DNA of 63,971 nucleotides from Limnohabitans sp. Rim8 (GTDB lineage Bacteria; Pseudomonadota; Gammaproteobacteria; Burkholderiales; Burkholderiaceae_C): NCBI GenBank assembly GCA_945897465.1, contig CAMDFK010000005.1, positions 91,848 through 155,818 of the forward strand, read 5' to 3'. Below the pieces are notes generated by a model, which saw nothing but the letters and a program-made list of their open reading frames with translations, was not told where the DNA came from and did not search any database. A program made the position numbers and the translations under genes. Every line of letters starts with the position of its first letter. Within the stretch, counting starts at the first letter, position 1. Positions 1-63,971 of this stretch are shown here, piece after piece.

Positions 1-432
1 AAAAGCTGCACCACCATCGCTGTGGTGGGCCTGTCGGCCGAGTGGCACCGGCCGAGCTATTTCGCAGCCAAATACATGCAGTCGCACGGCTTCAAGATCG
101 TGCCCGTGAACCCGCGCTATGCAGGCCAGGAGATCTTGGGCGAGACCTCTTACGCAAGCCTGAGCGACATCCCTTTCAAGGTGGACATGGTCGATGTGTT
201 TCGCCGCAGTGAAGACGTTCTGCCGATTGCAGAGCAAGCGGTGCACATCGGTGCGCGGTGTCTTTGGCAACAGCTGGGCGTGACCAACCCCGAAGCCGAC
301 GCCCTTGCCCGGCAAGCGGGCATGGATTCGGTGCACAACCGCTGCGTCAAGATCGAACACGCCCGGTTGTTTGGTGGCCTGAACTGGGTGGGTGTGAACA
401 CCGGCATCATCTCGGCACGTCGCTTGGTGTGA
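1..432 (+). CDS. CoA-binding domain protein (5' partial)
   Basis: The reading frame is open from the first base, so the true start lies upstream of the window. The visible 143 residues contain the VVGLSAEWHRPSYFAAKYMQ stretch, typical of the nucleotide-binding loop of YccU-type CoA-binding Rossmann proteins. They also contain the family's C-terminal block NRCVKIEHARLFGGLNWVG. The biochemical role of the family is poorly defined; binding of CoA or a related nucleotide is known for homologues. The gene lies 55 bases upstream of a truncated O-acetylhomoserine sulfhydrylase start. A second, 3'-only copy of this gene lies at 10211-10318, directly before the intact sulfhydrylase gene, so this pair marks the left edge of an inserted island. 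Confidence 0.8.
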   Translation, partial: KSCTTIAVVGLSAEWHRPSYFAAKYMQSHGFKIVPVNPRYAGQEILGETSYASLSDIPFKVDMVDVFRRSEDVLPIAEQAVHIGARCLWQQLGVTNPEADALARQAGMDSVHNRCVKIEHARLFGGLNWVGVNTGIISARRLV

Positions 433-487
433 GGGCTGTTTGTCTCTACCCATGTTCTTTTGAAAACCCACTGTCAACCCGAACACC

Positions 488-652
488 ATGACCGACCGCC
501 AATTCCACCCCGAGACCCTGGCCATCCACGCCGGGCAAATTCCCGATGCAGCCACGGGCGTCCGCGCCTCGCTGATCGATCCAGCCTCTGCGGTTGTGGG
601 GGGCACAGAACCCTTTCGTCCTTGGGCACAGTCCTTGAACATGGCCGCCTGA
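488..652 (+). pseudogene. Chimeric remnant: 5' end of O-acetylhomoserine sulfhydrylase fused to foreign 3' end
   Basis: The first 27 codons (starting MTDRQFHPETLAIHAGQ) are nearly identical to the start of the intact sulfhydrylase at 10367. Similarity stops abruptly near base 568, and the frame continues through about 27 unrelated codons ending in PWAQSLNMAA and a stop at 650-652. The product would be only 54 residues against about 427 for the enzyme, and it lacks the PLP lysine and all active-site parts, so it should not be functional. The 3' half may be the tail of a gene from the donor DNA. The stop lies 6 bases before the start of the rhodanese gene, so the fused frame may still feed translation into it. 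This is the left junction of the island. Confidence 0.75.
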
Positions 653-658
653 GTTCCC

Positions 659-2275
659 ATGACCGAACTTATTTCAGCGCGAGAGGCCAAGGCACGTATT
701 CACCAAAATCAAATTTGCGCGCTCTTGGACGTTCGCGAAGAAGGTCAGTTTGGAGAGGGGCATCCGTTTTTGGCGGTCAACTGCCCCTATTCGCATTTTG
801 AGCAATGGGTTTCTCGGTTGGTGCCCAGCACATGGGTGCCCACGATCCTGATCGATGATGGTGACGGTGTGGCCATGCGGGCCGCCGAGTTGATGGCAGT
901 GATGGGCTATACCCATGTATCTTGCGTGGACGGCGGCATACCCGCTTGGCGATCACAGGACCTGAATGTTTACAAAGGGGTTAACCTGCCAAGCAAAACG
1001 CTCGGCGAGTGGGTTGAACACCAAGAATCCATCCATCGCATCACCCCTGCCCAACTGGCCAATTGGCAATCGACCCAAACCCATTTTTATTTTTTCGATT
1101 GCAGGCCTCCGAACGAGTATTCAAAGATGTGTGTTCCCGGGGTCCAGTGCGTGCCCAATGGGGAACTGGCCCACCGCTTGTCAACGGTTGTCCAAGATGA
1201 CAGCACACCCATTGTGTTGACTTGCGCTGGTCGCACGCGGGGTCTGATTGGGGCCGCCGGCTTGAATCGCGTGGGCTTGGGCAATCCGGTCTATGCGCTA
1301 GAAAACGGCACCCAGGGTTGGACGCTGGCGGGTTTGTCCCTCTTGAGGGGTCAGACGCCTTCGGAACTTCCGACCATGGACGAATTCCATCTGTCAATCA
1401 GCCGGACAAAAGCCGTTGACCTGATCGAGCGTGAAGAGCTCAACTACATCGGTATCGATGGCTTCACCGAATTGGCGCACGACCGCAACAGAGTTGTGTT
1501 CTTGGTGGATGTTCGAAGCGCCACCGAGTACGCCGCAGGGCATTTACCCGGCGCCATCCATGCTTGGGGCGGACAGATCGTGCAGGCGCTGGATTTGTTT
1601 GTGGGGGTTCGCCATGCGACCGTGGTCCTGACCGACGATACCGGGCTACGTGCGGCATTAGCCGCCATCTGGCTAAGGTGCTTGGGTTATGAAACCTTCA
1701 TCATGAGGGACACCCTGGCACTCGATTTATCACCCCATTGGCGCCAGATGGCGCCCGTCCCGCCCATTGCACCCGCATTGCCGCTCATTGAGCCTATGCA
1801 AGCCGTGGGTTTGTGTCAATCTGGCCAAGTGCAGCTTGTGGACTTGCGCCATTCACAGGCGTTCCGACAGTTGCACATCCCGAATTCCATTTGGGCAAAC
1901 CGTGCCAATTTAGATCGGATTCCCAGAGGCAAGCCGCTGATTTTGTGCGCTGATCGGCCCGATTTGGCACAGCGAGTGGCCCAAGATCTGCAAGCCATGG
2001 GCCTGAGCGTGCAGGGTCAGATGAGCGGTGGTGTTGACGTTTGGCGGGAGGCCGGCATTTCGCTTGCAACATCGCCCATGGTGCCAACAGACGATCAATG
2101 CATCGACTTTTTGTTTTTTGTCCACGATCGGCACGACGGCAATTTGGAATCGGCCAAACGCTACCTGGAGTGGGAGCAGGGACTGATGGCGCAACTCGAT
2201 GACGATGAGCGGGCTGTTTTTCGCATGCCATCAGAACGGAGCGTGGCCCAGCAAACTTTCACCCAAAGGCCCTGA
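659..2275 (+). CDS. Four-domain rhodanese-like sulfurtransferase
   Basis: The 538-residue protein consists of four rhodanese-like domains at about 1-105, 125-230, 250-360 and 370-470, plus a conserved C-terminal tail rich in acidic residues. Domain 2 has a complete active-site loop with Cys189 (LTCAGRTRG), and domain 4 has Cys430 (ILCADRP). Domains 1 and 3 carry Asp at the corresponding place (IDDGDG near 66, TDDTG near 326) and are probably structural or binding domains. Known rhodaneses transfer sulfane sulfur to cyanide or thiol acceptors; the physiological acceptor here is not visible. The gene is the first of the island and its 3' end overlaps the convergent TauE/SafE gene by 17 bases. 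There is no signal peptide, so a cytoplasmic location is inferred. Confidence 0.85.
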   Translation: MTELISAREAKARIHQNQICALLDVREEGQFGEGHPFLAVNCPYSHFEQWVSRLVPSTWVPTILIDDGDGVAMRAAELMAVMGYTHVSCVDGGIPAWRSQDLNVYKGVNLPSKTLGEWVEHQESIHRITPAQLANWQSTQTHFYFFDCRPPNEYSKMCVPGVQCVPNGELAHRLSTVVQDDSTPIVLTCAGRTRGLIGAAGLNRVGLGNPVYALENGTQGWTLAGLSLLRGQTPSELPTMDEFHLSISRTKAVDLIEREELNYIGIDGFTELAHDRNRVVFLVDVRSATEYAAGHLPGAIHAWGGQIVQALDLFVGVRHATVVLTDDTGLRAALAAIWLRCLGYETFIMRDTLALDLSPHWRQMAPVPPIAPALPLIEPMQAVGLCQSGQVQLVDLRHSQAFRQLHIPNSIWANRANLDRIPRGKPLILCADRPDLAQRVAQDLQAMGLSVQGQMSGGVDVWREAGISLATSPMVPTDDQCIDFLFFVHDRHDGNLESAKRYLEWEQGLMAQLDDDERAVFRMPSERSVAQQTFTQRP

Positions 2276-3050
2276 ACAGAAGGTGAATCGCACTGAGGGC
2301 GATCATGCCGTCAATGATTCCATGCTGGACTTTTGTTTTGAGCCGGGTCGATAACCACTTGGCAAACCACACACCGGGAATGCTGGCAATCCCGCATGCC
2401 ACGGCGATCAAAACCAGTGGGTCTGGCAAGGCATCGAGTTGTCTGAACAACAACACTTTCACCAAATTCAGTGATGCGGCAATGGCAGCATCGTTGGCGA
2501 TCACTGCAGATGTAGTCATGCATGTGGCACTTAGGAACGCCAAAACCATGACACCAGAGCCAGGGACGATGGTGTTGATGAACCCATACACAAAAGAAAC
2601 AGGTCCCAGAGCCCACCAAATTTTTTGGGGTTTCCAATGAGCGACCGGGCCAGAGGCCGACATCCGGCGCCACGTTTTGATAATCAGCACCAGCAAAATC
2701 ACCAAACCCAATGCGCCCTCAAAAAAGCTGACCGGTATGTCCACATACAGCTTGGCCCCGAGCATGCTTCCAGGTGTTGCCAGCACAAGCATGGCCAACA
2801 CGATTTTGAGATTCAGTGATTGGAAAAAGTAAAAAATTCGACTGCCATTGTTGATCAACATGATGATGGCCAAAGCCGGCATCACGGCTTTGGCGCCGAC
2901 GATGGGGGCCAAGAAGCCGGCTATCACCAGTCCAGTCCCGGCACCGCTGAGCCCACCCAGTACCCCTGCAAGAAAGCAAACGGCGATGCCGCTGAGGAGG
3001 ATGGTGATGTCTGGCATGGGAAATCCCATTGGTCTGGATGGATGGAACAT
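2259..3050 (-). CDS. TauE/SafE family membrane exporter
   Basis: This is a 263-residue, strongly hydrophobic protein with about eight membrane segments. It has the two repeated glycine-rich halves typical of TauE/SafE (AVCFLAGVLGGLSGAGTGL near the N-terminus and SFVYGFINTIVPGSGVMVL in the second half). Members export sulfite, sulfoacetate or other small anions, or are annotated only as permeases. The start at 3050 has an AGGGG ribosome-binding sequence at proper distance; two inner Met codons (3029, 3017) are weaker choices. The gene is divergent from the tct operon and convergent with the rhodanese gene. That placement suggests removal of sulfite or a sulfonate produced by the island's pathway, which is inference. 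Confidence 0.8.
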   Translation of the reverse strand: MFHPSRPMGFPMPDITILLSGIAVCFLAGVLGGLSGAGTGLVIAGFLAPIVGAKAVMPALAIIMLINNGSRIFYFFQSLNLKIVLAMLVLATPGSMLGAKLYVDIPVSFFEGALGLVILLVLIIKTWRRMSASGPVAHWKPQKIWWALGPVSFVYGFINTIVPGSGVMVLAFLSATCMTTSAVIANDAAIAASLNLVKVLLFRQLDALPDPLVLIAVACGIASIPGVWFAKWLSTRLKTKVQHGIIDGMIALSAIHLLFRAFG

Positions 3051-3094
3051 GTGCCCCTAAAGCTCATTTCACCGCTTTCGGACACACCAACAAG

Positions 3095-3106
3095 ATCGTA
3101 TGCGAA
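3095..3106. promoter_or_regulatory. Second, imperfect copy of the palindromic operator
   Basis: ATCGTATGCGAA matches the perfect palindrome ATCGTATACGAT at 3287-3298 in 10 of 12 positions. It lies 45 bases upstream of the TauE/SafE start codon, so it could be the operator half for that divergent gene. A single 10/12 match could arise by chance. Confidence 0.35.
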
Positions 3107-3286
3107 ATCAACCGAGTTCCCGGCACAGGGTTTGCCGTTTTCGTTGCGTGTCTCAAGGGTCTGTCGGAAAAAATCCTGCGCTTAATTTTGAATTTGATGC
3201 ACAGACAGTAGGTTTTATCGGTCTAGACAAATTGAAGACTGCCCATCGCCAAACAAGGGTTTCCCCTTGGGTGCTGGGAGGAGTCG

Positions 3287-3298
3287 ATCGTATACGAT
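3287..3298. promoter_or_regulatory. Putative GntR (FCD-type) operator before tctCBA
   Basis: ATCGTATACGAT is a perfect 12-base palindrome. Its core fits the T-N-G-T ... A-C-N-A pattern bound by many FCD-subfamily GntR regulators. It lies 68 bases before the tctC start. No GntR gene is present in this window, so the regulator would have to be encoded elsewhere. Confidence 0.5.
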
Positions 3299-3365
3299 GA
3301 AAAACCGACAGCCATCTCATTTGTGATCACCTGCATCGGGCGAAATCCACTATCAAGGAGACAAA

Positions 3366-4325
3366 ATGAAATTTAAAAGCATGTTTTCAGGCCTTCTATG
3401 TACTGCGTTGTTAATCGGTACATCAGTGATGGCCCAGCAGTACCCTGTTTCTCGGGTTAATTTGGTCACGCACTCCAGCGCTGGCGGCGGTAGTGACGTT
3501 TTCTTGAGGGAGTTGATCAAGCACCTCCCCGCGGAAAAAATGAAAACCAACTTTACCGTTGAAAACGTCAGAGGCGGCAGCGGTGCAAAGGCCATGGCTT
3601 TTGTGGCTGGTGCGCCTGCCGATGGATCGGTGTTCTACGCCACCACCCCTACCCACATTCAGGTTTCTTTGCTGTCCAAGCCAGCCGTCAGCTACGAGGC
3701 TTTGGACCCGATCGTGATCGTGTTTCAAGATCCTCAACTTTTGTACACGCGCACTGAATCACCCTACAAAACCTTGGCCGATGTGATCACCTTTGCGCGA
3801 GCCAACCCGGGCAAGTCGCGTTGGGGCGCGTCCAACCCTGCTTCCGAAGAGCGTATTGCGATGGAGAAATTGTCTCGAGTGGCCAACGTGAAAGTCCCGA
3901 TCGTCAGCCATGAGGGTGGTGCAGACCAGATGATTGGTGTGCTGAACGGTACATTTGATATCGGCATCGGTGAGCCACAAGAACTCTTGTCGCAGATCGA
4001 GGCTGGGAAAATCCGTGTAGTTGCTACGCTGACCGACAAGCGCTTGGCGACTATGCCCAATGTGCCCACTGCCAAAGAGTTGGGTTTCAATGTGGTGGTG
4101 AAGAAATTCCGTGGGCTGTCGGGTCCCAAGGGCATCTCAGATGCGGCTGCCAAAGGCATACACGACGCCATCAAAGTGGCATTGGACAGTCCGGAGTACA
4201 AACAAATCTACACCAAGCAGGGCTTGGTCCCTGTTTTGATGAACCGTGCTGATTCCCGTAAATTCATGGGCGAATTCGTGACCGAAGTCACGGCTGACCT
4301 TAAAGAGCTCGGGGTCCTTAAATGA
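3366..4325 (+). CDS. tctC: Tripartite tricarboxylate transporter substrate-binding protein (TctC/Bug family)
   Basis: This is a 319-residue periplasmic binding protein with a signal peptide ending near VMA/QQ at about residue 24. The mature start YPVSRVNLVTHSSAGGGSD carries the Bug-family loop that contacts the ligand carboxylate. The middle of the protein (WGASNPASEERIAMEKL, then PIVSHEGGADQMIGVLNG) follows the family order. It captures an organic anion and hands it to TctAB. The ligand cannot be read from sequence, because Bug proteins bind citrate, dicarboxylates, amides and aromatic acids. AAGGAG lies 6 bases before the ATG. It is the first gene of a tightly packed operon through to the amidase, and the tctB start overlaps its stop (ATGA). 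Confidence 0.9.
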   Translation: MKFKSMFSGLLCTALLIGTSVMAQQYPVSRVNLVTHSSAGGGSDVFLRELIKHLPAEKMKTNFTVENVRGGSGAKAMAFVAGAPADGSVFYATTPTHIQVSLLSKPAVSYEALDPIVIVFQDPQLLYTRTESPYKTLADVITFARANPGKSRWGASNPASEERIAMEKLSRVANVKVPIVSHEGGADQMIGVLNGTFDIGIGEPQELLSQIEAGKIRVVATLTDKRLATMPNVPTAKELGFNVVVKKFRGLSGPKGISDAAAKGIHDAIKVALDSPEYKQIYTKQGLVPVLMNRADSRKFMGEFVTEVTADLKELGVLK

Positions 4326-4819
4326 AACCAGCCACCGCAGATTTTCTGTTGGGTGGAATCTGCTTGGTGGCAGGGGCAACCTATTACTCGGTTGCCTCGG
4401 TCATCCCCAAGAGCATGCTCTCTGACGAGATTGGTCCTGGTGGCGTCCCAGCAGCAGTGGGTTTGGCGGCCATGGTGGTTTCTGTCTTGATCATGCTCAA
4501 GTCGTTATTGGCGTGGAATCGCGACAGGCTTGCTGCCAAGGCGGCAGGTTCAGCCAACACCGATGAGGCCGAAGAGGAGGTTGGATCGCATTGGCTCAGC
4601 GTGATCACAGCCTTGGTTTTGGTGTTGTTGATTGTGATCCTGCCCATTTTGGGTTATTTGACTTCCATCTTTTTGCTCATCATGGTCTCTGCATTGCTGG
4701 CTGGCCACACCAAAAGCCTCAAGCTGGTGGCATTCTCGTTGACATCTTCGATGACCCTTTTTGTGATTTTTCAATTCGTCATGGGTGTCAAGTTACCCAA
4801 AGGCCCCTTTGGTTTTTAG
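4322..4819 (+). CDS. tctB: Tripartite tricarboxylate transporter small membrane subunit TctB
   Basis: The 165-residue protein has four predicted membrane segments (about residues 8-30, 40-62, 95-125 and 130-155). A charged loop rich in Glu and Ala lies between the first and second pairs, as usual for TctB. It forms the inner-membrane complex with TctA that imports the ligand delivered by TctC, driven by an ion gradient. Its start overlaps the tctC stop by four bases, which implies translational coupling. tctA begins 21 bases downstream. Confidence 0.85.
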   Translation: MKPATADFLLGGICLVAGATYYSVASVIPKSMLSDEIGPGGVPAAVGLAAMVVSVLIMLKSLLAWNRDRLAAKAAGSANTDEAEEEVGSHWLSVITALVLVLLIVILPILGYLTSIFLLIMVSALLAGHTKSLKLVAFSLTSSMTLFVIFQFVMGVKLPKGPFGF

Positions 4820-4840
4820 CTTTTAAAAATCCCCATCTCT

Positions 4841-6319
4841 ATGTTCGACACCTTTGTTCAGACCATTTTTGGTAGCTGGGCCGTTCCGACGGCATTTCTA
4901 GGCGTTTTGTGGGGCATTTTTGGTGGGGCTTTGCCAGGAATTTCACCCTCCATTGCGATGGCCCTGTTGTTGCCATTCACATTTGGTATGGATCCGACCT
5001 TGGCCATTATTTTGTTGGCCAGCGTGTATGTGGGTGCGGAGTACGGCGGTTCGATCCCCGCCATTTTGATTCGCACCCCGGGCACCAATTCCGCCGCCGC
5101 CACCACGTTGGATGGTTACGAAATGACCCGTCAAGGCAGAGCGGGTGAAGCGCTGGGTATCTCGTTAATTTCTGGCTTGATTGGGGGCTTGATAGGTTGG
5201 GCCGTGCTGGTCATGGCCACCGAACCACTCGCCGAACTTGCTTTGGCATTTACCTCCCCTGCCTATTTCTCGCTGGGTATTTTGGGCCTCTCGGTGATCG
5301 CGGGTTTATCGGGTGGTTCGCTGCTCAAAGGATTGATTGCCGTATTCATCGGCTTGGGAGTAGCGATGATCGGCACCGACCCCATTAGCGGAACACCACG
5401 GTTCACTTTGGGCAGTACCGATTTACTAGCTGGCATCAAACCCCTTTTTGCAATGGTGGGGCTTTTTGCTGTGGCAGAAATGCTCACCCAAATCCGGGAA
5501 CCATCGTGGGCCAAAGTTTCTGAAAAGATCAGCCGCCTGAAGTTGCCCGATTGGAAGATGTCCAAGCGCCTCTTCAAACCCCAAATGATTGGGTCGGTGG
5601 TGGGCACGGTCGAGGGTGTAACTCCCGGTGCTGGCGGTACCGTTGCGGCCTTCATGGCTTACTCTGAGTCCAAGCGTTGGTCCAAAAACCCAGAAGAATT
5701 TGGCAAAGGCTCACCAGAGGGCATTGCAGCCCCAGAAGCGGCCAACAACGTCGTGACTTCCACGGCCTTGGTGCCCCTGTTGAGCTTGGGTATTCCGGGG
5801 TCAAACTCGGCAGCCATTTTGCTGGGGGCCTTCATGATCCACGGCCTTCAACCAGGCCCGCTGCTGATGGTGAAAAGCCCCGAGGTCGTCCACGGCCTGT
5901 TTGCGGGCATATTTGTGGCCAACATCGCGATGCTGTTGTTGGGTTTGGTGATCTTGTCTCCTTGCATTTGGCTCGTCAACCGACCCAAACCTGTGATGAT
6001 TTCCATCATTTTGGCCTTGATCGTTTCGGGCGTTTATTCCGTTCACCAAAGCGTCTTTGACTTGGGCATTGTCTTGGCTTTCGGTGTTTTGGGTTATTTG
6101 ATGCGCTTGTTCACCATACCCATTTTGCCGATTGTCTTGGGAATTGTGCTGGGGTTCATGGTCGAGTCGAACTACCGACGCAGCATGTTGATTTCAGGCG
6201 GTGAGCACGGCATCTTCGTCGAAGACAAAGTTTCATTGTTGTTGCTGTGCCTTGCTGTTGGTTTGACGGCTTACACCTTGATCAAAGAATTCAACGTTTC
6301 CAAGAAAAGCTTAGCATGA
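4841..6319 (+). CDS. tctA: Tripartite tricarboxylate transporter large permease TctA
   Basis: The 492-residue protein has about 11-12 membrane segments. The family motifs are clear: GGALPGISPSIAMALLLPFT near residue 30, EGVTPGAGGTVAAF near 255 and a LSLGIPGSNSAAILLGAF block near 315. TctA is the ion-coupled transport subunit. With TctC and TctB it makes a complete TTT system, so the imported compound is probably a carboxylate used by the downstream enzymes. The next start codon overlaps its stop (ATGA), which ties transport to the catabolic genes. Confidence 0.92.
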   Translation: MFDTFVQTIFGSWAVPTAFLGVLWGIFGGALPGISPSIAMALLLPFTFGMDPTLAIILLASVYVGAEYGGSIPAILIRTPGTNSAAATTLDGYEMTRQGRAGEALGISLISGLIGGLIGWAVLVMATEPLAELALAFTSPAYFSLGILGLSVIAGLSGGSLLKGLIAVFIGLGVAMIGTDPISGTPRFTLGSTDLLAGIKPLFAMVGLFAVAEMLTQIREPSWAKVSEKISRLKLPDWKMSKRLFKPQMIGSVVGTVEGVTPGAGGTVAAFMAYSESKRWSKNPEEFGKGSPEGIAAPEAANNVVTSTALVPLLSLGIPGSNSAAILLGAFMIHGLQPGPLLMVKSPEVVHGLFAGIFVANIAMLLLGLVILSPCIWLVNRPKPVMISIILALIVSGVYSVHQSVFDLGIVLAFGVLGYLMRLFTIPILPIVLGIVLGFMVESNYRRSMLISGGEHGIFVEDKVSLLLLCLAVGLTAYTLIKEFNVSKKSLA

Positions 6320-7692
6320 GTTCCACCACCGATTCAATGCCTATAGCCACCCAATTGGCCAAGGTCATCACCCGTCTGGATCCAGCCCAATTCCCGGCGG
6401 CGTTGAAGACCACCGCTCAACACATGTTGCTGGACATCACGGGAATTTGTGTCTCGGCAAGGAACGAAGGCTATGTGAACTCGGCGATCAAGGCCTTCGA
6501 TGACGATGGGGCTTGTACCCTGATCGGGCACCCAACCAAGGGGTCGGTGTCCAGTGCCTGCGTCATCAATGGCATTGCATCCCATGGTGAGGATTTTGAT
6601 GACACCTACGAAGGCGGCCCAGTTCACGCAGGCGTGGTCATCATCCCCGCTTTGTTGGCGGCGGCAGAAAAACACAACTTCTCTGGTCCGGCGCTCCTCA
6701 AGGGTATCGCCGTGGGTGTGGAGGTGATGTGTCGTATGTGTGCGGTGGCCCCTACGAAGGTGCACAAAGCCGGTTTTCACCCAACGGCAGTGTTCGGTGC
6801 AATCGGTGCAACGGCGGGCATTGGTGCGGCGATGAACCTGTCGGAGAAACAACTGGTTGACGCTCTGGGGATCGCAGGCAGCATGTCCAGCGGCATCATT
6901 GAGTACTTAGCCGATGGGGCATGGACCAAGCGCATTCATCCAGGGTGGGCTGCGCAATCGGGCTACCGAGCAGCACGACTGGGTCAACAAGGTTTTGTGG
7001 GGCCACAAACGGTTTTCGAAGGTGATCACGGTTTCTTTTACGCTTTCGCACGCACGGCCGATGGCAACTTCAACGAGATGATGCGGGGCTTTGGCGAAGA
7101 GTGGAGAACAACGACCGTGGCTTTCAAACCCTACGCTTGTGGCACGATGATCCATCCCTACATAGATTGCGCACGACAGCTGCGCGACCAAGGATTGTCT
7201 TCTCAGGACGTTGAGAAGATCGAGTGCGGCACCGCCGAAGGCATCTTGCACCGGCTTTGGGAGCCGCTGCAAAGAAAGCAAACACCAGCCAACGGCTATT
7301 CGGCCAAGTTCAGCATCCCATTTGGGGTTGCTTTGGGCATCGTGAGAGGCAGCGCAGGCCTGAGCGATTACACCGAGGCATCGGTTAAGGATGCGGAGCT
7401 GCTTAGGGTTTCACAACGCGTGTCTTACGTGGTCGACCCGCAAAACCCCTACCCCAAGCAGTTCACGGGCCATGTTCGCGTTCATTTGAAAAATGGCCGT
7501 GTGCTGGAAGCCAGGCAAGGGTATTTCAGAGGCGGGGTTGATGCACCCCTGTCGGATCAAGATTTGCGCGCCAAATACCTTGCTAATTGCACCTTTGGCG
7601 GCTGGTCCGAATCGCTGGCTTCGCAAGTCGAATCGAAGTTGCAGTCTATTTTTGAAACCGATCGCATCGACTTGTCACTGTTGCAACAGTGA
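6316..7692 (+). CDS. MmgE/PrpD family protein (2-methylcitrate dehydratase-like)
   Basis: The 458-residue protein is of the MmgE/PrpD family, which includes 2-methylcitrate dehydratase, cis-aconitate decarboxylase and iminodisuccinate epimerase relatives. Typical stretches are INGIASHGEDFDDTYEGG near residue 90, then GFHPTAVFGAIGATAGIGAA and AWTKRIHPGWAAQSGYRAA. The ATG at 6316 overlaps the tctA stop. A longer frame from 6247 exists but would run 70 bases into tctA. Substrate is unknown. In TTT-linked catabolic clusters such proteins usually dehydrate, isomerise or decarboxylate the imported acid, so that role is inferred here. Confidence 0.85.
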   Translation: MSSTTDSMPIATQLAKVITRLDPAQFPAALKTTAQHMLLDITGICVSARNEGYVNSAIKAFDDDGACTLIGHPTKGSVSSACVINGIASHGEDFDDTYEGGPVHAGVVIIPALLAAAEKHNFSGPALLKGIAVGVEVMCRMCAVAPTKVHKAGFHPTAVFGAIGATAGIGAAMNLSEKQLVDALGIAGSMSSGIIEYLADGAWTKRIHPGWAAQSGYRAARLGQQGFVGPQTVFEGDHGFFYAFARTADGNFNEMMRGFGEEWRTTTVAFKPYACGTMIHPYIDCARQLRDQGLSSQDVEKIECGTAEGILHRLWEPLQRKQTPANGYSAKFSIPFGVALGIVRGSAGLSDYTEASVKDAELLRVSQRVSYVVDPQNPYPKQFTGHVRVHLKNGRVLEARQGYFRGGVDAPLSDQDLRAKYLANCTFGGWSESLASQVESKLQSIFETDRIDLSLLQQ

Positions 7693-7723
7693 CAGCCCAT
7701 CACAGCCAAGTTAGGAGTTTTTG

Positions 7724-8467
7724 ATGCAGAAAATTGCTCTGGTCACTGGCGCGGGCCGAAACATAGGTCGGGCGATGGCCTTGTCCTTGGCTCGAGATGG
7801 TTTTGATGTCGCTGTAAACGTACGGCAGTCGGTGACTGAAGGTGAAGAGGTGGTACGGGAAATCACCGCCATCGGACGCCAAGCCATTTTGTGTGTTGCC
7901 GATGTGTGCGATCAGGTCCAAGTTCAAAACATGTTTGACCGCATCGCAAAGGCTTGGGGTCGCTTGGATGTGTTGGTGAACAACGCGGCTGTCCGTGCCG
8001 AAACGGAGTTGGGTGACATCACGCTGAAAGAGTGGAGAAGGATTTTGTCGATCTGTCTGGATGGTGCTTTCCTGTGCGCGCAGTCGGCAACACCTTTGAT
8101 GCGCCAGGCCGGTGGCGGCAGCATCGTCAACATTGGGGGCCTCACCGCCCACACGGGCGCAGTGAACCGCCTTCACGTTGTCACGGCCAAAGCGGGACTC
8201 GTTGGATTCACCCGTGCGCTCGCAGAAGAACTGGCACCCCAATCCATCCGGGTGAATTGTGTTTCTCCAGGGTTGATTGACACCGTACGTATCGAATCGA
8301 GCGCGCCGGCGGCGCCTGTTCACCACAAAGCGCGCACGAATTTCATGAAACGTCGCGGCACGTCGCAGGAAGTGGCCGACGTCGTGTCTTGGCTGGCATC
8401 CAGTCAAGCGTCCTACGTGACCGGACAGGTAGTTCATGTCAACGGAGGGGCGTACCTTGGCAGCTGA
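7724..8467 (+). CDS. Short-chain dehydrogenase/reductase-like protein with degenerate active site
   Basis: The 247-residue protein is a classical-size SDR. It has the dinucleotide loop VTGAGRNIGRAMAL at 7-20, NNAAVRAE near 86-93, and the C-terminal block VHVNGGAYLGS. A GGAG ribosome-binding sequence sits before the ATG at 7724; a TTG three bases earlier is a poorer start. The canonical Ser-Tyr-Lys triad is not intact. The Ser position reads Gly139 (NIGGLT) and the Tyr position reads Val152 (HVVTAK); only Lys156 remains. It may bind NAD(P) without ordinary carbonyl reduction, or use other residues. It sits inside the tct-linked operon, and its end overlaps the amidase start. Confidence 0.85.
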   Translation: MQKIALVTGAGRNIGRAMALSLARDGFDVAVNVRQSVTEGEEVVREITAIGRQAILCVADVCDQVQVQNMFDRIAKAWGRLDVLVNNAAVRAETELGDITLKEWRRILSICLDGAFLCAQSATPLMRQAGGGSIVNIGGLTAHTGAVNRLHVVTAKAGLVGFTRALAEELAPQSIRVNCVSPGLIDTVRIESSAPAAPVHHKARTNFMKRRGTSQEVADVVSWLASSQASYVTGQVVHVNGGAYLGS

Positions 8468-9911
8468 GCACGATTTTTTATTTTTCCCCTTGGCCAAACA
8501 AGCGGAGCTTCTTCACACCAAACAACTTTCGCCTGTGGAGTTGGTCGAGGCCAGTATTCGACGTATCGAGCAAACCGATAAGACGCTGTGTGCGTGGATT
8601 TCGGTTGGGGCAGATCAGGCCATTGCAGCGGCTCGCCAAACCGAAGGGGATATTCTCAAGGGTCACATCCGCGGCCCATTGCACGGCATTCCCTTTGGCG
8701 TCAAAGACCAAATGCATGCGTTGGGCTTTAAAACCACCATGGGAACCCGGGTGTTGGACGAGCATGAGATGCAACCGCCCTTCACCACCACCGCCATTGA
8801 CCGCCTGACCACTGCCGGCGCCATTTTTCTGGGCAAACAAAACCTCCATGAATTTGGCAAGGGTGGGACATTGAACTTCCCGTATGGCCAGCCCAAAAAC
8901 CCGTGGGACATTGCCTACAACGCCTCCAGCACGTCCACGGGTTCTGGGATTGCCACGGCGGCGGGGCAGTGCAGCTTTTCGCTGGGTGAAGACACCGGTG
9001 GCTCGATACGCGGTCCGGCGTCTTGCAATGGCGTTTGCGGCATGCGCCCAACGCATGGCCGCGTGAGCCGCCATGGGGGCGTCATGGCGGCCTACACCAG
9101 TGACACCATCGGACCACTCGCCAGAACGGTGTTGGATTTGGCCTCGGTGCTCCAAGTGATTGCGGGACACGACCCCAACGATCCCCTGTGCAGCACACGC
9201 CCTGTGCCCAATTACCGAGCCGAACTTCACAACGCGTTCGAAGGACTCAAGGGCATGAAGCTCGCGGTTGTGAAAGAAATCGCGCGATTTGACGGCGTGC
9301 ACACCGAAGTCAGCAAGGCTTTCGAGCGCGCGGTCGACCAGCTGCGGGACTTGGGTGCCGAGATCCATGAAGTGTCTTTACCTTGGGCAAAATGGGCGGT
9401 GCCTCTGCAGATGTTGACGGCCGATGCCGATGTAGCCGCTTGGTTCCAGGGCAACTACCTCAAAGACCGGTACGAGCGGTTTGACCAAGGTACACGCACA
9501 CGCCTGATTGCATCGAGTTTGATTCCGGCTTCGGTTTACAGCCGCGCGATGCGCGCCAGAAGGCTGGTGCGCCAACAAGTCTTGGATGCGTTCAACCACT
9601 TTGATGCCTTGTTGACCCCAACCAACATCACCCCACCCAAGAAAATTGAAGACTCTCAGGAACGCGTCGACAGTCCAGAGGACATGGTGCCGAGGCTCAT
9701 CCAACGGCGCATCTCCCTTTACCCGTTCAGTTTGTCCAACGTGCCGGCCATGTCCATTCCGATGGGCTTTTCTGAAAATGGCTTGCCTTTGGCTTTGCAG
9801 ATTGCCGCCAGGCCGTTTGGTGAGTCAACGGTTTTTCGGGTGGGGCACGCCTATCAAATGGCCACACACTGGCACGAGCAACACCCCGACCTCAAGAGGA
9901 TCATCTCATGA
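8436..9911 (+). CDS. Amidase signature enzyme (AtzE/GatA-like)
   Basis: This is a 491-residue amidase-signature hydrolase. The catalytic Lys is Lys90 (FGVKDQ) and the nucleophile is Ser190 (EDTGGSIRGPAS). The segment that normally holds the cis-Ser, usually SSGGS, here reads SSTSTGSG with Thr166 at the expected spacing from Ser190, a mild departure. Such enzymes hydrolyse carboxamides to acid and ammonia; substrate is unknown. The start at 8436 overlaps the SDR gene by 32 bases and follows a GGA-containing stretch; a TTG at 8457 is an alternative. A GatC/AtzG-like small protein follows with a four-base overlap, as in AtzE-AtzG pairs, where the small subunit is needed for stability or activity. 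Confidence 0.9.
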   Translation: MSTEGRTLAAEHDFLFFPLAKQAELLHTKQLSPVELVEASIRRIEQTDKTLCAWISVGADQAIAAARQTEGDILKGHIRGPLHGIPFGVKDQMHALGFKTTMGTRVLDEHEMQPPFTTTAIDRLTTAGAIFLGKQNLHEFGKGGTLNFPYGQPKNPWDIAYNASSTSTGSGIATAAGQCSFSLGEDTGGSIRGPASCNGVCGMRPTHGRVSRHGGVMAAYTSDTIGPLARTVLDLASVLQVIAGHDPNDPLCSTRPVPNYRAELHNAFEGLKGMKLAVVKEIARFDGVHTEVSKAFERAVDQLRDLGAEIHEVSLPWAKWAVPLQMLTADADVAAWFQGNYLKDRYERFDQGTRTRLIASSLIPASVYSRAMRARRLVRQQVLDAFNHFDALLTPTNITPPKKIEDSQERVDSPEDMVPRLIQRRISLYPFSLSNVPAMSIPMGFSENGLPLALQIAARPFGESTVFRVGHAYQMATHWHEQHPDLKRIIS

Positions 9912-10102
9912 TCGTGAGCAAAGAACTCGTCAAGTCACTCTGCGATATGCAGGGACTTCGTGTGCCCGAATCGGAAATGGAAAACGTCGCGATCCGGCTC
10001 AGCACCTGGATGAGTGCTATGGAGCAAATCGAAGCGGACATGGGAGATTTGATTCAGACAGTCGACCCCATTCCTCCCGTTTTCCCCAAAGAGGACATCT
10101 AG
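9908..10102 (+). CDS. Small amidase-associated subunit (AtzG/GatC-like)
   Basis: The 64-residue protein starts with an ATG that overlaps the amidase stop codon. A predicted N-terminal two-helix region (EMENVAIRLSTWMSAMEQIE) is followed by an extended proline-rich tail (VDPIPPVFPKEDI). This is the layout of GatC and of AtzG, the partner of the AtzE amidase. In those systems the tail wraps around the amidase. No catalytic residues are expected. This is the last gene of the island; the right junction starts about 110 bases further on. Confidence 0.75.
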   Translation: MIVSKELVKSLCDMQGLRVPESEMENVAIRLSTWMSAMEQIEADMGDLIQTVDPIPPVFPKEDI

Positions 10103-10210
10103 TTCACACAAGCCATCCTTTGGATGGGCTAACCTGTCCGTGTTGGTCCACTGGGCACGCTCGGCACACCGCAGCCCAAACGGCACTGGGCTAAGCTGCT
10201 GGTGGGTTGG

Positions 10211-10318
10211 GATCCGGTGAGTAACCGCTGCGTCAAAATCGAGCATGCCCAGCTGTTCAGTGGCCTGAACTGGGTAGACATGAACACCGGCATCATCTCC
10301 ACGCTGCGCCAGATGTGA
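10211..10318 (+). pseudogene. 3' remnant of a CoA-binding protein gene
   Basis: About 35 codons (NRCVKIEHAQLFSGLNWVDM and the tail to a TGA) match the C-terminal end of the CoA-binding gene at 1-432. Upstream of about 10211 no similarity remains and the frame has no plausible start. The two copies share roughly four of five bases, so they are diverged copies and not a fresh duplication. The remnant lies 48 bases before the intact sulfhydrylase, the same order and similar spacing as at the left edge. It therefore marks the right junction of the island. Confidence 0.75.
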
Positions 10319-10366
10319 TGGCTCATTGCCTCGCTGCAGACTTTTTTTGTTTTTAACCCCAACACC

Positions 10367-11650
10367 ATGACCGACCGCCAATTCCACCCAGAGACCCTGG
10401 CCATCCACGCCGGGCAATTTCCCGATGCAGCCACGGGCGCACGCGCCCTGCCCATTTACCAAACCAGCAGCTATGTGTTTGACAGCGCCGAGCATGCGGC
10501 ATCGCTGTTCAACCTGCAAACTTTTGGCAATGTGTATTCGCGCCTGAGCAACCCCACGGTGGCGGTGCTCGAAGAGCGGGTGGCCGCACTCGAAGGCGGG
10601 CGTGCTGCCGTGGCCAGTGCCTCGGGCATGGCGGCAGAAACCATGGCGCTGATGACCATCTTGCAATCGGGCGACCATGTGGTGGCCGCCGGGGCTTTGT
10701 ACGGCGGCTCGGTCACGCTGCTGGCCGTGAGCTTGGCCAAGTTCGGCATCGAAACCACCTTTGTGGACGCGACAAAACCCGAAGCTTTTGCCGCCGCCAT
10801 GCGACCCAACACCCGCGCGGTGTATGCCGAAAGCTTGGGCAACCCCAGCATGGTGGTGCTGGACATCGCGGCCGTGGCCGAGGTGGCCCATGCGCACGGC
10901 GTGCCACTCATCATCGACAACACCGTGCCCAGCCCGCTGCTGTGCAACCCTTTGGCGCTGGGCGCTGACATCGTGGTGCATTCGGCCACCAAATATTTGG
11001 CGGGCCACGGCACCACCTTGGGTGGTGTGGTGGTGGAAGGCGGCAGATTCCCTTGGGACAACGGCAAGTTTCCGGGGATGACCGAGCCCTCGCAGGGCTA
11101 CCACGGCGTGAAGTTTTACGAGACCTTTGGCGACTTTGGCTTTGCCATGCGCTGCCGCATGGAAAGCTTGCGCGTGTTCGGCGCATCGCTCAGCCCCATG
11201 AGCGCGTGGCAGATTTTGCAAGGCGTCGAGACCCTGCCACTGCGCATGCAAAAGCACTGCGACAACGCTTTGGGCGTGGCGAAGTTTTTGCAGGCCGATG
11301 CGCGTGTGGCTTGGGTCAATTACCCCGGCCTGAGTGACCACCCGCAGCATGCCCTGATGCAACGCCAGATGCGCGGCGCTTCGGGCCTGCTGTCGTTTGG
11401 TGTGAAAGGCGGTTTGGCGCAAGGCGTGACCTTCATCGAGTCGGCCCAGTTCATGAGCCACCTGGTCAACATCGGCGACACCCGCACCCTGATCAGCCAC
11501 CCGGCCAGCACCACCCACCGCCAGCTCGACGACGCGCAGCAACTCGCCGCAGGCGTGCCGCCTGACATGGTGCGCATCTCAGTCGGCCTGGAGAATCTGG
11601 ACGACATCCTGTGGGACATCGACCAGGCGCTGGACAAAGCCAGCCGCTGA
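10367..11650 (+). CDS. metY: O-acetylhomoserine aminocarboxypropyltransferase (sulfhydrylase)
   Basis: The 427-residue protein is a Cys/Met-metabolism PLP enzyme. Its N-terminus (ETLAIHAGQFPDAATGARAL), the loop YSRLSNPTVAVLEERVA, the SASGMAAETMAL loop near 85 and the PLP lysine in HSATKYLAGHGTTLGG near 210 all fit O-acetylhomoserine sulfhydrylase of about 425-430 residues. It makes homocysteine from O-acetylhomoserine and sulfide, a direct route to methionine. A truncated copy of its 5' end lies at 488. Any link with the rhodanese of the island would be through sulfide supply, but the gene order seems to be ancestral and not part of the island. Confidence 0.92.
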   Translation: MTDRQFHPETLAIHAGQFPDAATGARALPIYQTSSYVFDSAEHAASLFNLQTFGNVYSRLSNPTVAVLEERVAALEGGRAAVASASGMAAETMALMTILQSGDHVVAAGALYGGSVTLLAVSLAKFGIETTFVDATKPEAFAAAMRPNTRAVYAESLGNPSMVVLDIAAVAEVAHAHGVPLIIDNTVPSPLLCNPLALGADIVVHSATKYLAGHGTTLGGVVVEGGRFPWDNGKFPGMTEPSQGYHGVKFYETFGDFGFAMRCRMESLRVFGASLSPMSAWQILQGVETLPLRMQKHCDNALGVAKFLQADARVAWVNYPGLSDHPQHALMQRQMRGASGLLSFGVKGGLAQGVTFIESAQFMSHLVNIGDTRTLISHPASTTHRQLDDAQQLAAGVPPDMVRISVGLENLDDILWDIDQALDKASR

Positions 11651-11665
11651 GCGCGCTGGGTCGCT

Positions 11666-12574
11666 TCAAGAAGTTCTGTCCAAAAAAGGCAGCACCTGCG
11701 CCAGCAGGGCGTGGGGTGCTTCTTCGGCGATGTAGTGACCACAAGGCAGGGCCTGGCCCGAAACTTGTTCGGCCACTTTTTGCCATTCCTTGAGCGGCTC
11801 GAAACAGCGCTGCACCACGCCTAGCTCTCCCCACAACACCTTCAAGGGCATTTGCAGCAGCCGCCCTTGCGCGCTGTCTTCCCGGTCGTGTTGCAAGTCG
11901 ATGCCCGCCGAGGCGCGGTAGTCTTCGCACAGGCCGTGCGCTGCGCCCGGCAGGGCCAGGCAGCGCTGGTATTCGGCCAAGGCCCGCGCATCAAAAGGGG
12001 CCAGCCCCGCGCTGCGCTTGCCCATGACGTCGGTGACATAGGCCGCCGGGTCGGCCTCGATCAAACGCTCGGGCAGGGGTTGCGGCTGGATCAAAAAGAA
12101 CCAATGCCAGTAGGCGCGGGCAAAGGCTTCAGAGGTCTGTTCGTACATGGCCAAGGTGGGCGCAATGTCGAGCAACACCATCTGCCGCACCGCTTGCGGA
12201 TGGTCCATGCCCAAACGGTGCGCCACGCGGGCACCCCGGTCGTGCGCCAGCACATGGAACCGGTCAAAGCCCAAGTGTTGCATCAGACCGATCTGGTCTT
12301 GCGCCAGGCTGCGTTTGGCGTAAGCCGCGTGGTCTGGCCCGCCCTCAGGTTTGGACGAGTCACCATACCCACGCAAATCCGCCGCCACCACGGTGAAATG
12401 CTGCGCCAGCGTGGGGGCCACCTTGTGCCAGATGGCCAGGGTCTGTGGGTGCCCATGCAGCAGCAGCAAACCCGGGCCATGCCCACCCACCATGGCCGAG
12501 ATATGCAGGCCTGTGGCCACCTCGATCTGGTGGTGCGTGAAACCGGGAAACAGGGGCAAGGCAGGGTGATTCAT
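11666..12574 (-). CDS. Alpha/beta hydrolase resembling fluoroacetate dehalogenase
   Basis: The 302-residue protein has the key residues of fluoroacetate dehalogenases. These are nucleophile Asp112 in HDRGARVAHR with Arg113 and Arg116, Asp136, His280 (CGHYIAEE), and the halide pocket His157-Trp158 (YWHWFF) with Tyr219 (CEDYRA). These enzymes hydrolyse haloacetates to glycolate and halide in the cytoplasm. The annotated start at 12574 (MNHPALPLFPGF) fits family length; an upstream in-frame start at 12625 adds 17 unrelated residues. The gene is alone on the minus strand, convergent with metY and divergent from yebC. Family members also act as epoxide or other ester hydrolases, so true dehalogenation is probable but unproven. 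Confidence 0.75.
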   Translation of the reverse strand: MNHPALPLFPGFTHHQIEVATGLHISAMVGGHGPGLLLLHGHPQTLAIWHKVAPTLAQHFTVVAADLRGYGDSSKPEGGPDHAAYAKRSLAQDQIGLMQHLGFDRFHVLAHDRGARVAHRLGMDHPQAVRQMVLLDIAPTLAMYEQTSEAFARAYWHWFFLIQPQPLPERLIEADPAAYVTDVMGKRSAGLAPFDARALAEYQRCLALPGAAHGLCEDYRASAGIDLQHDREDSAQGRLLQMPLKVLWGELGVVQRCFEPLKEWQKVAEQVSGQALPCGHYIAEEAPHALLAQVLPFLDRTS

Positions 12575-12714
12575 GGGCAGCAGCGTGTCGGTGCGGTCAT
12601 TATTGCCCTGCAAGCACCAAGCCACTGTGACCTTCGAGACCCGTTATGGCCCCCAACTGGCCGAGGCCAAGCGCTTAAACTCTTCGCTTTGATCCCCCAA
12701 TACAAGGAAGACCC

Positions 12715-13428
12715 ATGGGCGCGCAGTGGAAAGCAAAAGGCAAAGCACAGGCAGCAGACGCACGAGGCAAGCTGTTTGGCCGACTGGCCAAGGACATCAT
12801 GATTGCCGCCCGCAACGGCGCCGACCCCGCCGCCAACTCGCGTCTGCGCTTGGTGGTCGAGCAAGCCCGCAAAGTGTCCATGCCGAAAGAAACACTGGAA
12901 CGCGCCATCAAGAAGGGCGCTGGCTTACTGGGTGACGCGGTGAGCTTTGACCGGGTGATTTACGAAGGTTTTGCGCCGCACCAGGTGCCGGTGATGATCG
13001 AAGTGTTGACCGACAACGTGAACCGGAGCGCGTCTGAAATGCGTGTGTTGTTCCGCAAGGGCCAGCAAGGCACTTCGGGCTCGGTGTCCTGGGACTTTGA
13101 CCATGTGGGGTTCATCGAGGCTGAGCCCGCCCAAGCCGGTGCGGACGCCGAGCTGGCCGCCATCGAAGCCGGTGCACAAGACTTTGAGCCCGCCGACGAA
13201 GACGGCGTGACCGTATTCATCACAGAAGCGACAGACCTGGACCTGGTCAGCCGCGCCCTACCCGAGCATGGCTTCACCGTGGTGTCGGCCAAGCTGGGCT
13301 ACAAACCCAAAAACCCGGTCGACCCGGCCAACCTGAGCGCGGAACAGCTCGAAGAAGTCGAAGCCTTTTTGGGCGCCATCGACAACAATGACGACGTGCA
13401 AAACGTGTTTGTGGGCTTGGCGGGTTAA
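12715..13428 (+). CDS. YebC/PmpR (TACO1) family protein
   Basis: The 237-residue protein has the usual YebC architecture. The N-terminal basic segment ([23 protein letters not shown]) is followed by [26 protein letters not shown] and two ferredoxin-like lobes ending in [20 protein letters not shown]. The family was described as transcriptional regulators and more recently as ribosome-associated factors that relieve stalling. AAGGAAG lies before the ATG. It stands alone between the hydrolase and the toxin-antitoxin region, with no sign of an operon. Confidence 0.9.
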
Positions 13429-13445
13429 GGTTCAAAAAATCCGGC

Positions 13446-13473
13446 TTGATTTCGTACGTAACTTGCGTACAAT
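13446..13473 (+). promoter_or_regulatory. Promoter and operator of the HigBA-like module
   Basis: TTGATT (13446-13451) and TACAAT (13468-13473) are separated by 16 bases and form a good sigma-70 promoter 9 bases before the toxin start. An imperfect palindrome GTACGTAA-C-TTGCGTAC (13454-13470, one mismatched pair) fills the spacer and touches the -10 box. That is a typical place for autorepression by an XRE antitoxin. The proposed binder is the HigA-like protein at 13816. Confidence 0.65.
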
Positions 13474-13481
13474 TTTGCCCT

Positions 13482-13819
13482 ATGAAAGCGCTCTTTGTTG
13501 AGTTGCCAGCTTTCGAACGCTACCGACAGGAATACCTGAGCGATGAGGCGTACCGAGGCCTGCAAAATGAAATGCTCAAGGCACCCGAGGCCGGTGATGT
13601 GATCATGGGAACGGGTGGCCTGCGCAAAATCAGGCACGGAGATACGCAGCGAGGCAAAGGCAAACGTGGTGGGCTGAGGGTGATTTATTTTTGGTGGGAA
13701 TCCCATCGTCAATTTTGGCTTTTTCCCTCTATGACAAAAGCGAAATGGATGACCTCTCACCGAAGGATCGCGCAGCGCTCAAAGCGATGCTGAAACTAGA
13801 ACTGGAGTCTCGCAAATGA
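13482..13819 (+). pseudogene. HigB/RelE-type toxin gene with frameshift
   Basis: The frame from 13482 (MKALFVELPAFERYRQEYL) follows the RelE/HigB-like family as far as VIYFWWESHRQFWLF near 13722. It then switches into a basic nonsense tail ending at 13793. The expected ending (LYDKSEMDDLSPKDRAALKA) is present in another frame and stops at 13819, overlapping the antitoxin ATG by four bases as usual for such pairs. One base inserted within the T/C run at about 13722-13733 restores the full protein of about 112 residues. Either the toxin is genuinely inactivated or there is a sequencing error in the homopolymer. The active form would be a ribosome-dependent mRNA interferase. Confidence 0.75.
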
Positions 13820-14127
13820 AACGCAATTTGTTCTCTGAAATTTCCGAAGGCTTTGATGCCCTGGCCCAGCAGCGCGTTGGCAAGACCACGCTTCGCACCG
13901 TCGAAGTAGAAGCCAAACCCGCGCCTGACATCAGTGCCATGGAACTCAAGGCTATTCGTGAAAAACTCAAGCTCTCGCGTCCCGTCTTCGCCCACTACCT
14001 GCGCACCAACCCTAGAACACTGGAAAACTGGGAACAAGGCCGCGCCAAGCCCAACGCCCAGGCCGCCTTGCTGATTCACTTGGTGGGCCGCTACCCCGAT
14101 ACCGTCAAGCGGCTCGCCGCAGTTTGA
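13816..14127 (+). CDS. HigA-type antitoxin, XRE family
   Basis: The 103-residue protein has an N-terminal extension of about 40 residues that would contact the toxin. A helix-turn-helix follows at about 42-95 (ELKAIREKLKLSRPVFAHYL, then TNPRTLENWEQGRAKPN). This matches antitoxins encoded downstream of RelE/HigB-like toxins. It likely represses its own promoter through the palindrome at 13454-13470. Its gene is intact although the toxin gene is frameshifted, which is the direction expected if loss of the toxin is tolerated. Confidence 0.85.
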   Translation: MKRNLFSEISEGFDALAQQRVGKTTLRTVEVEAKPAPDISAMELKAIREKLKLSRPVFAHYLRTNPRTLENWEQGRAKPNAQAALLIHLVGRYPDTVKRLAAV

Positions 14128-14262
14128 GTAACTGCATCGAAACCTCCCAGAACAATGCCTTTGGGTCTTGCGGGTGACAGCTCAAAGAGCCGCTACAGGG
14201 TTTTCAATGAGGGCGTTTTGAGCATGCGTCGATAGCATGGGTTGACCCATTAGGAGTAGACC

Positions 14263-15261
14263 ATGCCCTTTTCATTTTTATCTCAAGCTTCTTCCCCCTC
14301 TCGCGCCCGGCGTTTGACCTTCGTTGCGGCTTTGCTGGCTGTGTGCGCCAGCAGCGCCGCCCTGGCCCAAAGCTGGCCGCAGCGCCCCATCAAAGTCGTC
14401 ATCCCCTTCCCGCCCGGCGGGCCCAGTGACTTGGTCATGCGCACAGCGGCCGAGAAAATCATGGCCAACCTCAAGCAAGCCATCGTGATCGAGAACCAGC
14501 CCGGTGCGGGCGGCAACATCGGCGCGGCCACCGTGGCGCGTGCCGCGCCCGATGGCTACACATTTTTGTTCGCAACCGACACGCTGCTCACCGTCAACCC
14601 GCATGTGTACAAAACCCTGCCCTTCAAACTCGACGACTTGAAGCCCATCAGCGTGCTCTCGTCTTTCAGCCAAACCTTGGTGTGCAACCCTTCACTGGGT
14701 GTCAAAACAGTGTCCGAGCTGATCGCCAAATCCAAAACCACGCCCTTGAGCTATGCCTCGGGCGGCGCGGGTGTGCCGGGGCATTTGTCGACCGAGTTGC
14801 TGCTGAGCATGACGGGCATGCAGATGACACACATCCCCTACAAAGGCCCCGCCCCCGCCATGCAAGACGTGCTGGCCAACCAGGTGCCGTGTGGCTTGTT
14901 GGCCGGGCCCACAGTGCTGCCGCATGTGCGCTCGGGCAAGTTGACGGCGCTGGCGGTGTCGGGCCAAGCGCGCTCGCCCTCCTTGCCCGAAGTGCCCACC
15001 ATGGACGAAGCCGGGGTGAAAGGCTACGAGGCCGATTTCAGCCTGATCTTGATCGCACCTAAACAAGTGCCCGATGACATCGTGGCCAAATTCCGCCAGG
15101 CGGTGGTCGACGCGCTGCGCAACCCAGAGGCCACCGAGCGACTCAAGGCCTCCGACCAGATCGTGATAGGCAGCACGCCCGAGCAAGCGGTCGCCAAAGT
15201 GGCCAAAGACTTTGCCAAATGGGGCGCCGTGTCGCGCAAGATTGGCTTGAGTCTGGACTGA
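14263..15261 (+). CDS. Bug family (TctC-like) periplasmic binding protein, orphan
   Basis: This 332-residue exported protein has a signal peptide ending at about SSAALA/QS (residue 35). The mature N-terminus WPQRPIKVVIPFPPGGPSD is the classic Bug ligand loop, and GAGGNIGAATVARAAPDGYT follows near 87-106. It is only distantly similar to the TctC at 3366. No TctA or TctB gene is adjacent, as is common for the expanded Bug families of Burkholderiales. It may use a shared permease or act in sensing. TAGGAG precedes the ATG. Confidence 0.88.
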   Translation: MPFSFLSQASSPSRARRLTFVAALLAVCASSAALAQSWPQRPIKVVIPFPPGGPSDLVMRTAAEKIMANLKQAIVIENQPGAGGNIGAATVARAAPDGYTFLFATDTLLTVNPHVYKTLPFKLDDLKPISVLSSFSQTLVCNPSLGVKTVSELIAKSKTTPLSYASGGAGVPGHLSTELLLSMTGMQMTHIPYKGPAPAMQDVLANQVPCGLLAGPTVLPHVRSGKLTALAVSGQARSPSLPEVPTMDEAGVKGYEADFSLILIAPKQVPDDIVAKFRQAVVDALRNPEATERLKASDQIVIGSTPEQAVAKVAKDFAKWGAVSRKIGLSLD

Positions 15262-15397
15262 GGCCAGAGCGGCTACCCACTGACAAGCCCGACCAGCAAA
15301 CTGGTTGGGCAGATTGGCTGTGGCAAGTGCATTGTCAGAAAGTTGGCACTTTTCCCCGTCTCGTCCAGCACTTTGCCGCGCGGTCACAATCGGGCGC

Positions 15398-15997
15398 ATG
15401 AAACGCCTTTACGCCTATTTTTTTCGCGGTCTGATCAGCTTTTTGCCTGTCGGTCTGACCGTTTATGTGCTCTACCTGTTTGTCACCTGGGTGGAGGGTT
15501 TGGCCATGCGCGTGCTGCGCCCGTTCACGGGCGACTTCTACCTGCCGGGTCTGGGCATCGTGCTGGGCACAGTCTTGATTTTGGTGCTGGGGTTTCTGGT
15601 CTCGCAGCCCTTCATGACACGCATGCTCAGCTGGGTGGAGCTGCCCTTCACCAACTTGCCACTGGTCAAAAGCATTTATTCCTCGCTCAAAAGTTTTGCC
15701 GATTATTTTGCGCCCCACGAGCGCGATGCGCAGCAGGTGGTGTTGCTGAAAAAGCCTGACAGCGAGTTGTCCATCATCGGTCTGGTCACGCGCCAGAATC
15801 TCTCAGACCTGCCGCTGGACGCACAGACGCGCCAACACATCGCTGTCTACCTGCCCATGGGCTACATGATCGGTGGCTACACGGTGTTTGTGCCGCGCGA
15901 ATGGGTGCAGGTGCTGGACATTTCGGTGGAAGAAGCCATGCGCTCGTCCCTGACCGCCTGGATGGGCAACACCAAAAATCCCTCTGATCCTGTGTGA
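15398..15997 (+). CDS. DUF502 family inner membrane protein
   Basis: The 199-residue protein has two membrane segments near the N-terminus (about 8-32 and 50-75). The conserved DUF502 core follows: LPLVKSIYSSLKSFADYF, then a soluble beta-rich region ending with VFVPREWVQVLDISVEEAM. The start at 15398 (MKRLYAYFFRGLISFLPVG) is typical for the family; a longer frame from 15305 is not supported. Function is unknown. It stands between the Bug gene and a DUF3237 gene without obvious operon partners. Confidence 0.8.
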   Translation: MKRLYAYFFRGLISFLPVGLTVYVLYLFVTWVEGLAMRVLRPFTGDFYLPGLGIVLGTVLILVLGFLVSQPFMTRMLSWVELPFTNLPLVKSIYSSLKSFADYFAPHERDAQQVVLLKKPDSELSIIGLVTRQNLSDLPLDAQTRQHIAVYLPMGYMIGGYTVFVPREWVQVLDISVEEAMRSSLTAWMGNTKNPSDPV

Positions 15998-16054
15998 CAG
16001 CCTGCCAAGCGCTGCGCCTTAAACTGCGCATTCCCCTTGCTTGGAAGATTCACC

Positions 16055-16522
16055 ATGACCTTGCCCCCACCCACCCTTGAGCATGTTTGCGACCTGGCCG
16101 TGACCATTGCTCCCCCCGTGGAAGTCGGCCACACCCCTGCGGGTTTGCGCCGCATGATCCCGATCACGGGTGGCACTGTGACCGGCCCAGGTTTGAACGG
16201 CAAAGTGATGGCAGGAGGTGCCGACTTTCAGCTGATTTTGGGGGGCGGCACACAAGCGCACCTGGACGCGCGTTACGTGATCGAGCTCGACGATGGCAGT
16301 CGTGTGTTTGTGCAAAACACCGCCTTGCGTGTGGCTTCGCTCGAAAACTCGCAGCGCATCATGAACGGCCAGCCGGTCAACCCCGATGAAATTTACTTCC
16401 GTTGCCAACCCAAACTCGAAGCCACCGCGCCGCAATGGGCTTGGCTGAGCGAAAGCCAATTCATCGGTAATGGTCGACGTGCACCGGACGGGGTGTATCT
16501 GAGTTTTTACCGGGTGCTCTGA
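16055..16522 (+). CDS. DUF3237 domain protein
   Basis: The 155-residue protein covers one complete DUF3237 domain: LEHVCDLAVTIAPPVEVG, GLRRMIPITGGTVTGPGLNG, then DFQLILGGGTQAHLDARYVI and the ending GVYLSFYRVL. The family forms small beta-barrel proteins of unknown function that are often found near catabolic genes. There is no signal peptide. The last 16 bases overlap the convergent aminotransferase gene. Confidence 0.8.
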   Translation: MTLPPPTLEHVCDLAVTIAPPVEVGHTPAGLRRMIPITGGTVTGPGLNGKVMAGGADFQLILGGGTQAHLDARYVIELDDGSRVFVQNTALRVASLENSQRIMNGQPVNPDEIYFRCQPKLEATAPQWAWLSESQFIGNGRRAPDGVYLSFYRVL

Positions 16523-17730
16523 GCGGCTTGGTTAGCGGCTAAAAAGGCCACCGCCGCCGCCACGCCGTCGGTGCCAAACGGTATTTTTTGCACCGTCATG
16601 GCCGCTTCGATGCCAGCCAGCGCCCCCAAGATCATGGGCTCGTTCATGTCACCCAAATGGCCGATGCGAAACACCCGACCAGCCAAAGGCCCCAAGCCGC
16701 CCGCCATGGCCACCTGAAAGCGCTCGCGGGCCACGGTGCGCAGGGCTTCGGGGTCGATGCCGGGCGCCACTTCGATGGCCGTGACCGAGGCCGAGCGGGT
16801 CTCGGGCACGCGGGCATGAAAACGCAGGGCGCCTGGCACGGCCCAGCGCTCCACCGCTGCGTGCACCGCACCCGCCAAACGCTGGTGCCGCGCCCACACC
16901 TGGGGCAAGCCCTCGGCTTCGAGCAAGGCGATGGCGGTCTCCAGGCCAGCGATGTGGGCCAGCGGCGGTGTGCCACAAAACTTGGCCGACTGGTTGCCGG
17001 TTTGGCGGCGCTGCCAGTCCCAATAAAAGCGCGGGTCGGCATGCTGGGCTGACCAGGCCATGGCTTGGGCGTTCACAGCCACAAAGCCCAGACCGGGCGG
17101 CATCATCAAACCCTTTTGCGAACTGCCCAAGGCCACGTCCACGCCCAATGCCTCCATGTGAAAAGGACTGGCAGCCAGCGAGGCCACCGCATCGACCACG
17201 TAAAGCGCCGGATGCGCCGCCGCATCGATGGCGCGGCGCACCGCGGCCAGGTCACTGGTCACGCCACTGGAAGTTTCGGTGTGCACCACCAACACCGCGC
17301 TGATCCGGTGGTCTTTGTCATCGCGCAGGGCCTGCTCGATCGCAGCCACATCAAATGGATGGCCCTCTTGATGGGGGGTGCGCTGCAAGGCGACGCCCAA
17401 GCCTTCGATCTGGAGCGCCCACTGGTCCGAGAAGTGGCCCGAGCCCGCCAACAGCAAGGTGTGTTGTGGTGAAGCCAGGTTGGCGGCCACCGACTCCCAC
17501 ATGCCATGCCCGTTGCTGGCAAACAAAAACACATCGGAATTTGGGCTGTGCAACAAGCGCTTCATGCCGCTTTCGCATTCGGCAATCATGGCCGCCACAC
17601 GGGGGTCGGACAAATCGGTCATCGGGCGCTGCATGGCGTGCATGACCTCGTCGGGCACATGGGTCGGGCCGGGCGAATGCACGAACCGGATGCCGGGAAT
17701 TCGGGGTGAGGACGGAGAAAATCGGTTCAT
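16507..17730 (-). CDS. Class V aminotransferase, alanine/serine-glyoxylate type
   Basis: The 407-residue PLP enzyme has the class V layout. An N-terminal substrate loop (HSPGPTHVPDEVMHAMQRPM) is followed by SNGHGMWESVAANL and the cofactor aspartate in YVVDAVASLAASPF. The PLP lysine lies in LGSSQKGLMMPPGLG near 205, and Arg-rich C-terminal elements (RIGHLGDMNEPMILGALAG) complete it. The family transfers the amino group of Ala or Ser to glyoxylate, or acts on related small amino acids. It lies on the minus strand, convergent with the DUF3237 gene, with the DadA-like gene upstream in the same direction but 130 bases away. Confidence 0.85.
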   Translation of the reverse strand: MNRFSPSSPRIPGIRFVHSPGPTHVPDEVMHAMQRPMTDLSDPRVAAMIAECESGMKRLLHSPNSDVFLFASNGHGMWESVAANLASPQHTLLLAGSGHFSDQWALQIEGLGVALQRTPHQEGHPFDVAAIEQALRDDKDHRISAVLVVHTETSSGVTSDLAAVRRAIDAAAHPALYVVDAVASLAASPFHMEALGVDVALGSSQKGLMMPPGLGFVAVNAQAMAWSAQHADPRFYWDWQRRQTGNQSAKFCGTPPLAHIAGLETAIALLEAEGLPQVWARHQRLAGAVHAAVERWAVPGALRFHARVPETRSASVTAIEVAPGIDPEALRTVARERFQVAMAGGLGPLAGRVFRIGHLGDMNEPMILGALAGIEAAMTVQKIPFGTDGVAAAVAFLAANQAAQSTR

Positions 17731-17861
17731 GCCAAGCCTGCGAATCGGTGAAAGAGGATTTCAGTTTAAGACCGTCTGTGGCGCACTGCTGTGACCTGCG
17801 CGATAGCACCAGACTTTAGACAAAACAGGCGCTTGCCAGCGCCAGTGCCCGCAAAGGTATT

Positions 17862-19100
17862 TCAAGCAAACCGCGCCGGCCGATACGGTGCCGGGTCCAG
17901 CAAGGTGTCCTCAGCGCTGACCATCTCGGCCAGCAGCCGCCCGACCACCGGCCCCAGCGTGAAGCCCTGGTGCGCGTGGCCAAAGTTGAACCACAAGCCC
18001 TTGTGTTGCGGCGCGGGCCCCATCACCGGCAACATGTCGGCGGTGCACGGGCGTGCGCCCAGCCAGGGCGGCTCGGGCAGCGGCTGGCCCAAATCCACCA
18101 ACTCACGCGCCAGCACTTCGGCCTTGGCCAGTTGCACGGGCGTAGGCGGGGCATCGATGGGGGCAAATTCAGCGCCCGTGGTCAGGCGCAGGCCGCGCTG
18201 CATGGGGGCCAGTACATAGCCGCGTTCAGCATCGAGCACTGGTTGCCTCAACTGGGCGGGTGTGTGGTAGTGCTGGTGGTAACCGCGCTTGATGAACAAC
18301 GGGAACCGGTAACCCAGCGTGCGGATTAGGGCATCGGCCCAAGGGCCCAACGCCAGTACCGCTTGCTCGGCGTCCACTCGGCCTTCGGTGGTCATCACCG
18401 ACCAGCCCTCGCCTTGAGCCTGCAAGCTGGCAGCGTCGCCCGTCAGCACACGGCCGCCGCGCGCGACAAACAAGTCGGCATACCGCTGCACCAATGCACC
18501 GGGGTTGTTCACTGCCCAAGGGTCCAGCCAATGCACCGCCCCAGCCAAAGAGGCACGCAAAGCGGGCTCAGCCTGGGCCAACTGGGCGGTGTTTTCGGCC
18601 TCAGAACGCACACCAAAACGGGTGCGCAAATCTTCGGCACGCTGCGCGGCCTCGTCCAAAGCCTTGGCCGAGCGGAACACGAACCGAAAGCCTTCACACG
18701 TGACCAGATCCTGCGCAGCCGCAGCGGTGATCAACAGGTCGTGCTCTTCAGTGGCGTGGGCGATCAGGCGGCTGTAGGCCTCGGTGGCTTGTGCATGCCG
18801 CTTGGGGTGTGAGTGATGCAGGTAGCGCAGCAGCGAACCCGCCATCTGCCACAGGCCTCGCGCATGCCAATGCACCTGGGCACCCCGGCCCAGCGCCACG
18901 TTCAACAAGAAGCCCGGCTCACGCGGAAAGGCATAGGGCTCGACCGCCTCCCTTTGAATCAGGCCCGCATTCCCAAACGAAGTTTCTTGGCCGGGCGCAC
19001 GCCGGTCCACCAACGTGACCTCGAAGCCACGTTGCTGCAAATGCAAGGCGGTGCAGGTGCCGACCATGCCCGCGCCCAAAACAAGGATGGAGGAAGTCAT
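17862..19100 (-). CDS. FAD-dependent D-amino acid dehydrogenase-like oxidoreductase (DAO family)
   Basis: The 412-residue flavoprotein starts with an FAD-binding loop, ILVLGAGMVGTCTALHLQQR. The DadA-type SFGNAGLIQREAVEPYAFP follows, then LGPWADALIRTLGYRFPLFIKRGYH and the C-terminal GHAHQGFTLGPVVGRLLAEM. It probably oxidises a D-amino acid or similar amine at the membrane face and passes electrons to the quinone pool. Substrate cannot be assigned, because many DadA paralogues exist. It is divergent from a PaaI-type thioesterase gene. Confidence 0.82.
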   Translation of the reverse strand: MTSSILVLGAGMVGTCTALHLQQRGFEVTLVDRRAPGQETSFGNAGLIQREAVEPYAFPREPGFLLNVALGRGAQVHWHARGLWQMAGSLLRYLHHSHPKRHAQATEAYSRLIAHATEEHDLLITAAAAQDLVTCEGFRFVFRSAKALDEAAQRAEDLRTRFGVRSEAENTAQLAQAEPALRASLAGAVHWLDPWAVNNPGALVQRYADLFVARGGRVLTGDAASLQAQGEGWSVMTTEGRVDAEQAVLALGPWADALIRTLGYRFPLFIKRGYHQHYHTPAQLRQPVLDAERGYVLAPMQRGLRLTTGAEFAPIDAPPTPVQLAKAEVLARELVDLGQPLPEPPWLGARPCTADMLPVMGPAPQHKGLWFNFGHAHQGFTLGPVVGRLLAEMVSAEDTLLDPAPYRPARFA

Positions 19101-19177
19101 GCCTTCAGTATAGAGAGGACAAAGGGTTGCCGGGGGCTCAGGACATGGTGGCGTTTTGCGCTGATTAAACTGTAGGC

Positions 19178-19588
19178 ATGAGCACCACCACCGAATCCCT
19201 GCAGCAATCTTTATCCGACCTGTTCGCCCCCTGGGTGCAGGCGCTGAATCTGAAAGTCGAACGCTTTGACGCCGACAGCGTGACGCTGCGCCTGCCGCAA
19301 AGTGATCAGTTGTCGCGGGTCGGCGGCATGTTGTGTGGGCAGGCCATGATGGCCGCGGCCGACACGGCCATGGTGCTGGCGCTCATCGCGCACTTTGGAC
19401 AGTTTCGGCCCTGCAGCACGGTGCAACTGTCCAGCAGCTTCATGAAGCCGCTGTCGGGCCAGGATGCGTTGGTCACCGCTCGGGTGCTGCGGGCGGGCAA
19501 AGCCATGGCCTTTGGCGAGATCGACTTGACCGGCGCAGACGACGGCAAGAGCGTTTTTCGGGCCAGCACCACCTATGCCCTGATGTGA
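19178..19588 (+). CDS. PaaI-type hotdog thioesterase
   Basis: The 136-residue protein is a single hotdog domain. GGMLCGQAMMAAADTAMVLAL near 47-67 is the helix that holds the catalytic acidic residue in PaaI thioesterases, and QLSSSFMKPLSGQDALVTARV follows. These enzymes cleave acyl-CoA or aryl-CoA thioesters. There is no neighbouring CoA ligase or dehydrogenase to fix the substrate. A small membrane protein gene follows 68 bases downstream on the same strand. Confidence 0.82.
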   Translation: MSTTTESLQQSLSDLFAPWVQALNLKVERFDADSVTLRLPQSDQLSRVGGMLCGQAMMAAADTAMVLALIAHFGQFRPCSTVQLSSSFMKPLSGQDALVTARVLRAGKAMAFGEIDLTGADDGKSVFRASTTYALM

Positions 19589-19656
19589 GCCGGGTTGTCA
19601 GCGGCCCGCCAGCTTGGCTTGGCTACAATATGTCCATTCTTGTTTCGGGGTACCCC

Positions 19657-19791
19657 ATGTCTGCTCACAACGACTCTCACACATCCGACGATCCCGTTGA
19701 AAACGTGGTCAAGCACATTCCCGTGATCATTCCAGCTGCGGGTGCCGTGCTGATTTTCCTGCTGGCTTTCATCGCCGTCTTCATGGCCTGA
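19657..19791 (+). CDS. Small single-pass membrane protein, unknown function
   Basis: The frame encodes 44 residues: a hydrophilic His/Asp/Ser-rich N-terminus (MSAHNDSHTSDDPVENVVKH), then a hydrophobic segment IIPAAGAVLIFLLAFIAVFMA that runs to the stop. The shape is that of a genuine tail-anchored or single-pass membrane microprotein. The ATG at 19630 in the same frame would add nine residues. A good intrinsic terminator follows at 19833, which supports a real transcription unit. I do not recognise the family. Confidence 0.6.
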   Translation: MSAHNDSHTSDDPVENVVKHIPVIIPAAGAVLIFLLAFIAVFMA

Positions 19792-19832
19792 GGCTTTGCC
19801 GCCCCCGGTGCGCCGCTTGGCCGCACCCGCCC

Positions 19833-19868
19833 AACCCGCAACAGCCCGTGCTTTGCGGGTTTTATTTT
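19833..19868. terminator. Intrinsic terminator between the small membrane protein and modC
   Basis: AACCCGCAA (19833-19841) pairs with TTGCGGGTT (19853-19861) over an 11-base loop and is followed by TTATTTT. The T-run serves the plus strand. The A-rich bases before the left arm are too few for strong action on the convergent mod transcript. Confidence 0.7.
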
Positions 19869-21031
19869 GTGCGCACGGGCATGATGTGAAGCGCCCCCGG
19901 CGCAATCAGCAGCTGGACCCAGTCGCCAGCCCCCACTTGCAGACGACGCAGCAACCGGCTGGTCAGGTTCAGGGTGATGGTTTGGCTGGGCAGGGCTTCG
20001 GGCCGGAGCGTGCACAAACTGATCTCGCCCAGCGACAAGACCTCCAGCAGCTGGCAGCGCAAGCGGGTGTGGCCCGGCTGTGCCAGACTGGACATCTCGC
20101 CAACGGCCAGCACGTCCACCTGTTCCCCGTTCAGCACCCAGGTCACGCGGGTGCCGTCATCGATTTTGTTTTTGTCCAAGACGGCCAAGGCCAGTTCGGC
20201 TTCTGGCTGCGCGGGGTCTGTCCAGAACAAGCGCCCCCAGCCGTCCTCACCCTTCACAAAGCGCCCTTCAAAGTGGTTTTGAATGCCCACCAATTCGGCC
20301 ACCCGGGCGTTGCGTGGGCTGGCAAATACTCGGGCGGGCTCACCCGTTTGAAGGGTCTGGCCGGCGTCCACGATCACCACCCGGTCGGCCAGGCGGCGGG
20401 CCTCGGCCAGGTCGTGCGTGACCAGCACCATGGGCACCGACACCTTTTGGCGCAAGGCGGCCAGCTCGCGGTAAAGCGTCTGGCGTGTGGGCGCGTCCAC
20501 CGCAGAAAAGGGTTCGTCCAGCAACAACACACCGGGCAAGACTTGCGGCGCTTCGGCTTGAGCCACTGAGGACCTGGGCATGACCCGCACCAATGCCCGA
20601 GCCAGCGCCACCCGCTGCTGCTGCCCCCCCGATAGCTGGGACGGCCTGCGCTCGCGCAACTCGGCCAAGCCCAAACGAGCGAGCAATGTCTGCACCTCTT
20701 CGCTGGACCAGCCCGGCCCGGCGGCCAGCGCCACATTGGCCTGCGCGGTCATGTGCGGAAAGAGCGCGTAATGCTGAAAGACCAGGCCCGCACGGCGCTG
20801 CTGCGGGGTCAGCTGCACACCCGCTGCCGTGTCCAGCCACGCCTGGCCCGCCACCCGGATGTGGCCTTGCACATCGGCAGGCGTCCACAGCCCGGCAATG
20901 GCGCGCAGCATGCTGGTCTTGCCACTGCCCGACGGCCCGACCAGCGCCACCAACTCCCCCGGGCCGCAGTCAAACTCGGCCTCCAGCCGAATGGGGTTGG
21001 ATGAGCGCAATTGCACTTGCAAGCCGGACAT
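19862..21031 (-). CDS. modC: Molybdate ABC transporter ATP-binding protein ModC
   Basis: The 389-residue protein has an ABC ATPase domain with Walker A GPSGSGKTS near 32, signature LSGGQQQRVALARAL near 130 and Walker B LLLDEPFSAVD. A C-terminal molybdate-binding Mop/TOBE region of about 140 residues follows (LRPEALPSQTITLNLTSRLL near the end). The ATG at 21031 overlaps the modB stop as TGATG; a GTG three bases earlier is possible. It energises molybdate import by ModB. It is the last gene of a modABC operon transcribed from modA. Confidence 0.92.
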   Translation of the reverse strand: MSGLQVQLRSSNPIRLEAEFDCGPGELVALVGPSGSGKTSMLRAIAGLWTPADVQGHIRVAGQAWLDTAAGVQLTPQQRRAGLVFQHYALFPHMTAQANVALAAGPGWSSEEVQTLLARLGLAELRERRPSQLSGGQQQRVALARALVRVMPRSSVAQAEAPQVLPGVLLLDEPFSAVDAPTRQTLYRELAALRQKVSVPMVLVTHDLAEARRLADRVVIVDAGQTLQTGEPARVFASPRNARVAELVGIQNHFEGRFVKGEDGWGRLFWTDPAQPEAELALAVLDKNKIDDGTRVTWVLNGEQVDVLAVGEMSSLAQPGHTRLRCQLLEVLSLGEISLCTLRPEALPSQTITLNLTSRLLRRLQVGAGDWVQLLIAPGALHIMPVRTK

Positions 21032-21708
21032 CACCGCTCCTGCAGGGCACGGCCACGCTGGCCCACCCGGTCAAAGGCCAGCACCAGGCTGAGCGCCAGC
21101 AAAGAGATGCCCATCAGCGCCAGCGCCATCACATGGGCCGACTGCAAATCCATGCCCTGCACCTTGTCATAAAGCGACACCGACAGTGTGCGGGTTTCGC
21201 CCTCGATGTTGCCGCCCACCATGAGCACCACACCAAACTCGCCCAAGGTGTGCGCGGCCGTGAGCGCCATACCGGCCAGCAAACCGGGCCAGGCCAACGG
21301 CAACTCGATGCGCCAAAACGTCTGCCAAGTGGACAAGCCCGAGACCCAGGCCGCCTCGCGCAGGCTGTGCGGCACCGCGGCAAAGGCGCGTTGAATCGGC
21401 TGCACCATGAAAGGCAGGTTGACCAAGACGCTCACCAGCAACAGGCCTTCGAGGGTGAAGACCAGCCGAATGCCGGAATCCGCCAGCCACGCACCCAAAG
21501 CGCTGCCTTGGCCAAAGGCCACCAAAAAATAAAAGCCAATCACCGTGGGCGGCAGCAGCAAAGGCAGCAGCAGCAAGGCCTCCACCACCGGTCGCCCGGC
21601 CCAAGAGGTCACGGCCAACCAGCGGGCCAAGGCCAAGCCCACTGGCAGCAGCGCCAGGGTGGTCATAACGGCCAAAGTCAGCGAGACGTGAAGGGCAGAC
21701 CAATCCAT
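21031..21708 (-). CDS. modB: Molybdate ABC transporter permease ModB
   Basis: The 225-residue permease has five membrane segments. The ABC-permease EAA-type loop appears as HSLREAAWVSGLSTWQTFWRI, followed by AHTLGEFGVVLMVGGNIEGE, which is characteristic of ModB. The start at 21708 (MDWSALHVSLTLAVMTT) fits family length; a longer frame to 21786 would run into modA. It lies 46 bases after modA and overlaps modC by one base, so the three genes are one transcription unit. Confidence 0.9.
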   Translation of the reverse strand: MDWSALHVSLTLAVMTTLALLPVGLALARWLAVTSWAGRPVVEALLLLPLLLPPTVIGFYFLVAFGQGSALGAWLADSGIRLVFTLEGLLLVSVLVNLPFMVQPIQRAFAAVPHSLREAAWVSGLSTWQTFWRIELPLAWPGLLAGMALTAAHTLGEFGVVLMVGGNIEGETRTLSVSLYDKVQGMDLQSAHVMALALMGISLLALSLVLAFDRVGQRGRALQER

Positions 21709-21754
21709 GGGTTGAATTTTTTTGGCGAGTGGAAGTGTGGGGTGTGGGACTGGA

Positions 21755-22558
21755 TTATTGCGGCATGGCGTAGCCATGGCGCACAAACACCGCCTGCGCT
21801 GGGGGGCTCAGCAAAAACCGGTGCCAATTTGCCGCCGCCACACCCGCCCCCTTGAGCAGCACCATGCGCTGGTGCAATGGGCTGTGCAAGTCAGCGGGCA
21901 AGGGCAAAACCTGCAAGCTGCGGGCAATCTCGGGGGCCTGCGCCAGCGCCAGCGCGGTGATACCCGCCTGCGCCGCGCCCGTGGCCACGAACTGGGTGGC
22001 CTGTCCGATGCTGTCGCCCAGCACCTGGCGTGCGGCCGGTAATGGGCCAACGCCTGCGCGCTGCAAAGCCTCCACAGCCGCCACGCCATAAGGGGCCAGT
22101 GCCGGGTTGGCCATGGCGAATTTGTCGCCCGCCTTCATGGCGCGGACCACCGCCGCCAAACCTTGGGCCAGCGGCAGTGCTGAATTTTTAGGCACGATCA
22201 GTGACAAGCGACCCATGGCATAACGCTGCCCGGCATCCACCGTGCGATCGGCTTTGACCAATTCGGCCACCCAAGCCTCGTCGGCCGAGATGAATTGCTC
22301 AACCGGCAAACCCTGCAAAATCTGCCGCGCCAGGTTGCCGGATGCGCCCAAATTCACATCCACTTGGATACCAGTTTGTTGCCTGTAATGGTTCACCAAG
22401 TCAGCAAGTACAAACTTCAAGTTGCTGGCGGCAGCGATTTTGATTCGGGTTGGGCTTTGTGGATGGGCCAGCCAAGGCCCGGCCAAAGGCGCCGACAAAG
22501 CCGCTTTCAACCAGAAACGCCTCTGGGGCTGGAAACCAGAACACCCAGCGCCCGGCAT
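21755..22558 (-). CDS. modA: Molybdate-binding periplasmic protein ModA
   Basis: The 267-residue binding protein has an oxyanion site visible in [14 protein letters not shown] and [12 protein letters not shown]. Downstream blocks [32 protein letters not shown] and the C-terminal [18 protein letters not shown] are all standard for ModA. The N-terminus has [16 protein letters not shown], a twin-arginine-like basic stretch before the hydrophobic core, so Tat export is possible. Starts at 22579 (ATG) and 22615 (GTG) are also possible. The gene is divergent from pckG. No ModE box could be recognised with confidence. Confidence 0.87.
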
Positions 22559-22777
22559 AACGTCATGCTTCTTTTGCATAGTTTTAAAGAGGTTTTCAGC
22601 CTTGCTGACAGGCACAGAACAGACAGACTCCCTAAAATCGAGGCCCGCTTGTTACAACGCCGTTACAGCCACTTTTTCCAGCTTCACAGACCTCAGTATC
22701 TCAGCCCAACAGCCGTTTTTTCAAAGCCCCTGCGCAGTGGTTTTGAAAAAACGATTTTTAAACTTGGAGCACTTCCC

Positions 22778-24643
22778 ATGAATTCACCCGTGATGCAGGG
22801 CTTGGCCCTCAATACGCCCGCTTACGTCAAAAACGCCAAGCTGATCGCTTGGGTCGCCGAAATGGCCGCCCTGTGCAAGCCTGCCAACATTCACTGGTGT
22901 GACGGCTCCCAAGAAGAGTACGACCGTCTGTGCGCGGAGCTGGTGGCGGCCGGCACCTTCAAAAAACTCAACCCTGCCAAGCGCGCCAACTCTTACCTGG
23001 CGTGCTCCGACCCTTCAGACGTGGCCCGTGTGGAAGACCGCACCTTCATCTGCTCGGCCAAAAAAGAAGACGCCGGCCCCACCAACAATTGGATGGAGCC
23101 CGCGCAAATGCGCGCCACGCTGAACCCGCTGTTTGACGGCTGCATGGCTGGTCGCACCATGTACGTGGTGCCTTTCTCGATGGGCCCCTTGGGCTCGCAC
23201 ATCAGCCACATCGGCATTGAGCTGAGCGACAGCGCCTACGTGGCCGTGAACCAGAAAATCATGACCCGCATGGGTAAAGCCGTGTACGACGTGCTGGGCA
23301 CCGACGGCGAATTCGTGCCCTGCATGCACACCGTGGGCGCGCCTTTGGCAGCTGGCGAAAAAGACAAGACCTCCTGGCCTTGCAACCCCACCACCAAATA
23401 CATCGTGCACTACCCCGAGACCCGCGAAATCTGGTCTTATGGTTCGGGCTACGGCGGCAACGCGCTGCTGGGCAAGAAGTGCTTTGCGCTGCGCATCGCG
23501 TCCAACATGGGCAAAGACCAAGGCTGGCTGGCCGAGCACATGCTCATCTTGGGCGTGACCAACCCCGAAGGCAAAAAATACCACGTGGCAGCGGCTTTCC
23601 CCAGCGCCTGCGGCAAAACCAACTTCTCGATGCTGGTACCACCCGCCGCGTTTGACGGCTGGAAGGTCACCACCATCGGTGACGACATCGCCTGGGTCAA
23701 GCCCCACACCGACGGCAAAATGTACGCCATCAACCCCGAAGCCGGTTACTTTGGCGTGGCCCCCGGCACCAACATGAAGACCAACCCCAACTGCATGCTG
23801 AGCCTGCACAAGGACGTGATCTTCACCAACGTGGCCCTGACGGACGACGGCGACGTGTGGTGGGAAGGCATGGAAAAAGACACCGGCTCTTTGCCCGACC
23901 ATTTGATCGACTGGCAAGGCAAGGACTGGACGCCCCAGATCGCCAAAGAAACCGGCGCCAAAGCCGCTCACCCCAACGCCCGCTTCACCGTAGCCGCGAC
24001 CAACAACCCCGCACTCGACCCCGCTTGGGACGACGCTGCAGGCGTGTCGATCGACGCCTTCATGTTCGGCGGCCGCCGCTCCACCACCGTGCCACTCGTC
24101 ACCGAAGCACGCAGCTGGACCGAAGGCGTGTACATGGCCGCCACCATGGGGTCTGAGACCACCGCTGCGGCCTTTGGCGCACAAGGCGTGGTGCGCCGCG
24201 ACCCCTTCGCCATGCTGCCATTTTGCGGCTACAACATGAGCGACTACTTCCAGCACTGGCTGGACACGGGTGCCAAAGCCACTGCCGCTGGCCACAAGCT
24301 GCCCGCCATGTTTTGTGTGAACTGGTTCCGCAAGGGCGAAGACGGCTCGTTTGTCTGGCCTGGCTACGGAGACAACATGCGCGTCTTGAAGTGGATGATC
24401 GACCGCCTGGAAGGCAAAGCCGCTGGCCAAGACACCATGTTCGGCGTGGCTCCCACTTACGAAGAGATCAACTGGAGCGGTATTTCCTTCAGCGCCGAAC
24501 AGTTCAAGGCCGTGACCAACATCGACCCCGCCGCTTGGCAAGCCGAGTTCAAGCTGCACGAGGAGCACTTTGCGCACCTGAGCTACCACCTGCCCCAGGC
24601 CTTGCTCGAGACCAAGGCTGCCCTGCAGTCGCGCTTGGCTTAA
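22778..24643 (+). CDS. pckG: Phosphoenolpyruvate carboxykinase (GTP)
   Basis: The 621-residue enzyme is of the GTP-dependent class. The P-loop [16 protein letters not shown] lies near 275-290 and the metal-binding GDDIAWVK near 300. The substrate-binding block [18 protein letters not shown] and the C-terminal [18 protein letters not shown] also fit. It converts oxaloacetate and GTP to PEP, the entry to gluconeogenesis during growth on organic acids. That suits a genome rich in carboxylate transporters. GGAG lies 8 bases before the ATG at 22778; a frame extending upstream to 22295 overlaps modA and is rejected. A terminator follows at 24685. Confidence 0.96.
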
Positions 24644-24684
24644 ATCCATTCAGGTCAAGCGCCCAAACGGCGCTCAGCCTCGCA

Positions 24685-24717
24685 ACCGCCCCGGCCACAA
24701 ACCAGGGCGGTTTTTTT
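24685..24717 (+). terminator. Intrinsic terminator after pckG
   Basis: ACCGCCC (24685-24691) and GGGCGGT (24705-24711) form a stem around a 13-base loop, followed by a run of seven T. It lies 42 bases after the pckG stop and before the DMT transporter gene, so the two genes are separate units. Confidence 0.8.
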
Positions 24718-24774
24718 ATCGCCAAATCCTGCCGACTCGTCATGTCGACAGGTCATATCGTCACAATCGAGCCC

Positions 24775-25677
24775 ATGTCCTTGTTTCAAAACGCTGAATC
24801 CCGCACCCGCATTGCCCTGTGGCTGATGTGGATCACCCCCGCCCTGTGGTCGGTCAATTACATCGTGGCCCGCTCGGCCCCCGGCGTGATCGAGCCGCAC
24901 ATGCTGGCCTTGGGCCGCTGGGCCTTGGCGGGTGTGATCCTGGCTTTTGTGGCCCGCAGCGAGCTCTGGCGCGAGCGCCGCAGCACCCTGGCCGACAGCG
25001 GGCGCTACCTGGTGCTGGGCACTTTGGGCATGCTCATTTGTGGCGCCTGGGTGTACCAAGGCGCCAAAACGACCTCGGCCATCAACATCGCACTGATCTA
25101 TGCCGCATCGCCCGTGCTGATCGCGCTGGGCGCTGTGGTTTGGTTGGGCGAGCGGTTCTCGTGGCGGCAAGGCTTGGGCGTGCTGGTGGCCATGGCCGGG
25201 GTTTTTCATGTGGTGGTCAAAGGCCAATGGCTGTCGCTGGGCCTGGTGCAATGGGTGGCAGGCGATGCGTGGATCGTGGTCGCCATGGCCGCGTGGGCCG
25301 TCTTTGCATTGCTGCAAAAAAAATGGAGCACACCTTTGGGCTCTACCGCCCGCTTGGCCGCCATCTGCATGGGCGGCGTGATCGTCTTGCTGCCCTTCAG
25401 CCTCTGGGAATTCCTTCAAGCTGATCGCCCAGCTTGGACGTTACAGGCCACCGCACTGGTCGTGGCCGCGGGGCTACTGCCCGGCATTGGGGCGTATTGG
25501 GCCTATGGTTTCAGTCAAAAAGTACTGGGTGCCAGTCGCGTGGCCGCCAGCATGTACTTGGGCCCTTTGTACGGCGGCCTGGCCGCCTGGCTGGTGTTAG
25601 GCGAAGCCATGGGCTGGCACCACATCATGGGCGCTGCGCTGATCTTGCCCGGGATTTACATGGCCTCCAAGCGCTGA
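24775..25677 (+). CDS. EamA/DMT family transporter
   Basis: The 300-residue protein has ten predicted membrane segments in two repeated EamA halves: LWLMWITPALWSVNYIVARS at the start and YLGPLYGGLAAWLVLGEAM near the end. Members export metabolites such as amino acids or nucleosides; the substrate is unknown. The ATG at 24775 fits the family; an in-frame ATG at 24742 would add eleven residues. The pckG terminator separates it from the gene before. Confidence 0.85.
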   Translation: MSLFQNAESRTRIALWLMWITPALWSVNYIVARSAPGVIEPHMLALGRWALAGVILAFVARSELWRERRSTLADSGRYLVLGTLGMLICGAWVYQGAKTTSAINIALIYAASPVLIALGAVVWLGERFSWRQGLGVLVAMAGVFHVVVKGQWLSLGLVQWVAGDAWIVVAMAAWAVFALLQKKWSTPLGSTARLAAICMGGVIVLLPFSLWEFLQADRPAWTLQATALVVAAGLLPGIGAYWAYGFSQKVLGASRVAASMYLGPLYGGLAAWLVLGEAMGWHHIMGAALILPGIYMASKR

Positions 25678-25736
25678 ACTGGGGCCTTGTGAAAGACCCT
25701 GCCCAGTCGCGGGTAGACCATGGGCAGGCCAAGCGC

Positions 25737-26207
25737 TCAAATGTAATAAAGACGATCACGCACCAGTCTGCCGGCGCAGCAAGTCGTAAGTGTTTCCAAA
25801 TTTTGAGCAGGCACATTGTCAACCGAAGCACGGTCCATCGCCACTTGCAGGTCGCTCATCAGGCGTGGATCAGACTTTGCCAATAACAACAAACGCTCTT
25901 CAGCGCGGCAGCGTGCCACATGGGCTGACCAGGCATCTAGGCCGTTCATGAGGTTTTGCGCCAAGTGGCGCGTCAGGCCACGCAGCACCACGATGGCCAA
26001 AACGGCCACGGCCCACAGCGCCAGCCAAGCGGCCACCGCATGGGATTCGGCCCAGCTGTCGATCATCTGATCGACGCCAACGACCCATGCGGCCACGCCT
26101 GCAGCCAGCAAGAGGTTCGCGAGGGTTTTACTCGAAGAACGGGGGGCTGTGTTGACAGCCGGCATGGCGGGCAGGGTGCCCAAGACAGATTCAGTGTTGG
26201 TGTTCAT
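25737..26207 (-). CDS. Hypothetical protein with two membrane segments
   Basis: The 156-residue protein has a Ser/Thr-rich N-terminus and two hydrophobic segments (about 29-50 and 55-77: LANLLLAAGVAAWVVGVDQM and AVAAWLALWAVAVLAIVVL). A cytoplasmic, probably helical C-terminal half follows (ARCRAEERLLLLAKSDPRLM). It looks like the membrane-anchored hypothetical proteins common in Comamonadaceae. No function can be assigned. The gene is divergent from the LysR gene across 145 bases that could hold promoters for both. Confidence 0.65.
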   Translation of the reverse strand: MNTNTESVLGTLPAMPAVNTAPRSSSKTLANLLLAAGVAAWVVGVDQMIDSWAESHAVAAWLALWAVAVLAIVVLRGLTRHLAQNLMNGLDAWSAHVARCRAEERLLLLAKSDPRLMSDLQVAMDRASVDNVPAQNLETLTTCCAGRLVRDRLYYI

Positions 26208-26352
26208 TTTGTGTTCCCTTGATTCGGTTTTGTTTCCTTTGGCAAGCCAAAAAACAAGATCCTGTGTTGAATCATAGGGTTTTTACCAATGTCGCTCAAC
26301 TTTATCTTCTTAATGGCCTTCATTCATAATGGTGATAGTTTAAAACACGCCC

Positions 26353-27345
26353 ATGCCGATCGCCATCCCCCACACTTTTCGCACCCTCGACCTGAATTTG
26401 CTGCGGGTCTTCGACGAGGTCATGGCCGAGCGCAGCTTGACTCGGGCCGCGCACAACCTGGCACTGACCCAACCGGCCGTGAGCAACGCCTTGCGCCGCT
26501 TGCGCGAAGCCTTGGGCGATGAGTTGGTGCGCCGCCACGGCCACGGCATCGAGCCCACGCCCCGGGCTTTAGCCCTGTGGCCCAGCGTGCGCGAGGCCCT
26601 GCGCCAATTGCAGTCGGCCATCGTGCCCAGCGTTTTTGCGCCGCAGCAAGCCAAGAGCACCTTTGTGCTGGCCATGGCCGACGCCACCGCCGCTGAACTC
26701 ATGGGGGGGCTGGCCCGCGAACTGGAGCTGCAGGCCCCGGGTGTGTCTTTGCGCGTGCTGCCGCTGACCACACGCGACCCGCGCAAGCTGCTGAGCGAAG
26801 ACGGTGCCGACATCGCGCTGGGTTACTTTCCGGCGGTGCTGGCCGACCTGACGGCTCGCGCCCAATCGGGTGAAGCCATTCCTTTTGAACACCAGCGCCT
26901 GTATTCGGGCGAGTACGTGTGTGTGATGCGCAAGGGCCACCCGCTGGCCAAGCGGCCCATCAACCTGCAAAACTATTGCGCAGCCCGTCATTTGCTGGTC
27001 AGCTTTTCAGGGCGGGCTTATGGCTTTGTGGACGAAGCCTTGGCCACCATCGGTCAGCAAAGGCGCATCGTGCTCACGGTGAACCAGTTTTTCACAGCCG
27101 GGCGGGTGGTGGTGAACTCCGATTTGCTCACCGTGCTGCCACGCCACTTTGTGCCCACCACCGGCATGGCCCATGAGCTGGTACTGCACGACCTGCCTTT
27201 TGACGTGCCGCCCGTGCAAGTGCACGCCCTGTGGCACCGCAAACGCCAGCAAGACAGCCCGCACCAATGGCTGCGCACCCAACTGCAACAAGTGGCACGG
27301 CAAGCATTTGGCCACCCTGCGTCAACCAGCGACATCCCCACATGA
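26353..27345 (+). CDS. LysR family transcriptional regulator
   Basis: The 330-residue protein has an N-terminal winged helix (LDLNLLRVFDEVMAERSLTR, then LTQPAVSNALRRLREALGDE) at about 8-68 and a type 2 periplasmic-binding-like effector domain. The N-terminal pattern and the 'HGIEPTPRAL' loop place it in the NodD/LeuO/SyrM-like branch of LysR proteins. Target genes are not evident; the divergent small membrane-protein gene is the obvious candidate. A metallophosphoesterase starts inside its stop codon. Confidence 0.88.
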   Translation: MPIAIPHTFRTLDLNLLRVFDEVMAERSLTRAAHNLALTQPAVSNALRRLREALGDELVRRHGHGIEPTPRALALWPSVREALRQLQSAIVPSVFAPQQAKSTFVLAMADATAAELMGGLARELELQAPGVSLRVLPLTTRDPRKLLSEDGADIALGYFPAVLADLTARAQSGEAIPFEHQRLYSGEYVCVMRKGHPLAKRPINLQNYCAARHLLVSFSGRAYGFVDEALATIGQQRRIVLTVNQFFTAGRVVVNSDLLTVLPRHFVPTTGMAHELVLHDLPFDVPPVQVHALWHRKRQQDSPHQWLRTQLQQVARQAFGHPASTSDIPT

Positions 27346-28223
27346 AGATCCAACTCCTGTCCGACCTGCACCTGGAGTCCAACCCCGACTTTATCCCCAG
27401 CCCGGCACCCGCTGCCGATGTGCTGGTGCTGGCGGGTGACATTGGCTCTTACCAAGCGGGCTCGGCCCTGGCTCAGGCGGGCGACGGCGACTTCGGCCTG
27501 GCGCGGTTTTCTCCGCTGCACGGCTGGCCCACACCCGTGCTGTTTGTGCCCGGTAACCACGAGTACGACGGGCTGGACTTTGACAAAGCCCACACCCGGC
27601 TGCGCCAAACCTGCGAGCGGCTGGGCATCACCTGGCTGGAGCGCGAGGTGCTTCAAATAGGCGGCGTACGGTTTGTGGGCACCACGCTGTGGACCGACTT
27701 TGACGCGCTGGGGCCGCTGGCCGGGCAACCCATACCCGACCCGCTGACCGACAAAATTCCGGCACATTTCAGCCACCCCAACAGCCAATACACGCGCCAA
27801 CTCAAGGCCCGCGACAAAGCCTTTCGGGCCGCCAACTTTTACCTGCGCAAGGCCCTCACCACACGCCAAGGCGAGCTCTGGTTGGCCGATGGCCTGCGCG
27901 AGCAAGCCCTGCAATGCCAAGACTGGCTGAACGATGCGCTGCGCACACCTTTTGCAGGGCCCACCGTGGTGGTCACGCACTTTGCGCCCAGCTTGGGCAG
28001 CGCCGACCCACGCTACGGCCGGGTACCGGGCACAGCAGGCTTTTGCAACGCACTCGACCACTTGTTGCCCCAGGCCCAGTTGTGGTTACACGGCCATTTG
28101 CATTGCCCCAGCGACTACACCCAAAACGGCTGCCGCGTGGTGGCCAACCCCTTGGGTTATGCGCACAAAAACGAACAGGTGATGTTCCAAGCGCAATGCC
28201 TGCTGGAAGTCCGAGGCACATAA
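27342..28223 (+). CDS. Calcineurin-like metallophosphoesterase
   Basis: The 293-residue protein starts with MKIQLLSDLHLESNPDF, the D-x-H metal motif. VLAGDIGS (GD motif), FVPGNHEYDG (GNHE) and LWLHGHLHCPSDY (GHxH) follow, so the binuclear metal site is complete. Such enzymes hydrolyse phosphomonoesters or diesters, and the natural substrate is unknown. The ATG overlaps the LysR stop by four bases, so the two are co-transcribed. There is no signal peptide, so it is cytoplasmic. Confidence 0.88.
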   Translation: MKIQLLSDLHLESNPDFIPSPAPAADVLVLAGDIGSYQAGSALAQAGDGDFGLARFSPLHGWPTPVLFVPGNHEYDGLDFDKAHTRLRQTCERLGITWLEREVLQIGGVRFVGTTLWTDFDALGPLAGQPIPDPLTDKIPAHFSHPNSQYTRQLKARDKAFRAANFYLRKALTTRQGELWLADGLREQALQCQDWLNDALRTPFAGPTVVVTHFAPSLGSADPRYGRVPGTAGFCNALDHLLPQAQLWLHGHLHCPSDYTQNGCRVVANPLGYAHKNEQVMFQAQCLLEVRGT

Positions 28224-28275
28224 GCGCAAGCACCCAATTGGCAGAAAAGGCGTGTATTCACAAGCCTCTGATTTC

Positions 28276-28289
28276 ATGACCTAGGTCAA
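28276..28289. promoter_or_regulatory. FNR/ANR-type box before the universal stress gene
   Basis: ATGACCTAGGTCAA matches the FNR-like consensus TTGAY-N4-RTCAA with one base different and contains the perfect palindrome TGACCTAGGTCA. TAAAGT at 28312-28317 lies where a -10 box belongs if the FNR box is centred at -41.5. This is the usual class II activation layout and suggests low-oxygen induction. Confidence 0.6.
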
Positions 28290-28350
28290 GGCCTCACGGC
28301 CCAGCGCGGCTTAAAGTGAAGTCTTCTTTGATCCGCAACAGGAGACCCTC

Positions 28351-28773
28351 ATGAAAATCTTACTGGCCGTTGATGGCAGCGAATACACCAAAAAAATGCT
28401 GGCCTATCTGACCACGCACGACGAGCTCTTCAGCACGGACAACCGCTACACCCTGCTGACGGTAAACCCCCAACTGCCCCCCCGCGCTCGCGCTGCTGTG
28501 GGCAAAGAAATGGTCAACACTTACCACCGTGACGAAGCCGAGAAAGTGCTCAGCCCGGTCACCAAGTTTTTGCTGCGCCACGGTATCGACGCCAAGACCT
28601 TGGCCAAAGTAGGCCATGCAGGAGAGACCATCTCCAAAACCGCCGACAGCGGCAAGTATGACCTGGTGGTGATGGGCTCACACGGCCACGGCCCCTTGGG
28701 CAACCTGGTCATGGGCTCGGTGGCCACCCAGGTGTTGGCGCACTGCAAAGTGCCTGTGCTGCTGGTGCGCTGA
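28351..28773 (+). CDS. Universal stress protein (UspA family)
   Basis: The 140-residue single-domain Usp protein begins MKILLAVDGSEYTKKMLAYL. It ends with the ATP-binding pattern VVMGSHGHGPLGNLVMGSVA followed by THPVLLVR-like residues (CKVPVLLVR), matching the G-2x-G-9x-G-S/T motif. Proteins of this kind support survival under stress, including oxygen limitation. AGGAGA lies before the ATG. The upstream FNR-like box at 28276 suggests anaerobic control. It is convergent with a TetR-family gene, with a hairpin spanning the junction. Confidence 0.9.
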   Translation: MKILLAVDGSEYTKKMLAYLTTHDELFSTDNRYTLLTVNPQLPPRARAAVGKEMVNTYHRDEAEKVLSPVTKFLLRHGIDAKTLAKVGHAGETISKTADSGKYDLVVMGSHGHGPLGNLVMGSVATQVLAHCKVPVLLVR

Positions 28774-28788
28774 AACTGCGGTTTCAGC
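28769..28788. terminator. Stem-loop at the convergent usp/tetR junction
   Basis: GCTGAAAC (28769-28776) pairs with GTTTCAGC (28781-28788) around a TGCG loop. It includes the usp stop codon and the last codons of the tetR-family gene. No T-run follows on either strand, so it may work as a factor-dependent or bidirectional stop or only protect mRNA ends. Confidence 0.4.
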
Positions 28789-29407
28789 GGGCGTTCAGCC
28801 CCTCAAAGCAGGTGCTCATCACCAAATCGAGGATCTGCTCGTCGGTGTGTTGCTCGCCCATCTTGAGGAACTCCAGCACCGGGTCGCAGGCCCGGGCAAA
28901 CAAGGTGTAAAGCACCGCAACAGCGGGCAGTGTCTTGTTGATCTGGCCTTTGGCCTGAGCCTCTTCAATCCAGCCACCCAAGGCATCACTGACTTCCATC
29001 AAGCCGTCCATGTAGTCCTTGCTGGCCATCAAAGTGGCGCGCAGGCTGGAGTTCTGGCTGGGCAGTGAGGGCATCAGGCCTTGCAGCTTGAGGGTCATGG
29101 TCCAGCGGGTCACGGCCTTGATCTTGTCCAAAGGGGCTTGTTGTGGATCGGTGCTCTGGATGAGCTCTTGCGCTCGGCGCATGGCGGTGACCATGGCGGC
29201 GCAGGCCAGCTCTTCTTTGCTGGTGAAGTGTTTGTACAGGCTGGCCTTGGCGATGCCCACCTCGGCAGCCACCTCGTCCACCGTCATCGCGTCAAAACCT
29301 TTCTCGGCCAAGAGACGGTTGACCGATTGGATGATGGCCGTCTCGCGGGCGGCGAGCATCTGGACTTTGAAGGACTTTTTGGGCGCGGTCACGTGGGTGG
29401 AGTTCAT
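28784..29407 (-). CDS. TetR family transcriptional regulator
   Basis: The 207-residue protein has an N-terminal TetR helix-turn-helix at about 20-65 (VAAEVGIAKASLYKHFTSKE) and a helical ligand domain. A basic N-terminal extension precedes the DNA-binding domain. It is encoded downstream of phoD on the same strand, 67 bases away, and is convergent with the usp gene. Its ligand and targets are unknown. Autoregulation or control of phoD are possibilities, but no operator could be read. Confidence 0.85.
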   Translation of the reverse strand: MNSTHVTAPKKSFKVQMLAARETAIIQSVNRLLAEKGFDAMTVDEVAAEVGIAKASLYKHFTSKEELACAAMVTAMRRAQELIQSTDPQQAPLDKIKAVTRWTMTLKLQGLMPSLPSQNSSLRATLMASKDYMDGLMEVSDALGGWIEEAQAKGQINKTLPAVAVLYTLFARACDPVLEFLKMGEQHTDEQILDLVMSTCFEGLNAR

Positions 29408-29474
29408 GCAGCGATTCTAGCCGTGCAGCCCATAAAAAGACTGCATGGTAACCCTTGGATACAGCTGGGTCTTT

Positions 29475-31082
29475 TCAAGACCCCGCAAGCACACCGGCCA
29501 CGCCTTGCTGCACGGTCCAGCGGCTTTGCAGCACCAACCGTGCTTGGGGCAGGGCCGGGTGCGGGGTGGTCAAAAACTGCGCATCCAGGCGCTCAGGGCG
29601 GATGTCGATCAGGGTGTAGCCCCGCTCGTCAGATCGGGCGTGGCGGATGTCCGGGTTGTCGCGCTGGATTTGCGCCATGAGTTTGGGCGACATGCCGCGG
29701 GTGGACACCGAGGTGGTGACCAACTCGCTGGCCACCACGGGCGAGCGCTCGTCGCCCGGCTGCACGCGCAGCTGCGCGGCCACGTTGGCGTGCACATCGC
29801 CGCCGAGCATGACGACATCGCTCAGCCGCGCATCGGCCACCGTTTGCAGCAGTCGCGAGCGCGCTTGGGGGTAACCGTCCCAGCCATCGGTAAAAGCGCT
29901 GCGCCCCAAGGGCGTCTGCACACCGCTGCTGGCCATCAAAGTGGATTGCGCCAGCAGCTTCCAGCGCCGCTGGCTTTGTGTGAGGCCCGCCGTGAGCCAT
30001 TGTTCTTGGGCCTGACCCAGCATGCTGCGCGAGGGGTCGGCCAAGGCATCACAGCCCATGACCACACGCCCGCCGCCGCGCATCAGATCGGGGCAGGCCT
30101 GGTGGTCGCGGTGCTGGCGGCAGTCCAGGGTCCACAAGTCGGCCAGTGTGCCCCAGGCCATGCGGTCGTGGATGCGCATCTGGCTGGGCTGCAGCGGATC
30201 GGGCGAGAGGCGCAGGGGCATGTGCTCGAAGTAAGCCTGGTAGGCCGCCGCCCGGCGCTGCAAGAACACCACCGGGTCGGTGAAGTTCTTGTCGAGATCG
30301 TTGGCGTAATCATTCACCACCTCGTGGTCGTCCCAAGTCATGAGCCAGGGGTGGGCCGCATGGCAAGCTTTCAGGTCGGGGTCGCCCTTATAGTGCGCAT
30401 GGCGAGCGCGGTAGGCGTCCAGCGTGGTGGGCATACCGCTGTCGTGAGCACGGATTTTGAATTGTTTGTTGCTGCTTTCGTAGATGTAGTCACCCACAAA
30501 GAGCACCAAGTCCAGGTCTTGTGCGGCCATGTCGCGGTGCGCCGCGAAGTGGCCTTGCTCGTAATGTTGGCAAGACGCCAAGCCAAGTCGCAAGCGGCGC
30601 ACAGCCTCGTTCAAAGCCGGGCTGGTGCGCGTGCGGCCCACGGGGCTGACGGCGCTGCCAGAACTGAAACGGAACCAGTAATGCCGCCCCGGCTGCAGGC
30701 CATCGGCCAACACATGCAGGCTGTGGCCCCGACGGGCGTCGGTGTTCAGTCGCCACTGGCGCAGGGGTTGGCGCAAAGCCTCGTCGGCAAACAGCTCACA
30801 CACCACAGGTGCGCCCGATGCCTGGCGGGCAGCATCGGCGTCGTCGATGTCCAATCGCGTCCACAGCACCACACTGTCCGGGTGCGGCTGGCCACTGGCC
30901 ACGCCCAAGCCAAAAGGATTAACCCGCCAGCGCGGCGGCGCGCTTTGCGCCTGCACGCCGGGCGTGAGCCAAGGCGCCAATGCGGCAGCCAAAGCGGCGC
31001 GGTGCAGATCGCGACGCAACCACGGCTTGTGGTCAGTGAAAAAGGGCATCGGCGTTGGTTGGTTGGAAGAGCGTTTTTGCAT
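29475..31082 (-). CDS. phoD: Alkaline phosphatase D (PhoD-like metallophosphatase)
   Basis: The 535-residue enzyme has the PhoD layout. An N-terminal Fn3-like domain near 60-150 is followed by RLGLASCQHYEQGHF, VLFVGDYIYE, WLMTWDDHEVVNDYAND and the C-terminal VVMLGGDVHANV, which supply the Fe/Ca-site ligands. A twin arginine in KPWLRRDLHRAALAAALAPWL, with cleavage near VQA, supports Tat export. The start at 31082 is chosen for the signal peptide; 31049 is another plausible ATG. The enzyme releases phosphate from mono- and diesters in the periplasm. No Pho box was recognised. Confidence 0.88.
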   Translation of the reverse strand: MQKRSSNQPTPMPFFTDHKPWLRRDLHRAALAAALAPWLTPGVQAQSAPPRWRVNPFGLGVASGQPHPDSVVLWTRLDIDDADAARQASGAPVVCELFADEALRQPLRQWRLNTDARRGHSLHVLADGLQPGRHYWFRFSSGSAVSPVGRTRTSPALNEAVRRLRLGLASCQHYEQGHFAAHRDMAAQDLDLVLFVGDYIYESSNKQFKIRAHDSGMPTTLDAYRARHAHYKGDPDLKACHAAHPWLMTWDDHEVVNDYANDLDKNFTDPVVFLQRRAAAYQAYFEHMPLRLSPDPLQPSQMRIHDRMAWGTLADLWTLDCRQHRDHQACPDLMRGGGRVVMGCDALADPSRSMLGQAQEQWLTAGLTQSQRRWKLLAQSTLMASSGVQTPLGRSAFTDGWDGYPQARSRLLQTVADARLSDVVMLGGDVHANVAAQLRVQPGDERSPVVASELVTTSVSTRGMSPKLMAQIQRDNPDIRHARSDERGYTLIDIRPERLDAQFLTTPHPALPQARLVLQSRWTVQQGVAGVLAGS

Positions 31083-31171
31083 GTTAACCGGGCACATCAA
31101 GGGTGACAGGCCGCTCGGGTCCTGGGGGGCACAATGGTGTTGTGTGACACCTAGCCCCAACAGGACCTCCC

Positions 31172-32158
31172 ATGACTTATCAAGCCCTGCAAATTGAAAG
31201 AAACGACGCCGGTTACGGCTGCACGCTGCAAACGCTAGACGACAGCGCCTTGCCCGAGGGCGATGTGACGGTGCAGGTGGACTACTCCACCGTCAACTAC
31301 AAGGATGGCCTGGCCATCACCGGCAAATCGCCCGTGGTGCGCAAGTTCCCGCTCACGCCCGGCATTGACCTGTCGGGCACCGTGACCGAGAGCCAGCACC
31401 CACTCTTCAAGGTGGGCGACCAAGTCGTGCTCAACGGCTGGGGCGTGGGCGAAAGCCACAGCGGGGGCTTGGCGCAAAAGGCGCGCCTCAAAGGCGACTG
31501 GTTGGTCAAACTGCCCGCTGCCTTCACATCGCGCCAGGCCATGGCCATCGGCACGGCAGGCTACACCGCCATGCTGTGCGTGATGGCGCTGCAAAAGCAC
31601 GGCTTCACGCCAGACAGTGGCGACATTTTGGTCACGGGTGCGGGCGGCGGCGTGGGCAGCGTGGCGATCGCGCTGCTGGCCAAGCTGGGCTACCGCGTGG
31701 TGGCCAGCACAGGCCGCCTGCAAGAAGCCGACTACCTGCGCCAACTGGGCGCGGCCGACGTGATGGACCGGGCCGAACTGTCGGCCCCCGGCAAGCCGCT
31801 GGCCAAAGAGCGCTGGGCGGGCGTGGTCGACACCGTGGGCAGCCACACCTTGGCCAACGCCTGCGCCAGCACGAAATACGGCGGCGTGGTCACAGCCTGC
31901 GGCCTGGCCCAGGGCATGGACTTTCCATCGAGCGTGGCGCCCTTCATCTTGCGCGGCGTGACCTTGGCGGGCATCGACAGCGTGATGGCCCCGCGTGCGG
32001 TGCGCGAAGCGGCCTGGGCGCGTCTGGCGCAAGACCTCGATACCGCCCAATTGGAGCGCATGACCCGCGAAGTGGGTCTGGCAGACGCTGTTGCGCTGGG
32101 CGCCGAGATCCTAGCGGGGCAGGTGCGTGGGCGGGTGGTGGTGAATGTGAACGGCTGA
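31172..32158 (+). CDS. acuI: Acrylyl-CoA reductase (NADPH), AcuI/YhdH family
   Basis: The 328-residue medium-chain reductase lacks zinc ligands. It shows the family pattern [20 protein letters not shown] near the N-terminus, [20 protein letters not shown], the NADPH loop [20 protein letters not shown] near 150 and the [16 protein letters not shown] tail. AcuI reduces toxic acrylyl-CoA to propionyl-CoA in 3-hydroxypropionate or DMSP catabolism. The start lies in an AGGACCTCCC context. It is divergent from phoD and convergent with the CoA-transferase gene. Confidence 0.88.
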
Positions 32159-32165
32159 AGCCCCT

Positions 32166-33347
32166 TCAAATCGCCTGACTGTCACGCAGCGCTTGCACCG
32201 CCGCACCGTCCAGGCCCAGCTCGCGCAAGATGGCTTCGGTGTGCTCGCCCACGGCGGGCACGGGGGCCATGCGGTAGTCGTAATGGCTGTTGCGCCCAGG
32301 CGGCAGCAGGGCGGGGATGTCGCCCGCAGGTGAGCCCACGTTTTGCCAACGCTCACGCGCCTTGAGCTGCGGGTGCGCCCAAACACCGGCCATGTCGTTC
32401 ATGCGGGCGTTGGCAATTTGCGCTTGGTCCAGCCGCGCTTCGACGTCGCTGGTGCTCATGCGGGCGAACGTGCCCACGATGAGTTGTTTGAGTTGCGCAC
32501 GGTTCTCGCTGCGCAAGGCGTTGTTGCAAAAGCGCGGATCGTTGGCGAGTGCGGCATCGCCCAGCACCACATCGCAAAAGACTTTCCACTCGCGCTCATT
32601 TTGCAAGCCCAGCATCACGGTGCCTCCGTCGCCCGCTGCAAACGGGCCATAGGGGTAGATGCTGGCGTGCGAGGCGGCGCTGCGCGGCGGCGGTGTGGCG
32701 CCGTCGTGTGCGTAGTACAGCGGGTAGCCCATCCACTCGGCCAGCGCTTCGAGCATGGACACGTCGATGTGGCTGCCCTGGCCGGTTTTGCCGCGCAAGA
32801 GCAGGGCCGACAGGATGTTGGTGTAGGCGTACATGCCCGCCGCGATGTCGGCGATCGAGTTGCCGGTTTTGGAAGGGTCCTCAGGTGTACCAGTGATCGA
32901 AAGCATGCCCGCTTCGCTCTGGATCAAGAGGTCATAGGCTTTTTTGTCGCGGTAGGGGCCGTCTTCGCCGTAGCCCGAGATGTCGCACACAATCAACTTC
33001 GGGTGCTTGGGGCTGAGCGCCTCAAACGACAAACCCATGCGTGCAGCCGCGCCGGGCGCCAGGTTTTGCACCAGCACATCGGCGCTTTGCAGCAAGCCGC
33101 TCAGCACGGTTATGGCGTCGGGGTTTTTGAGGTCCAGCGTGAGGCTCTCTTTGGAGCGGTTGGTCCACACAAAGTGCGAGGACTGGCCGCGCACCCGCGT
33201 GTCGTAGGCCCGCGCAAAGTCACCCGCACCCGGGCGTTCGATCTTGATGACGCGTGCGCCCAGGTCGGCCAATTGACGGGTGCAAAAGGGCGCGGCAATC
33301 GCGTGTTCGAAAGAGACGACGGTGATGCCGTCCAAAGGTCTTGTCAT
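32166..33347 (-). CDS. CaiB/BaiF family CoA-transferase (class III)
   Basis: The 393-residue protein shows the class III fold: TVVSFEHAIAAPFCTRQLADLG, IERPGAGDFAR, then the catalytic Asp in SHIDVSMLEALAEWMGYP near 170. The last third carries ARMNDMAGVWAHPQLKARER. It moves CoA between carboxylic acids. The start at 33347 has AGGGTG at good distance; a GTG at 33356 is an alternative. It follows the acyl-CoA dehydrogenase gene by 15 bases. This implies activation of an acid by CoA transfer and then oxidation at the alpha-beta bond. Confidence 0.88.
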   Translation of the reverse strand: MTRPLDGITVVSFEHAIAAPFCTRQLADLGARVIKIERPGAGDFARAYDTRVRGQSSHFVWTNRSKESLTLDLKNPDAITVLSGLLQSADVLVQNLAPGAAARMGLSFEALSPKHPKLIVCDISGYGEDGPYRDKKAYDLLIQSEAGMLSITGTPEDPSKTGNSIADIAAGMYAYTNILSALLLRGKTGQGSHIDVSMLEALAEWMGYPLYYAHDGATPPPRSAASHASIYPYGPFAAGDGGTVMLGLQNEREWKVFCDVVLGDAALANDPRFCNNALRSENRAQLKQLIVGTFARMSTSDVEARLDQAQIANARMNDMAGVWAHPQLKARERWQNVGSPAGDIPALLPPGRNSHYDYRMAPVPAVGEHTEAILRELGLDGAAVQALRDSQAI

Positions 33348-33362
33348 CGTTTTCACCCTGAA

Positions 33363-34523
33363 TCAGAACGAGCGGGGCAGCCCGAGGATGTGCTCGGCCA
33401 CGTAGCTGAAAATCATGTTGGTCGAGACCGGCGCCACCTGGTACAGGCGGGTCTCGCGGAACTTTCGTTCGATGTCGTATTCACACGCAAAACCAAAGCC
33501 ACCGTGCGTTTGCAGGCAAACGTTGGCCGCTTCCCAGCTGGCCTTGGCCGCGAGGTACTTGGCCATATTGGCTTCGGCCCCAGCGTTTTGCAGGGCGTCG
33601 ATTTTTTCGCAGGCTTTCCAGCGCATCAAGTTGGCGGCTTCCAGCTCAATGAAGGCGTCGGCAATCGGGAACTGCACGCCTTGGTTTTGGCCGATGGGGC
33701 GGCCGAACACCACACGGTCTTTGGCATATTGAGTGGCGCGGTCGATGAACCAGTAGCCGTCGCCAATGCACTCGGCCGCGATCAGCACGCGCTCGGCGTT
33801 CAGGCCGTCGAGGAGGGTCTTGAAGCCTTTGCCTTCTTCGCCCAAAAGCGCGTCTTCGGGGATTTCGAGGTTGTCAAAAAACAGCTCGTTGGTCTCGTGG
33901 TTGACCATGTTCAAGATGGGCCGCACCGTGAGGCCGTTGCCAATCGCTTGCTTGAGGTCAATCAGGAAACACGACAGACCTTCGGAGCGCTTGGTCACCT
34001 GGTCAGCGGGCGTGGTGCGGGCCAGCAAGATCATCAGGTCACTGTGCTGGATGCGCGAGATCCAGACCTTTTGGCCGTTGATGACCCAGCGGCCATCTTT
34101 TTTGACGGCGGTGGTTTTGAGTTGGGTGGTGTCCGATCCGGTGGTGGGCTCGGTCACACCCATGGACTGGATGCGCAACTCGCCGGTGGCGATCTTGGGC
34201 AAGAGCAAATTTTTCTGCGCGTCCGAGCCGCTGCGCACGATGGCGTTCATGACGTACATCTGGCCGTGGCACGCGCCCGAGTTGCCACCCGAGCGGTTGA
34301 TCTCTTCCATGATGACCGAGGCCTCGGCCATGGACAGGCCCGAGCCGCCGTATTCCTGCGGAATCAGCGCGGCCATCCAGCCGGCTTTGGTTAGGGCGTC
34401 GACAAACTCTTCGGGGTAAGTGCGTTTTTCGTCGACCTTGCGGTGGTACGCGTCCGGGAACTGGGCGCACAGGGCACGCACGGCGTCTCGGATGTCTTGG
34501 TAGGGGTCGGGGGAAGTGTTCAT
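33363..34523 (-). CDS. Acyl-CoA dehydrogenase family protein
   Basis: The 386-residue FAD enzyme has the family order: GGSGLSMAEASVIMEEINRS, MGVTEPTTGSDTTQLKT, INGQKVWISRIQHSDLMIL, and the C-terminal LQTHGGFGFACEYDIERKF. The usual Glu in the YEGT-type motif is absent (VAPVST instead). Glu244 in LLDGLNAERVLIA lies where isovaleryl-CoA and long-chain enzymes carry their catalytic base, so activity is likely. Start 34523 fits family length; 34532 is similar. It is transcribed ahead of the CoA-transferase gene as an operon. Substrate is unknown, probably a short or branched acyl-CoA. Confidence 0.88.
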   Translation of the reverse strand: MNTSPDPYQDIRDAVRALCAQFPDAYHRKVDEKRTYPEEFVDALTKAGWMAALIPQEYGGSGLSMAEASVIMEEINRSGGNSGACHGQMYVMNAIVRSGSDAQKNLLLPKIATGELRIQSMGVTEPTTGSDTTQLKTTAVKKDGRWVINGQKVWISRIQHSDLMILLARTTPADQVTKRSEGLSCFLIDLKQAIGNGLTVRPILNMVNHETNELFFDNLEIPEDALLGEEGKGFKTLLDGLNAERVLIAAECIGDGYWFIDRATQYAKDRVVFGRPIGQNQGVQFPIADAFIELEAANLMRWKACEKIDALQNAGAEANMAKYLAAKASWEAANVCLQTHGGFGFACEYDIERKFRETRLYQVAPVSTNMIFSYVAEHILGLPRSF

Positions 34524-34638
34524 GGGGTCCATCTTCGCCCAGATGGGAAATTGACGCTGTCTAATTTGCGCCAAGTCATGGGTCATCAAGGTGTCATTTG
34601 TGCCCGCCAACATGAAGCCATGGTATTTCTAATCCTTT

Positions 34639-35391
34639 ATGAAAATGGCGCTGAATAAAGTCTTGATCGTGGGGAGTGCGCCCGATGCACTCAAAACCGC
34701 AGATTGGGACACCTCTTGTTTTTCGCACACCATCGTGATCAACAACGCTTGGAAGGCCTGCCCATCTTGGAGTTGTTTGATTTATCCGGAGGACTTTCCC
34801 GTCGATCGGCGCCCAGGTGATGAAGACTCGTACGGCAAACGCATTGTCACGGCAGAGGAATTTGTCCCGGTCCAAAATGAATTTGGTGGTTTTGTCTATG
34901 CGGGCGGCACCATGTCTTTCACCGCAGGGTACTGGGCGCTGGGAGCTCTCAAGCCCGACGTCATCGCTTACATCGGTTGCGACATGGTTTATGAGGCTAC
35001 GCCCGGCGGGTCGACCCATTTTTACGGTCTGGGTACGGCCGACCCACTGCGATCGGATGTGACCTTGCAAAGCCTGGAAGCCAAATCTTTGCGTTTACAA
35101 GCCTTGGCCAATCAAAAAGGCTGTGCCGTCGTCAACTTGTCTGAGCGCGAAAAATCCAGACTGTGTTTTCCTCGTATGGCGTTTGCAAGCCTAGAAACGA
35201 TGAGCCAACGCCCCGATATTGGTACGCCATTGCCCTGTGCTGTTGAATCGGCTTTGAGCGCAGAATCTGATTTGGGCTATTGGGTTGAATCTGGCCGCTA
35301 CTGGGAAGAAGTAGGCAGGTTCGACAAGAAAAAGTTACGTGACATTGATGACCTTTGGCTGGCCACTGCAACTGAATTGGCTCTGGCTTAA
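34639..35391 (+). CDS. Unknown protein with remote resemblance to MptE/DUF115-like Rossmann domains
   Basis: The 250-residue protein begins KVLIVGSAPDALKTADW followed by HTIVINNAWKACPSW and LIYPEDFP. The second half has GGTMSFTAGYWALGALKPDV and AYIGCDMVYE, then THFYGLGTADPL. The GSAP loop and the 'G-S-A ... IGCDM-Y' pattern recall DUF115/MptE-like nucleotide-binding proteins and some glycan-modifying enzymes, but the likeness is remote. No signal peptide or membrane segment is seen. The gene looks more A+T-rich than its neighbours and has no clear ribosome-binding site. It lies alone between the acyl-CoA dehydrogenase and a zinc-ribbon protein, so transfer is possible. Confidence 0.65.
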   Translation: MKMALNKVLIVGSAPDALKTADWDTSCFSHTIVINNAWKACPSWSCLIYPEDFPVDRRPGDEDSYGKRIVTAEEFVPVQNEFGGFVYAGGTMSFTAGYWALGALKPDVIAYIGCDMVYEATPGGSTHFYGLGTADPLRSDVTLQSLEAKSLRLQALANQKGCAVVNLSEREKSRLCFPRMAFASLETMSQRPDIGTPLPCAVESALSAESDLGYWVESGRYWEEVGRFDKKKLRDIDDLWLATATELALA

Positions 35392-35458
35392 ATGGATTTC
35401 AAGAATTCAGTCTTGGATTGTTCTTTTCACAACCCCAACTCAACCCCACTTCAACACC

Positions 35459-35692
35459 ATGCCCTCAGCACTCAAGCTTGAAGCCGACTCGATCATGGCT
35501 TCCGATGGCCTTCGCTACACCTTCAAAGGGGGCGGCTCGCCCTTCCAGGATTCGGCCAACATGGGCACCATGAGTTGTTACCGGTGCGGGCTGCACAAGC
35601 CGCGTTCGCTGGGAACCTTCACCCGCTTTTTGAACCAGCGCACTTTTGTATGCCAAGCCTGCGCGGCCAAATTCATCAAGCCGCGCAACTGA
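35459..35692 (+). CDS. Small zinc-ribbon-like protein
   Basis: The 77-residue protein has two C-x-x-C pairs (SCYRCGLH and VCQACAAKF) about 24 residues apart, which suggests a zinc ribbon. A hydrophilic N-terminal half with GGGSPFQDSANMG precedes it. It lies 67 bases after the MptE-like gene and only 8 bases before the convergent TRAP gene. Function is unknown; nucleic-acid binding or a structural role are both possible. I do not recognise the family by name. Confidence 0.6.
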   Translation: MPSALKLEADSIMASDGLRYTFKGGGSPFQDSANMGTMSCYRCGLHKPRSLGTFTRFLNQRTFVCQACAAKFIKPRN

Positions 35693-35700
35693 ATCTGCCA

Positions 35701-37590
35701 TCACCCCAATCGACTGAACCAGGCCGGCAAACCCGTGGCCAGCCACGGCACGGAGGCGATGGCCAGTGTGCCCAAGAAAATGGCGAACAAAGCCGGCAGC
35801 ACCGCCACGGCCACTTCGCTCACCGGCTTTTTGAACATGGCCGACGAGTAGTAAATGTTCATGCCGGATGGGGGGCATAAAAAGCCCATCTCCATGGCGG
35901 CCAAAAAGATGATGCCAAAGTGAACCGGATCAATGCCGTAACTCATGGCCACGGGCAGGAGCAAGGGCACCAACACCACGATGGCAGCATAAATTTCCAT
36001 GAGCGCACCGGCCAGCAGCAAGAACGCGGTCAAGGCCAACAAGAACAAATACTTGTTGGGAATGGCCGTCTGAACCGCTTCGATGGCGGCGTCTGGAATA
36101 CCGGCATCGATCAAAAAGTTGGTCAGTGCCAAGGCCATGCCCAAAATCAACAACACCCCCCCAATGATTTGGGCCGATTCGCTCAGGCACTTGCCAAGCA
36201 AACGCCAGCCCAATTCACGGTGTCCCCAGGCTTGCGTCAAGATGGCATAAAAGGCGGTCACAGCCGCGCTTTCGGTGGGCGTGGCCAAGCCACTGACCAG
36301 CGAACCAATGGCCACCACGGGCGCGAGGATTTCCCATTTTGCGGCCCAAACAGAGGGCCATAACATAGGCCTTTCAGCGGGCACATTGGTTGGTGCTTTG
36401 ATCTCGGGCGCATGGCCCGCGCTGGATGGTTTGCGCAGATACCCGCCAAACACCAACAAAAAAGCAACCATCACCAAAGCAGGCAACAAGCCCGCCAAGA
36501 ACATGGTGTTGATGGGCACGCGGGCGATGATGGCGTACATGATGAGCGGCACCGAAGGCGCCAGCAAAACCCCCAGAGCGCTGGCGCTGGTCACCAAGCC
36601 AATGCCACGTTTTTCGGGGTAACCCGCTTTGAGCAACAAGGGCAACAACAAGCCCCCCAAAGCCAAAATTGTCACGCCACTGCCACCGGTAAACGCGGTG
36701 AAACACGAGCAGAGCAAGGCCGTGGCCAACACCGTGCCCGTTGCGCCTTGCCCGAACATGGCCACAAACAATTGGCTCAACCTTTGGGCTGCGCCCGTGC
36801 GGGCAAACACCAAGCCCGCCAAAGTGAACAAAGGCAAGGCGGGCAAAGACGGGTTAACGGTGATTTGATAGTGCGACAGCGCCACCGATGCCAATGGCAT
36901 GCCATCTTGCCAAAACAAAGCCAGCGCCAAGCCGCCAAGCACAGCAAAAATCGGCGCACCTGCCCACAAGGCCACCAACAAGAGCAAAAGTGCGGGCCAC
37001 AAGGGCAAAGCCGTTCCGTCAAACTGTGCAGCCAACGCGGCACCGCACAGCGTCAGCGCCAAACCCACACACCACTGCAGTGGGCGTGCATCGACAAAGC
37101 GGGCACTGCGCCAGCCCAACTTGAGGCCCAACAAGGCAAAACCCAAAGGCATGCTGGCCTGCACCCACCAAATCGGTATGCCATAGGCCAGCACTTGGGC
37201 GGCTTCGCGCTCGCTGTCCACCAAGCGCCAGCTGCTCATGGCCAACATGCCGCAGACCGAGGCCGCCAAACCATGGGCCAAATGCTGCGGCCATTTCTGG
37301 GTCACCCCGCTTGACGACCCGTTTTGGCTGCGCACGCCACCGCCCAGGGTGGTCAAATGACCATGCCGCTCGGCCGCCAAAGCCCCCCACATGGTCAACA
37401 CCAGGCCCAAGTGTTGGACCAATACCGGGGCGTTCTCAACCCCGCGGCCCATCCATGGGCGCATCACAATTTCGATGACCGGGATCAACACCATCAGCGC
37501 CAAGGCGGCCGATGACAGCCATTCGTCCATGGGCCATGCGTTTCGGCGCGGAACGTCCCCCAGGTTCTGAGGCGCCAAATGAAGCGTCAC
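35701..37590 (-). CDS. TRAP transporter fused permease (DctQM)
   Basis: The 629-residue protein fuses a small DctQ-like part (about 20-180, four membrane segments) to a large DctM-like part (about 190-620, about twelve segments). DctM features include FTAFTGGSGVTILALGGLLLP and GMALALTNFLIDAGIPDAA, and the ending AMEMGFLCPPSGMNIYYSSAM. It imports an organic anion with sodium or proton coupling. Its ATG overlaps the dctP stop (ATGA). With the DctP protein and the TatT-like lipoprotein it forms one three-gene operon on the minus strand. The fused form is common in TatT-associated TRAP systems. Confidence 0.88.
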   Translation of the reverse strand: MTLHLAPQNLGDVPRRNAWPMDEWLSSAALALMVLIPVIEIVMRPWMGRGVENAPVLVQHLGLVLTMWGALAAERHGHLTTLGGGVRSQNGSSSGVTQKWPQHLAHGLAASVCGMLAMSSWRLVDSEREAAQVLAYGIPIWWVQASMPLGFALLGLKLGWRSARFVDARPLQWCVGLALTLCGAALAAQFDGTALPLWPALLLLLVALWAGAPIFAVLGGLALALFWQDGMPLASVALSHYQITVNPSLPALPLFTLAGLVFARTGAAQRLSQLFVAMFGQGATGTVLATALLCSCFTAFTGGSGVTILALGGLLLPLLLKAGYPEKRGIGLVTSASALGVLLAPSVPLIMYAIIARVPINTMFLAGLLPALVMVAFLLVFGGYLRKPSSAGHAPEIKAPTNVPAERPMLWPSVWAAKWEILAPVVAIGSLVSGLATPTESAAVTAFYAILTQAWGHRELGWRLLGKCLSESAQIIGGVLLILGMALALTNFLIDAGIPDAAIEAVQTAIPNKYLFLLALTAFLLLAGALMEIYAAIVVLVPLLLPVAMSYGIDPVHFGIIFLAAMEMGFLCPPSGMNIYYSSAMFKKPVSEVAVAVLPALFAIFLGTLAIASVPWLATGLPAWFSRLG

Positions 37591-38633
37591 TTGGCCGAAC
37601 CTGCGCGAAAGGTTTTCAGGTGGGCCATCACCTCGTCAAAGGTTTCAGCGGGCACCATGGTGCCGCGGATGCGAGGGTAGAGTTTTTCCGCCAAGTCGTT
37701 CCACTCTTTCATTTGCGCGGCATTGGGTTTGTTGACCGTGAGACCCCGCTTTTTCATCGCATCCACCGCCTCTTCGACCTCTAACCGGGCTTTGGTGCGA
37801 ATTTCTGCACCCGCCTTGTCGCTGGCCGCACGCACCGCTTTTTGAACCTCGGGCGACATGCCATCCCAGGCTTTGCGGGTCACGACCAAGGCCCCCACAA
37901 TCGGGGCCCAATTGATCTCCAGCATGTGGGGCGCAGAGTTGTAAACCTGGGTCGCCAAGGCAAAGTAGGGCGTTGACGGCACCACATTGATCATGCCCGT
38001 TTGGATGGCGGGCAAGATGTCGGTGGTCTCCAACGGCACAGGCGTGTAGCCCAAGCTTTTCATGATGTTTTGCTGGTCAGGCTCCGAGCCCCATGCAAAA
38101 AACTTCATGCGCTTGTAATCGTCGGGCCTGAGCGCGGCTTCTTTAGAAAAGAAACGCACCCAGCCCGCGTCGCCCCAGGCCAACACCACAAAGCCTTTGT
38201 CCATGAACTTCTTTTCCATGGCCGGGCGCATCTTCTCGCGCACGTAGTCCACTTCTTCCCAATTGCGAAACAAAAGCGGCATGGCCTGCAGCGCCGCAAT
38301 CGAAGGCTCGATTTCGCGCAGCCCCACCACCGACAGCAATGCCCCTTGCAACTGGCCAATGCGCATGCGCCGCGCCATTTCGGCCTCGCCACCTTGGGCG
38401 CCATCCGGGAACACCACGTACCGAGCCCCCGTGCCTTGCGCCTTGCGCCAGCTGTCAGCGATGTCGATCAGTTGGCGGTGGTAGAGCGAGTTTTTGGGCA
38501 CCAAAGACCCGATGCGCAACTGCTGGGTGTTGGCCTGCGCTGTGGCTGCGCTTGCCATCACCAACGCTGCCAATGATGCGCTCAGCCATTGCGCCCATGT
38601 GCTGCCCTTTACCCAACCCATTGTTCTTGCCAT
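37587..38633 (-). CDS. TRAP transporter substrate-binding protein (DctP family)
   Basis: The 348-residue periplasmic protein has a signal peptide ending near ATAQA (about residue 33). The mature start QLRIGSLVPKNSLYHRQLID is typical of DctP. Blocks RRMRIGQLQGALLSVVGL near 90 and KFFAWGSEPDQQNIMKSLGY near 175 include the region where most DctPs have an Arg that binds the carboxylate. The ATG at 38633 is preferred over the TTG at 38639. Its operon with a TatT-like lipoprotein and a fused permease suggests a TPAT-type TRAP system. Ligand is unknown. Confidence 0.85.
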   Translation of the reverse strand: MARTMGWVKGSTWAQWLSASLAALVMASAATAQANTQQLRIGSLVPKNSLYHRQLIDIADSWRKAQGTGARYVVFPDGAQGGEAEMARRMRIGQLQGALLSVVGLREIEPSIAALQAMPLLFRNWEEVDYVREKMRPAMEKKFMDKGFVVLAWGDAGWVRFFSKEAALRPDDYKRMKFFAWGSEPDQQNIMKSLGYTPVPLETTDILPAIQTGMINVVPSTPYFALATQVYNSAPHMLEINWAPIVGALVVTRKAWDGMSPEVQKAVRAASDKAGAEIRTKARLEVEEAVDAMKKRGLTVNKPNAAQMKEWNDLAEKLYPRIRGTMVPAETFDEVMAHLKTFRAGSAK

Positions 38634-38645
38634 GCTCAAGTCCGT

Positions 38646-39551
38646 TTAAAAAAGATCGTCTGCGCTGTCCAGCAACCACTGCGCTCGCTGGCGCATGATT
38701 TGACTGGACAGGTCGGTGCGCCCGGCGCTCACGGCCAATGCTTGTTTCAACAAGGCTTCAAACGCTGGCCTGTCGCCCGCCGCTTGGGCAATGGCTTCGG
38801 CTTTGGCCACCAAAGGCCCTGGGCTTTTGCCACCACTGAGGGCAAAAGCTTGGTCAAAAAATGCAGCGGCTTTGGCGCTCGATCCACCCGGGCGTGCGGC
38901 TTCAAAACTGCCCATCAAACTGGCCAAATCCCCTTGCCCATGTTGGGGGGAAGTGCGCCAAGCCAATTCGGCCAGTCGCACGGCCAAGGGCAAATCGGCC
39001 ACAGCATCGGGGTCGTCTTTGGACAGCGCGATGTACGCCCCCCAAGAAGCCGCTGCCCAATAGGCCACACCCACTTGTTCGTCCCGGAGCTTGGGCCAAA
39101 GTGCGGCTTGTGGCTGCGCCAAGGCGGCAGCAAATCCGGGGCTTGTTTGGTTCAAGGCGGCCATGGCGTGGCGATGCGCCCGCCCATACAAGCGCCGAGC
39201 ACGTTCGTTCAGTTGCTGCGCGGCTTTGACATCGGTGTTGGCCAGGCGCTCCGCCTCAAAAGCCACAAAGGCATAGGCGTACTGCGTGAAACCCGAAGCC
39301 ACCGTTTCGGCCAAAGGCAAATGCCCAGGCGTTTGGCGCAGCAAGGATTCGGACACTTTGAGGTAAAAAGCACTGGCTTCACGCGCCAAACCGATGTCTT
39401 CTTCTTCCGCCTGGCCTTGGGCGGTCAGGGCATCGGCAGCACTGTTCACAAGCAGCTGTCGTGGCATACAAGCGCTCAACAAGCTGGCCACCATGGCCAC
39501 AGTGAACAATCGCCCAAGTGCTGACAAGATAAGGGGTTTTCGGGCGGGCAT
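38646..39551 (-). CDS. TatT-like TRAP-associated lipoprotein (TPR type)
   Basis: The 301-residue protein has a lipoprotein signal (VASLLSACMP) with the lipidated Cys at about 28. An all-helical body follows, in which LAREASAFYLKVSESLLRQT, RARRLYGRAHRHAMAALNQ and KAAAFFDQAFALSGGKSPGP resemble TPR-like helices. The TatT (TRAP component T) family of Treponema and others forms complexes with the DctP-type protein. The gene is first in a three-gene operon, 12 bases before the dctP start, which supports this assignment. The usual role proposed is ligand reservoir or docking in the periplasm. Confidence 0.75.
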   Translation of the reverse strand: MPARKPLILSALGRLFTVAMVASLLSACMPRQLLVNSAADALTAQGQAEEEDIGLAREASAFYLKVSESLLRQTPGHLPLAETVASGFTQYAYAFVAFEAERLANTDVKAAQQLNERARRLYGRAHRHAMAALNQTSPGFAAALAQPQAALWPKLRDEQVGVAYWAAASWGAYIALSKDDPDAVADLPLAVRLAELAWRTSPQHGQGDLASLMGSFEAARPGGSSAKAAAFFDQAFALSGGKSPGPLVAKAEAIAQAAGDRPAFEALLKQALAVSAGRTDLSSQIMRQRAQWLLDSADDLF

Positions 39552-39704
39552 GGTCCGGGCAACGGCTCAGTTGTTCGTGTGGGAGGTGATCCACCCCTGC
39601 GCCGCAAAGAAAGTGATCTGTTGAAAACGATCAGTCTATGAAGCACGCATGAATAATTCGTGACACACGGCCTTCCGCGATAATCAGACCATCTTATTGA
39701 CTGC

Positions 39705-39731
39705 GGCCCGCACATTGGCGGGCCATTTTTT
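39705..39731 (+). terminator. Terminator-like hairpin immediately before the dapD ribosome-binding site
   Basis: GGCCCGC (39705-39711) pairs with GCGGGCC (39718-39724) over a six-base loop, followed by ATTTTTT. The CGGAG ribosome-binding sequence lies at once after it (39732-39736) and the dapD ATG at 39744. There is no room for a promoter after the hairpin, so dapD transcripts must read through it. It may be an attenuator. Confidence 0.6.
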
Positions 39732-39743
39732 CGGAGTCCCAAC

Positions 39744-40721
39744 ATGAGCAGTTTACAAACCACCGGCGCACGCGCCACAGGCCTGGCCACCATCGCCGCT
39801 GACGGCACCGTGCTGGACACCTGGTTCCCCGCCCCCGAACTGGCCGCCGATGTGGCCGCCAGCGGCAGCACCCGCCTGACCCAGGCCGAAGCCATTGCCG
39901 CCTTGGGCGCTGACGTGGCCCAAGCTTTGGTCGCCTGCAGCGTGCGCAACGCCACCGTGGTCGCCGTGCGCACCGAGATCAAAAGCCTGGCCGACGCGCC
40001 CACCGATACCCACGACGCCTACCTGCGCCTGCACCTGCTAAGCCACCGCCTGGTGCTGCCGCACGGCGCCAACGTGACCGGCATCTTTGGCCTGCTGCCC
40101 AACGTGGCTTGGACCAACTTTGGCCCCTGCGCACTGGCCGATGTGCCTGCCGCCCGCCTCAAAGCCCGTGGCACTGGCCGCGTGCTCGAGATCAAGGGCC
40201 TGGACAAATTCCCACAAATGACCGACTACGTGATTCCATCGGGCGTGCGCATTGCCAACGCCGACCGCGTGCGCCTGGGCGCACACCTGGCCAGCGGCAC
40301 CACCGTCATGCATGAAGGCTTTTGCAACTTCAATGCTGGCACGCTGGGCGCCAGCATGGTCGAAGGCCGCATCAGCGCGGGCGTGGTGGTCGATGACGCC
40401 AGCGACATCGGCGGCGGTGCTTCCATCATGGGCACCCTCTCGGGTGGCGGCAAGGAAGTCATCAAGGTGGGTAAGCGCTGCTTGCTGGGCGCCAACGCGG
40501 GCATCGGCATCTCGTTGGGCGACGATTGCATTGTGGAAGCCGGTTGCTACATCACCGGCGGCAGCCGCGTTCAAATGCCCGATGGCTCGGTCATGAAAGC
40601 CAAAGAACTGTCCGGCAAAAACGGCATCCTGTTCCGCCGCGATTCACAGTCGGGCGCCTTGCACGCCATTCCGCGCAACAAGAGCTGGGGCGAGTTGAAC
40701 GCCGAGTTGCACAAGAACTGA
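39744..40721 (+). CDS. dapD: 2,3,4,5-tetrahydropyridine-2,6-dicarboxylate N-succinyltransferase (long type)
   Basis: The 325-residue protein is of the longer DapD type known from actinobacteria and Pseudomonas, not the 274-residue E. coli type. The N-terminal half is specific to this type. The C-terminal half is a left-handed beta helix with hexapeptide repeats (VIPSGVRIANADRVRLGAHL, IGGGASIMGTLSGGG, LGANAGIGISLGDDCIVEAG). It succinylates tetrahydrodipicolinate in lysine and diaminopimelate synthesis. CGGAG lies before the ATG, directly after a terminator-like hairpin. A strong terminator follows at 40743. Confidence 0.9.
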   Translation: MSSLQTTGARATGLATIAADGTVLDTWFPAPELAADVAASGSTRLTQAEAIAALGADVAQALVACSVRNATVVAVRTEIKSLADAPTDTHDAYLRLHLLSHRLVLPHGANVTGIFGLLPNVAWTNFGPCALADVPAARLKARGTGRVLEIKGLDKFPQMTDYVIPSGVRIANADRVRLGAHLASGTTVMHEGFCNFNAGTLGASMVEGRISAGVVVDDASDIGGGASIMGTLSGGGKEVIKVGKRCLLGANAGIGISLGDDCIVEAGCYITGGSRVQMPDGSVMKAKELSGKNGILFRRDSQSGALHAIPRNKSWGELNAELHKN

Positions 40722-40742
40722 TTTTTCAGTTCTTCCAACTTC

Positions 40743-40777
40743 AACGGCGTGCCTGCGCAAGTGGGCACGCCGTTTTT
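40743..40777 (+). terminator. Intrinsic terminator after dapD
   Basis: AACGGCGTGCC (40743-40753) pairs perfectly with GGCACGCCGTT (40764-40774) over a ten-base loop, followed by TTT. It lies 21 bases after the dapD stop and separates dapD from the DctPQM operon. Confidence 0.85.
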
Positions 40778-40888
40778 ATTGAACATGATCCGTTGCAAAT
40801 CTAAGGGTAAAGCCTCAGTCACCAAATTGGCAAAACTGGATAGCATCGCCAACTGTATTTGTTTATAAAACATAACCAGGAGACTGCC

Positions 40889-41920
40889 ATGTTTCAACTG
40901 ACCCCTCGTCGTGCCGTGTTGGCTATTTTGGGTGCAACCGCCTTTGTTGGTGCCGCACAGGCCCAAAACGTGACTTTGCGATTCCACCAGATGCTGCCCG
41001 CACAGGCCACCATCCCGGCCAAGGCCATCGTGCCCTGGGCCAAGAAGGTTGAGGCCGAATCGGGTGGCCGAATCAAGGTGCAGATTTTCAACACCATGCA
41101 GCTCGGCGGCACACCCCCCCAGTTGTTTGACCAGGCCAAAGACGGCATCGTCGACATCACCTGGACCGTGTTGGGCTACACCCCAGGCCGCTTCCCCAAG
41201 ACCGAAGTGTTTGAAGTGCCTTTCCTGACCACCACCGGTGAAGCTTCATCCAAAGCCCTGTGGGAATACGTGCAAAAGAACGCACCCGAAGAATTCAAGG
41301 ATGTGAAGCTGATCGCCGTCCACACCCACGGCCCCGGCCTTTTCCACACCAAGACCCCCGTGACAGGGCTGGAGAGCCTGCAAGGCATGAAGATCCGTGG
41401 CGGCTCACGCATCATCAACAACATGCTGACCAAACTGGGTGCAACCCCTGTGGGCATGCCCGTTCCCGCTGTGACCGAGGCATTGTCCAAAGGTGTTATC
41501 CAGGGCACCACCATCCCTTGGGAAGTCGGGCCCTCTCTGAAAGTGCATGAGCTGGTAAAGAACCACACCACGTTCTACGGTCCCAACGGCTTGTACAACT
41601 CCACCTTTGCGGTGTCGATGAACAAAGCCTCGTATGAGAAGTTGCCCGCCGACTTGAAACAGGTGATCGACAAGAACTCAGGTTTGGAGACCGCCGCATT
41701 CTTTGGCCGCGCCATGGACGAGGGCGACAAAGTCGGTCGTGCCATTGCTCAAAAAGCAGGCAACAACATTGTGGCCTTGGACGCGGCTGAGACCCAACGC
41801 TGGCGCCGTACGGCCAGCGTGGTGGCCGATGACTGGATCAAGGAAGTGGGCACCAAAGGCATCGATGGCAACAAACTGTTGTCCGATGCCCGTGAGTTGA
41901 TCGCCAAACACAGCAAGTGA
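40889..41920 (+). CDS. dctP: TRAP transporter substrate-binding protein DctP
   Basis: The 343-residue periplasmic protein has a signal peptide ending near GAAQAQ (about residue 25). The DctP core NVTLRFHQMLPAQATIPAKA, IKVQIFNTMQLGGTPPQLFD and ITWTVLGYTPGRFPKTEVFE follows. The SLQGMKIRGGSRIINNML region near 165 should hold the Arg that binds the ligand carboxylate. AGGAGA lies before the ATG at 40889; a longer frame from 40859 lacks support. It is followed by dctQ and dctM. The intervening terminator-like hairpin at 41953 probably lets the binding protein be made in excess. Confidence 0.9.
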   Translation: MFQLTPRRAVLAILGATAFVGAAQAQNVTLRFHQMLPAQATIPAKAIVPWAKKVEAESGGRIKVQIFNTMQLGGTPPQLFDQAKDGIVDITWTVLGYTPGRFPKTEVFEVPFLTTTGEASSKALWEYVQKNAPEEFKDVKLIAVHTHGPGLFHTKTPVTGLESLQGMKIRGGSRIINNMLTKLGATPVGMPVPAVTEALSKGVIQGTTIPWEVGPSLKVHELVKNHTTFYGPNGLYNSTFAVSMNKASYEKLPADLKQVIDKNSGLETAAFFGRAMDEGDKVGRAIAQKAGNNIVALDAAETQRWRRTASVVADDWIKEVGTKGIDGNKLLSDARELIAKHSK

Positions 41921-41952
41921 TTGATCGCGGTGCCTGCGGGCCCGCATGGCTC

Positions 41953-41978
41953 ACCCGCCGCTGGTCGGCGGGTTTTTT
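41953..41978 (+). terminator. Hairpin and T-run between dctP and dctQ
   Basis: ACCCGCCG (41953-41960) pairs with CGGCGGGT (41966-41973) over a five-base loop, followed by five more T. It lies 33 bases after the dctP stop and 46 bases before the dctQ start. Partial read-through would give more DctP than DctQM. Confidence 0.75.
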
Positions 41979-42023
41979 CTGTCCACCGTGGGTTAGCCCC
42001 CACCGGTCCATGAGACCTTGTTC

Positions 42024-42545
42024 ATGATGACCTTCATTCACCACATGGCCCGCTGGAGCGCCTTGATTGGCGGTGTGTTGCTGACACTGTTGACCTTGTT
42101 GGTGGTGGTCAGCGTGATCGGGCGCAGCTTCAGCGGCATGGGTCTAGGTCCTGTACCGGGCGACTACGAGCTCGTGGAAATGGGCGTGGGTGTGGCCATT
42201 TTCTTTTTCATGCCCTGGTGCTACCTGCAAGGCGGACACGCCACGGTGGACTTGTTGTATTCGCACATGTCGGCCGGGTTGCAGCGCTTCATCCGCTTGC
42301 TCAGTGATGTGCTGATGCTGGCAGTCTGGCTGCTGCTGAGCTGGCGTTTATGGGCAGGTCTGGTGGACAAGTACACCAACCAGGAAACCACTTTCATCTT
42401 GCAGCTGCCGCTGTGGTGGGGTTTTGCGTTGTGCATGCTGGGCGCAGTGCTGGGCTGCATCACCTATTTGGGCCACATCCTGATGCAGCTCGGGTTGGCC
42501 AAGCCCGATGAAGACCTGCAGGTTTCCGGCCCCATTGGCCACTGA
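42024..42545 (+). CDS. dctQ: TRAP transporter small permease DctQ
   Basis: The 173-residue membrane protein has four predicted segments: ALIGGVLLTLLTLLVVVSVI near 15-35, VGVAIFFFMPWCYLQGGHAT near 60, LSDVLMLAVWLLLSWRLWAG near 95 and WWGFALCMLGAVLGCITYLG near 135. The second carries the typical DctQ loop that ends in GGHATVDLL. It forms the permease with DctM. Start 42024 or 42027 (consecutive ATGs) are equally plausible. dctM follows after 21 bases. Confidence 0.88.
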   Translation: MMTFIHHMARWSALIGGVLLTLLTLLVVVSVIGRSFSGMGLGPVPGDYELVEMGVGVAIFFFMPWCYLQGGHATVDLLYSHMSAGLQRFIRLLSDVLMLAVWLLLSWRLWAGLVDKYTNQETTFILQLPLWWGFALCMLGAVLGCITYLGHILMQLGLAKPDEDLQVSGPIGH

Positions 42546-42566
42546 TCGCTGGCAGGAGTTAGTCCC

Positions 42567-43883
42567 ATGAACACGATTGAACTGGCGCTGTGGTCTTTCC
42601 CGGTTTTGTTGCTGCTGATTTTTGTGCGCATCCCCATCGGCTTGTCGATGATGTTGTGTGGCCTGGGCGGGGCTTACCTGATTTTTGGGAGCGTCACGCC
42701 CATCATCAACCAGCTCAAGCAAGTGACTTACAGCACCTTTTCCAGCTACTCGCTGTCGGTCATTCCGCTGTTTTTGCTGATGGGCCAGTTTGCCGCTTTG
42801 GGCGGTTTGTCCAAAGCCTTGTTCAAGGCCGCCGAGGTGTGGATCGGTCACCGCAAAGGCGGTGTGGCCATGGCGGCGGTGGGCGCATGTGCGGGCTTTG
42901 GCGCGATTTGCGGCTCCTCGCTGGCCACGGCGGCCACCATGGGCCAGGTGGCGCTGCCCGAACTCAAAAGGGCCGGTTATGCGGGCGGCATCTCGACCGC
43001 CTGCCTGGCCGCAGGCGGCACACTGGGCATCCTGATTCCGCCTTCGGTGGTGCTGGTCATCTACGCCATCTTGACCGAACAAAACATTGCCAAGTTATTT
43101 TTGGCCGCTTTCATTCCTGGGATTTTGGCGGCGTTGGGTTATGTGATCGTGATCGCCATTTATGCCCGACTGCGTCCGCAAGACATGGGCACGCTCCCCC
43201 CCGCGCCCATGAAAGAACGCCTGCAAGCCACCGCACGCGTGTGGCCTGTGGTGCTGATTTTCTTGCTGGTGGTGGGCGGCATTTATGGTGGCATTTTCAC
43301 GCCCACCGAAGGCGCGGCTGTCGGCGCGTTTGGCACCGGCATTGCGGCCTGGCTCAATGGCGGCCTGAACCGCAAAACGCTGGGGGGTGCTTTGCTGGGC
43401 ACCGCCGTGGCCACGGCCATGATCTTCATGATCGTTCTGGGGGCTGGCGTGTACAACACCTTTTTGGCTTTGTCGCAATTGCCGCAAGAGACCGCAGCGG
43501 CTGTGGCCTCATGGGGCTTGAGCCCCTTGCTGGTGCTGACGGCGATTTTGGTGCTGTATGTGATTTTGGGTTGCTTCATGGACTCGCTGTCCATGATCTT
43601 GCTGACCATTCCGGTGTTTTTCCCAATCGTCTCGGCCCTGGACTTTGGCCTGCCCCCCGACGAGCTGGCCATTTGGTTCGGTATCTTGGTGTTGATCGTG
43701 GTGGAGGTGGGTTTGATCACGCCTCCGGTCGGCATGAACCTCTTTGTCATCAACTCGCTCGCACGCGACACGCCCATCACCCAGACTTACCGCGCCATCA
43801 TGCCTTTTGTGCTGAGCGATCTTTTGCGCACCGCTTTGCTGGTGGCCTTTCCGTCCATCACTTTGTTTGTGTTGCGGTTTTGA
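42567..43883 (+). CDS. dctM: TRAP transporter large permease DctM
   Basis: The 438-residue permease has about twelve membrane segments and the standard DctM motifs: GFGAICGSSLATAATMGQVA near 110, AAGGTLGILIPPSVVLVIYA near 150 and LGCFMDSLSMILLTIPVFFP near 335. The last block, VEVGLITPPVGMNLFVI, precedes the final segment. It carries the ion-coupled import step of the DctPQM system. A ribosome-binding AGGAG precedes the ATG. The C-terminal end is followed by the convergent VapBC-like pair. Confidence 0.92.
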   Translation: MNTIELALWSFPVLLLLIFVRIPIGLSMMLCGLGGAYLIFGSVTPIINQLKQVTYSTFSSYSLSVIPLFLLMGQFAALGGLSKALFKAAEVWIGHRKGGVAMAAVGACAGFGAICGSSLATAATMGQVALPELKRAGYAGGISTACLAAGGTLGILIPPSVVLVIYAILTEQNIAKLFLAAFIPGILAALGYVIVIAIYARLRPQDMGTLPPAPMKERLQATARVWPVVLIFLLVVGGIYGGIFTPTEGAAVGAFGTGIAAWLNGGLNRKTLGGALLGTAVATAMIFMIVLGAGVYNTFLALSQLPQETAAAVASWGLSPLLVLTAILVLYVILGCFMDSLSMILLTIPVFFPIVSALDFGLPPDELAIWFGILVLIVVEVGLITPPVGMNLFVINSLARDTPITQTYRAIMPFVLSDLLRTALLVAFPSITLFVLRF

Positions 43884-43957
43884 GAGTCAGCAACCATAAG
43901 ATTTTCAATGCGCCGTCCCTTGTCATCTGCGGCAAGCAACAACCAAAGGCCCCGCCT

Positions 43958-44356
43958 TCAAACGCTGGACTTCACCGCAAACAGCTGCATCCAGGCATCA
44001 CGCGGGCTCAGGATTTTCATCAGCCCCTGGTTGCCCCAAGTCAGCACACGTTTATCCCCAGTGACGAACACCTCTGCGCCGGCCAGGCTGGCCGCTCTGA
44101 CCAACCTGAGGTCGTTGTCATCCGCAGGCTCGTCCAGGTCTGGCACGCAGGTGGCCTCTGCCCAGATGGCGTCAAACAGCGCTTGCGAATGAGGCAACTG
44201 CGGGAATTTGCGCACCAACACTTCATGGGCCTCTGCCTGCACCAGCGCGGTCGTCAAGAGCCAGGCGCGCTGATGGCATTCAACCAAGATCGCTTCACAC
44301 AGGCCTGCAAACACCGTGGCCGACAGCCAAACGTTGGTGTCGAGAAAAACCTTCAC
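43958..44356 (-). CDS. PIN-domain toxin (VapC-like)
   Basis: The 132-residue protein is one PIN domain. MKVFLDTNVWLSATVFAGLC carries the first acidic residue, VQAEAHEVLVRKFPQL the middle ones, and DEPADDNDLRLVRAASLAGA and VFVTGDKRVL the later acidic residues of the metal site. Such proteins are ribonucleases, commonly toxins. Its ATG overlaps the stop of the upstream ribbon-helix-helix gene, the usual toxin-antitoxin layout. It is convergent with dctM. Confidence 0.82.
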   Translation of the reverse strand: MKVFLDTNVWLSATVFAGLCEAILVECHQRAWLLTTALVQAEAHEVLVRKFPQLPHSQALFDAIWAEATCVPDLDEPADDNDLRLVRAASLAGAEVFVTGDKRVLTWGNQGLMKILSPRDAWMQLFAVKSSV

Positions 44357-44580
44357 AATACATCCTGCAAGATGTCGTCCTCAGTCAGCCACCCTGCCTG
44401 GCGTGCTGCGCCCCCCAATTCAGAATGGGCCGTCTGCAAGGCCTGACGCAACCTGTAAGCGCGCAAGGACTGGGCCAACAAATCACGCACCACCTCGCTT
44501 TTTGTCTTGCCTGTCAGCTTGCAGGCCAGTTGCAAATCGCGGTCCTCGCGATCGGTCAAACGCACAGTCAATGTACCCAT
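44353..44580 (-). CDS. Ribbon-helix-helix antitoxin (CopG/VapB-like)
   Basis: The 75-residue protein starts with TLTVRLTDREDRDLQLACKL and KSEVVRDLLAQSLRAY, the beta strand and two helices of ribbon-helix-helix DNA-binding proteins. The C-terminal 30 residues would bind the toxin (WLTEDDILQDVL). It is transcribed before the PIN gene with a four-base overlap. It should neutralise that toxin and repress the pair's promoter. Confidence 0.8.
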   Translation of the reverse strand: MGTLTVRLTDREDRDLQLACKLTGKTKSEVVRDLLAQSLRAYRLRQALQTAHSELGGAARQAGWLTEDDILQDVL

Positions 44581-44694
44581 GTCTTACCTTTCTGCGATCA
44601 AGCCACAACATGCCTGGCCGCGTATGGCATCGTAATACAGTCTCTACGCAACCGCAATGAGGCCTTGGCGCTGCGCGCTCAATCGCGCGTCAAC

Positions 44695-46965
44695 TCAGAT
44701 TTTGGCCAAATGTCGCTTGGCCAAATCCACATACCAATCCAGGCACCCCGGATTGGCCATGGCGTCTTTGTTGACCACCTTTTCCAGTGGCTGGCCCAGC
44801 ATCAGCTTCTTGATCGGTAATTCCTGCTTTTTGCCCGACAGGGTGCGCGGGATCTCGGTCACCTGGAAAATCTCGTTGGGGATGAACCGCGGGCTGAGTG
44901 CCACTTTGATGGCGTTGTTGAGCTTGGCCTTGAGCGCGTCATCCAGCGTGGTGCCCGGGCGCAGCACCACAAACAGCGGCATGTAGCTTTCTTTGCCCAG
45001 GTACTCCAAGTCCACCACCATCGAGTCCATGACTTCGGGCAGGGCCTCCACCGCGCTGTACAACTCGCTGGTGCCCATGCGCAGGCCGTAGCGGTTGATG
45101 GTGGCATCGCTGCGGCCAAAAATCACACAGCCTTCGCCCCGACCACTGGCGTCGCCAATGCGCAGCCAGTCGCCGTGGCGCCACACACCGCCCATGCTGG
45201 CCGGGCCGTCGCCGCCGCCAGGCTTTCGGCCATGGCCTGCGGGGTACATCTCGAAGTAGCTGGCCAGGTAGCGGGCATTGTCCTTGTCGTTCCAGAAATA
45301 CAGCGGCATGGACGGAATGGGCTGGGTGCAGACCAGTTCGCCCACCTCACCAATCACCGGCTCACCCGCTTCGTTCCAGGCCTCGACCGCGCAGCCGAGT
45401 TCGCGGCACTGCATGACGCCCGCCTCTTGCGGCAGCTCACGGTGGCCGCCCACAAAGGCCCCCGCAAAGTCGGTGCCGCCCGAGATGTTGCACCACCAGA
45501 TGGGGTCTTGACTGACCAAAGCCTCGTCATCGCGAGGCACGAAGCGATCCATGGATTGCCGCGCTTCGCTCGCAATGACGGTTGTGTCGCGCGACATGCC
45601 AGCACCAACGCTCGCAATGGCGGTTGCGTCGCGCGACATGCCAGCACCAGCGCTCGCATTGAGCTGGCCGCGTTGCTCCAGCCGAACCTTTTGAAACTGC
45701 TCCACGCCCCAAGTTTGTGTGTCGGCCGACAGGGGCGAACCCGTGGTTCCCAAAGCCCGCACCCGCGTCAAGTCGCCGCAGCGGGAAATGTCCAAACCCG
45801 CTTTGTGACAATTGGCAAAGTAGGCTGCGCCAGCGCCAAAAAACGTGACCTTTTCCTGCGCCGCCATGCGCCACAGAATGCCCCAGTCGGGGTTCTCTTT
45901 GCTGCCCCCGGGGTTGCCGTCATAAATCACGCAGGTCACGCCGTTGAGCAAGCCCGCGACTTGTGCGTTCCACATCACCCAGCCGGTGGAGCTGTACCAA
46001 TGAAAGCGCTCGCCCCAGCTGTTGGGCTGGTAGCTGCAGCCGATGTCGTTGTGCAAAATCTTGTTGGCCAAGGCCACGATCACCGTGCCGCCATGGCCGT
46101 GGACGATGGGCTTGGGCAGGCCGGTGGTACCGCTCGAGTACACAATCCACAGCGGGTGGTCAAAGGGCAGCCACATCGGCTCAAAGGCCTGCACTTCGGC
46201 GTCATCCCGCGCGGTGATGGCCGACATTTGCACGCTGCTGCCCACATCACAGTTGGTCAGGTCCAAGGTGCCCAGGTTGTCGTGAATGATGACGTGCTGC
46301 ACGCTGGGCAAAGCATCGCGCAGTTCCTGCACCACACCCATGCGGTCAAAGTCGCGTCCGCCGTAGCTCACACCGTCCACCGCGATCAGCACCTTGGGTT
46401 CGATCTGTTTGAAACGGTCGAGCACGGCGTTGGTGCCCATGTCGGGCGCACAAATGCTCCACACACCGCCCACGCTGGCCGTGGCCAAAAACGCCACCAT
46501 CGCCTCGGGGATGTTGGGCAGATACGCCGCCACGCGGTCACCCGGCTGCACACCTTGGGCCTGCAAGTGCAGCGCCATGGCCGCGACCTGGAGGCGCAGC
46601 TCGGGCCAAGTCATCTCACGGCGCAGGCCTTTTTCGTTGTGGCTGATGACGGCCAAAAACCCTGCGTCATGCGCGGGCTGCACATGGCGCAGCACTTGGT
46701 GGGCGTAGTTGGTTTGGGCACCCGGGAACCACTTGGCACCGGGCATGACGTTGTTCGCCAAGACGGCCGTGTGCGGCGTGGGCGACTGGAAGTCGAAGTA
46801 ATCCCAGATGCTTTGCCAAAAAGTGTCCAGCTCGGTCACCGACCAACGCCACAGGTCGTTGTAGGTGGCAAAGCTCAGGCCACGCTTGTCGCGCAGCCAG
46901 TTTTGGTAGAGCCGAATTTGGGGCAGGTAGGGGGCCGAATCGGAGGATTTTGTCGCGGTGTTCAT
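44695..46965 (-). CDS. Acetoacetyl-CoA synthetase with in-frame repeat insertion
   Basis: The 756-residue protein belongs to the acetoacetyl-CoA/acetyl-CoA synthetase family. It has the adenylation loop YSSGTTGLPKPIVHGHGG, CNISGGTDFAGAF and the hinge-region GVWRHGDWLRIGDASGRGE. Acetoacetyl-CoA synthetases are usually about 650 residues, so this one is long. Residues about 435-480 come from repeats inserted in frame (45525-45660), between a conserved helix (EQFQKVRLEQ) and the ISGGTD strand. It activates acetoacetate or a similar acid with ATP and CoA. Start 46965 is preferred; 46989 is an alternative ATG. The insertion may be a tolerated surface loop or may impair the enzyme. Confidence 0.88.
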   Translation of the reverse strand: MNTATKSSDSAPYLPQIRLYQNWLRDKRGLSFATYNDLWRWSVTELDTFWQSIWDYFDFQSPTPHTAVLANNVMPGAKWFPGAQTNYAHQVLRHVQPAHDAGFLAVISHNEKGLRREMTWPELRLQVAAMALHLQAQGVQPGDRVAAYLPNIPEAMVAFLATASVGGVWSICAPDMGTNAVLDRFKQIEPKVLIAVDGVSYGGRDFDRMGVVQELRDALPSVQHVIIHDNLGTLDLTNCDVGSSVQMSAITARDDAEVQAFEPMWLPFDHPLWIVYSSGTTGLPKPIVHGHGGTVIVALANKILHNDIGCSYQPNSWGERFHWYSSTGWVMWNAQVAGLLNGVTCVIYDGNPGGSKENPDWGILWRMAAQEKVTFFGAGAAYFANCHKAGLDISRCGDLTRVRALGTTGSPLSADTQTWGVEQFQKVRLEQRGQLNASAGAGMSRDATAIASVGAGMSRDTTVIASEARQSMDRFVPRDDEALVSQDPIWWCNISGGTDFAGAFVGGHRELPQEAGVMQCRELGCAVEAWNEAGEPVIGEVGELVCTQPIPSMPLYFWNDKDNARYLASYFEMYPAGHGRKPGGGDGPASMGGVWRHGDWLRIGDASGRGEGCVIFGRSDATINRYGLRMGTSELYSAVEALPEVMDSMVVDLEYLGKESYMPLFVVLRPGTTLDDALKAKLNNAIKVALSPRFIPNEIFQVTEIPRTLSGKKQELPIKKLMLGQPLEKVVNKDAMANPGCLDWYVDLAKRHLAKI
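45525..45580. repeat. Palindromic repeat inside the acetoacetyl-CoA synthetase gene
   Basis: The end arms CGTCATCGCGAG and CTCGCAATGACG pair with one mismatch, and inner arms GAAGCG and CGCTTC extend the hairpin. Sequences like this (gaagcgatcc ... cgcttcgctcgcaatgacg) occur as dispersed palindromic elements in many proteobacterial genomes, usually between genes. Here it is translated in frame as part of the enzyme. Confidence 0.75.
45567..45650. repeat. Two tandem 42-bp repeats within the coding sequence
   Basis: Two consecutive 42-base units (45567-45608 and 45609-45650) are nearly identical (39 of 42 bases), and a partial third begins at 45651. Because 42 is a multiple of three, each unit encodes 14 residues (GAGMSRDTTVIAS and GAGMSRDATAIAS) without breaking the frame. 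They overlap the right arm of the palindrome at 45525-45580. Confidence 0.85.
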
Positions 46966-47049
46966 GCGTTGCAGCGTATCAGCGGCCATACCCCGCTGTC
47001 ACGCGCATCAACCCTGAAACATGCGCCTAGGTGACAGGCCGGGCTGCTT

Positions 47050-47391
47050 TCAGCCGGGCACCGTTTCGCAGCGGCCCTGGCCCGTGGCAAGACCCCGAAA
47101 ATCGCTTTGCCACTGACGGGTGACCAGGTCAATCTGAATGCGCTCGTTATCGAGCGCCGTCATCACGCCTTGGGGAATGGTTGAAAACCCATGGGGCTGC
47201 ACGCCATCGATGTGCAAACTGCGGATGGCTTTTGGGTCCCAATCGATGCGCACCTCGCGCACCCAGGTGCTGCGCTGCGGCAGGTAGGTCACCGCACAAC
47301 TGAGCACCACCGAAGCAGGCGCCGCCACGGCGGATCCCAGCACAGCCAGGCTCAGCGCCACCCATCTCCAAGCGAGAATCGGCCAGCACAC
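47050..47391 (-). CDS. Secreted hypothetical protein, about 113 residues
   Basis: The chosen GTG start at 47391 lies just after the PduO stop and gives a signal peptide with hydrophobic core ILAWRWVALSLAVLGSAVAA. The mature part is beta-rich, with RSTWVREVRIDWDPKAIRSL, VMTALDNERIQIDLVTRQWQ and two Cys that could form a disulfide. An ATG at 47442 would overlap pduO by 47 bases. I do not recognise the family. It may be a small periplasmic protein cotranscribed with the adenosyltransferase. Confidence 0.55.
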   Translation of the reverse strand: MCWPILAWRWVALSLAVLGSAVAAPASVVLSCAVTYLPQRSTWVREVRIDWDPKAIRSLHIDGVQPHGFSTIPQGVMTALDNERIQIDLVTRQWQSDFRGLATGQGRCETVPG

Positions 47392-47395
47392 AACT

Positions 47396-47962
47396 TCAGG
47401 CCGCCGTGTCTTTGGCCATGCGCTGGCTTTTCCAGTACACATCGTCTCCGCCGTTCATGCGGTTGAGCACGCGGGCCAGCACAAACATCAGGTCGGACAG
47501 GCGGTTGAGGTATTGGCGCGGGGTTTCGTTGATGGCCTCTTCGTTGCCCAAGGCCACACAAGCGCGTTCGGCGCGGCGGGCCACGGTGCGGCACACATGC
47601 GCTTGCGAGGCGCCACGGGTTCCCGCAGGCAGGATGAACTCTTCGAGCTTGGGCAACTGGGCGTTGTACTTTTCGAGGGCCTCATCGAGCGCCGCCACGG
47701 CCTCCACTTTCAGCAACTCAAAGCCAGGGATCGACAACTCGCCGCCCAGGTTGAACAGCTGGTGCTGCACCTCGACCAGCACCTCGCGCACGTCTGCGGC
47801 CATGTCTTCGCAGAGCAACACACCAATGTTGGAGTTCAGCTCGTCCACCTCGCCCATGGCGTGCACGCGCAGGCTGTTTTTGGACACGCGCTGGTTGTTG
47901 CCAAGACCGGTGGTGCCGTTGTCCCCGGTGCGGGTGGCGATTTGTGTGAGTCGATTGCCCAT
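47396..47962 (-). CDS. pduO: Cob(I)alamin adenosyltransferase, PduO type
   Basis: The 188-residue protein begins GNRLTQIATRTGDNGTTGLG, the ATP-binding motif of PduO-type ATP:cob(I)alamin adenosyltransferases. Later blocks VHAMGEVDELNSNIGVLL and CRTVARRAERACVAL, and the ending YLNRLSDLMFVLARVLNR, line the active site. It makes adenosylcobalamin from reduced corrinoid. A user such as methylmalonyl-CoA mutase is not in the window, although propionyl-CoA production through AcuI would create a need for it. The gene is divergent from the D-lactate dehydrogenase-like gene. Confidence 0.92.
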   Translation of the reverse strand: MGNRLTQIATRTGDNGTTGLGNNQRVSKNSLRVHAMGEVDELNSNIGVLLCEDMAADVREVLVEVQHQLFNLGGELSIPGFELLKVEAVAALDEALEKYNAQLPKLEEFILPAGTRGASQAHVCRTVARRAERACVALGNEEAINETPRQYLNRLSDLMFVLARVLNRMNGGDDVYWKSQRMAKDTAA

Positions 47963-48047
47963 GTGTATTTGCTCTCTATTTTTGTTCGATCAAAGGTGCA
48001 AAGAATGCAGAATTCAGCCAAATTCAGGCGCCTGCAAAAAGTGACGA

Positions 48048-48080
48048 TTGTCAGGCAAGTCCCCTTGGCTTGTCTGACAA
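48048..48080. promoter_or_regulatory. Pair of GntR/LldR-like operators before the FAD-linked oxidase
   Basis: TTGTCAGGCAA (48048-48058) and TTGTCTGACAA (48070-48080) both fit the T-N-G-T-C ... A-C-N-A type bound by FCD GntR regulators (the first with one mismatch). They also make a larger inverted repeat with each other (TTGTCAGGCAAG against CTTGTCTGACAA). They lie about 85-115 bases before the flavoprotein start. No such regulator is encoded in the window. Confidence 0.5.
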
Positions 48081-48163
48081 AGGACAGCAAGGCCATTGTT
48101 TGCGGCGTAAACTGATGTCTGATACGACTGGCGAAACTTGATCCGCCACCCTTGGAGACCACC

Positions 48164-49591
48164 ATGAACGCCCCCACCCCCGCCGCCCACTTGGCTCCCG
48201 AAATCGCACAACGTGCTGTGCCCGAAGCCTTTTTGGCGGCGCTGAAAGCCCGCTTTGGCGGCAACTGCTCGACCGCGCTGGTGGTGCGCGAGCAGCACGG
48301 CCGCGACGAGTCTGCCTTCACCCATGTGCCGCCCCCCGCCGCCGTGGTGTTTGCCGAAAACACGCAAGATGTGGCCGATGCCGTGAAGCTGTGCGCCGAG
48401 CACAAAGTGCCCGTGATTCCGTTTGGCGTAGGCTCCTCGCTCGAAGGCCATTTGCTGGCGGTGCAAGGCGGCATCAGCATTGACCTGACACGCATGAACA
48501 AGGTGCTGGCCATCAACGCCGAGGACCTGACGGTCACGGTGCAGCCGGGTGTGACACGCAAGCAGCTCAACGAAGAAATCAAGTCAACCGGCTTGTTCTT
48601 CCCGATCGACCCGGGCGCGGACGCGACCATTGGCGGCATGAGCGCCACCCGCGCCAGCGGCACCAACGCCGTGCGCTACGGCACCATGCGCGAGAACGTG
48701 CTGGCGATGGAAGTGGTCACCTCTTCAGGCGACATCATCCGCACCGGCACCCGCGCCAAAAAGTCGAGTGCCGGTTACGACCTGACGCGCCTGATGGTGG
48801 GCAGCGAAGGCACACTGGGCGTGATCACCGAAGTCACCGTCCGCCTGTACCCTTTGCCCGAAGCCATCTCGGCCGCAATATGCTCCTTCCCCAGCATCGA
48901 GGCGGCGGTGCACACCGTCATCCAGACCATCCAGCTGGGGGTGCCCATCGCGCGGGTGGAATTGCTGGACCACAACAGCATTCGCATGGTCAATGCCTAC
49001 GCCAAGCTGGGCTTGCGCGAAGAGCCCATGCTGCTGATGGAGTTCCACGGCTCACCTGCTGGCGTCAAGGAACAAGCCGAGACGGTGCAAGAGATCGCCA
49101 GCGAATTTGGCGGCAATTCATTTGAATGGGCCACCACGCCCGAAGAACGCACCCGCCTGTGGACCGCACGGCACAACGCTTACTTTGCGGCCATCCAGAG
49201 CAAACCCGGTTGCCGCGCCATCAGCACCGACACCTGCGTGCCCATCAGCCGCCTGGCCGATTGCCTGCTCGACTCCATCACCGAAACCGATGCCAGCGGC
49301 ATCCCCTATTTTTTGGTGGGCCACGTGGGCGACGGCAATTTCCACTTCGGCTATCTGATCGACCCGAACAACCCCCAAGAATGCGAAACCGCCGAAGCTT
49401 TAAATCAGCAATTGGTCAGCCGCGCCCTGCGCCTGGGCGGCACCTGCACCGGCGAGCACGGCATTGGCCTGCACAAGATGGACTTCTTGCGCACCGAAAC
49501 CGGCGAAGGCGCGGTGGACATGATGCGCACCATCAAGCGGGCGCTGGACCCGCACAACATCATGAATCCAGGGAAGATTTTTTCAATGTGA
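48164..49591 (+). CDS. FAD-linked oxidase, D-lactate dehydrogenase / glycolate oxidase GlcD type
   Basis: The 475-residue protein has a VAO-type FAD domain (VIPFGVGSSLEGHLLAVQGG near 85, IDPGADATIGGMSATRASG near 145). The C-terminal FAD-oxidase half contains VGHVGDGNFHFGYLID and GGTCTGEHGIGLHKMDFLR, which hold the His residues of the active site. It oxidises a 2-hydroxy acid, most likely D-lactate, glycolate or D-2-hydroxyglutarate. GGAG lies before the ATG at 48164; a TTG at 48152 is rejected. The last nine bases overlap the convergent benE gene. Operator-like sites lie upstream at 48048-48080. Confidence 0.9.
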   Translation: MNAPTPAAHLAPEIAQRAVPEAFLAALKARFGGNCSTALVVREQHGRDESAFTHVPPPAAVVFAENTQDVADAVKLCAEHKVPVIPFGVGSSLEGHLLAVQGGISIDLTRMNKVLAINAEDLTVTVQPGVTRKQLNEEIKSTGLFFPIDPGADATIGGMSATRASGTNAVRYGTMRENVLAMEVVTSSGDIIRTGTRAKKSSAGYDLTRLMVGSEGTLGVITEVTVRLYPLPEAISAAICSFPSIEAAVHTVIQTIQLGVPIARVELLDHNSIRMVNAYAKLGLREEPMLLMEFHGSPAGVKEQAETVQEIASEFGGNSFEWATTPEERTRLWTARHNAYFAAIQSKPGCRAISTDTCVPISRLADCLLDSITETDASGIPYFLVGHVGDGNFHFGYLIDPNNPQECETAEALNQQLVSRALRLGGTCTGEHGIGLHKMDFLRTETGEGAVDMMRTIKRALDPHNIMNPGKIFSM

Positions 49592-50754
49592 AGCCGTTTG
49601 GCGCCGCGTCCACAGCCACTGCGCCAGACCACCCACCACCACACCCCAAAAGGCCGAGCCCACCCCGGCCAGCGTCACGCCCGACAGGGTCACCAAAAAG
49701 GTCAGCACTGCGGCCTCGCGGTGCTGCTCGTCCTTGACCGCGGCCGTCAGCCCCGCCGTCATCGTGCCCAACAGGGCCAAACCCGCCACCGCCAAGACCA
49801 AGGCGCGGGGAAACGCCCCCATGAGGCTGACAATGGTGCCTGCGGCCAAGCCCAGGGCGATGTACAGCAACCCCGCAAAAACCGATGCGGTGTAACGGCG
49901 GGCCGGGTCGGGGTGGGCTTCTTTGCCCATACAAATGGCCGCGGTAATCGCCGCCAGGTTCAGGGCATAGCCCCCAAAAGGCGCCAACAAGAAACTGGCC
50001 AGACCGGTCGCACCCACCACCGGGGACACCGGGGTGTTGTAACCCGATGCGCGTTGCGCGGCCACTCCCGGCAAATTCTGAGAAGCCATGGTCACCACAA
50101 AAAGCGGCAAGGCCACACTGACCATGGCCACCCAACTCCAAGTGGGACTCACCCACACGGGCACACCCCAAGACCCGTCCACACTGGACAAATGCAGCTG
50201 GCCCTGTGCGGCGGCCACCGCCATGCCCACCATCAACACCACAGGCACCGACCAACGTGGCCACCAGCGGCGGCCCAGCAAATAGGCCAGCGTCATGCCG
50301 ATCACCAAGACGGGCGCCTGGGTAACCGCTCCCACCGCGTCCAAGGCAAAGCGTGCCAAGACCCCCGCCAACAAGGCGCTGGCCAGCGCCATGGGAATTT
50401 TGGACATGAGGCGTTCAAACCATCCGCTGTAGCCCGCCAGCATGATCAACAAGGCACACACCATGAACGCGCCCGTGGCCTCCGGCAAGGTCACGCCCTG
50501 ACTCACCGCCAAGACAGCAGCGCCCGGTGTTGACCAGGCCGTCAGCACCGGCTGCCGGTACCACAGGCTCAGCCCCAAGCTGCTCAGGCCCATGCCCAAA
50601 CCCAAGGCCCACATCCAGGACACCGTTTGCGCCGGGTTGGCGCCCAAGGCCTGCGCGGCCGAAAAAACAATCGCGGCCGAACTCGTGAACCCCACCAGCA
50701 CCGCCACGAACCCGGCCACCAACGTTGATGCCGAGAAATCACGCCAAACGGGCG

Positions 50755-50758
<4 letters not shown>
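49583..50758 (-). CDS. benE: BenE family benzoate/proton symporter
   Basis: The 391-residue membrane protein has about eleven or twelve segments and the BenE hallmark blocks: TLVAGFVAVLVGFTSSAAIV near the start, AWSTPGAAVLAVSQGVTLPE near 75, VTMASQNLPGVAAQRASGYN near 230 and LAPFGGYALNLAAITAAICM near 265. It imports benzoate or a similar aromatic acid with protons. No benzoate-degradation genes are nearby. The ATG overlaps the stop of the upstream hybrid kinase gene by four bases, so it is transcribed together with it. Confidence 0.9.
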
Positions 50759-52503
<1,745 letters not shown>

Positions 52504-52508
52504 GGGTT

Positions 52509-54227
52509 TCACGGCCGCCCCTTTCTCACCAAAGCAATGTGCTGGCCCACCGTTCGCAACAGCATGGCCATCTCCATGGGCTTGTGCAACACATCGTTCA
52601 TGCCCGCGGCCAGGCAACGTTCGCGGTCCACCGGATTGGTGTTGGCTGTGAGTGCCAAGATCGGCATGCGGGCTGCAATGACCGGAAATTGCTGGCGAAT
52701 TTGGCGTGCGACCTGCATGCCATCCATCTCCGGCATGACCATGTCTATGAGCGCCACATCAAACACCTGCTGATCGATCAGGCTGAGCGCCTTGGCACCG
52801 CTGTCCACCGTGGTGATTTGCGCCTTAGGCCAGCATTTTTGCAGTTGCAGTTGGGCCACCATCAGGTTGACCTTGTTGTCGTCCACCACCAAGATGCGCA
52901 AGGGCTCATCGCTGAGCTTGTCATCGATCACGTCCGCGAGCGGATCAACGCTCTGCGCCGCCTCTAGAGGGATCTCAAACCAGAACAGTGCGCCTTGGCC
53001 CTCTTGGCTGTCCACCCCGATCTGGCCACCCTGCAGCGTGACCAGTTTTTCGCACAGCGTCAGACCCAGGCCCGTGCCCCCATAGGCCCGGTTGGTTTGC
53101 ACATCGGCATGCTCAAAACGCCGAAAAATATGGGCCTGCAGCGCAAGGGGAATGCCCCGTCCAGAATCTTGCACCTCAAAACGCATGTGCTCGCCGCGGG
53201 CCGTCATGCGCACCGTCACCGAACCTTGGTGCGTGAATTTGATCGCGTTGTCCACCAAGTTATTCAGGATTTGCAGCAAACGGTTGGGGTCGCCATGCAC
53301 CCGCTCGGGCAAGTCGGCGCTGCGCTCAAAACACAAGACCAAGCCCTTGTTTTGGGCTTTTGTGAAGTGGCGGTGTTGCAGATCGTCTTGCAGGGTCTGC
53401 AAGGCAAAGTCCACACGGTTCAGGCGCAACTTGCCAGCCTGCAACTGCGAAAAATCCAGGATGTCATTCACGACCTGCAGCAAATGCTCGGTTGAGCGGC
53501 GGATGTGCCCGACCACCGCCAAGGGCTCGGGCTCGTCGGCCAGCTCCCGGCGCAGCACACCGTTGAAGCCCAGAATCACATTCATGGGCGTGCGCAGCTC
53601 ATGGCCAACGGCGGCCACAAACTCGTCCTTGTGCGCCTGCGCCAGGATCAGCGCCTCGTGTGTGGCCTTGAGCTCGTCGTTGCGCTGGTTGATTTTGCGC
53701 AACTGCACCCTGTGCAGGTGCTCATAAATGCGCACACCCATCATCAGGTTCAACAAGGCCAACACATGGTTCAGATAGGCCCAGGTGACCACCGAAGACG
53801 ACACGTCGACATGGCTGCTCACCACACCCAGCCAGGTCATCAGGGTCAAGCTCCAGATGGCCAAGACCATGATGCCGATCCAGACCAAGGTGGCGCCACG
53901 CCCCAACATCAACAAGACCGGCACCGACAACACGTTGAGCCAAACCACAGCGGTGGAATTGATGCCGCCCGTGTGCATGGCCGTGTACACCGTCAGCAAC
54001 ATGGTCAACCCCGTCACGGCGTGCACCAGGTGGCTGAAAATGGCCCGGATGCGGACCACGGCAAAAAGACACACCGCCAACACCGACACCACCAAATTGG
54101 CCTGTGACACCGCCTGCATCGGCGTGAACAGATAACCCAAAAAGGTCGTGGTACTCACCAAGATCAAATAGATCGTGAGCATTTCCTGGTGCAAAAAACC
54201 ATCCGGGCGAGACAAGTTTCGCCACAT
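52509..54227 (-). CDS. Hybrid sensor histidine kinase (first of two)
   Basis: The 572-residue protein has about six membrane segments in the first 175 residues. A linker (RKINQRNDELKATHEALILA) precedes HisKA FVAAVGHELRTPMNVILGFN. The ATPase domain has N-box LVDNAIKFTHQGSVTV and GGTGLGLTLCEKLVTL, and the receiver domain has its acidic pair in LVVDDNKVNL and phosphoacceptor in VALIDMVMPEMDG. A TTG at 54284 in frame would overlap parB; the ATG at 54227 is preferred. It follows parB and precedes the paralogous kinase on the same strand. The signal is probably sensed within the membrane. Confidence 0.88.
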   Translation of the reverse strand: MWRNLSRPDGFLHQEMLTIYLILVSTTTFLGYLFTPMQAVSQANLVVSVLAVCLFAVVRIRAIFSHLVHAVTGLTMLLTVYTAMHTGGINSTAVVWLNVLSVPVLLMLGRGATLVWIGIMVLAIWSLTLMTWLGVVSSHVDVSSSVVTWAYLNHVLALLNLMMGVRIYEHLHRVQLRKINQRNDELKATHEALILAQAHKDEFVAAVGHELRTPMNVILGFNGVLRRELADEPEPLAVVGHIRRSTEHLLQVVNDILDFSQLQAGKLRLNRVDFALQTLQDDLQHRHFTKAQNKGLVLCFERSADLPERVHGDPNRLLQILNNLVDNAIKFTHQGSVTVRMTARGEHMRFEVQDSGRGIPLALQAHIFRRFEHADVQTNRAYGGTGLGLTLCEKLVTLQGGQIGVDSQEGQGALFWFEIPLEAAQSVDPLADVIDDKLSDEPLRILVVDDNKVNLMVAQLQLQKCWPKAQITTVDSGAKALSLIDQQVFDVALIDMVMPEMDGMQVARQIRQQFPVIAARMPILALTANTNPVDRERCLAAGMNDVLHKPMEMAMLLRTVGQHIALVRKGRP

Positions 54228-54264
54228 GGCTCGGGTCAGTTTTTGCGCGAGTTGCGGCACCGTC

Positions 54265-55182
54265 TTACCCGCGCAATTTGTCAATCAGGCCGTTGAGCTC
54301 GTCGAGCGAGCCAAACTGGATGGTCATTTCCCCCATCTCTTCTATCTTGCCTAAGCGCTTGACGCGCTTTTTCACGCGCACCTCGACCTCGGCCATCAGC
54401 AGGTCCGACAGATCTTCTTCCACCCGGCGGATGTCGCGGGACTTTTCCTTTTTGGGCTTTTGGGTGACCAGATTGAACTCGGCCCCCAGCTTTTTGGCCA
54501 GGCTCTCGGCCTCGCGCACCGACAGCTTTTTGGCCGCGATTTGGTTGGCGGCCGTGATTTGGGCCGCCTTATCCAAAGACAGCAAAGCGCGTGCATGGCC
54601 CATGTCGAGGTCTCCCGCCATCAGCATGGACTGCACCGGGTCGGCCAGGTTCAGCAAACGCAGCAGGTTGCTGGCTGCGCTGCGCGAGCGGCCAACGGCT
54701 TGGGCCGCCGTTTCGTGAGTGAGCCCAAACTCTTTGATCAAGCGTTGCAGGCCTTGGGCTTCTTCCAGCGGGTTGAGGTCTTCGCGCTGGATGTTCTCAA
54801 TGAGCGCCATGGCGGCTGCCGCCTCGTTGGGCACATCACGCACCAAAACAGGAACAGCGTCCAGGCCCGCCAGGCGCGAGGCGCGGAACCGCCGCTCGCC
54901 CGCGATGATCTCGTATTTGCCTGCGTTGGGCCCGTCGTGCAACTGCCGCACCAAAATCGGCTGCATGATGCCCTGCGCCTTGATGGACTCGGCCAGTTCG
55001 TACAAAGCGCCCTCGTCCATGCGCGTGCGCGGCTGGTACATGCCCGCAACCATCTGGTCGAGCTTGAGCTGGCTGGGCAAGCCGCTTTCGGCATAAGAAG
55101 CCGTATCGGGCGCCTCTTCCACTTTAGGGCCCAACAAGGCCTCCAGTCCGCGGCCCAGGCCTTTGGGTTTTTTGGTAACCAT
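54265..55182 (-). CDS. parB: Chromosome partitioning protein ParB
   Basis: The 305-residue protein starts with KKPKGLGRGLEALLG, which recruits ParA. The CTP-binding domain includes GERRFRASRLAGLDAVPVLV and IENIQREDLNPLEEAQGL, the helix-turn-helix THETAAQAVGRSRSAASNLL, and a C-terminal dimer domain. It binds parS and spreads to form the centromere complex. The start at 55182 fits family length. Four parS-like sites lie 2.7-3.9 kb upstream in rsmG/mnmG. A small hydrolase gene separates it from parA. Confidence 0.95.
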   Translation of the reverse strand: MVTKKPKGLGRGLEALLGPKVEEAPDTASYAESGLPSQLKLDQMVAGMYQPRTRMDEGALYELAESIKAQGIMQPILVRQLHDGPNAGKYEIIAGERRFRASRLAGLDAVPVLVRDVPNEAAAAMALIENIQREDLNPLEEAQGLQRLIKEFGLTHETAAQAVGRSRSAASNLLRLLNLADPVQSMLMAGDLDMGHARALLSLDKAAQITAANQIAAKKLSVREAESLAKKLGAEFNLVTQKPKKEKSRDIRRVEEDLSDLLMAEVEVRVKKRVKRLGKIEEMGEMTIQFGSLDELNGLIDKLRG

Positions 55183-55184
55183 GT

Positions 55185-55781
55185 TCAATCCTTCAAAAGA
55201 GTGTGCAAAAGCGCGTGGCCCTCTGGCCAATCGCCCAGCAATGAATCGGCGTTGATGTGCCCAGCCGCGCCCAAGCTGTGCCAGCGGGCAGACCAGTCGT
55301 GGGCCAGTTGCTGCGCACGCTCCGCGCTGCAATATGGGTCGTTGTCACTGGCCACCACCAGGCTGCGAAAAGGTATCGGTTGTCTTTCAATGGGCAACCA
55401 ACCCGGCAAAATTTCCTGCATGGCGGGCACTTCCACGTCGCCCGGTGCCACCAACAAGGCCGCCCGCACCTTGGCGGTGTGCCGCGAGAGGGCGGCCCAA
55501 GCCGCCACCAGAATGCAGCCCAAGCTGTGCGCGACCAACACCACAGGCCCCGGCGCGTCGATGACCACCTCGTCCAAACGCGCCAGCCAGTCGCCCCGGC
55601 GTGGCCGCATCCAGTCGTTTTGCGCCACCACGCTGTAACCGTGTACCTTGGCCCAGCGCATTTGCCAATGGTCGGGGCCACTGCCTTGCCAGCCCGGCAA
55701 GAGCAACACCGTCAGGTCTTGGCCTTCGCCCACAAGCCCGCTGCGCCCTTGTGTCTGAACGGGGCGGGTGTGATCGGCCAT
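55185..55781 (-). CDS. RBBP9/YdeN family alpha/beta hydrolase
   Basis: The 198-residue protein has LLLPGWQGSGPDHWQMRWAK at the start. The nucleophile elbow VLVAHSLGCILVAAWAA supplies the catalytic Ser, and LVVASDNDPYCSAERAQQLA and GAAGHINADSLLGDWPEG supply Asp and His. This is the complete triad of RBBP9-like serine hydrolases; substrate is unknown. It lies between parA and parB and just 2 bases before parB. A TTG at 55802 overlapping the parA stop is an alternative start. Its operon position suggests coexpression with the partition genes and not a role in partition. Confidence 0.85.
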   Translation of the reverse strand: MADHTRPVQTQGRSGLVGEGQDLTVLLLPGWQGSGPDHWQMRWAKVHGYSVVAQNDWMRPRRGDWLARLDEVVIDAPGPVVLVAHSLGCILVAAWAALSRHTAKVRAALLVAPGDVEVPAMQEILPGWLPIERQPIPFRSLVVASDNDPYCSAERAQQLAHDWSARWHSLGAAGHINADSLLGDWPEGHALLHTLLKD

Positions 55782-55798
55782 GGACGGGTTGATGGGGT

Positions 55799-56569
55799 TC
55801 AAAGTGTGGGGGCCCGTTTGATCATTTCGGCCGCAAAATCGATATACGCTTGGCTGCCCTTGGCGTGCGGGTCAAACACCACACCGGGTAGGCCATAACT
55901 GGGCGCTTCGGCCAAGCGCACATTGCGCGGAATCACGGTGTCGAACACCTTGTCACCAAAATGCGACTTGAGTTGTTCGCTGACCTGCATCTGCAGGGTG
56001 ATGCGGGGGTCGAACATGACCCGCAACAAACCAATGATTTTCAGGTCCTTGTTCAGGTTGGCGTGCACCTGCTTGATGGTGTTGACCAGGTCGGTCAGTC
56101 CTTCCAACGCAAAGTACTCACACTGCATGGGCACGATCACGCCATGGGCCGAGCACAGGCCATTCAGGGTCAACATGGACAAGGACGGCGGGCAATCGAT
56201 GAGCACAAATTCATAATCGGCATCGACCGCAGCCAGCGCGTTTTTGAGGCGCTGGTCACGGTGCTCGAGTTGCACCAACTCCACCTCGGCACCGGCGAGT
56301 TCGCGGTTGGCGCTCAGCACCCGGTAGCCACACTTTTCGGCCATCACCGCCGCCTCGTTCACCGTGGCCGACTCCAGCAAGACATCGTACACGCTCAGCT
56401 CCAGCTGCCGTTTGTCAATGCCCGAGCCCATGGTGGCGTTGCCCTGCGGGTCCAGATCGACCAACAACACACGCTGGCCCAGTTTGGCCAAGCCCGCGGC
56501 CAGGTTCACGGTGGTGGTGGTTTTGCCCACCCCACCTTTTTGGTTGGCAACGCAGAAAATTTTGGCCAT
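55799..56569 (-). CDS. parA: Chromosome partitioning ATPase ParA (Soj)
   Basis: The 256-residue deviant Walker ATPase starts with IFCVANQKGGVGKTTTTVNL (deviant Walker A). LLVDLDPQGNATMGSGIDKR and FVLIDCPPSLSMLTLNGLCS (Walker B) follow. It lacks an N-terminal DNA-binding extension, as expected for chromosomal Soj. It drives segregation of ParB-parS complexes on the nucleoid. It is transcribed after the lysE genes and before the small hydrolase and parB. Confidence 0.95.
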   Translation of the reverse strand: MAKIFCVANQKGGVGKTTTTVNLAAGLAKLGQRVLLVDLDPQGNATMGSGIDKRQLELSVYDVLLESATVNEAAVMAEKCGYRVLSANRELAGAEVELVQLEHRDQRLKNALAAVDADYEFVLIDCPPSLSMLTLNGLCSAHGVIVPMQCEYFALEGLTDLVNTIKQVHANLNKDLKIIGLLRVMFDPRITLQMQVSEQLKSHFGDKVFDTVIPRNVRLAEAPSYGLPGVVFDPHAKGSQAYIDFAAEMIKRAPTL

Positions 56570-56584
56570 GTCGTGCTCCCGCTT

Positions 56585-57202
56585 TTATTTGGAAATGGCC
56601 AGCTTGATGCCAAAGCCCACCAGAAAAATACCCGCCACCTTTTCAAGCACCTGCCCCACTTTGGGGTTGGCCCGCATGCGCTCGGCCAAGTGATGCGTCA
56701 ACAGGGTCATGCCCAAACCGTACAAAAAGGTCAAAGCGGCGATGGTGGCCGCCATGACCGCAAAGCTGATCAAACCCAGATGGGTTTGCGGGTCAACGAA
56801 CAGTGGAAAAAATGCCATGTAAAAAACAATCGCCTTGGGGTTGAGCAAGGTGATGGCCAAGGCCTGCTGAAAATACTGACGGGGCCGAATATTCAAGACG
56901 GGCGCATCGCCGGGTTTGGCCATCAACATCTTCCAGCCCAACCAGGCCAAGTACACCGCACCCAGCCATTGGATGGCCACAAAGGCCGCCGGGTACGTGG
57001 TCAACACCGCCGCCACACCCGCCACGGCCAGCCACATCAGCACCTGATCACCCGCGATCACCCCCAGTGTGGCCATGAGCCCGCCAGCCACGCCCCCCTT
57101 GCTGGTGGACGTGATGAGGGCCAGGTTACCCGGCCCGGGAATGGCCAGAAACACCACAATGGCGGCTACAAATGCACCGTAATCCGAAATGCCAAAAAAC
57201 AT
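56585..57202 (-). CDS. LysE family amino acid exporter (second copy)
   Basis: The 205-residue membrane protein has six segments and LysE/RhtB hallmarks: FLAIPGPGNLALITSTSKGG near the start, WLGAVYLAWLGWKMLMAKPG near 70-90 and LLNPKAIVFYMAFFPLFVDP near 120-140. It resembles the adjacent protein at 57246 closely over its full length, so the two are tandem paralogues. Members export basic or other amino acids; the substrate is unknown. It lies 15 bases before parA. Confidence 0.88.
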   Translation of the reverse strand: MFFGISDYGAFVAAIVVFLAIPGPGNLALITSTSKGGVAGGLMATLGVIAGDQVLMWLAVAGVAAVLTTYPAAFVAIQWLGAVYLAWLGWKMLMAKPGDAPVLNIRPRQYFQQALAITLLNPKAIVFYMAFFPLFVDPQTHLGLISFAVMAATIAALTFLYGLGMTLLTHHLAERMRANPKVGQVLEKVAGIFLVGFGIKLAISK

Positions 57203-57245
57203 GAAAGAGGCTCTTTACCAATAAGTGAGACGGTTCCGGGGCGCC

Positions 57246-57860
57246 TTATTTGGCCACCACCATCCTGAGTCCAAAACCAATCAGGCACACACCGGCCAAC
57301 TTTTGCAACCATGACGTCCACTTGGGATTTGCACGGATGCGTTCGGCCATGTGGTGGGTCACCCAAACCACGCCAAAACAGTAGGCAAAACCCAGTACGG
57401 CAATTGTCCCCGCCATCACCCCAAAAGTCACCCACCCTTGGTGATGGACCGGATCGATGAACTGCGGAAAAAACGCCAGATAAAACATAATCGCCTTGGG
57501 GTTAAGCAGGGTGATGAGCAATGTTTCCCGAAAATAATACCCGGGCGTGATTTGCAAACCAGGGCCCTGCCCAGATTTGGACAACAACATCTTGCCGCCC
57601 AGCCAAACCAAATAGGCCGCGCCCGCCCACTGCAGGGCGGTGAACAAAGACGGATAGGATTTGAGCACTGCAGCCACACCGGCCACCGTGAGCCACAACA
57701 AAATCTGATCGCCCAAAAGCAAGCCCAAAACCGAGGCCAATCCGCCCGCCATTCCCCCTTTGCTGGCCGAGCTGATCAAGGCCAAGTTACCGGGGCCGGG
57801 CAAGAACAAAAGCAGGACAAAGGCCGCAGCGAATGCGCCGTAATCCGAGATACCAAACAT
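57246..57860 (-). CDS. LysE family amino acid exporter (first copy)
   Basis: The 204-residue six-segment membrane protein starts MFGISDYGAFAAAFVLLLFL. It shares GPGNLALISSASKGGMAGGL and LLNPKAIMFYLAFFPQFIDP with its neighbour at 56585. The pair arose by tandem duplication. It is transcribed after rsmG, from which it is separated by 90 bases that carry a parS-like site. Export of an amino acid is inferred from the family. Confidence 0.88.
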   Translation of the reverse strand: MFGISDYGAFAAAFVLLLFLPGPGNLALISSASKGGMAGGLASVLGLLLGDQILLWLTVAGVAAVLKSYPSLFTALQWAGAAYLVWLGGKMLLSKSGQGPGLQITPGYYFRETLLITLLNPKAIMFYLAFFPQFIDPVHHQGWVTFGVMAGTIAVLGFAYCFGVVWVTHHMAERIRANPKWTSWLQKLAGVCLIGFGLRMVVAK

Positions 57861-57925
57861 GAATGCACTTTCGGTGGAATCAGGCGAGTGTACGTGATGC
57901 TTTACCGCGGCCTGAACATTGGGTG

Positions 57926-57941
57926 TGTTCCACGTGAAACA
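57926..57941. other. parS-like site 1 (15/16)
   Basis: TGTTCCACGTGAAACA differs from the 16-base chromosomal parS consensus TGTTTCACGTGAAACA at one base. It lies in the gap between rsmG and the first lysE gene. Confidence 0.85.
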
Positions 57942-57950
57942 CCGGCTGAC

Positions 57951-58598
57951 TCAGTCTGCTTTGGCTTTCATCCAGACCATGCAGCGCTCCACATCCAGGC
58001 CGGGCACCGTGAGTGGTTCCACGTGAAACACCTGCACATCGGTGGGCAATGCATCGATTTCGCTTTGTGGATGTTTGCCCTTCATGGCCATCCACACCCC
58101 ACCCTCGGCCAACGCCGAACGCGACCAGGTCACAAAATCAGGCAAAGAAGCAAAGGCGCGGGAACAAATGACCTGGTACGGATCGGTCAGGGATTCGACC
58201 CGCGCATGCAAACCACGCAAATTGGGCAACTTCAGGCTCACCGCCACCTGCTGAACAAACGCGGCCTTCTTGGCCACCGTATCCACGCAGCTCACATTCA
58301 ACTCGGGCATGCAGATGGCCAAGACCACCCCAGGCAAACCGCCGCCCGAGCCCACATCCAACACCTTGATGGGCTGGCCCTGGGTGTGCCGGCGCAAAGG
58401 GGCAATGGCGGTCAAGCTGTCCAACAAATGGTGCGTGAGCATGTCCGCCGGGTCGCGCAGCGCCGTCAGGTTGTAGACCTTGTTCCATTTCTGGATCAGT
58501 GCCGCATAGTCCAACAAATGCTGGATTTGGGCATCCGTCAAAACCAAACCCAAGGCCTGTGCACCCGAGCGCAGGCCTGCCTCCAAATTCACGCTCAT
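57951..58598 (-). CDS. rsmG: 16S rRNA (guanine(527)-N7)-methyltransferase RsmG
   Basis: The 215-residue methyltransferase contains [20 protein letters not shown] and [20 protein letters not shown] (the SAM-binding loop near 75-95). [20 protein letters not shown] follows, and [18 protein letters not shown] carries a substrate-contact region. It methylates G527 of 16S rRNA, and its loss gives low-level streptomycin resistance. The ATG overlaps the mnmG stop by four bases, the classical gidAB pair. A parS-like site lies inside the coding sequence at 58015. Confidence 0.95.
58015..58030. other. parS-like site 2 (14/16), inside rsmG
   Basis: GGTTCCACGTGAAACA matches the parS consensus at 14 of 16 positions, with the central ACGT and the right arm exact. 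It lies within the 3' part of rsmG, 89 bases from site 1. Confidence 0.7.
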
Positions 58599-60565
58599 GC
58601 CTGCACGCCTTCCTCGGCAGCTTGCATGAAGCCTTTGAAGCCACCCTTCTTCAAGTGAATCAAGAGCAAGGACATGCTAGCGGGTGTGATGCCCGAAATG
58701 CGAGAAGCCTGACCCAGGGTTTCGGGGCGGTGCTTGGCCAGTTTTTGGCGTGCCTCGATCGACAAGGCCGACACCTGCATGTAATCCAGATTTTCTGGCA
58801 GGCGCAGGTGCTCGTAAAACGCAGCCCGCTCCACCTCCCCTTTTTGGCGGTCGATGTAGCCGGAATACTTGGCCGCAATCTCAACCTGCTCAATCACCGA
58901 AGGGCTCAAGTCGCCCAGCGTTTCACGTGAAACATCGGTGCTGGCCATGCGCCCGCCGTCCATCGTCATCAAAGCGGGGTAGCTCACATTGGGTCTGCGC
59001 AGCAAATCGAACAGATTGTGCTCGTGCTCAATGGCTTTCCCCAACACACGCTCGGACTCTGCCGCTGGCAGGTTGCGCGGATTCACCCAGGTGGATTTCA
59101 GGCGTTCTGTTTCACGTGAAACAGCATCGCGCTTTCGGCTGAAGGCATCCCAACGGGCGTCGTCCACCAATCCCATTTGCCGCCCCACTTCAGTCAGGCG
59201 CGCATCGGCATTGTCTTCGCGCAGCTGCAAGCGAAACTCCGCGCGGCTGGTGAACATGCGGTAGGGCTCGGTCACACCCTGGGTGACCAAGTCGTCCACC
59301 AACACGCCCAGATAAGCCTGGTCGCGTGCAGGCGTCCAGGCGGCTTCGCCTCGGCATTGCAGCGCGGCATTGATGCCGGCAAACAAGCCCTGGGCAGCGG
59401 CCTCTTCATAACCGGTGGTGCCGTTGATCTGCCCCGCAAAGAACAGGCCGTTGATCTGGCGTGTCTCAAAGCTGTTTTTCAGCGAACGGGGGTCAAAGTA
59501 GTCGTATTCAATGGCATAGCCGGGCCTGAGGATGTGGCAGTTTTCCAGCCCCTTCATCGAGCGCACCAGGTCGTACTGGATGTCAAACGGCAAGCTGGTC
59601 GAGATGCCGTTGGGGTAGTACTCGTGCGTCGTCAGGCCTTCGGGCTCCAGAAAAATCTGGTGGCTGTCCTTGTCGGCAAAGCGGTTGATCTTGTCTTCCA
59701 CACTCGGGCAGTAACGCGGGCCCACGCCCTCGATCTTGCCGGTGAACATGGGGCTGCGGTCAAATCCAGAGCGAATGATGTCGTGTGTGCGTTCGTTGGT
59801 GTGGGTGATCCAGCACGGCACCTGCTGTGGGTGCATCACGGCATTGCCCATGAAGCTGAACACCGGCACCCCGCCTTCGGGGCTCATGCCGCCGGGCACG
59901 CCGTCGCCGGGTTGTTCCAAGCACTTGGAAAAATCAATGGTGCGGCCATCCAGACGCGGCGGTGTGCCAGTCTTCAGGCGCCCTTGCGGCAGCTTCAGTT
60001 CTTTGAGCCGCGCCGACAGACTGACGGCGGGCGGATCGCCTGCCCTGCCTGCTGCGTAGTTCTGCAAACCCACATGAATCTTGCCGTCCAGGAACGTGCC
60101 CGCCGTCAGTACCACCGTGCGCGAACGGAAACGGATGCCCACTTGCGTGACCGCGCCCACCACCCGATCACCCTCCACCATCAAATCATCCACGGCCTGC
60201 TGGAACAGCCACAGATTGGGCTGGTTCTCGAGCATGCGGCGGATGGCAGCCTTGTACAAGAAGCGGTCAGCCTGGGCGCGGGTCGCACGCACGGCCGGGC
60301 CTTTGGAGCTGTTGAGAATGCGAAACTGGATGCCGCCCTCGTCGGTGGCCAAGGCCATGGCACCACCCAAGGCGTCGACCTCTTTGACCAAGTGGCCCTT
60401 GCCGATGCCGCCAATGCTGGGGTTGCAGCTCATCTGCCCCAGTGTCTCAATGTTGTGGCTGAGCAAAAGTGTTTTGCAGCCCATGCGGGCTGACGCGAGC
60501 GCCGCCTCGGTTCCGGCATGGCCACCACCGACCACGATCACATCGAATTCTTGAGGGTAAAGCAT
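58595..60565 (-). CDS. mnmG: tRNA uridine 5-carboxymethylaminomethyl modification enzyme MnmG (GidA)
   Basis: The 656-residue protein has the FAD loop [20 protein letters not shown] at the N-terminus, [40 protein letters not shown] and [20 protein letters not shown]. The C-terminal helical domain binds MnmE and tRNA. With MnmE it modifies the wobble uridine of several tRNAs. The start at 60565 is standard; an upstream codon at 60592 is rejected. Two parS-like sites, one exact, lie within the coding sequence. Confidence 0.96.
58919..58934. other. parS-like site 3 (15/16), inside mnmG
   Basis: CGTTTCACGTGAAACA has one mismatch (first base) to the parS consensus. It is translated as part of mnmG. 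Confidence 0.85.
59108..59123. other. parS site 4 (exact), inside mnmG
   Basis: TGTTTCACGTGAAACA is an exact copy of the 16-base chromosomal parS consensus. It is the best site of the cluster and lies 189 bases from site 3. Confidence 0.93.
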
Positions 60566-60682
60566 GAAAAGTACGCCTTGTGTGAAGGCCAAAAATGGGC
60601 ACCGCCTGCGCCCGGGACCGCCCTGCCACCGGGTCGGTTGAGGCTGCTTATTTTACAGGCAGGTGCTTGATTCCACAGCATT

Positions 60683-61150
60683 TCAAGAACGCAAGGGCAA
60701 AGCTCCCGCCGCCTTGACTTCCCCCAACGAGAAGCTGGTGTTCAAGTCTTTGACATTGGGCAGGTTGATCAGCACATCGCGGGCAAACTGGCTGAAGGTG
60801 TTCAGGTCCTTGCTCACCACCTGCAACTCAAAGGTGCCGGTGCCACTGATGTAGTGGCAAGACACCACCTCAGGGATCTTGAGAATGGCTTCTTCCAGTT
60901 GGCGCGTGATGTCGCCCCGATTGCGCTCGGCGTCTAAGCGCACAAAAGCCAACACATCCAGACCGACCTTCTGACGATCTATTTCTGCGCGGTAACCTTT
61001 GATGACGCCCGACTCCTCCAGCGCCCGCACGCGTCGCCAGCAAGGCGCGGCCGACAGGCCCACACGCTGCGCCAGTTCTGCATTGGTCAGACGCCCATCC
61101 TTTTGCAATTCATTCAGGATCGCCCAGTCAAATTTATCCAATGTTTCCAA
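60683..61150 (-). CDS. Lrp/AsnC family transcriptional regulator
   Basis: The 155-residue protein has the Lrp helix-turn-helix (LDKFDWAILNELQKDGRLTN, then LAQRVGLSAAPCWRRVRALE) and a RAM domain (VLAFVRLDAERNRGDITRQL, VVSCHYISGTGTFELQVV). No ATG exists near the domain start. The TTG at 61150, six bases after AGAGG, is the best start. It is divergent from the indolepyruvate oxidoreductase gene over 119 bases, so that gene is the likely target, with an aromatic or branched amino acid as ligand. Confidence 0.88.
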   Translation of the reverse strand: METLDKFDWAILNELQKDGRLTNAELAQRVGLSAAPCWRRVRALEESGVIKGYRAEIDRQKVGLDVLAFVRLDAERNRGDITRQLEEAILKIPEVVSCHYISGTGTFELQVVSKDLNTFSQFARDVLINLPNVKDLNTSFSLGEVKAAGALPLRS

Positions 61151-61269
61151 AATATGCCTCTTTGAGCAAAATTCTTTCAAATCATAGGGCAAATCCTGTC
61201 GCCAAAAGCAAGCACTTGTCGGCAAGCACGCTCTACACTGTGTTATCTATTTCAGACGCAGGACAGACC

Positions 61270-63971
61270 ATGAACGCTCCTTTGCCCGAATCGATCCGCC
61301 AGGCTTTAGAGACGGTGACGCTGGACGACAAATACAGCCTCGATGTGGGCCGCGCTTTCATGAGCGGTGTGCAGGCCCTGGTCAAGCTGCCCATGTTGCA
61401 ACGCCAGCGTGACGCCTTGCAGGGCAAAAACACCGCAGGCTTCATTAGCGGCTACCGGGGATCGCCGTTGGGCAGTTACGACCAGTCACTGTGGAAAGCC
61501 AAAGACCACCTCAAGGCCCAGCACATCGTCTTCCAGCCCGGGGTGAACGAAGAATTGGCCGCCACCGCTTTGTGGGGCACACAGCAACTGGGCTTTGCGC
61601 CGCCCGGCACCAACAAGTTCGACGGCGTCTTCGGCGTCTGGTACGGCAAAGGCCCAGGTGTGGACCGTTGCTCGGACGTCTTCAAACACGCCAACATGGC
61701 AGGCACCACCCCGTGGGGCGGCGTGCTGGCCGTGGCGGGCGACGACCATGTGGCCAAAAGCTCCACCGCTGCGCACCAGAGTGACCACATCTTCAAGGCT
61801 TGCGGCCTGCCCGTGTTTTTTCCTGCCAGCGTGCAAGATATCCTGGATCAAGGCTTGCATGCCTTGGCCCTGAGCCGCTTTGCAGGCATTTGGTCGGGCA
61901 TGAAGACGATTCAAGAAATTGTCGAATCCAGTGCCACCGCGCACATCGACCCCGAGCGCGTCCAAATCGTGCTGCCCGAGTTTGTGATGCCCCCCGGTGG
62001 TGTGCATATCCGCTGGCCCGACACCGCACTCGAACAAGAAGCGCGTTTGTTCGACTACAAGTGGTATGCGGCCTTGGCTTACATCCGCGCCAACAAGCTC
62101 AACCACAACGTCATCCAAGGCCCCAACGACCGCTTCGGCCTGATCGCCAGCGGCAAGGCCTACAACGACACACGCCAAGCTCTGCTCGATTTGGGTCTGG
62201 ACGATGCCACCTGCCAACGCCTAGGCATTCGGGTACACAAAGTCGGTGTGGTCTGGCCTCTTGAATCGCACACCACCCGCGAGTTCGCCACCGGATTGCG
62301 CGAGATTTTGGTGGTCGAAGAAAAGCGCCAGGTCATCGAATACCAACTCAAGGAAGAGCTCTACAACTGGCGTGACGACGTGCGCCCCACCATCGTGGGC
62401 AAATTCGATGAAGCCGGCGGCGATAGCGCGGGTGGTGAATGGTCAACGCCCAATCCGACCCAACGCACTTTGCTGCGGGCCAATGCCGACTTGACACCTG
62501 CGCTGATTGCCCGTGCCATTGCCAAACGCCTGAAAAAGCTGGGCGTAGATGCCGACACCACGGCCCGCATCGACGCGCACTTGGCCGTGCTGGATGCCAA
62601 GGAAAAGTCTCTGCAAACCCTGACCTTGGGTGCAGCGGCTGAGCGCACTCCTTGGTTCTGCTCCGGCTGCCCACACAACACCTCCACCAAGGTGCCCGAA
62701 GGCTCACGCGCCATGGCGGGCATCGGCTGCCACTTCATGAGCCTCTGGATGGACCGCAGCACCACAGGTTTCACCCAGATGGGTGGCGAAGGCGTGCCGT
62801 GGACCGGCCAGCAACCCTTCTGCACCGACCAGCACATTTTTGCCAACATCGGAGACGGCACTTATTTCCACAGCGGCATCTTGGCGGTGCGCCAAAGCGT
62901 GGCCTCGGGTGTGAACATCACCTACAAGATTTTGTACAACGACGCGGTGGCCATGACCGGTGGCCAGCCCGTGGGTGAACGTTCTGAGGGCCACAGCGTG
63001 GTGCAAATCGCCATGAGCATGAAGGCCGAAGGCGCTCAGCGCATCGTGGTCGTGACCGACGAGCCCGAAAAATACGAAGGCGTGGCTTTGGTGGATGGCG
63101 TGCGGGTGTTCCACCGCGACGAGCTCGACCGGATCCAGCGCGAGATGCGGGTCATCTTAGGCACCACCGTCATCATTTACGACCAGACCTGCGCCACCGA
63201 AAAACGCCGCCGCCGCAAGCGCGGCACCATGGTCGACCCGGCTGTGCGCGTGATGATCAACGAAGAGGTGTGCGAAGGCTGTGGCGACTGCGGCGTGCAA
63301 TCCAACTGCCTGTCGGTGGAACCTTTAGAGACGACTTTGGGCCGCAAGCGCACCATCAACCAAAGCACTTGCAACAAAGACACCAGCTGCCTCAACGGCT
63401 TTTGCCCCAGCTTTGTCACTGTAGAAGGCGGCACGTTCAAAAAGAAAGCCACAGCCTCTTCCACCAGCATCAACCCGGCCGGCCTGGGCGCCTTACCAGA
63501 ACCTGAACTGCCCCTCATCACCCAACCTTGGGGCATGGTGGTGGCAGGTGTGGGCGGCACGGGCATCATCACCATCGGTCAACTGCTGGGCATGGCGGCG
63601 CACATGGAAGGCAAAGGCATCGTCACACAGGACTCGGCAGGTTTGGCACAAAAAGGCGGCGCCACCTGGAGCCACATTTTGTTGGCCAACCACCAAGACG
63701 AGATCCGCACCACCCGCGTGAGCATGGCCGCGGCCGACCTGATCATCGGATGCGATCCGATCGTCAGCGCTTCCAAAGAAACCACTGTGCGCATGCGTGC
63801 AGGCCGCACCCATGTGGCCTTGAACAGCAACAGCACCCCTACGGCCGCCTTTGTGAAAAACGGCAATTGGCAAAACCCGGCGGAGCAATGTGTGGCTGAA
63901 ATCACCGCGCAAGTGGGTGTGGAAGGCGTGGGCGCATTTGACGCCGATACCTTGGCCAAACAGCTCATGGG
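61270..63971 (+). CDS. Indolepyruvate ferredoxin oxidoreductase, fused IorA-IorB type (3' partial)
   Basis: The frame is open to the end of the window with 900 residues visible; full proteins of this type have about 1150-1200. The N-terminal pyrimidine-binding part contains FISGYRGSPLGSYDQSLWKA. The TPP-binding part has WFCSGCPHNTSTKVPEGSRA and NIGDGTYFHSGILAVRQS. A ferredoxin-like segment near 668-720 has the Cys cluster CEGCGDCGVQSNC and CNKDTSCLNGFCPSF, and the gamma-like part starts with VAGVGGTGIITIGQLLGMAA. It oxidatively decarboxylates aryl or branched 2-oxoacids to acyl-CoA. The ATG at 61270 follows AGGACAG. Confidence 0.92.
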   Translation, partial: MNAPLPESIRQALETVTLDDKYSLDVGRAFMSGVQALVKLPMLQRQRDALQGKNTAGFISGYRGSPLGSYDQSLWKAKDHLKAQHIVFQPGVNEELAATALWGTQQLGFAPPGTNKFDGVFGVWYGKGPGVDRCSDVFKHANMAGTTPWGGVLAVAGDDHVAKSSTAAHQSDHIFKACGLPVFFPASVQDILDQGLHALALSRFAGIWSGMKTIQEIVESSATAHIDPERVQIVLPEFVMPPGGVHIRWPDTALEQEARLFDYKWYAALAYIRANKLNHNVIQGPNDRFGLIASGKAYNDTRQALLDLGLDDATCQRLGIRVHKVGVVWPLESHTTREFATGLREILVVEEKRQVIEYQLKEELYNWRDDVRPTIVGKFDEAGGDSAGGEWSTPNPTQRTLLRANADLTPALIARAIAKRLKKLGVDADTTARIDAHLAVLDAKEKSLQTLTLGAAAERTPWFCSGCPHNTSTKVPEGSRAMAGIGCHFMSLWMDRSTTGFTQMGGEGVPWTGQQPFCTDQHIFANIGDGTYFHSGILAVRQSVASGVNITYKILYNDAVAMTGGQPVGERSEGHSVVQIAMSMKAEGAQRIVVVTDEPEKYEGVALVDGVRVFHRDELDRIQREMRVILGTTVIIYDQTCATEKRRRRKRGTMVDPAVRVMINEEVCEGCGDCGVQSNCLSVEPLETTLGRKRTINQSTCNKDTSCLNGFCPSFVTVEGGTFKKKATASSTSINPAGLGALPEPELPLITQPWGMVVAGVGGTGIITIGQLLGMAAHMEGKGIVTQDSAGLAQKGGATWSHILLANHQDEIRTTRVSMAAADLIIGCDPIVSASKETTVRMRAGRTHVALNSNSTPTAAFVKNGNWQNPAEQCVAEITAQVGVEGVGAFDADTLAKQLM

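Follow-up and report, generated by a model that had tools for sequence, protein, structure and literature searches.

A putatively acquired gene block joining a TctCBA-type importer, an MmgE/PrpD-family protein, an SDR and an amidase in Limnohabitans sp. Rim8

Results

Near the start of the 63,971-nucleotide stretch of Limnohabitans sp. Rim8 DNA analysed here (the window), nine genes make up what appears, judged from sequence, to be a catabolic island which was acquired horizontally and entered as a unit at the junction between a gene for a CoA-binding protein and metY (Table 1). The bacterium probably imports and degrades an acid bearing an amide by means of this gene block, which was probably gained in one piece. 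MmgE/PrpD proteins, one of which is encoded in the island, are common and mostly uncharacterised, with 50,344 hits in 21,713 GTDB organisms (PMC12290011). The island singles out a well-supported clade of these proteins with a recurrent importer and SDR and a co-occurring amidase, so that identifying the ligand of a single receptor might reveal what is degraded by clusters found across alpha-, beta- and gammaproteobacteria. In addition, the acquisition is documented with an uninterrupted site in congeners and with the junction repeats preserved.

Table 1. Features of the putative island and its borders (window coordinates)
Feature	Position	Strand	Basis or remark
CoA-binding protein gene, host	22..432	+	Pfam CoA_binding_2, 125 bits; start probably before the window
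Left junction repeat copy	324..568	+	end of CoA-binding gene and first part of metY
Putative inserted segment, all nine genes	574-10209 (ends approximate)		empty site in congeners, GC, GC3
Four-domain rhodanese	659..2275	+	Pfam Rhodanese, four stretches; PDB 1yt8, E 2.6e-80
TauE/SafE-family membrane exporter	2259..3050	-	Pfam TauE, 83 bits (cut-off 32.6)
TctC periplasmic solute receptor	3366..4325	+	Pfam TctC
TctB small permease subunit	4322..4819	+	Pfam TctB
TctA large permease subunit	4841..6319	+	Pfam TctA, 487 bits
MmgE/PrpD-family isomerase/lyase, distinct clade	6316..7692	+	Pfam MmgE_PrpD_N and MmgE_PrpD_C
SDR oxidoreductase	7721..8467	+	Pfam adh_short_C2; TTG start, ATG follows at 7724
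Amidase-signature hydrolase, AtzE/GatA-like	8436..9911	+	Pfam Amidase, 332 bits
GatC/AtzG-like small subunit	9908..10102	+	adjoins amidase; partners in L021, L022, L023
Right junction repeat copy	10210..10447	+	shortened end of CoA-binding gene, followed by complete metY start
metY, O-acetylhomoserine sulfhydrylase-type, host	10367..11650	+	named by eye

Insertion at the metY junction

The segment is bordered by a direct repeat of about 245 bp whose copies share 79.3% identity over 246 columns, positions 324-446 matching the right copy at 78% and positions 476-568 at 95%. A search of 23 other congeners gave metY orthologues, 86-98% identical, in 16, and in all 16 the CoA-binding gene lies immediately 5' of metY with nothing between them. 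The GC content of the island amounts to 0.551 versus 0.610 in the remaining window, and GC3 is evenly low (0.62 to 0.67 per island gene; mean of 32 other genes 0.75, sd 0.06, lowest 0.56). A search of 35 same-genus genomes, 13 of them less than 90% complete, yielded no amidase above 251 bits (36% identity) compared with 1127 bits for the island protein itself. The junction repeats, the empty site in the congeners, GC3 and the lack of a close amidase in the genus together argue for insertion as a single unit, for which recombination via the sequence shared at the junction is the probable route. The rhodanese likewise has no match at E<=1e-60 in any of the 23 congeners. An alpha/beta hydrolase gene (11666-12625), considered as a further island member, was ruled out since it follows metY in eight of the 16 congener loci, the other eight giving no match within the 1.5 kb compared. 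An Rfam scan of the DNA gave no match, and the signals of a promoter and terminator scan did not exceed those of shuffled sequence.

Operon layout

As the preliminary description had stated, all named genes are present as open frames, their types being assigned by Pfam except for the small subunit. From tctC to the gene of this subunit consecutive frames are spaced by a 4-bp overlap, 21 bp, a 4-bp overlap, 28 bp, a 32-bp overlap and a 4-bp overlap, so that the tct-to-amidase genes indeed constitute one operon, and TctC, TctB and TctA complete a tripartite tricarboxylate transporter set. The tauE gene is divergent from tctC across a gap of 315 bp (3051-3365). The two putative sulfur genes thus lie outside the operon, as had been noted, yet inside the same inserted segment. 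Listings of the open-access PMC literature showed no paper on this gene set, in agreement with the earlier statement that no characterised pathway with it was known.

The MmgE/PrpD protein

Both domains score far above the Pfam gathering score of 32.1 (196 and 107 bits). In a tree which includes 11 of the 27 host-order loci and omits L033 as well as the rows L070_18996 and L076_7576, the protein falls into a clade of 30 rows with a support of 100/100. His90, Asp93, His155, Lys205 and Lys271 are invariant in a ten-row alignment, and His104 is kept in the window protein while three clade members carry Arg. According to PMC12290011, known family members have a 1,4-dicarboxylate core in common, and an enolate mechanism is proposed for them.

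The best match among solved structures is iminodisuccinate (IDS) epimerase (189 bits), with cis-aconitate decarboxylase/IRG1 entries at 157-161 bits. The island protein resembles IDS epimerase and (S)-(R)-methylsuccinate isomerase in its two-domain family and in conserved dicarboxylate-binding and enolate residues. It differs from the epimerase in belonging to a separate clade and in its second base: the His/Tyr base pair of that enzyme, His99 and Tyr145 (PMC7347537), is retained only in its His, the Tyr column being occupied by His150, and membership was rejected. In addition, Pro aligns with the Arg which stands two positions ahead of the catalytic His in IDS epimerase. The neighbours of the gene are TctCBA and SDR genes, not genes of CoA pathways. 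Assignment as a methylsuccinate isomerase was discarded as well, since the protein lies outside that tree group, itself assigned by gene context and not by assay, and the island holds no acyl-CoA dehydrogenase gene.

The amidase and its small partner

Lys90, Ser167 and Ser190 of the amidase are invariant in four aligned orthologues, so that the Lys-cisSer-Ser triad, the motif of the amidase-signature family, is present. The import-plus-catabolism layout proposed earlier stands, as does an amidase with intact catalytic residues and an adjoining small partner, but the label AtzE-like is to be taken loosely: the enzyme is related to AtzE but scores below both NCBIfam AtzE cut-offs (277.4 versus 461 and 264.4 versus 425.75 bits). 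Neither Pfam nor NCBIfam has a model which recognises the small subunit, and a PDB search with it gave no convincing match. When its fold as predicted (pLDDT 88) was compared with the PDB, GatC chains took ranks 1-5, but the best E, 0.14, is not significant. Partners 38-55% identical occur in L021, L022 and L023, and the GatC model recognises one of five aligned members (3.3e-4). As in the 1-carboxybiuret hydrolase AtzE-AtzG of Pseudomonas sp. ADP, where AtzE is paired with a GatC-like small subunit (PMC6219798), an amidase-signature enzyme adjoins what may be such a subunit; apart from the scores, the island differs in its operon and in having the amidase gene before that of the subunit, the known order being atzDGEHF. 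An amidase gene and a 78-aa ORF lie beside the Azospirillum MmgE cluster, but their comparison led no further, with 31% identity and no significant similarity between the small ORFs.

At E<=1e-130 AtzE is found in 12 of 399 genomes of the host order including the own one, of which G390 and G391 (458-473 bits, all others at least 727) were set aside. The MmgE clade occurs in eight of the nine other AtzE genomes versus 27 of 398 (Fisher 1.3e-9, a value which overstates independence as six of the nine come from a single family, f47, and five share a genus); with G390 and G391 counted, it occurs in nine of 11. All four genomes of an AtzE-type amidase set carry the clade too, G800 being a duplicate of G040. 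In L021 and L024 an AtzE of the island type is found no more than about 5 kb from the clade, the L024 copy being interrupted where the contig stops. The Tct genes next to it differ in type from those of the island in both loci (TctA 33-34%). A further eight AtzE loci from the host order contain no MmgE in the flanking stretch compared, and these have TctC (8/8), the small subunit (7/8) and an FMN dehydrogenase (3/8).

Recurrence of the core in other genomes

The order TctC-(TctB)-TctA-MmgE-SDR recurs in seven other loci (L025, L028, L029, L030, L032, L128, L132) and, truncated, in an eighth (L033), while the full set of nine genes is confined to the window among all genomes compared. Loss of the synteny in all other genomes, set beforehand as part of what would refute the proposed pathway, is hence not what we observe: the core recurs, and AtzE lies near the MmgE clade in two genomes. 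Of 45 other loci with the clade, 21 have an SDR 47-56% identical no farther than about 4 kb from MmgE.

Clusters of TctCBA, MmgE and SDR genes on plasmids of the alphaproteobacteria Paracoccus, Neorhizobium, Phyllobacterium and Rhizobium share with the island TctA (57-61% identity, in eight of nine plasmid loci), TctC (43-54%, in seven loci), MmgE (46-52%) and SDR (47-52%); TctA of G720 reaches 64%. The gene order corresponds to that of the island in five of these loci and in a truncated sixth. Unlike the island, they contain neither AtzE nor the small subunit in the flanking stretches compared, and several add MmgE paralogues or genes for tartrate dehydrogenase, a PdxA-like protein, a chromate transporter or AbrB. 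As a side observation, four other loci have beside the MmgE clade a hydrolase which is 74-79% conserved among them.

Rhodanese, TauE and sulfur

The closest homologue of the rhodanese seen outside the window (47% identity) is located in G720, 5.4 kb from MmgE. Among the 45 other MmgE-clade loci, 37 of which offered 5 kb on either side of MmgE, TauE occurs in three, ComA in three and a rhodanese in one; all three are absent from the 27 host-order loci. Since per-genome rates predict about 0.9, 0.03 and 0.1 occurrences, respectively, TauE and rhodanese beside the clade are close to chance expectation, and the one conspicuous excess is that of ComA, two of whose three loci had already been spotted. 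An initial count had given TauE in 3/14 (P 0.002), ComA in 2/4 (P 4e-5) and rhodanese in 1/14 (P 0.03), but its 14 genomes were chosen after their neighbourhoods had been inspected and left out 22 order genomes and nine plasmid records. TauE is a broad family, 15 genomes having 3-16 copies each; TauE proteins of MmgE-clade clusters are 25-31% identical to that of the window, and a plasmid search with the latter gave no match at E<=1e-20.

TauE-type sulfite export has been proposed for Advenella, whose rhodanese gene clusters with that of mercaptosuccinate dioxygenase (PMC5373536), and for a sulfofucose-degrading Paracoccus (PMC12421959). The island resembles such organosulfur catabolism in its TauE gene and, as regards mercaptosuccinate in Advenella, in its rhodanese gene. 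In contrast to these systems, the window genome shows no match to the cysteine-dioxygenase family of thiol dioxygenases (PF05995), and no island gene is typed by Pfam or NCBIfam as a known desulfonating enzyme; ComA is absent from the genome. As to the sulfur link suggested earlier, both genes probably entered with the operon, yet sulfur genes are sparse beside the clade elsewhere, and sulfur involvement may be called plausible, with weak to moderate support from these comparisons.

Discussion

The explanation which we prefer, although it falls somewhat short of being probable, is that of an acquired island combining carboxylate import, enolate chemistry, redox chemistry and amide hydrolysis, perhaps with export of a sulfur oxyanion. 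TctCBA would import a carboxylated compound, presumably a substituted acid of the C4-dicarboxylate type; the MmgE/PrpD protein would form an enolate on its substituted four-carbon dicarboxylate core, followed by epimerisation or elimination of a substituent; the SDR might oxidise or reduce the product; and the amidase with its GatC-like subunit would release ammonia and an acid entering central metabolism. As the less certain part, TauE might export sulfite or another sulfur oxyanion, and sulfane sulfur might be handled by the rhodanese.

The eight order AtzE loci lacking MmgE nearby suggest that the amidase may have a separate function. Two independent functions would then share one acquired operon, TctCBA-MmgE-SDR serving a hydroxy- or tricarboxylate and the amidase with its subunit some other amide, and the absence of AtzE from nine plasmid and six phylum MmgE-clade loci in the stretches compared points the same way. 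We nevertheless regard this as rather unlikely, as the MmgE clade is present in almost all AtzE genomes, both genes are neighbours in L021 and L024, and the SDR and amidase frames overlap in the window. Far less can be said for a methylsuccinate/itaconate-type or 2-methylcitrate pathway with an incidental amidase: the superfamily and 34-36% identity to proteins of MaoC-MmgE-acyl-CoA dehydrogenase clusters are in keeping with it, but these proteins lie outside the 100/100 clade, CoA transferase, MaoC and acyl-CoA dehydrogenase are absent from the island by Pfam, and the NCBIfam equivalog model of 2-methylcitrate dehydratase, which was rejected as an identity, gives 52.6 bits against a cut-off of 950. 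This makes such a pathway very improbable. Kinship to the cyanuric acid/biuret pathway, suggested by the pairing of an AtzE-related amidase with a GatC-like subunit, is hardly credible given the scores below both cut-offs, the lack of any other island gene typed as atzD, atzH or atzF (Pfam, NCBIfam) and a carboxylate importer, MmgE and SDR which are foreign to that pathway.

As to the sulfur part alone, the view that there is no sulfur chemistry, TauE exporting a carboxylate or another anion and the rhodanese being a passenger, overlaps with the other readings and is nearly as probable as its opposite. The breadth of the TauE family, the many MmgE-clade loci devoid of TauE, ComA and rhodanese, and the tartrate dehydrogenase, PdxA-like and isopropylmalate-type dehydrogenases of several clusters speak for it; the joint arrival of rhodanese and TauE with the operon, ComA beside the clade in three loci and the rhodanese near MmgE in G720 speak against it. 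At the other extreme, and in our opinion improbable, the MmgE/PrpD-SDR core would be an organosulfur module for a succinate-type acid with sulfur at C2, MmgE acting at the sulfur-bearing carbon and TauE, chromate-type transporters or rhodanese disposing of sulfite or sulfane sulfur. A hint in favour of such a module comes from YxeQ, which we take to be an MmgE/PrpD protein. It belongs to the Bacillus S-(2-succino)cysteine operon as a member to which PMC9706529 assigns no function. The substrate of an organosulfur module would be either a sulfonate or the S-(2-succino) adduct of an amide-bearing thiol.

Organisation and Probable Acquisition of the Gene Block

All genes named in the preliminary description were recovered from the ORF list and by the Pfam scan, and its assignment of the genes from tctC to the amidase system to a single operon proved right. 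Seven plus-strand genes, ending with that of the small subunit, overlap or are spaced by no more than 28 bp. The rhodanese, whose top match among solved structures is 1yt8, and the TauE gene precede this run, the latter being divergent from tctC with 315 bp between them. Elsewhere in the window, two adjacent and similar membrane-protein genes, LysE-like by eye, are probably a tandem duplication (see Table).

Table. Coordinates of features in the window and in compared loci (L-numbers).
Feature	Location	Context	Source
Junction copy	324-568	CoA-binding gene end and first part of metY	repeat search
Rhodanese, four rhodanese stretches	659-2275	ahead of seven-gene run	Pfam scan
TauE	2259-3050	opposite strand to seven-gene run, ahead of it	Pfam scan
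Seven-gene run	3366-10102	tctC to small subunit, plus strand	
Junction copy	10210-10447	CoA-binding gene end and first part of metY	repeat search
LysE-like gene pair	56585-57202; 57246-57860	adjacent genes	by eye
ComA-family gene	L126 8036-8887	beside or near MmgE clade	
ComA-family gene	L127 13089-13880	beside or near MmgE clade	
ComA-family gene	L026 7061-7846	beside or near MmgE clade	
Alpha/beta hydrolase	L127 14902-15885	near MmgE clade	
Alpha/beta hydrolase	L132 3854-4849	near MmgE clade	
Alpha/beta hydrolase	L028 18493-19425	near MmgE clade	
Alpha/beta hydrolase	L029 20756-21706	near MmgE clade	

The whole block, rhodanese and TauE included, looks like one insertion. It is flanked by two copies of the CoA-binding/metY junction, pieces of which are 78% and 95% identical. 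Since the CoA-binding tails of the two copies differ by about 22%, one copy may originate from another species. Direct junction repeats around a cargo fit one possible mechanism, the integration of a circle on which this junction was present in diverged form. An orthologue of metY (86-98% identity) is present in 16 of the 23 other genomes of the genus searched, in all 16 with the CoA-binding gene immediately upstream and with no match to the rhodanese at this locus. At E<=1e-60 none of the 23 congeners searched gave a match to the rhodanese, and a search for the amidase in 35 genomes of the genus (13 of them less than 90% complete) gave no match above 251 bits (36% identity), the window's own amidase scoring 1127 bits. 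The GC content of the block is 0.551 versus 0.610 outside. Taken singly, the block genes (GC3 0.62-0.67) are no outliers with respect to the 32 other genes of the window (mean 0.75, sd 0.06, lowest 0.56); what is unusual is the even run of their values. Because of the junction repeats, the uninterrupted sites and missing homologues in congeners and the GC and GC3 values, rhodanese and TauE probably came in together with the operon.

At a locus from another family of the order (L068 of genome G132, 4454-9273), a CoA-binding gene and metY are separated by about 2 kb from a cluster of SDR, MmgE and TctC genes; its MmgE is one of those most closely related to the window protein. Perhaps this is the same insertion neighbourhood, perhaps a coincidence.

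The MmgE/PrpD Protein and the Amidase

In a 58-row tree the window MmgE falls within a 30-row clade (support 100/100), closest to those of L064, L065 and L068, three loci from the same order that also have TctC and SDR genes. L142-L145 form a group separate from this clade; two of its members, L144 and L145, are situated in MaoC-MmgE-acyl-CoA dehydrogenase clusters. Compared with solved structures, the clade profile scores highest with IDS epimerase (189 bits), followed by cis-aconitate decarboxylase/IRG1 entries (157-161 bits), while 2-methylcitrate dehydratase is far off (31-35 bits). His90, Asp93, His155, Lys205 and Lys271 are invariant in a 10-row alignment. His104 of the window protein aligns with the catalytic histidine of IDS epimerase, a residue thus retained here, and is replaced by arginine in three clade members; the column of Tyr145, described as the second base of that enzyme (PMC7347537), holds His150 in the window protein and likewise histidine in L142-L145. 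Since a common 1,4-dicarboxylate core is described for known family members, for which an enolate route has been proposed (PMC12290011), we infer that the substrate of the window MmgE would share this core.

Lys90, Ser167 and Ser190 of the amidase are invariant among four aligned orthologues; the protein scores under the cut-off of both AtzE models. Its small subunit (64 residues) is 38-55% identical to counterpart subunits from three other loci, and its fold matches 1-5 are GatC chains, none with a significant E-value. AtzG is reported as a non-catalytic subunit without which AtzE is insoluble, the pair being thought to originate from GatCA (PMC6219798); by analogy, a similar structural role is likely for the window subunit. 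An Azospirillum cluster of methylsuccinate-isomerase type (L145, 12569-14190) contains a 78-aa ORF and an amidase arranged like an AtzG/AtzE pair; comparison of this ORF with the AtzG-like subunit gave no significant similarity.

Recurrence of the Parts in Other Genomes

The preliminary description had proposed import of a carboxylated amide, its conversion by MmgE/PrpD and SDR, and hydrolysis, which is plausible; co-occurrence of its full gene set was found in no other genome, and a limited search of open-access PMC literature yielded no description of it. With the own genome counted throughout, a search at E<=1e-150 found members of the MmgE clade in 28 of 399 order genomes and in 7 of 398 from the phylum, and the amidase type in a single phylum genome out of 398; at E<=1e-130, 12 of 399 order genomes have the amidase type. 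The clade is present in eight of the nine other clear AtzE genomes of the order (Fisher 1.3e-9, six of the nine being one family) and in all four genomes found by a pattern scan, one of which (G040) is also in the order set. Within about 5 kb of MmgE, AtzE is found in two pattern-scan genomes, Natronospirillum and a Rhodobacteraceae MAG, the AtzE of the latter being truncated where its contig stops. Eight other AtzE loci of the order lack MmgE in the stretch examined; they have TctC-type receptors (8/8, 25-35%), the small subunit (7/8) and an FMN dehydrogenase (3/8). L161 (8049-13257), with FMN dehydrogenase, AtzE, AtzG-like subunit, TctC and, by eye, an asparaginase-like gene, is another context for the amidase.

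Among the plasmid records listed (25 of the 742 with a match), nine stand apart with MmgE 46-52% identical, the next reaching at most 36%. A single species, Paracoccus yeei, accounts for two of these nine with two strains. SDR (47-52%, near MmgE) and TctA (57-61%) each occur in eight of the nine loci. Altogether 45 other clade loci were examined (9 plasmid, 27 order, 6 phylum and 3 from AtzE genomes; 6 of the 27 are shorter than 10 kb), and 21 have an SDR of 47-56% identity within about 4 kb of MmgE. The alpha/beta hydrolases of four loci (Table) are 74-79% identical to one another, much more conserved than MmgE there, and their hosts are distantly related.

Evidence on a Possible Link to Sulfur

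Among 14 other clade genomes, TauE lies within 5 kb of MmgE in G440, G521 and G798 (expected 0.27, P 0.002), ComA, of the phosphosulfolactate-synthase family, adjoins it in two of the four genomes possessing ComA (P 4e-5), and in G720 a rhodanese gene is no more than 6 kb away (P 0.03). As these genomes had been selected after their neighbourhoods were seen, we repeated the count on the full set of 45 loci, using profile models. TauE was found in three (L125, L127, L128), ComA in three (L126, L127, L026) and rhodanese in one (L132), with none of them in the 27 order loci; from the 14-genome rates we calculate chance expectations of about 0.9, 0.03 and 0.1, respectively. Only ComA stands out against these, and two of its three loci had prompted the initial notice. 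The ComA proteins tested pass Pfam; with the archaeal ComA equivalog model they score 138 and 120 bits, below its cut-off of 280. The window genome gave no match to the CDO family or to ComA. The suspected sulfur link has gained from the shared insertion of rhodanese and TauE with the operon, which is the strongest argument for it, and little from the comparative counts. Rhodanese and TauE genes have a precedent in sulfite-releasing pathways described for Advenella (PMC5373536) and a Paracoccus (PMC12421959). On balance, we consider real sulfur chemistry here quite possible, if somewhat the less probable case. In Sodalis sp. dw_96, the AtzE frame has a TauE gene about 2.6 kb away; this TauE is not beside MmgE.
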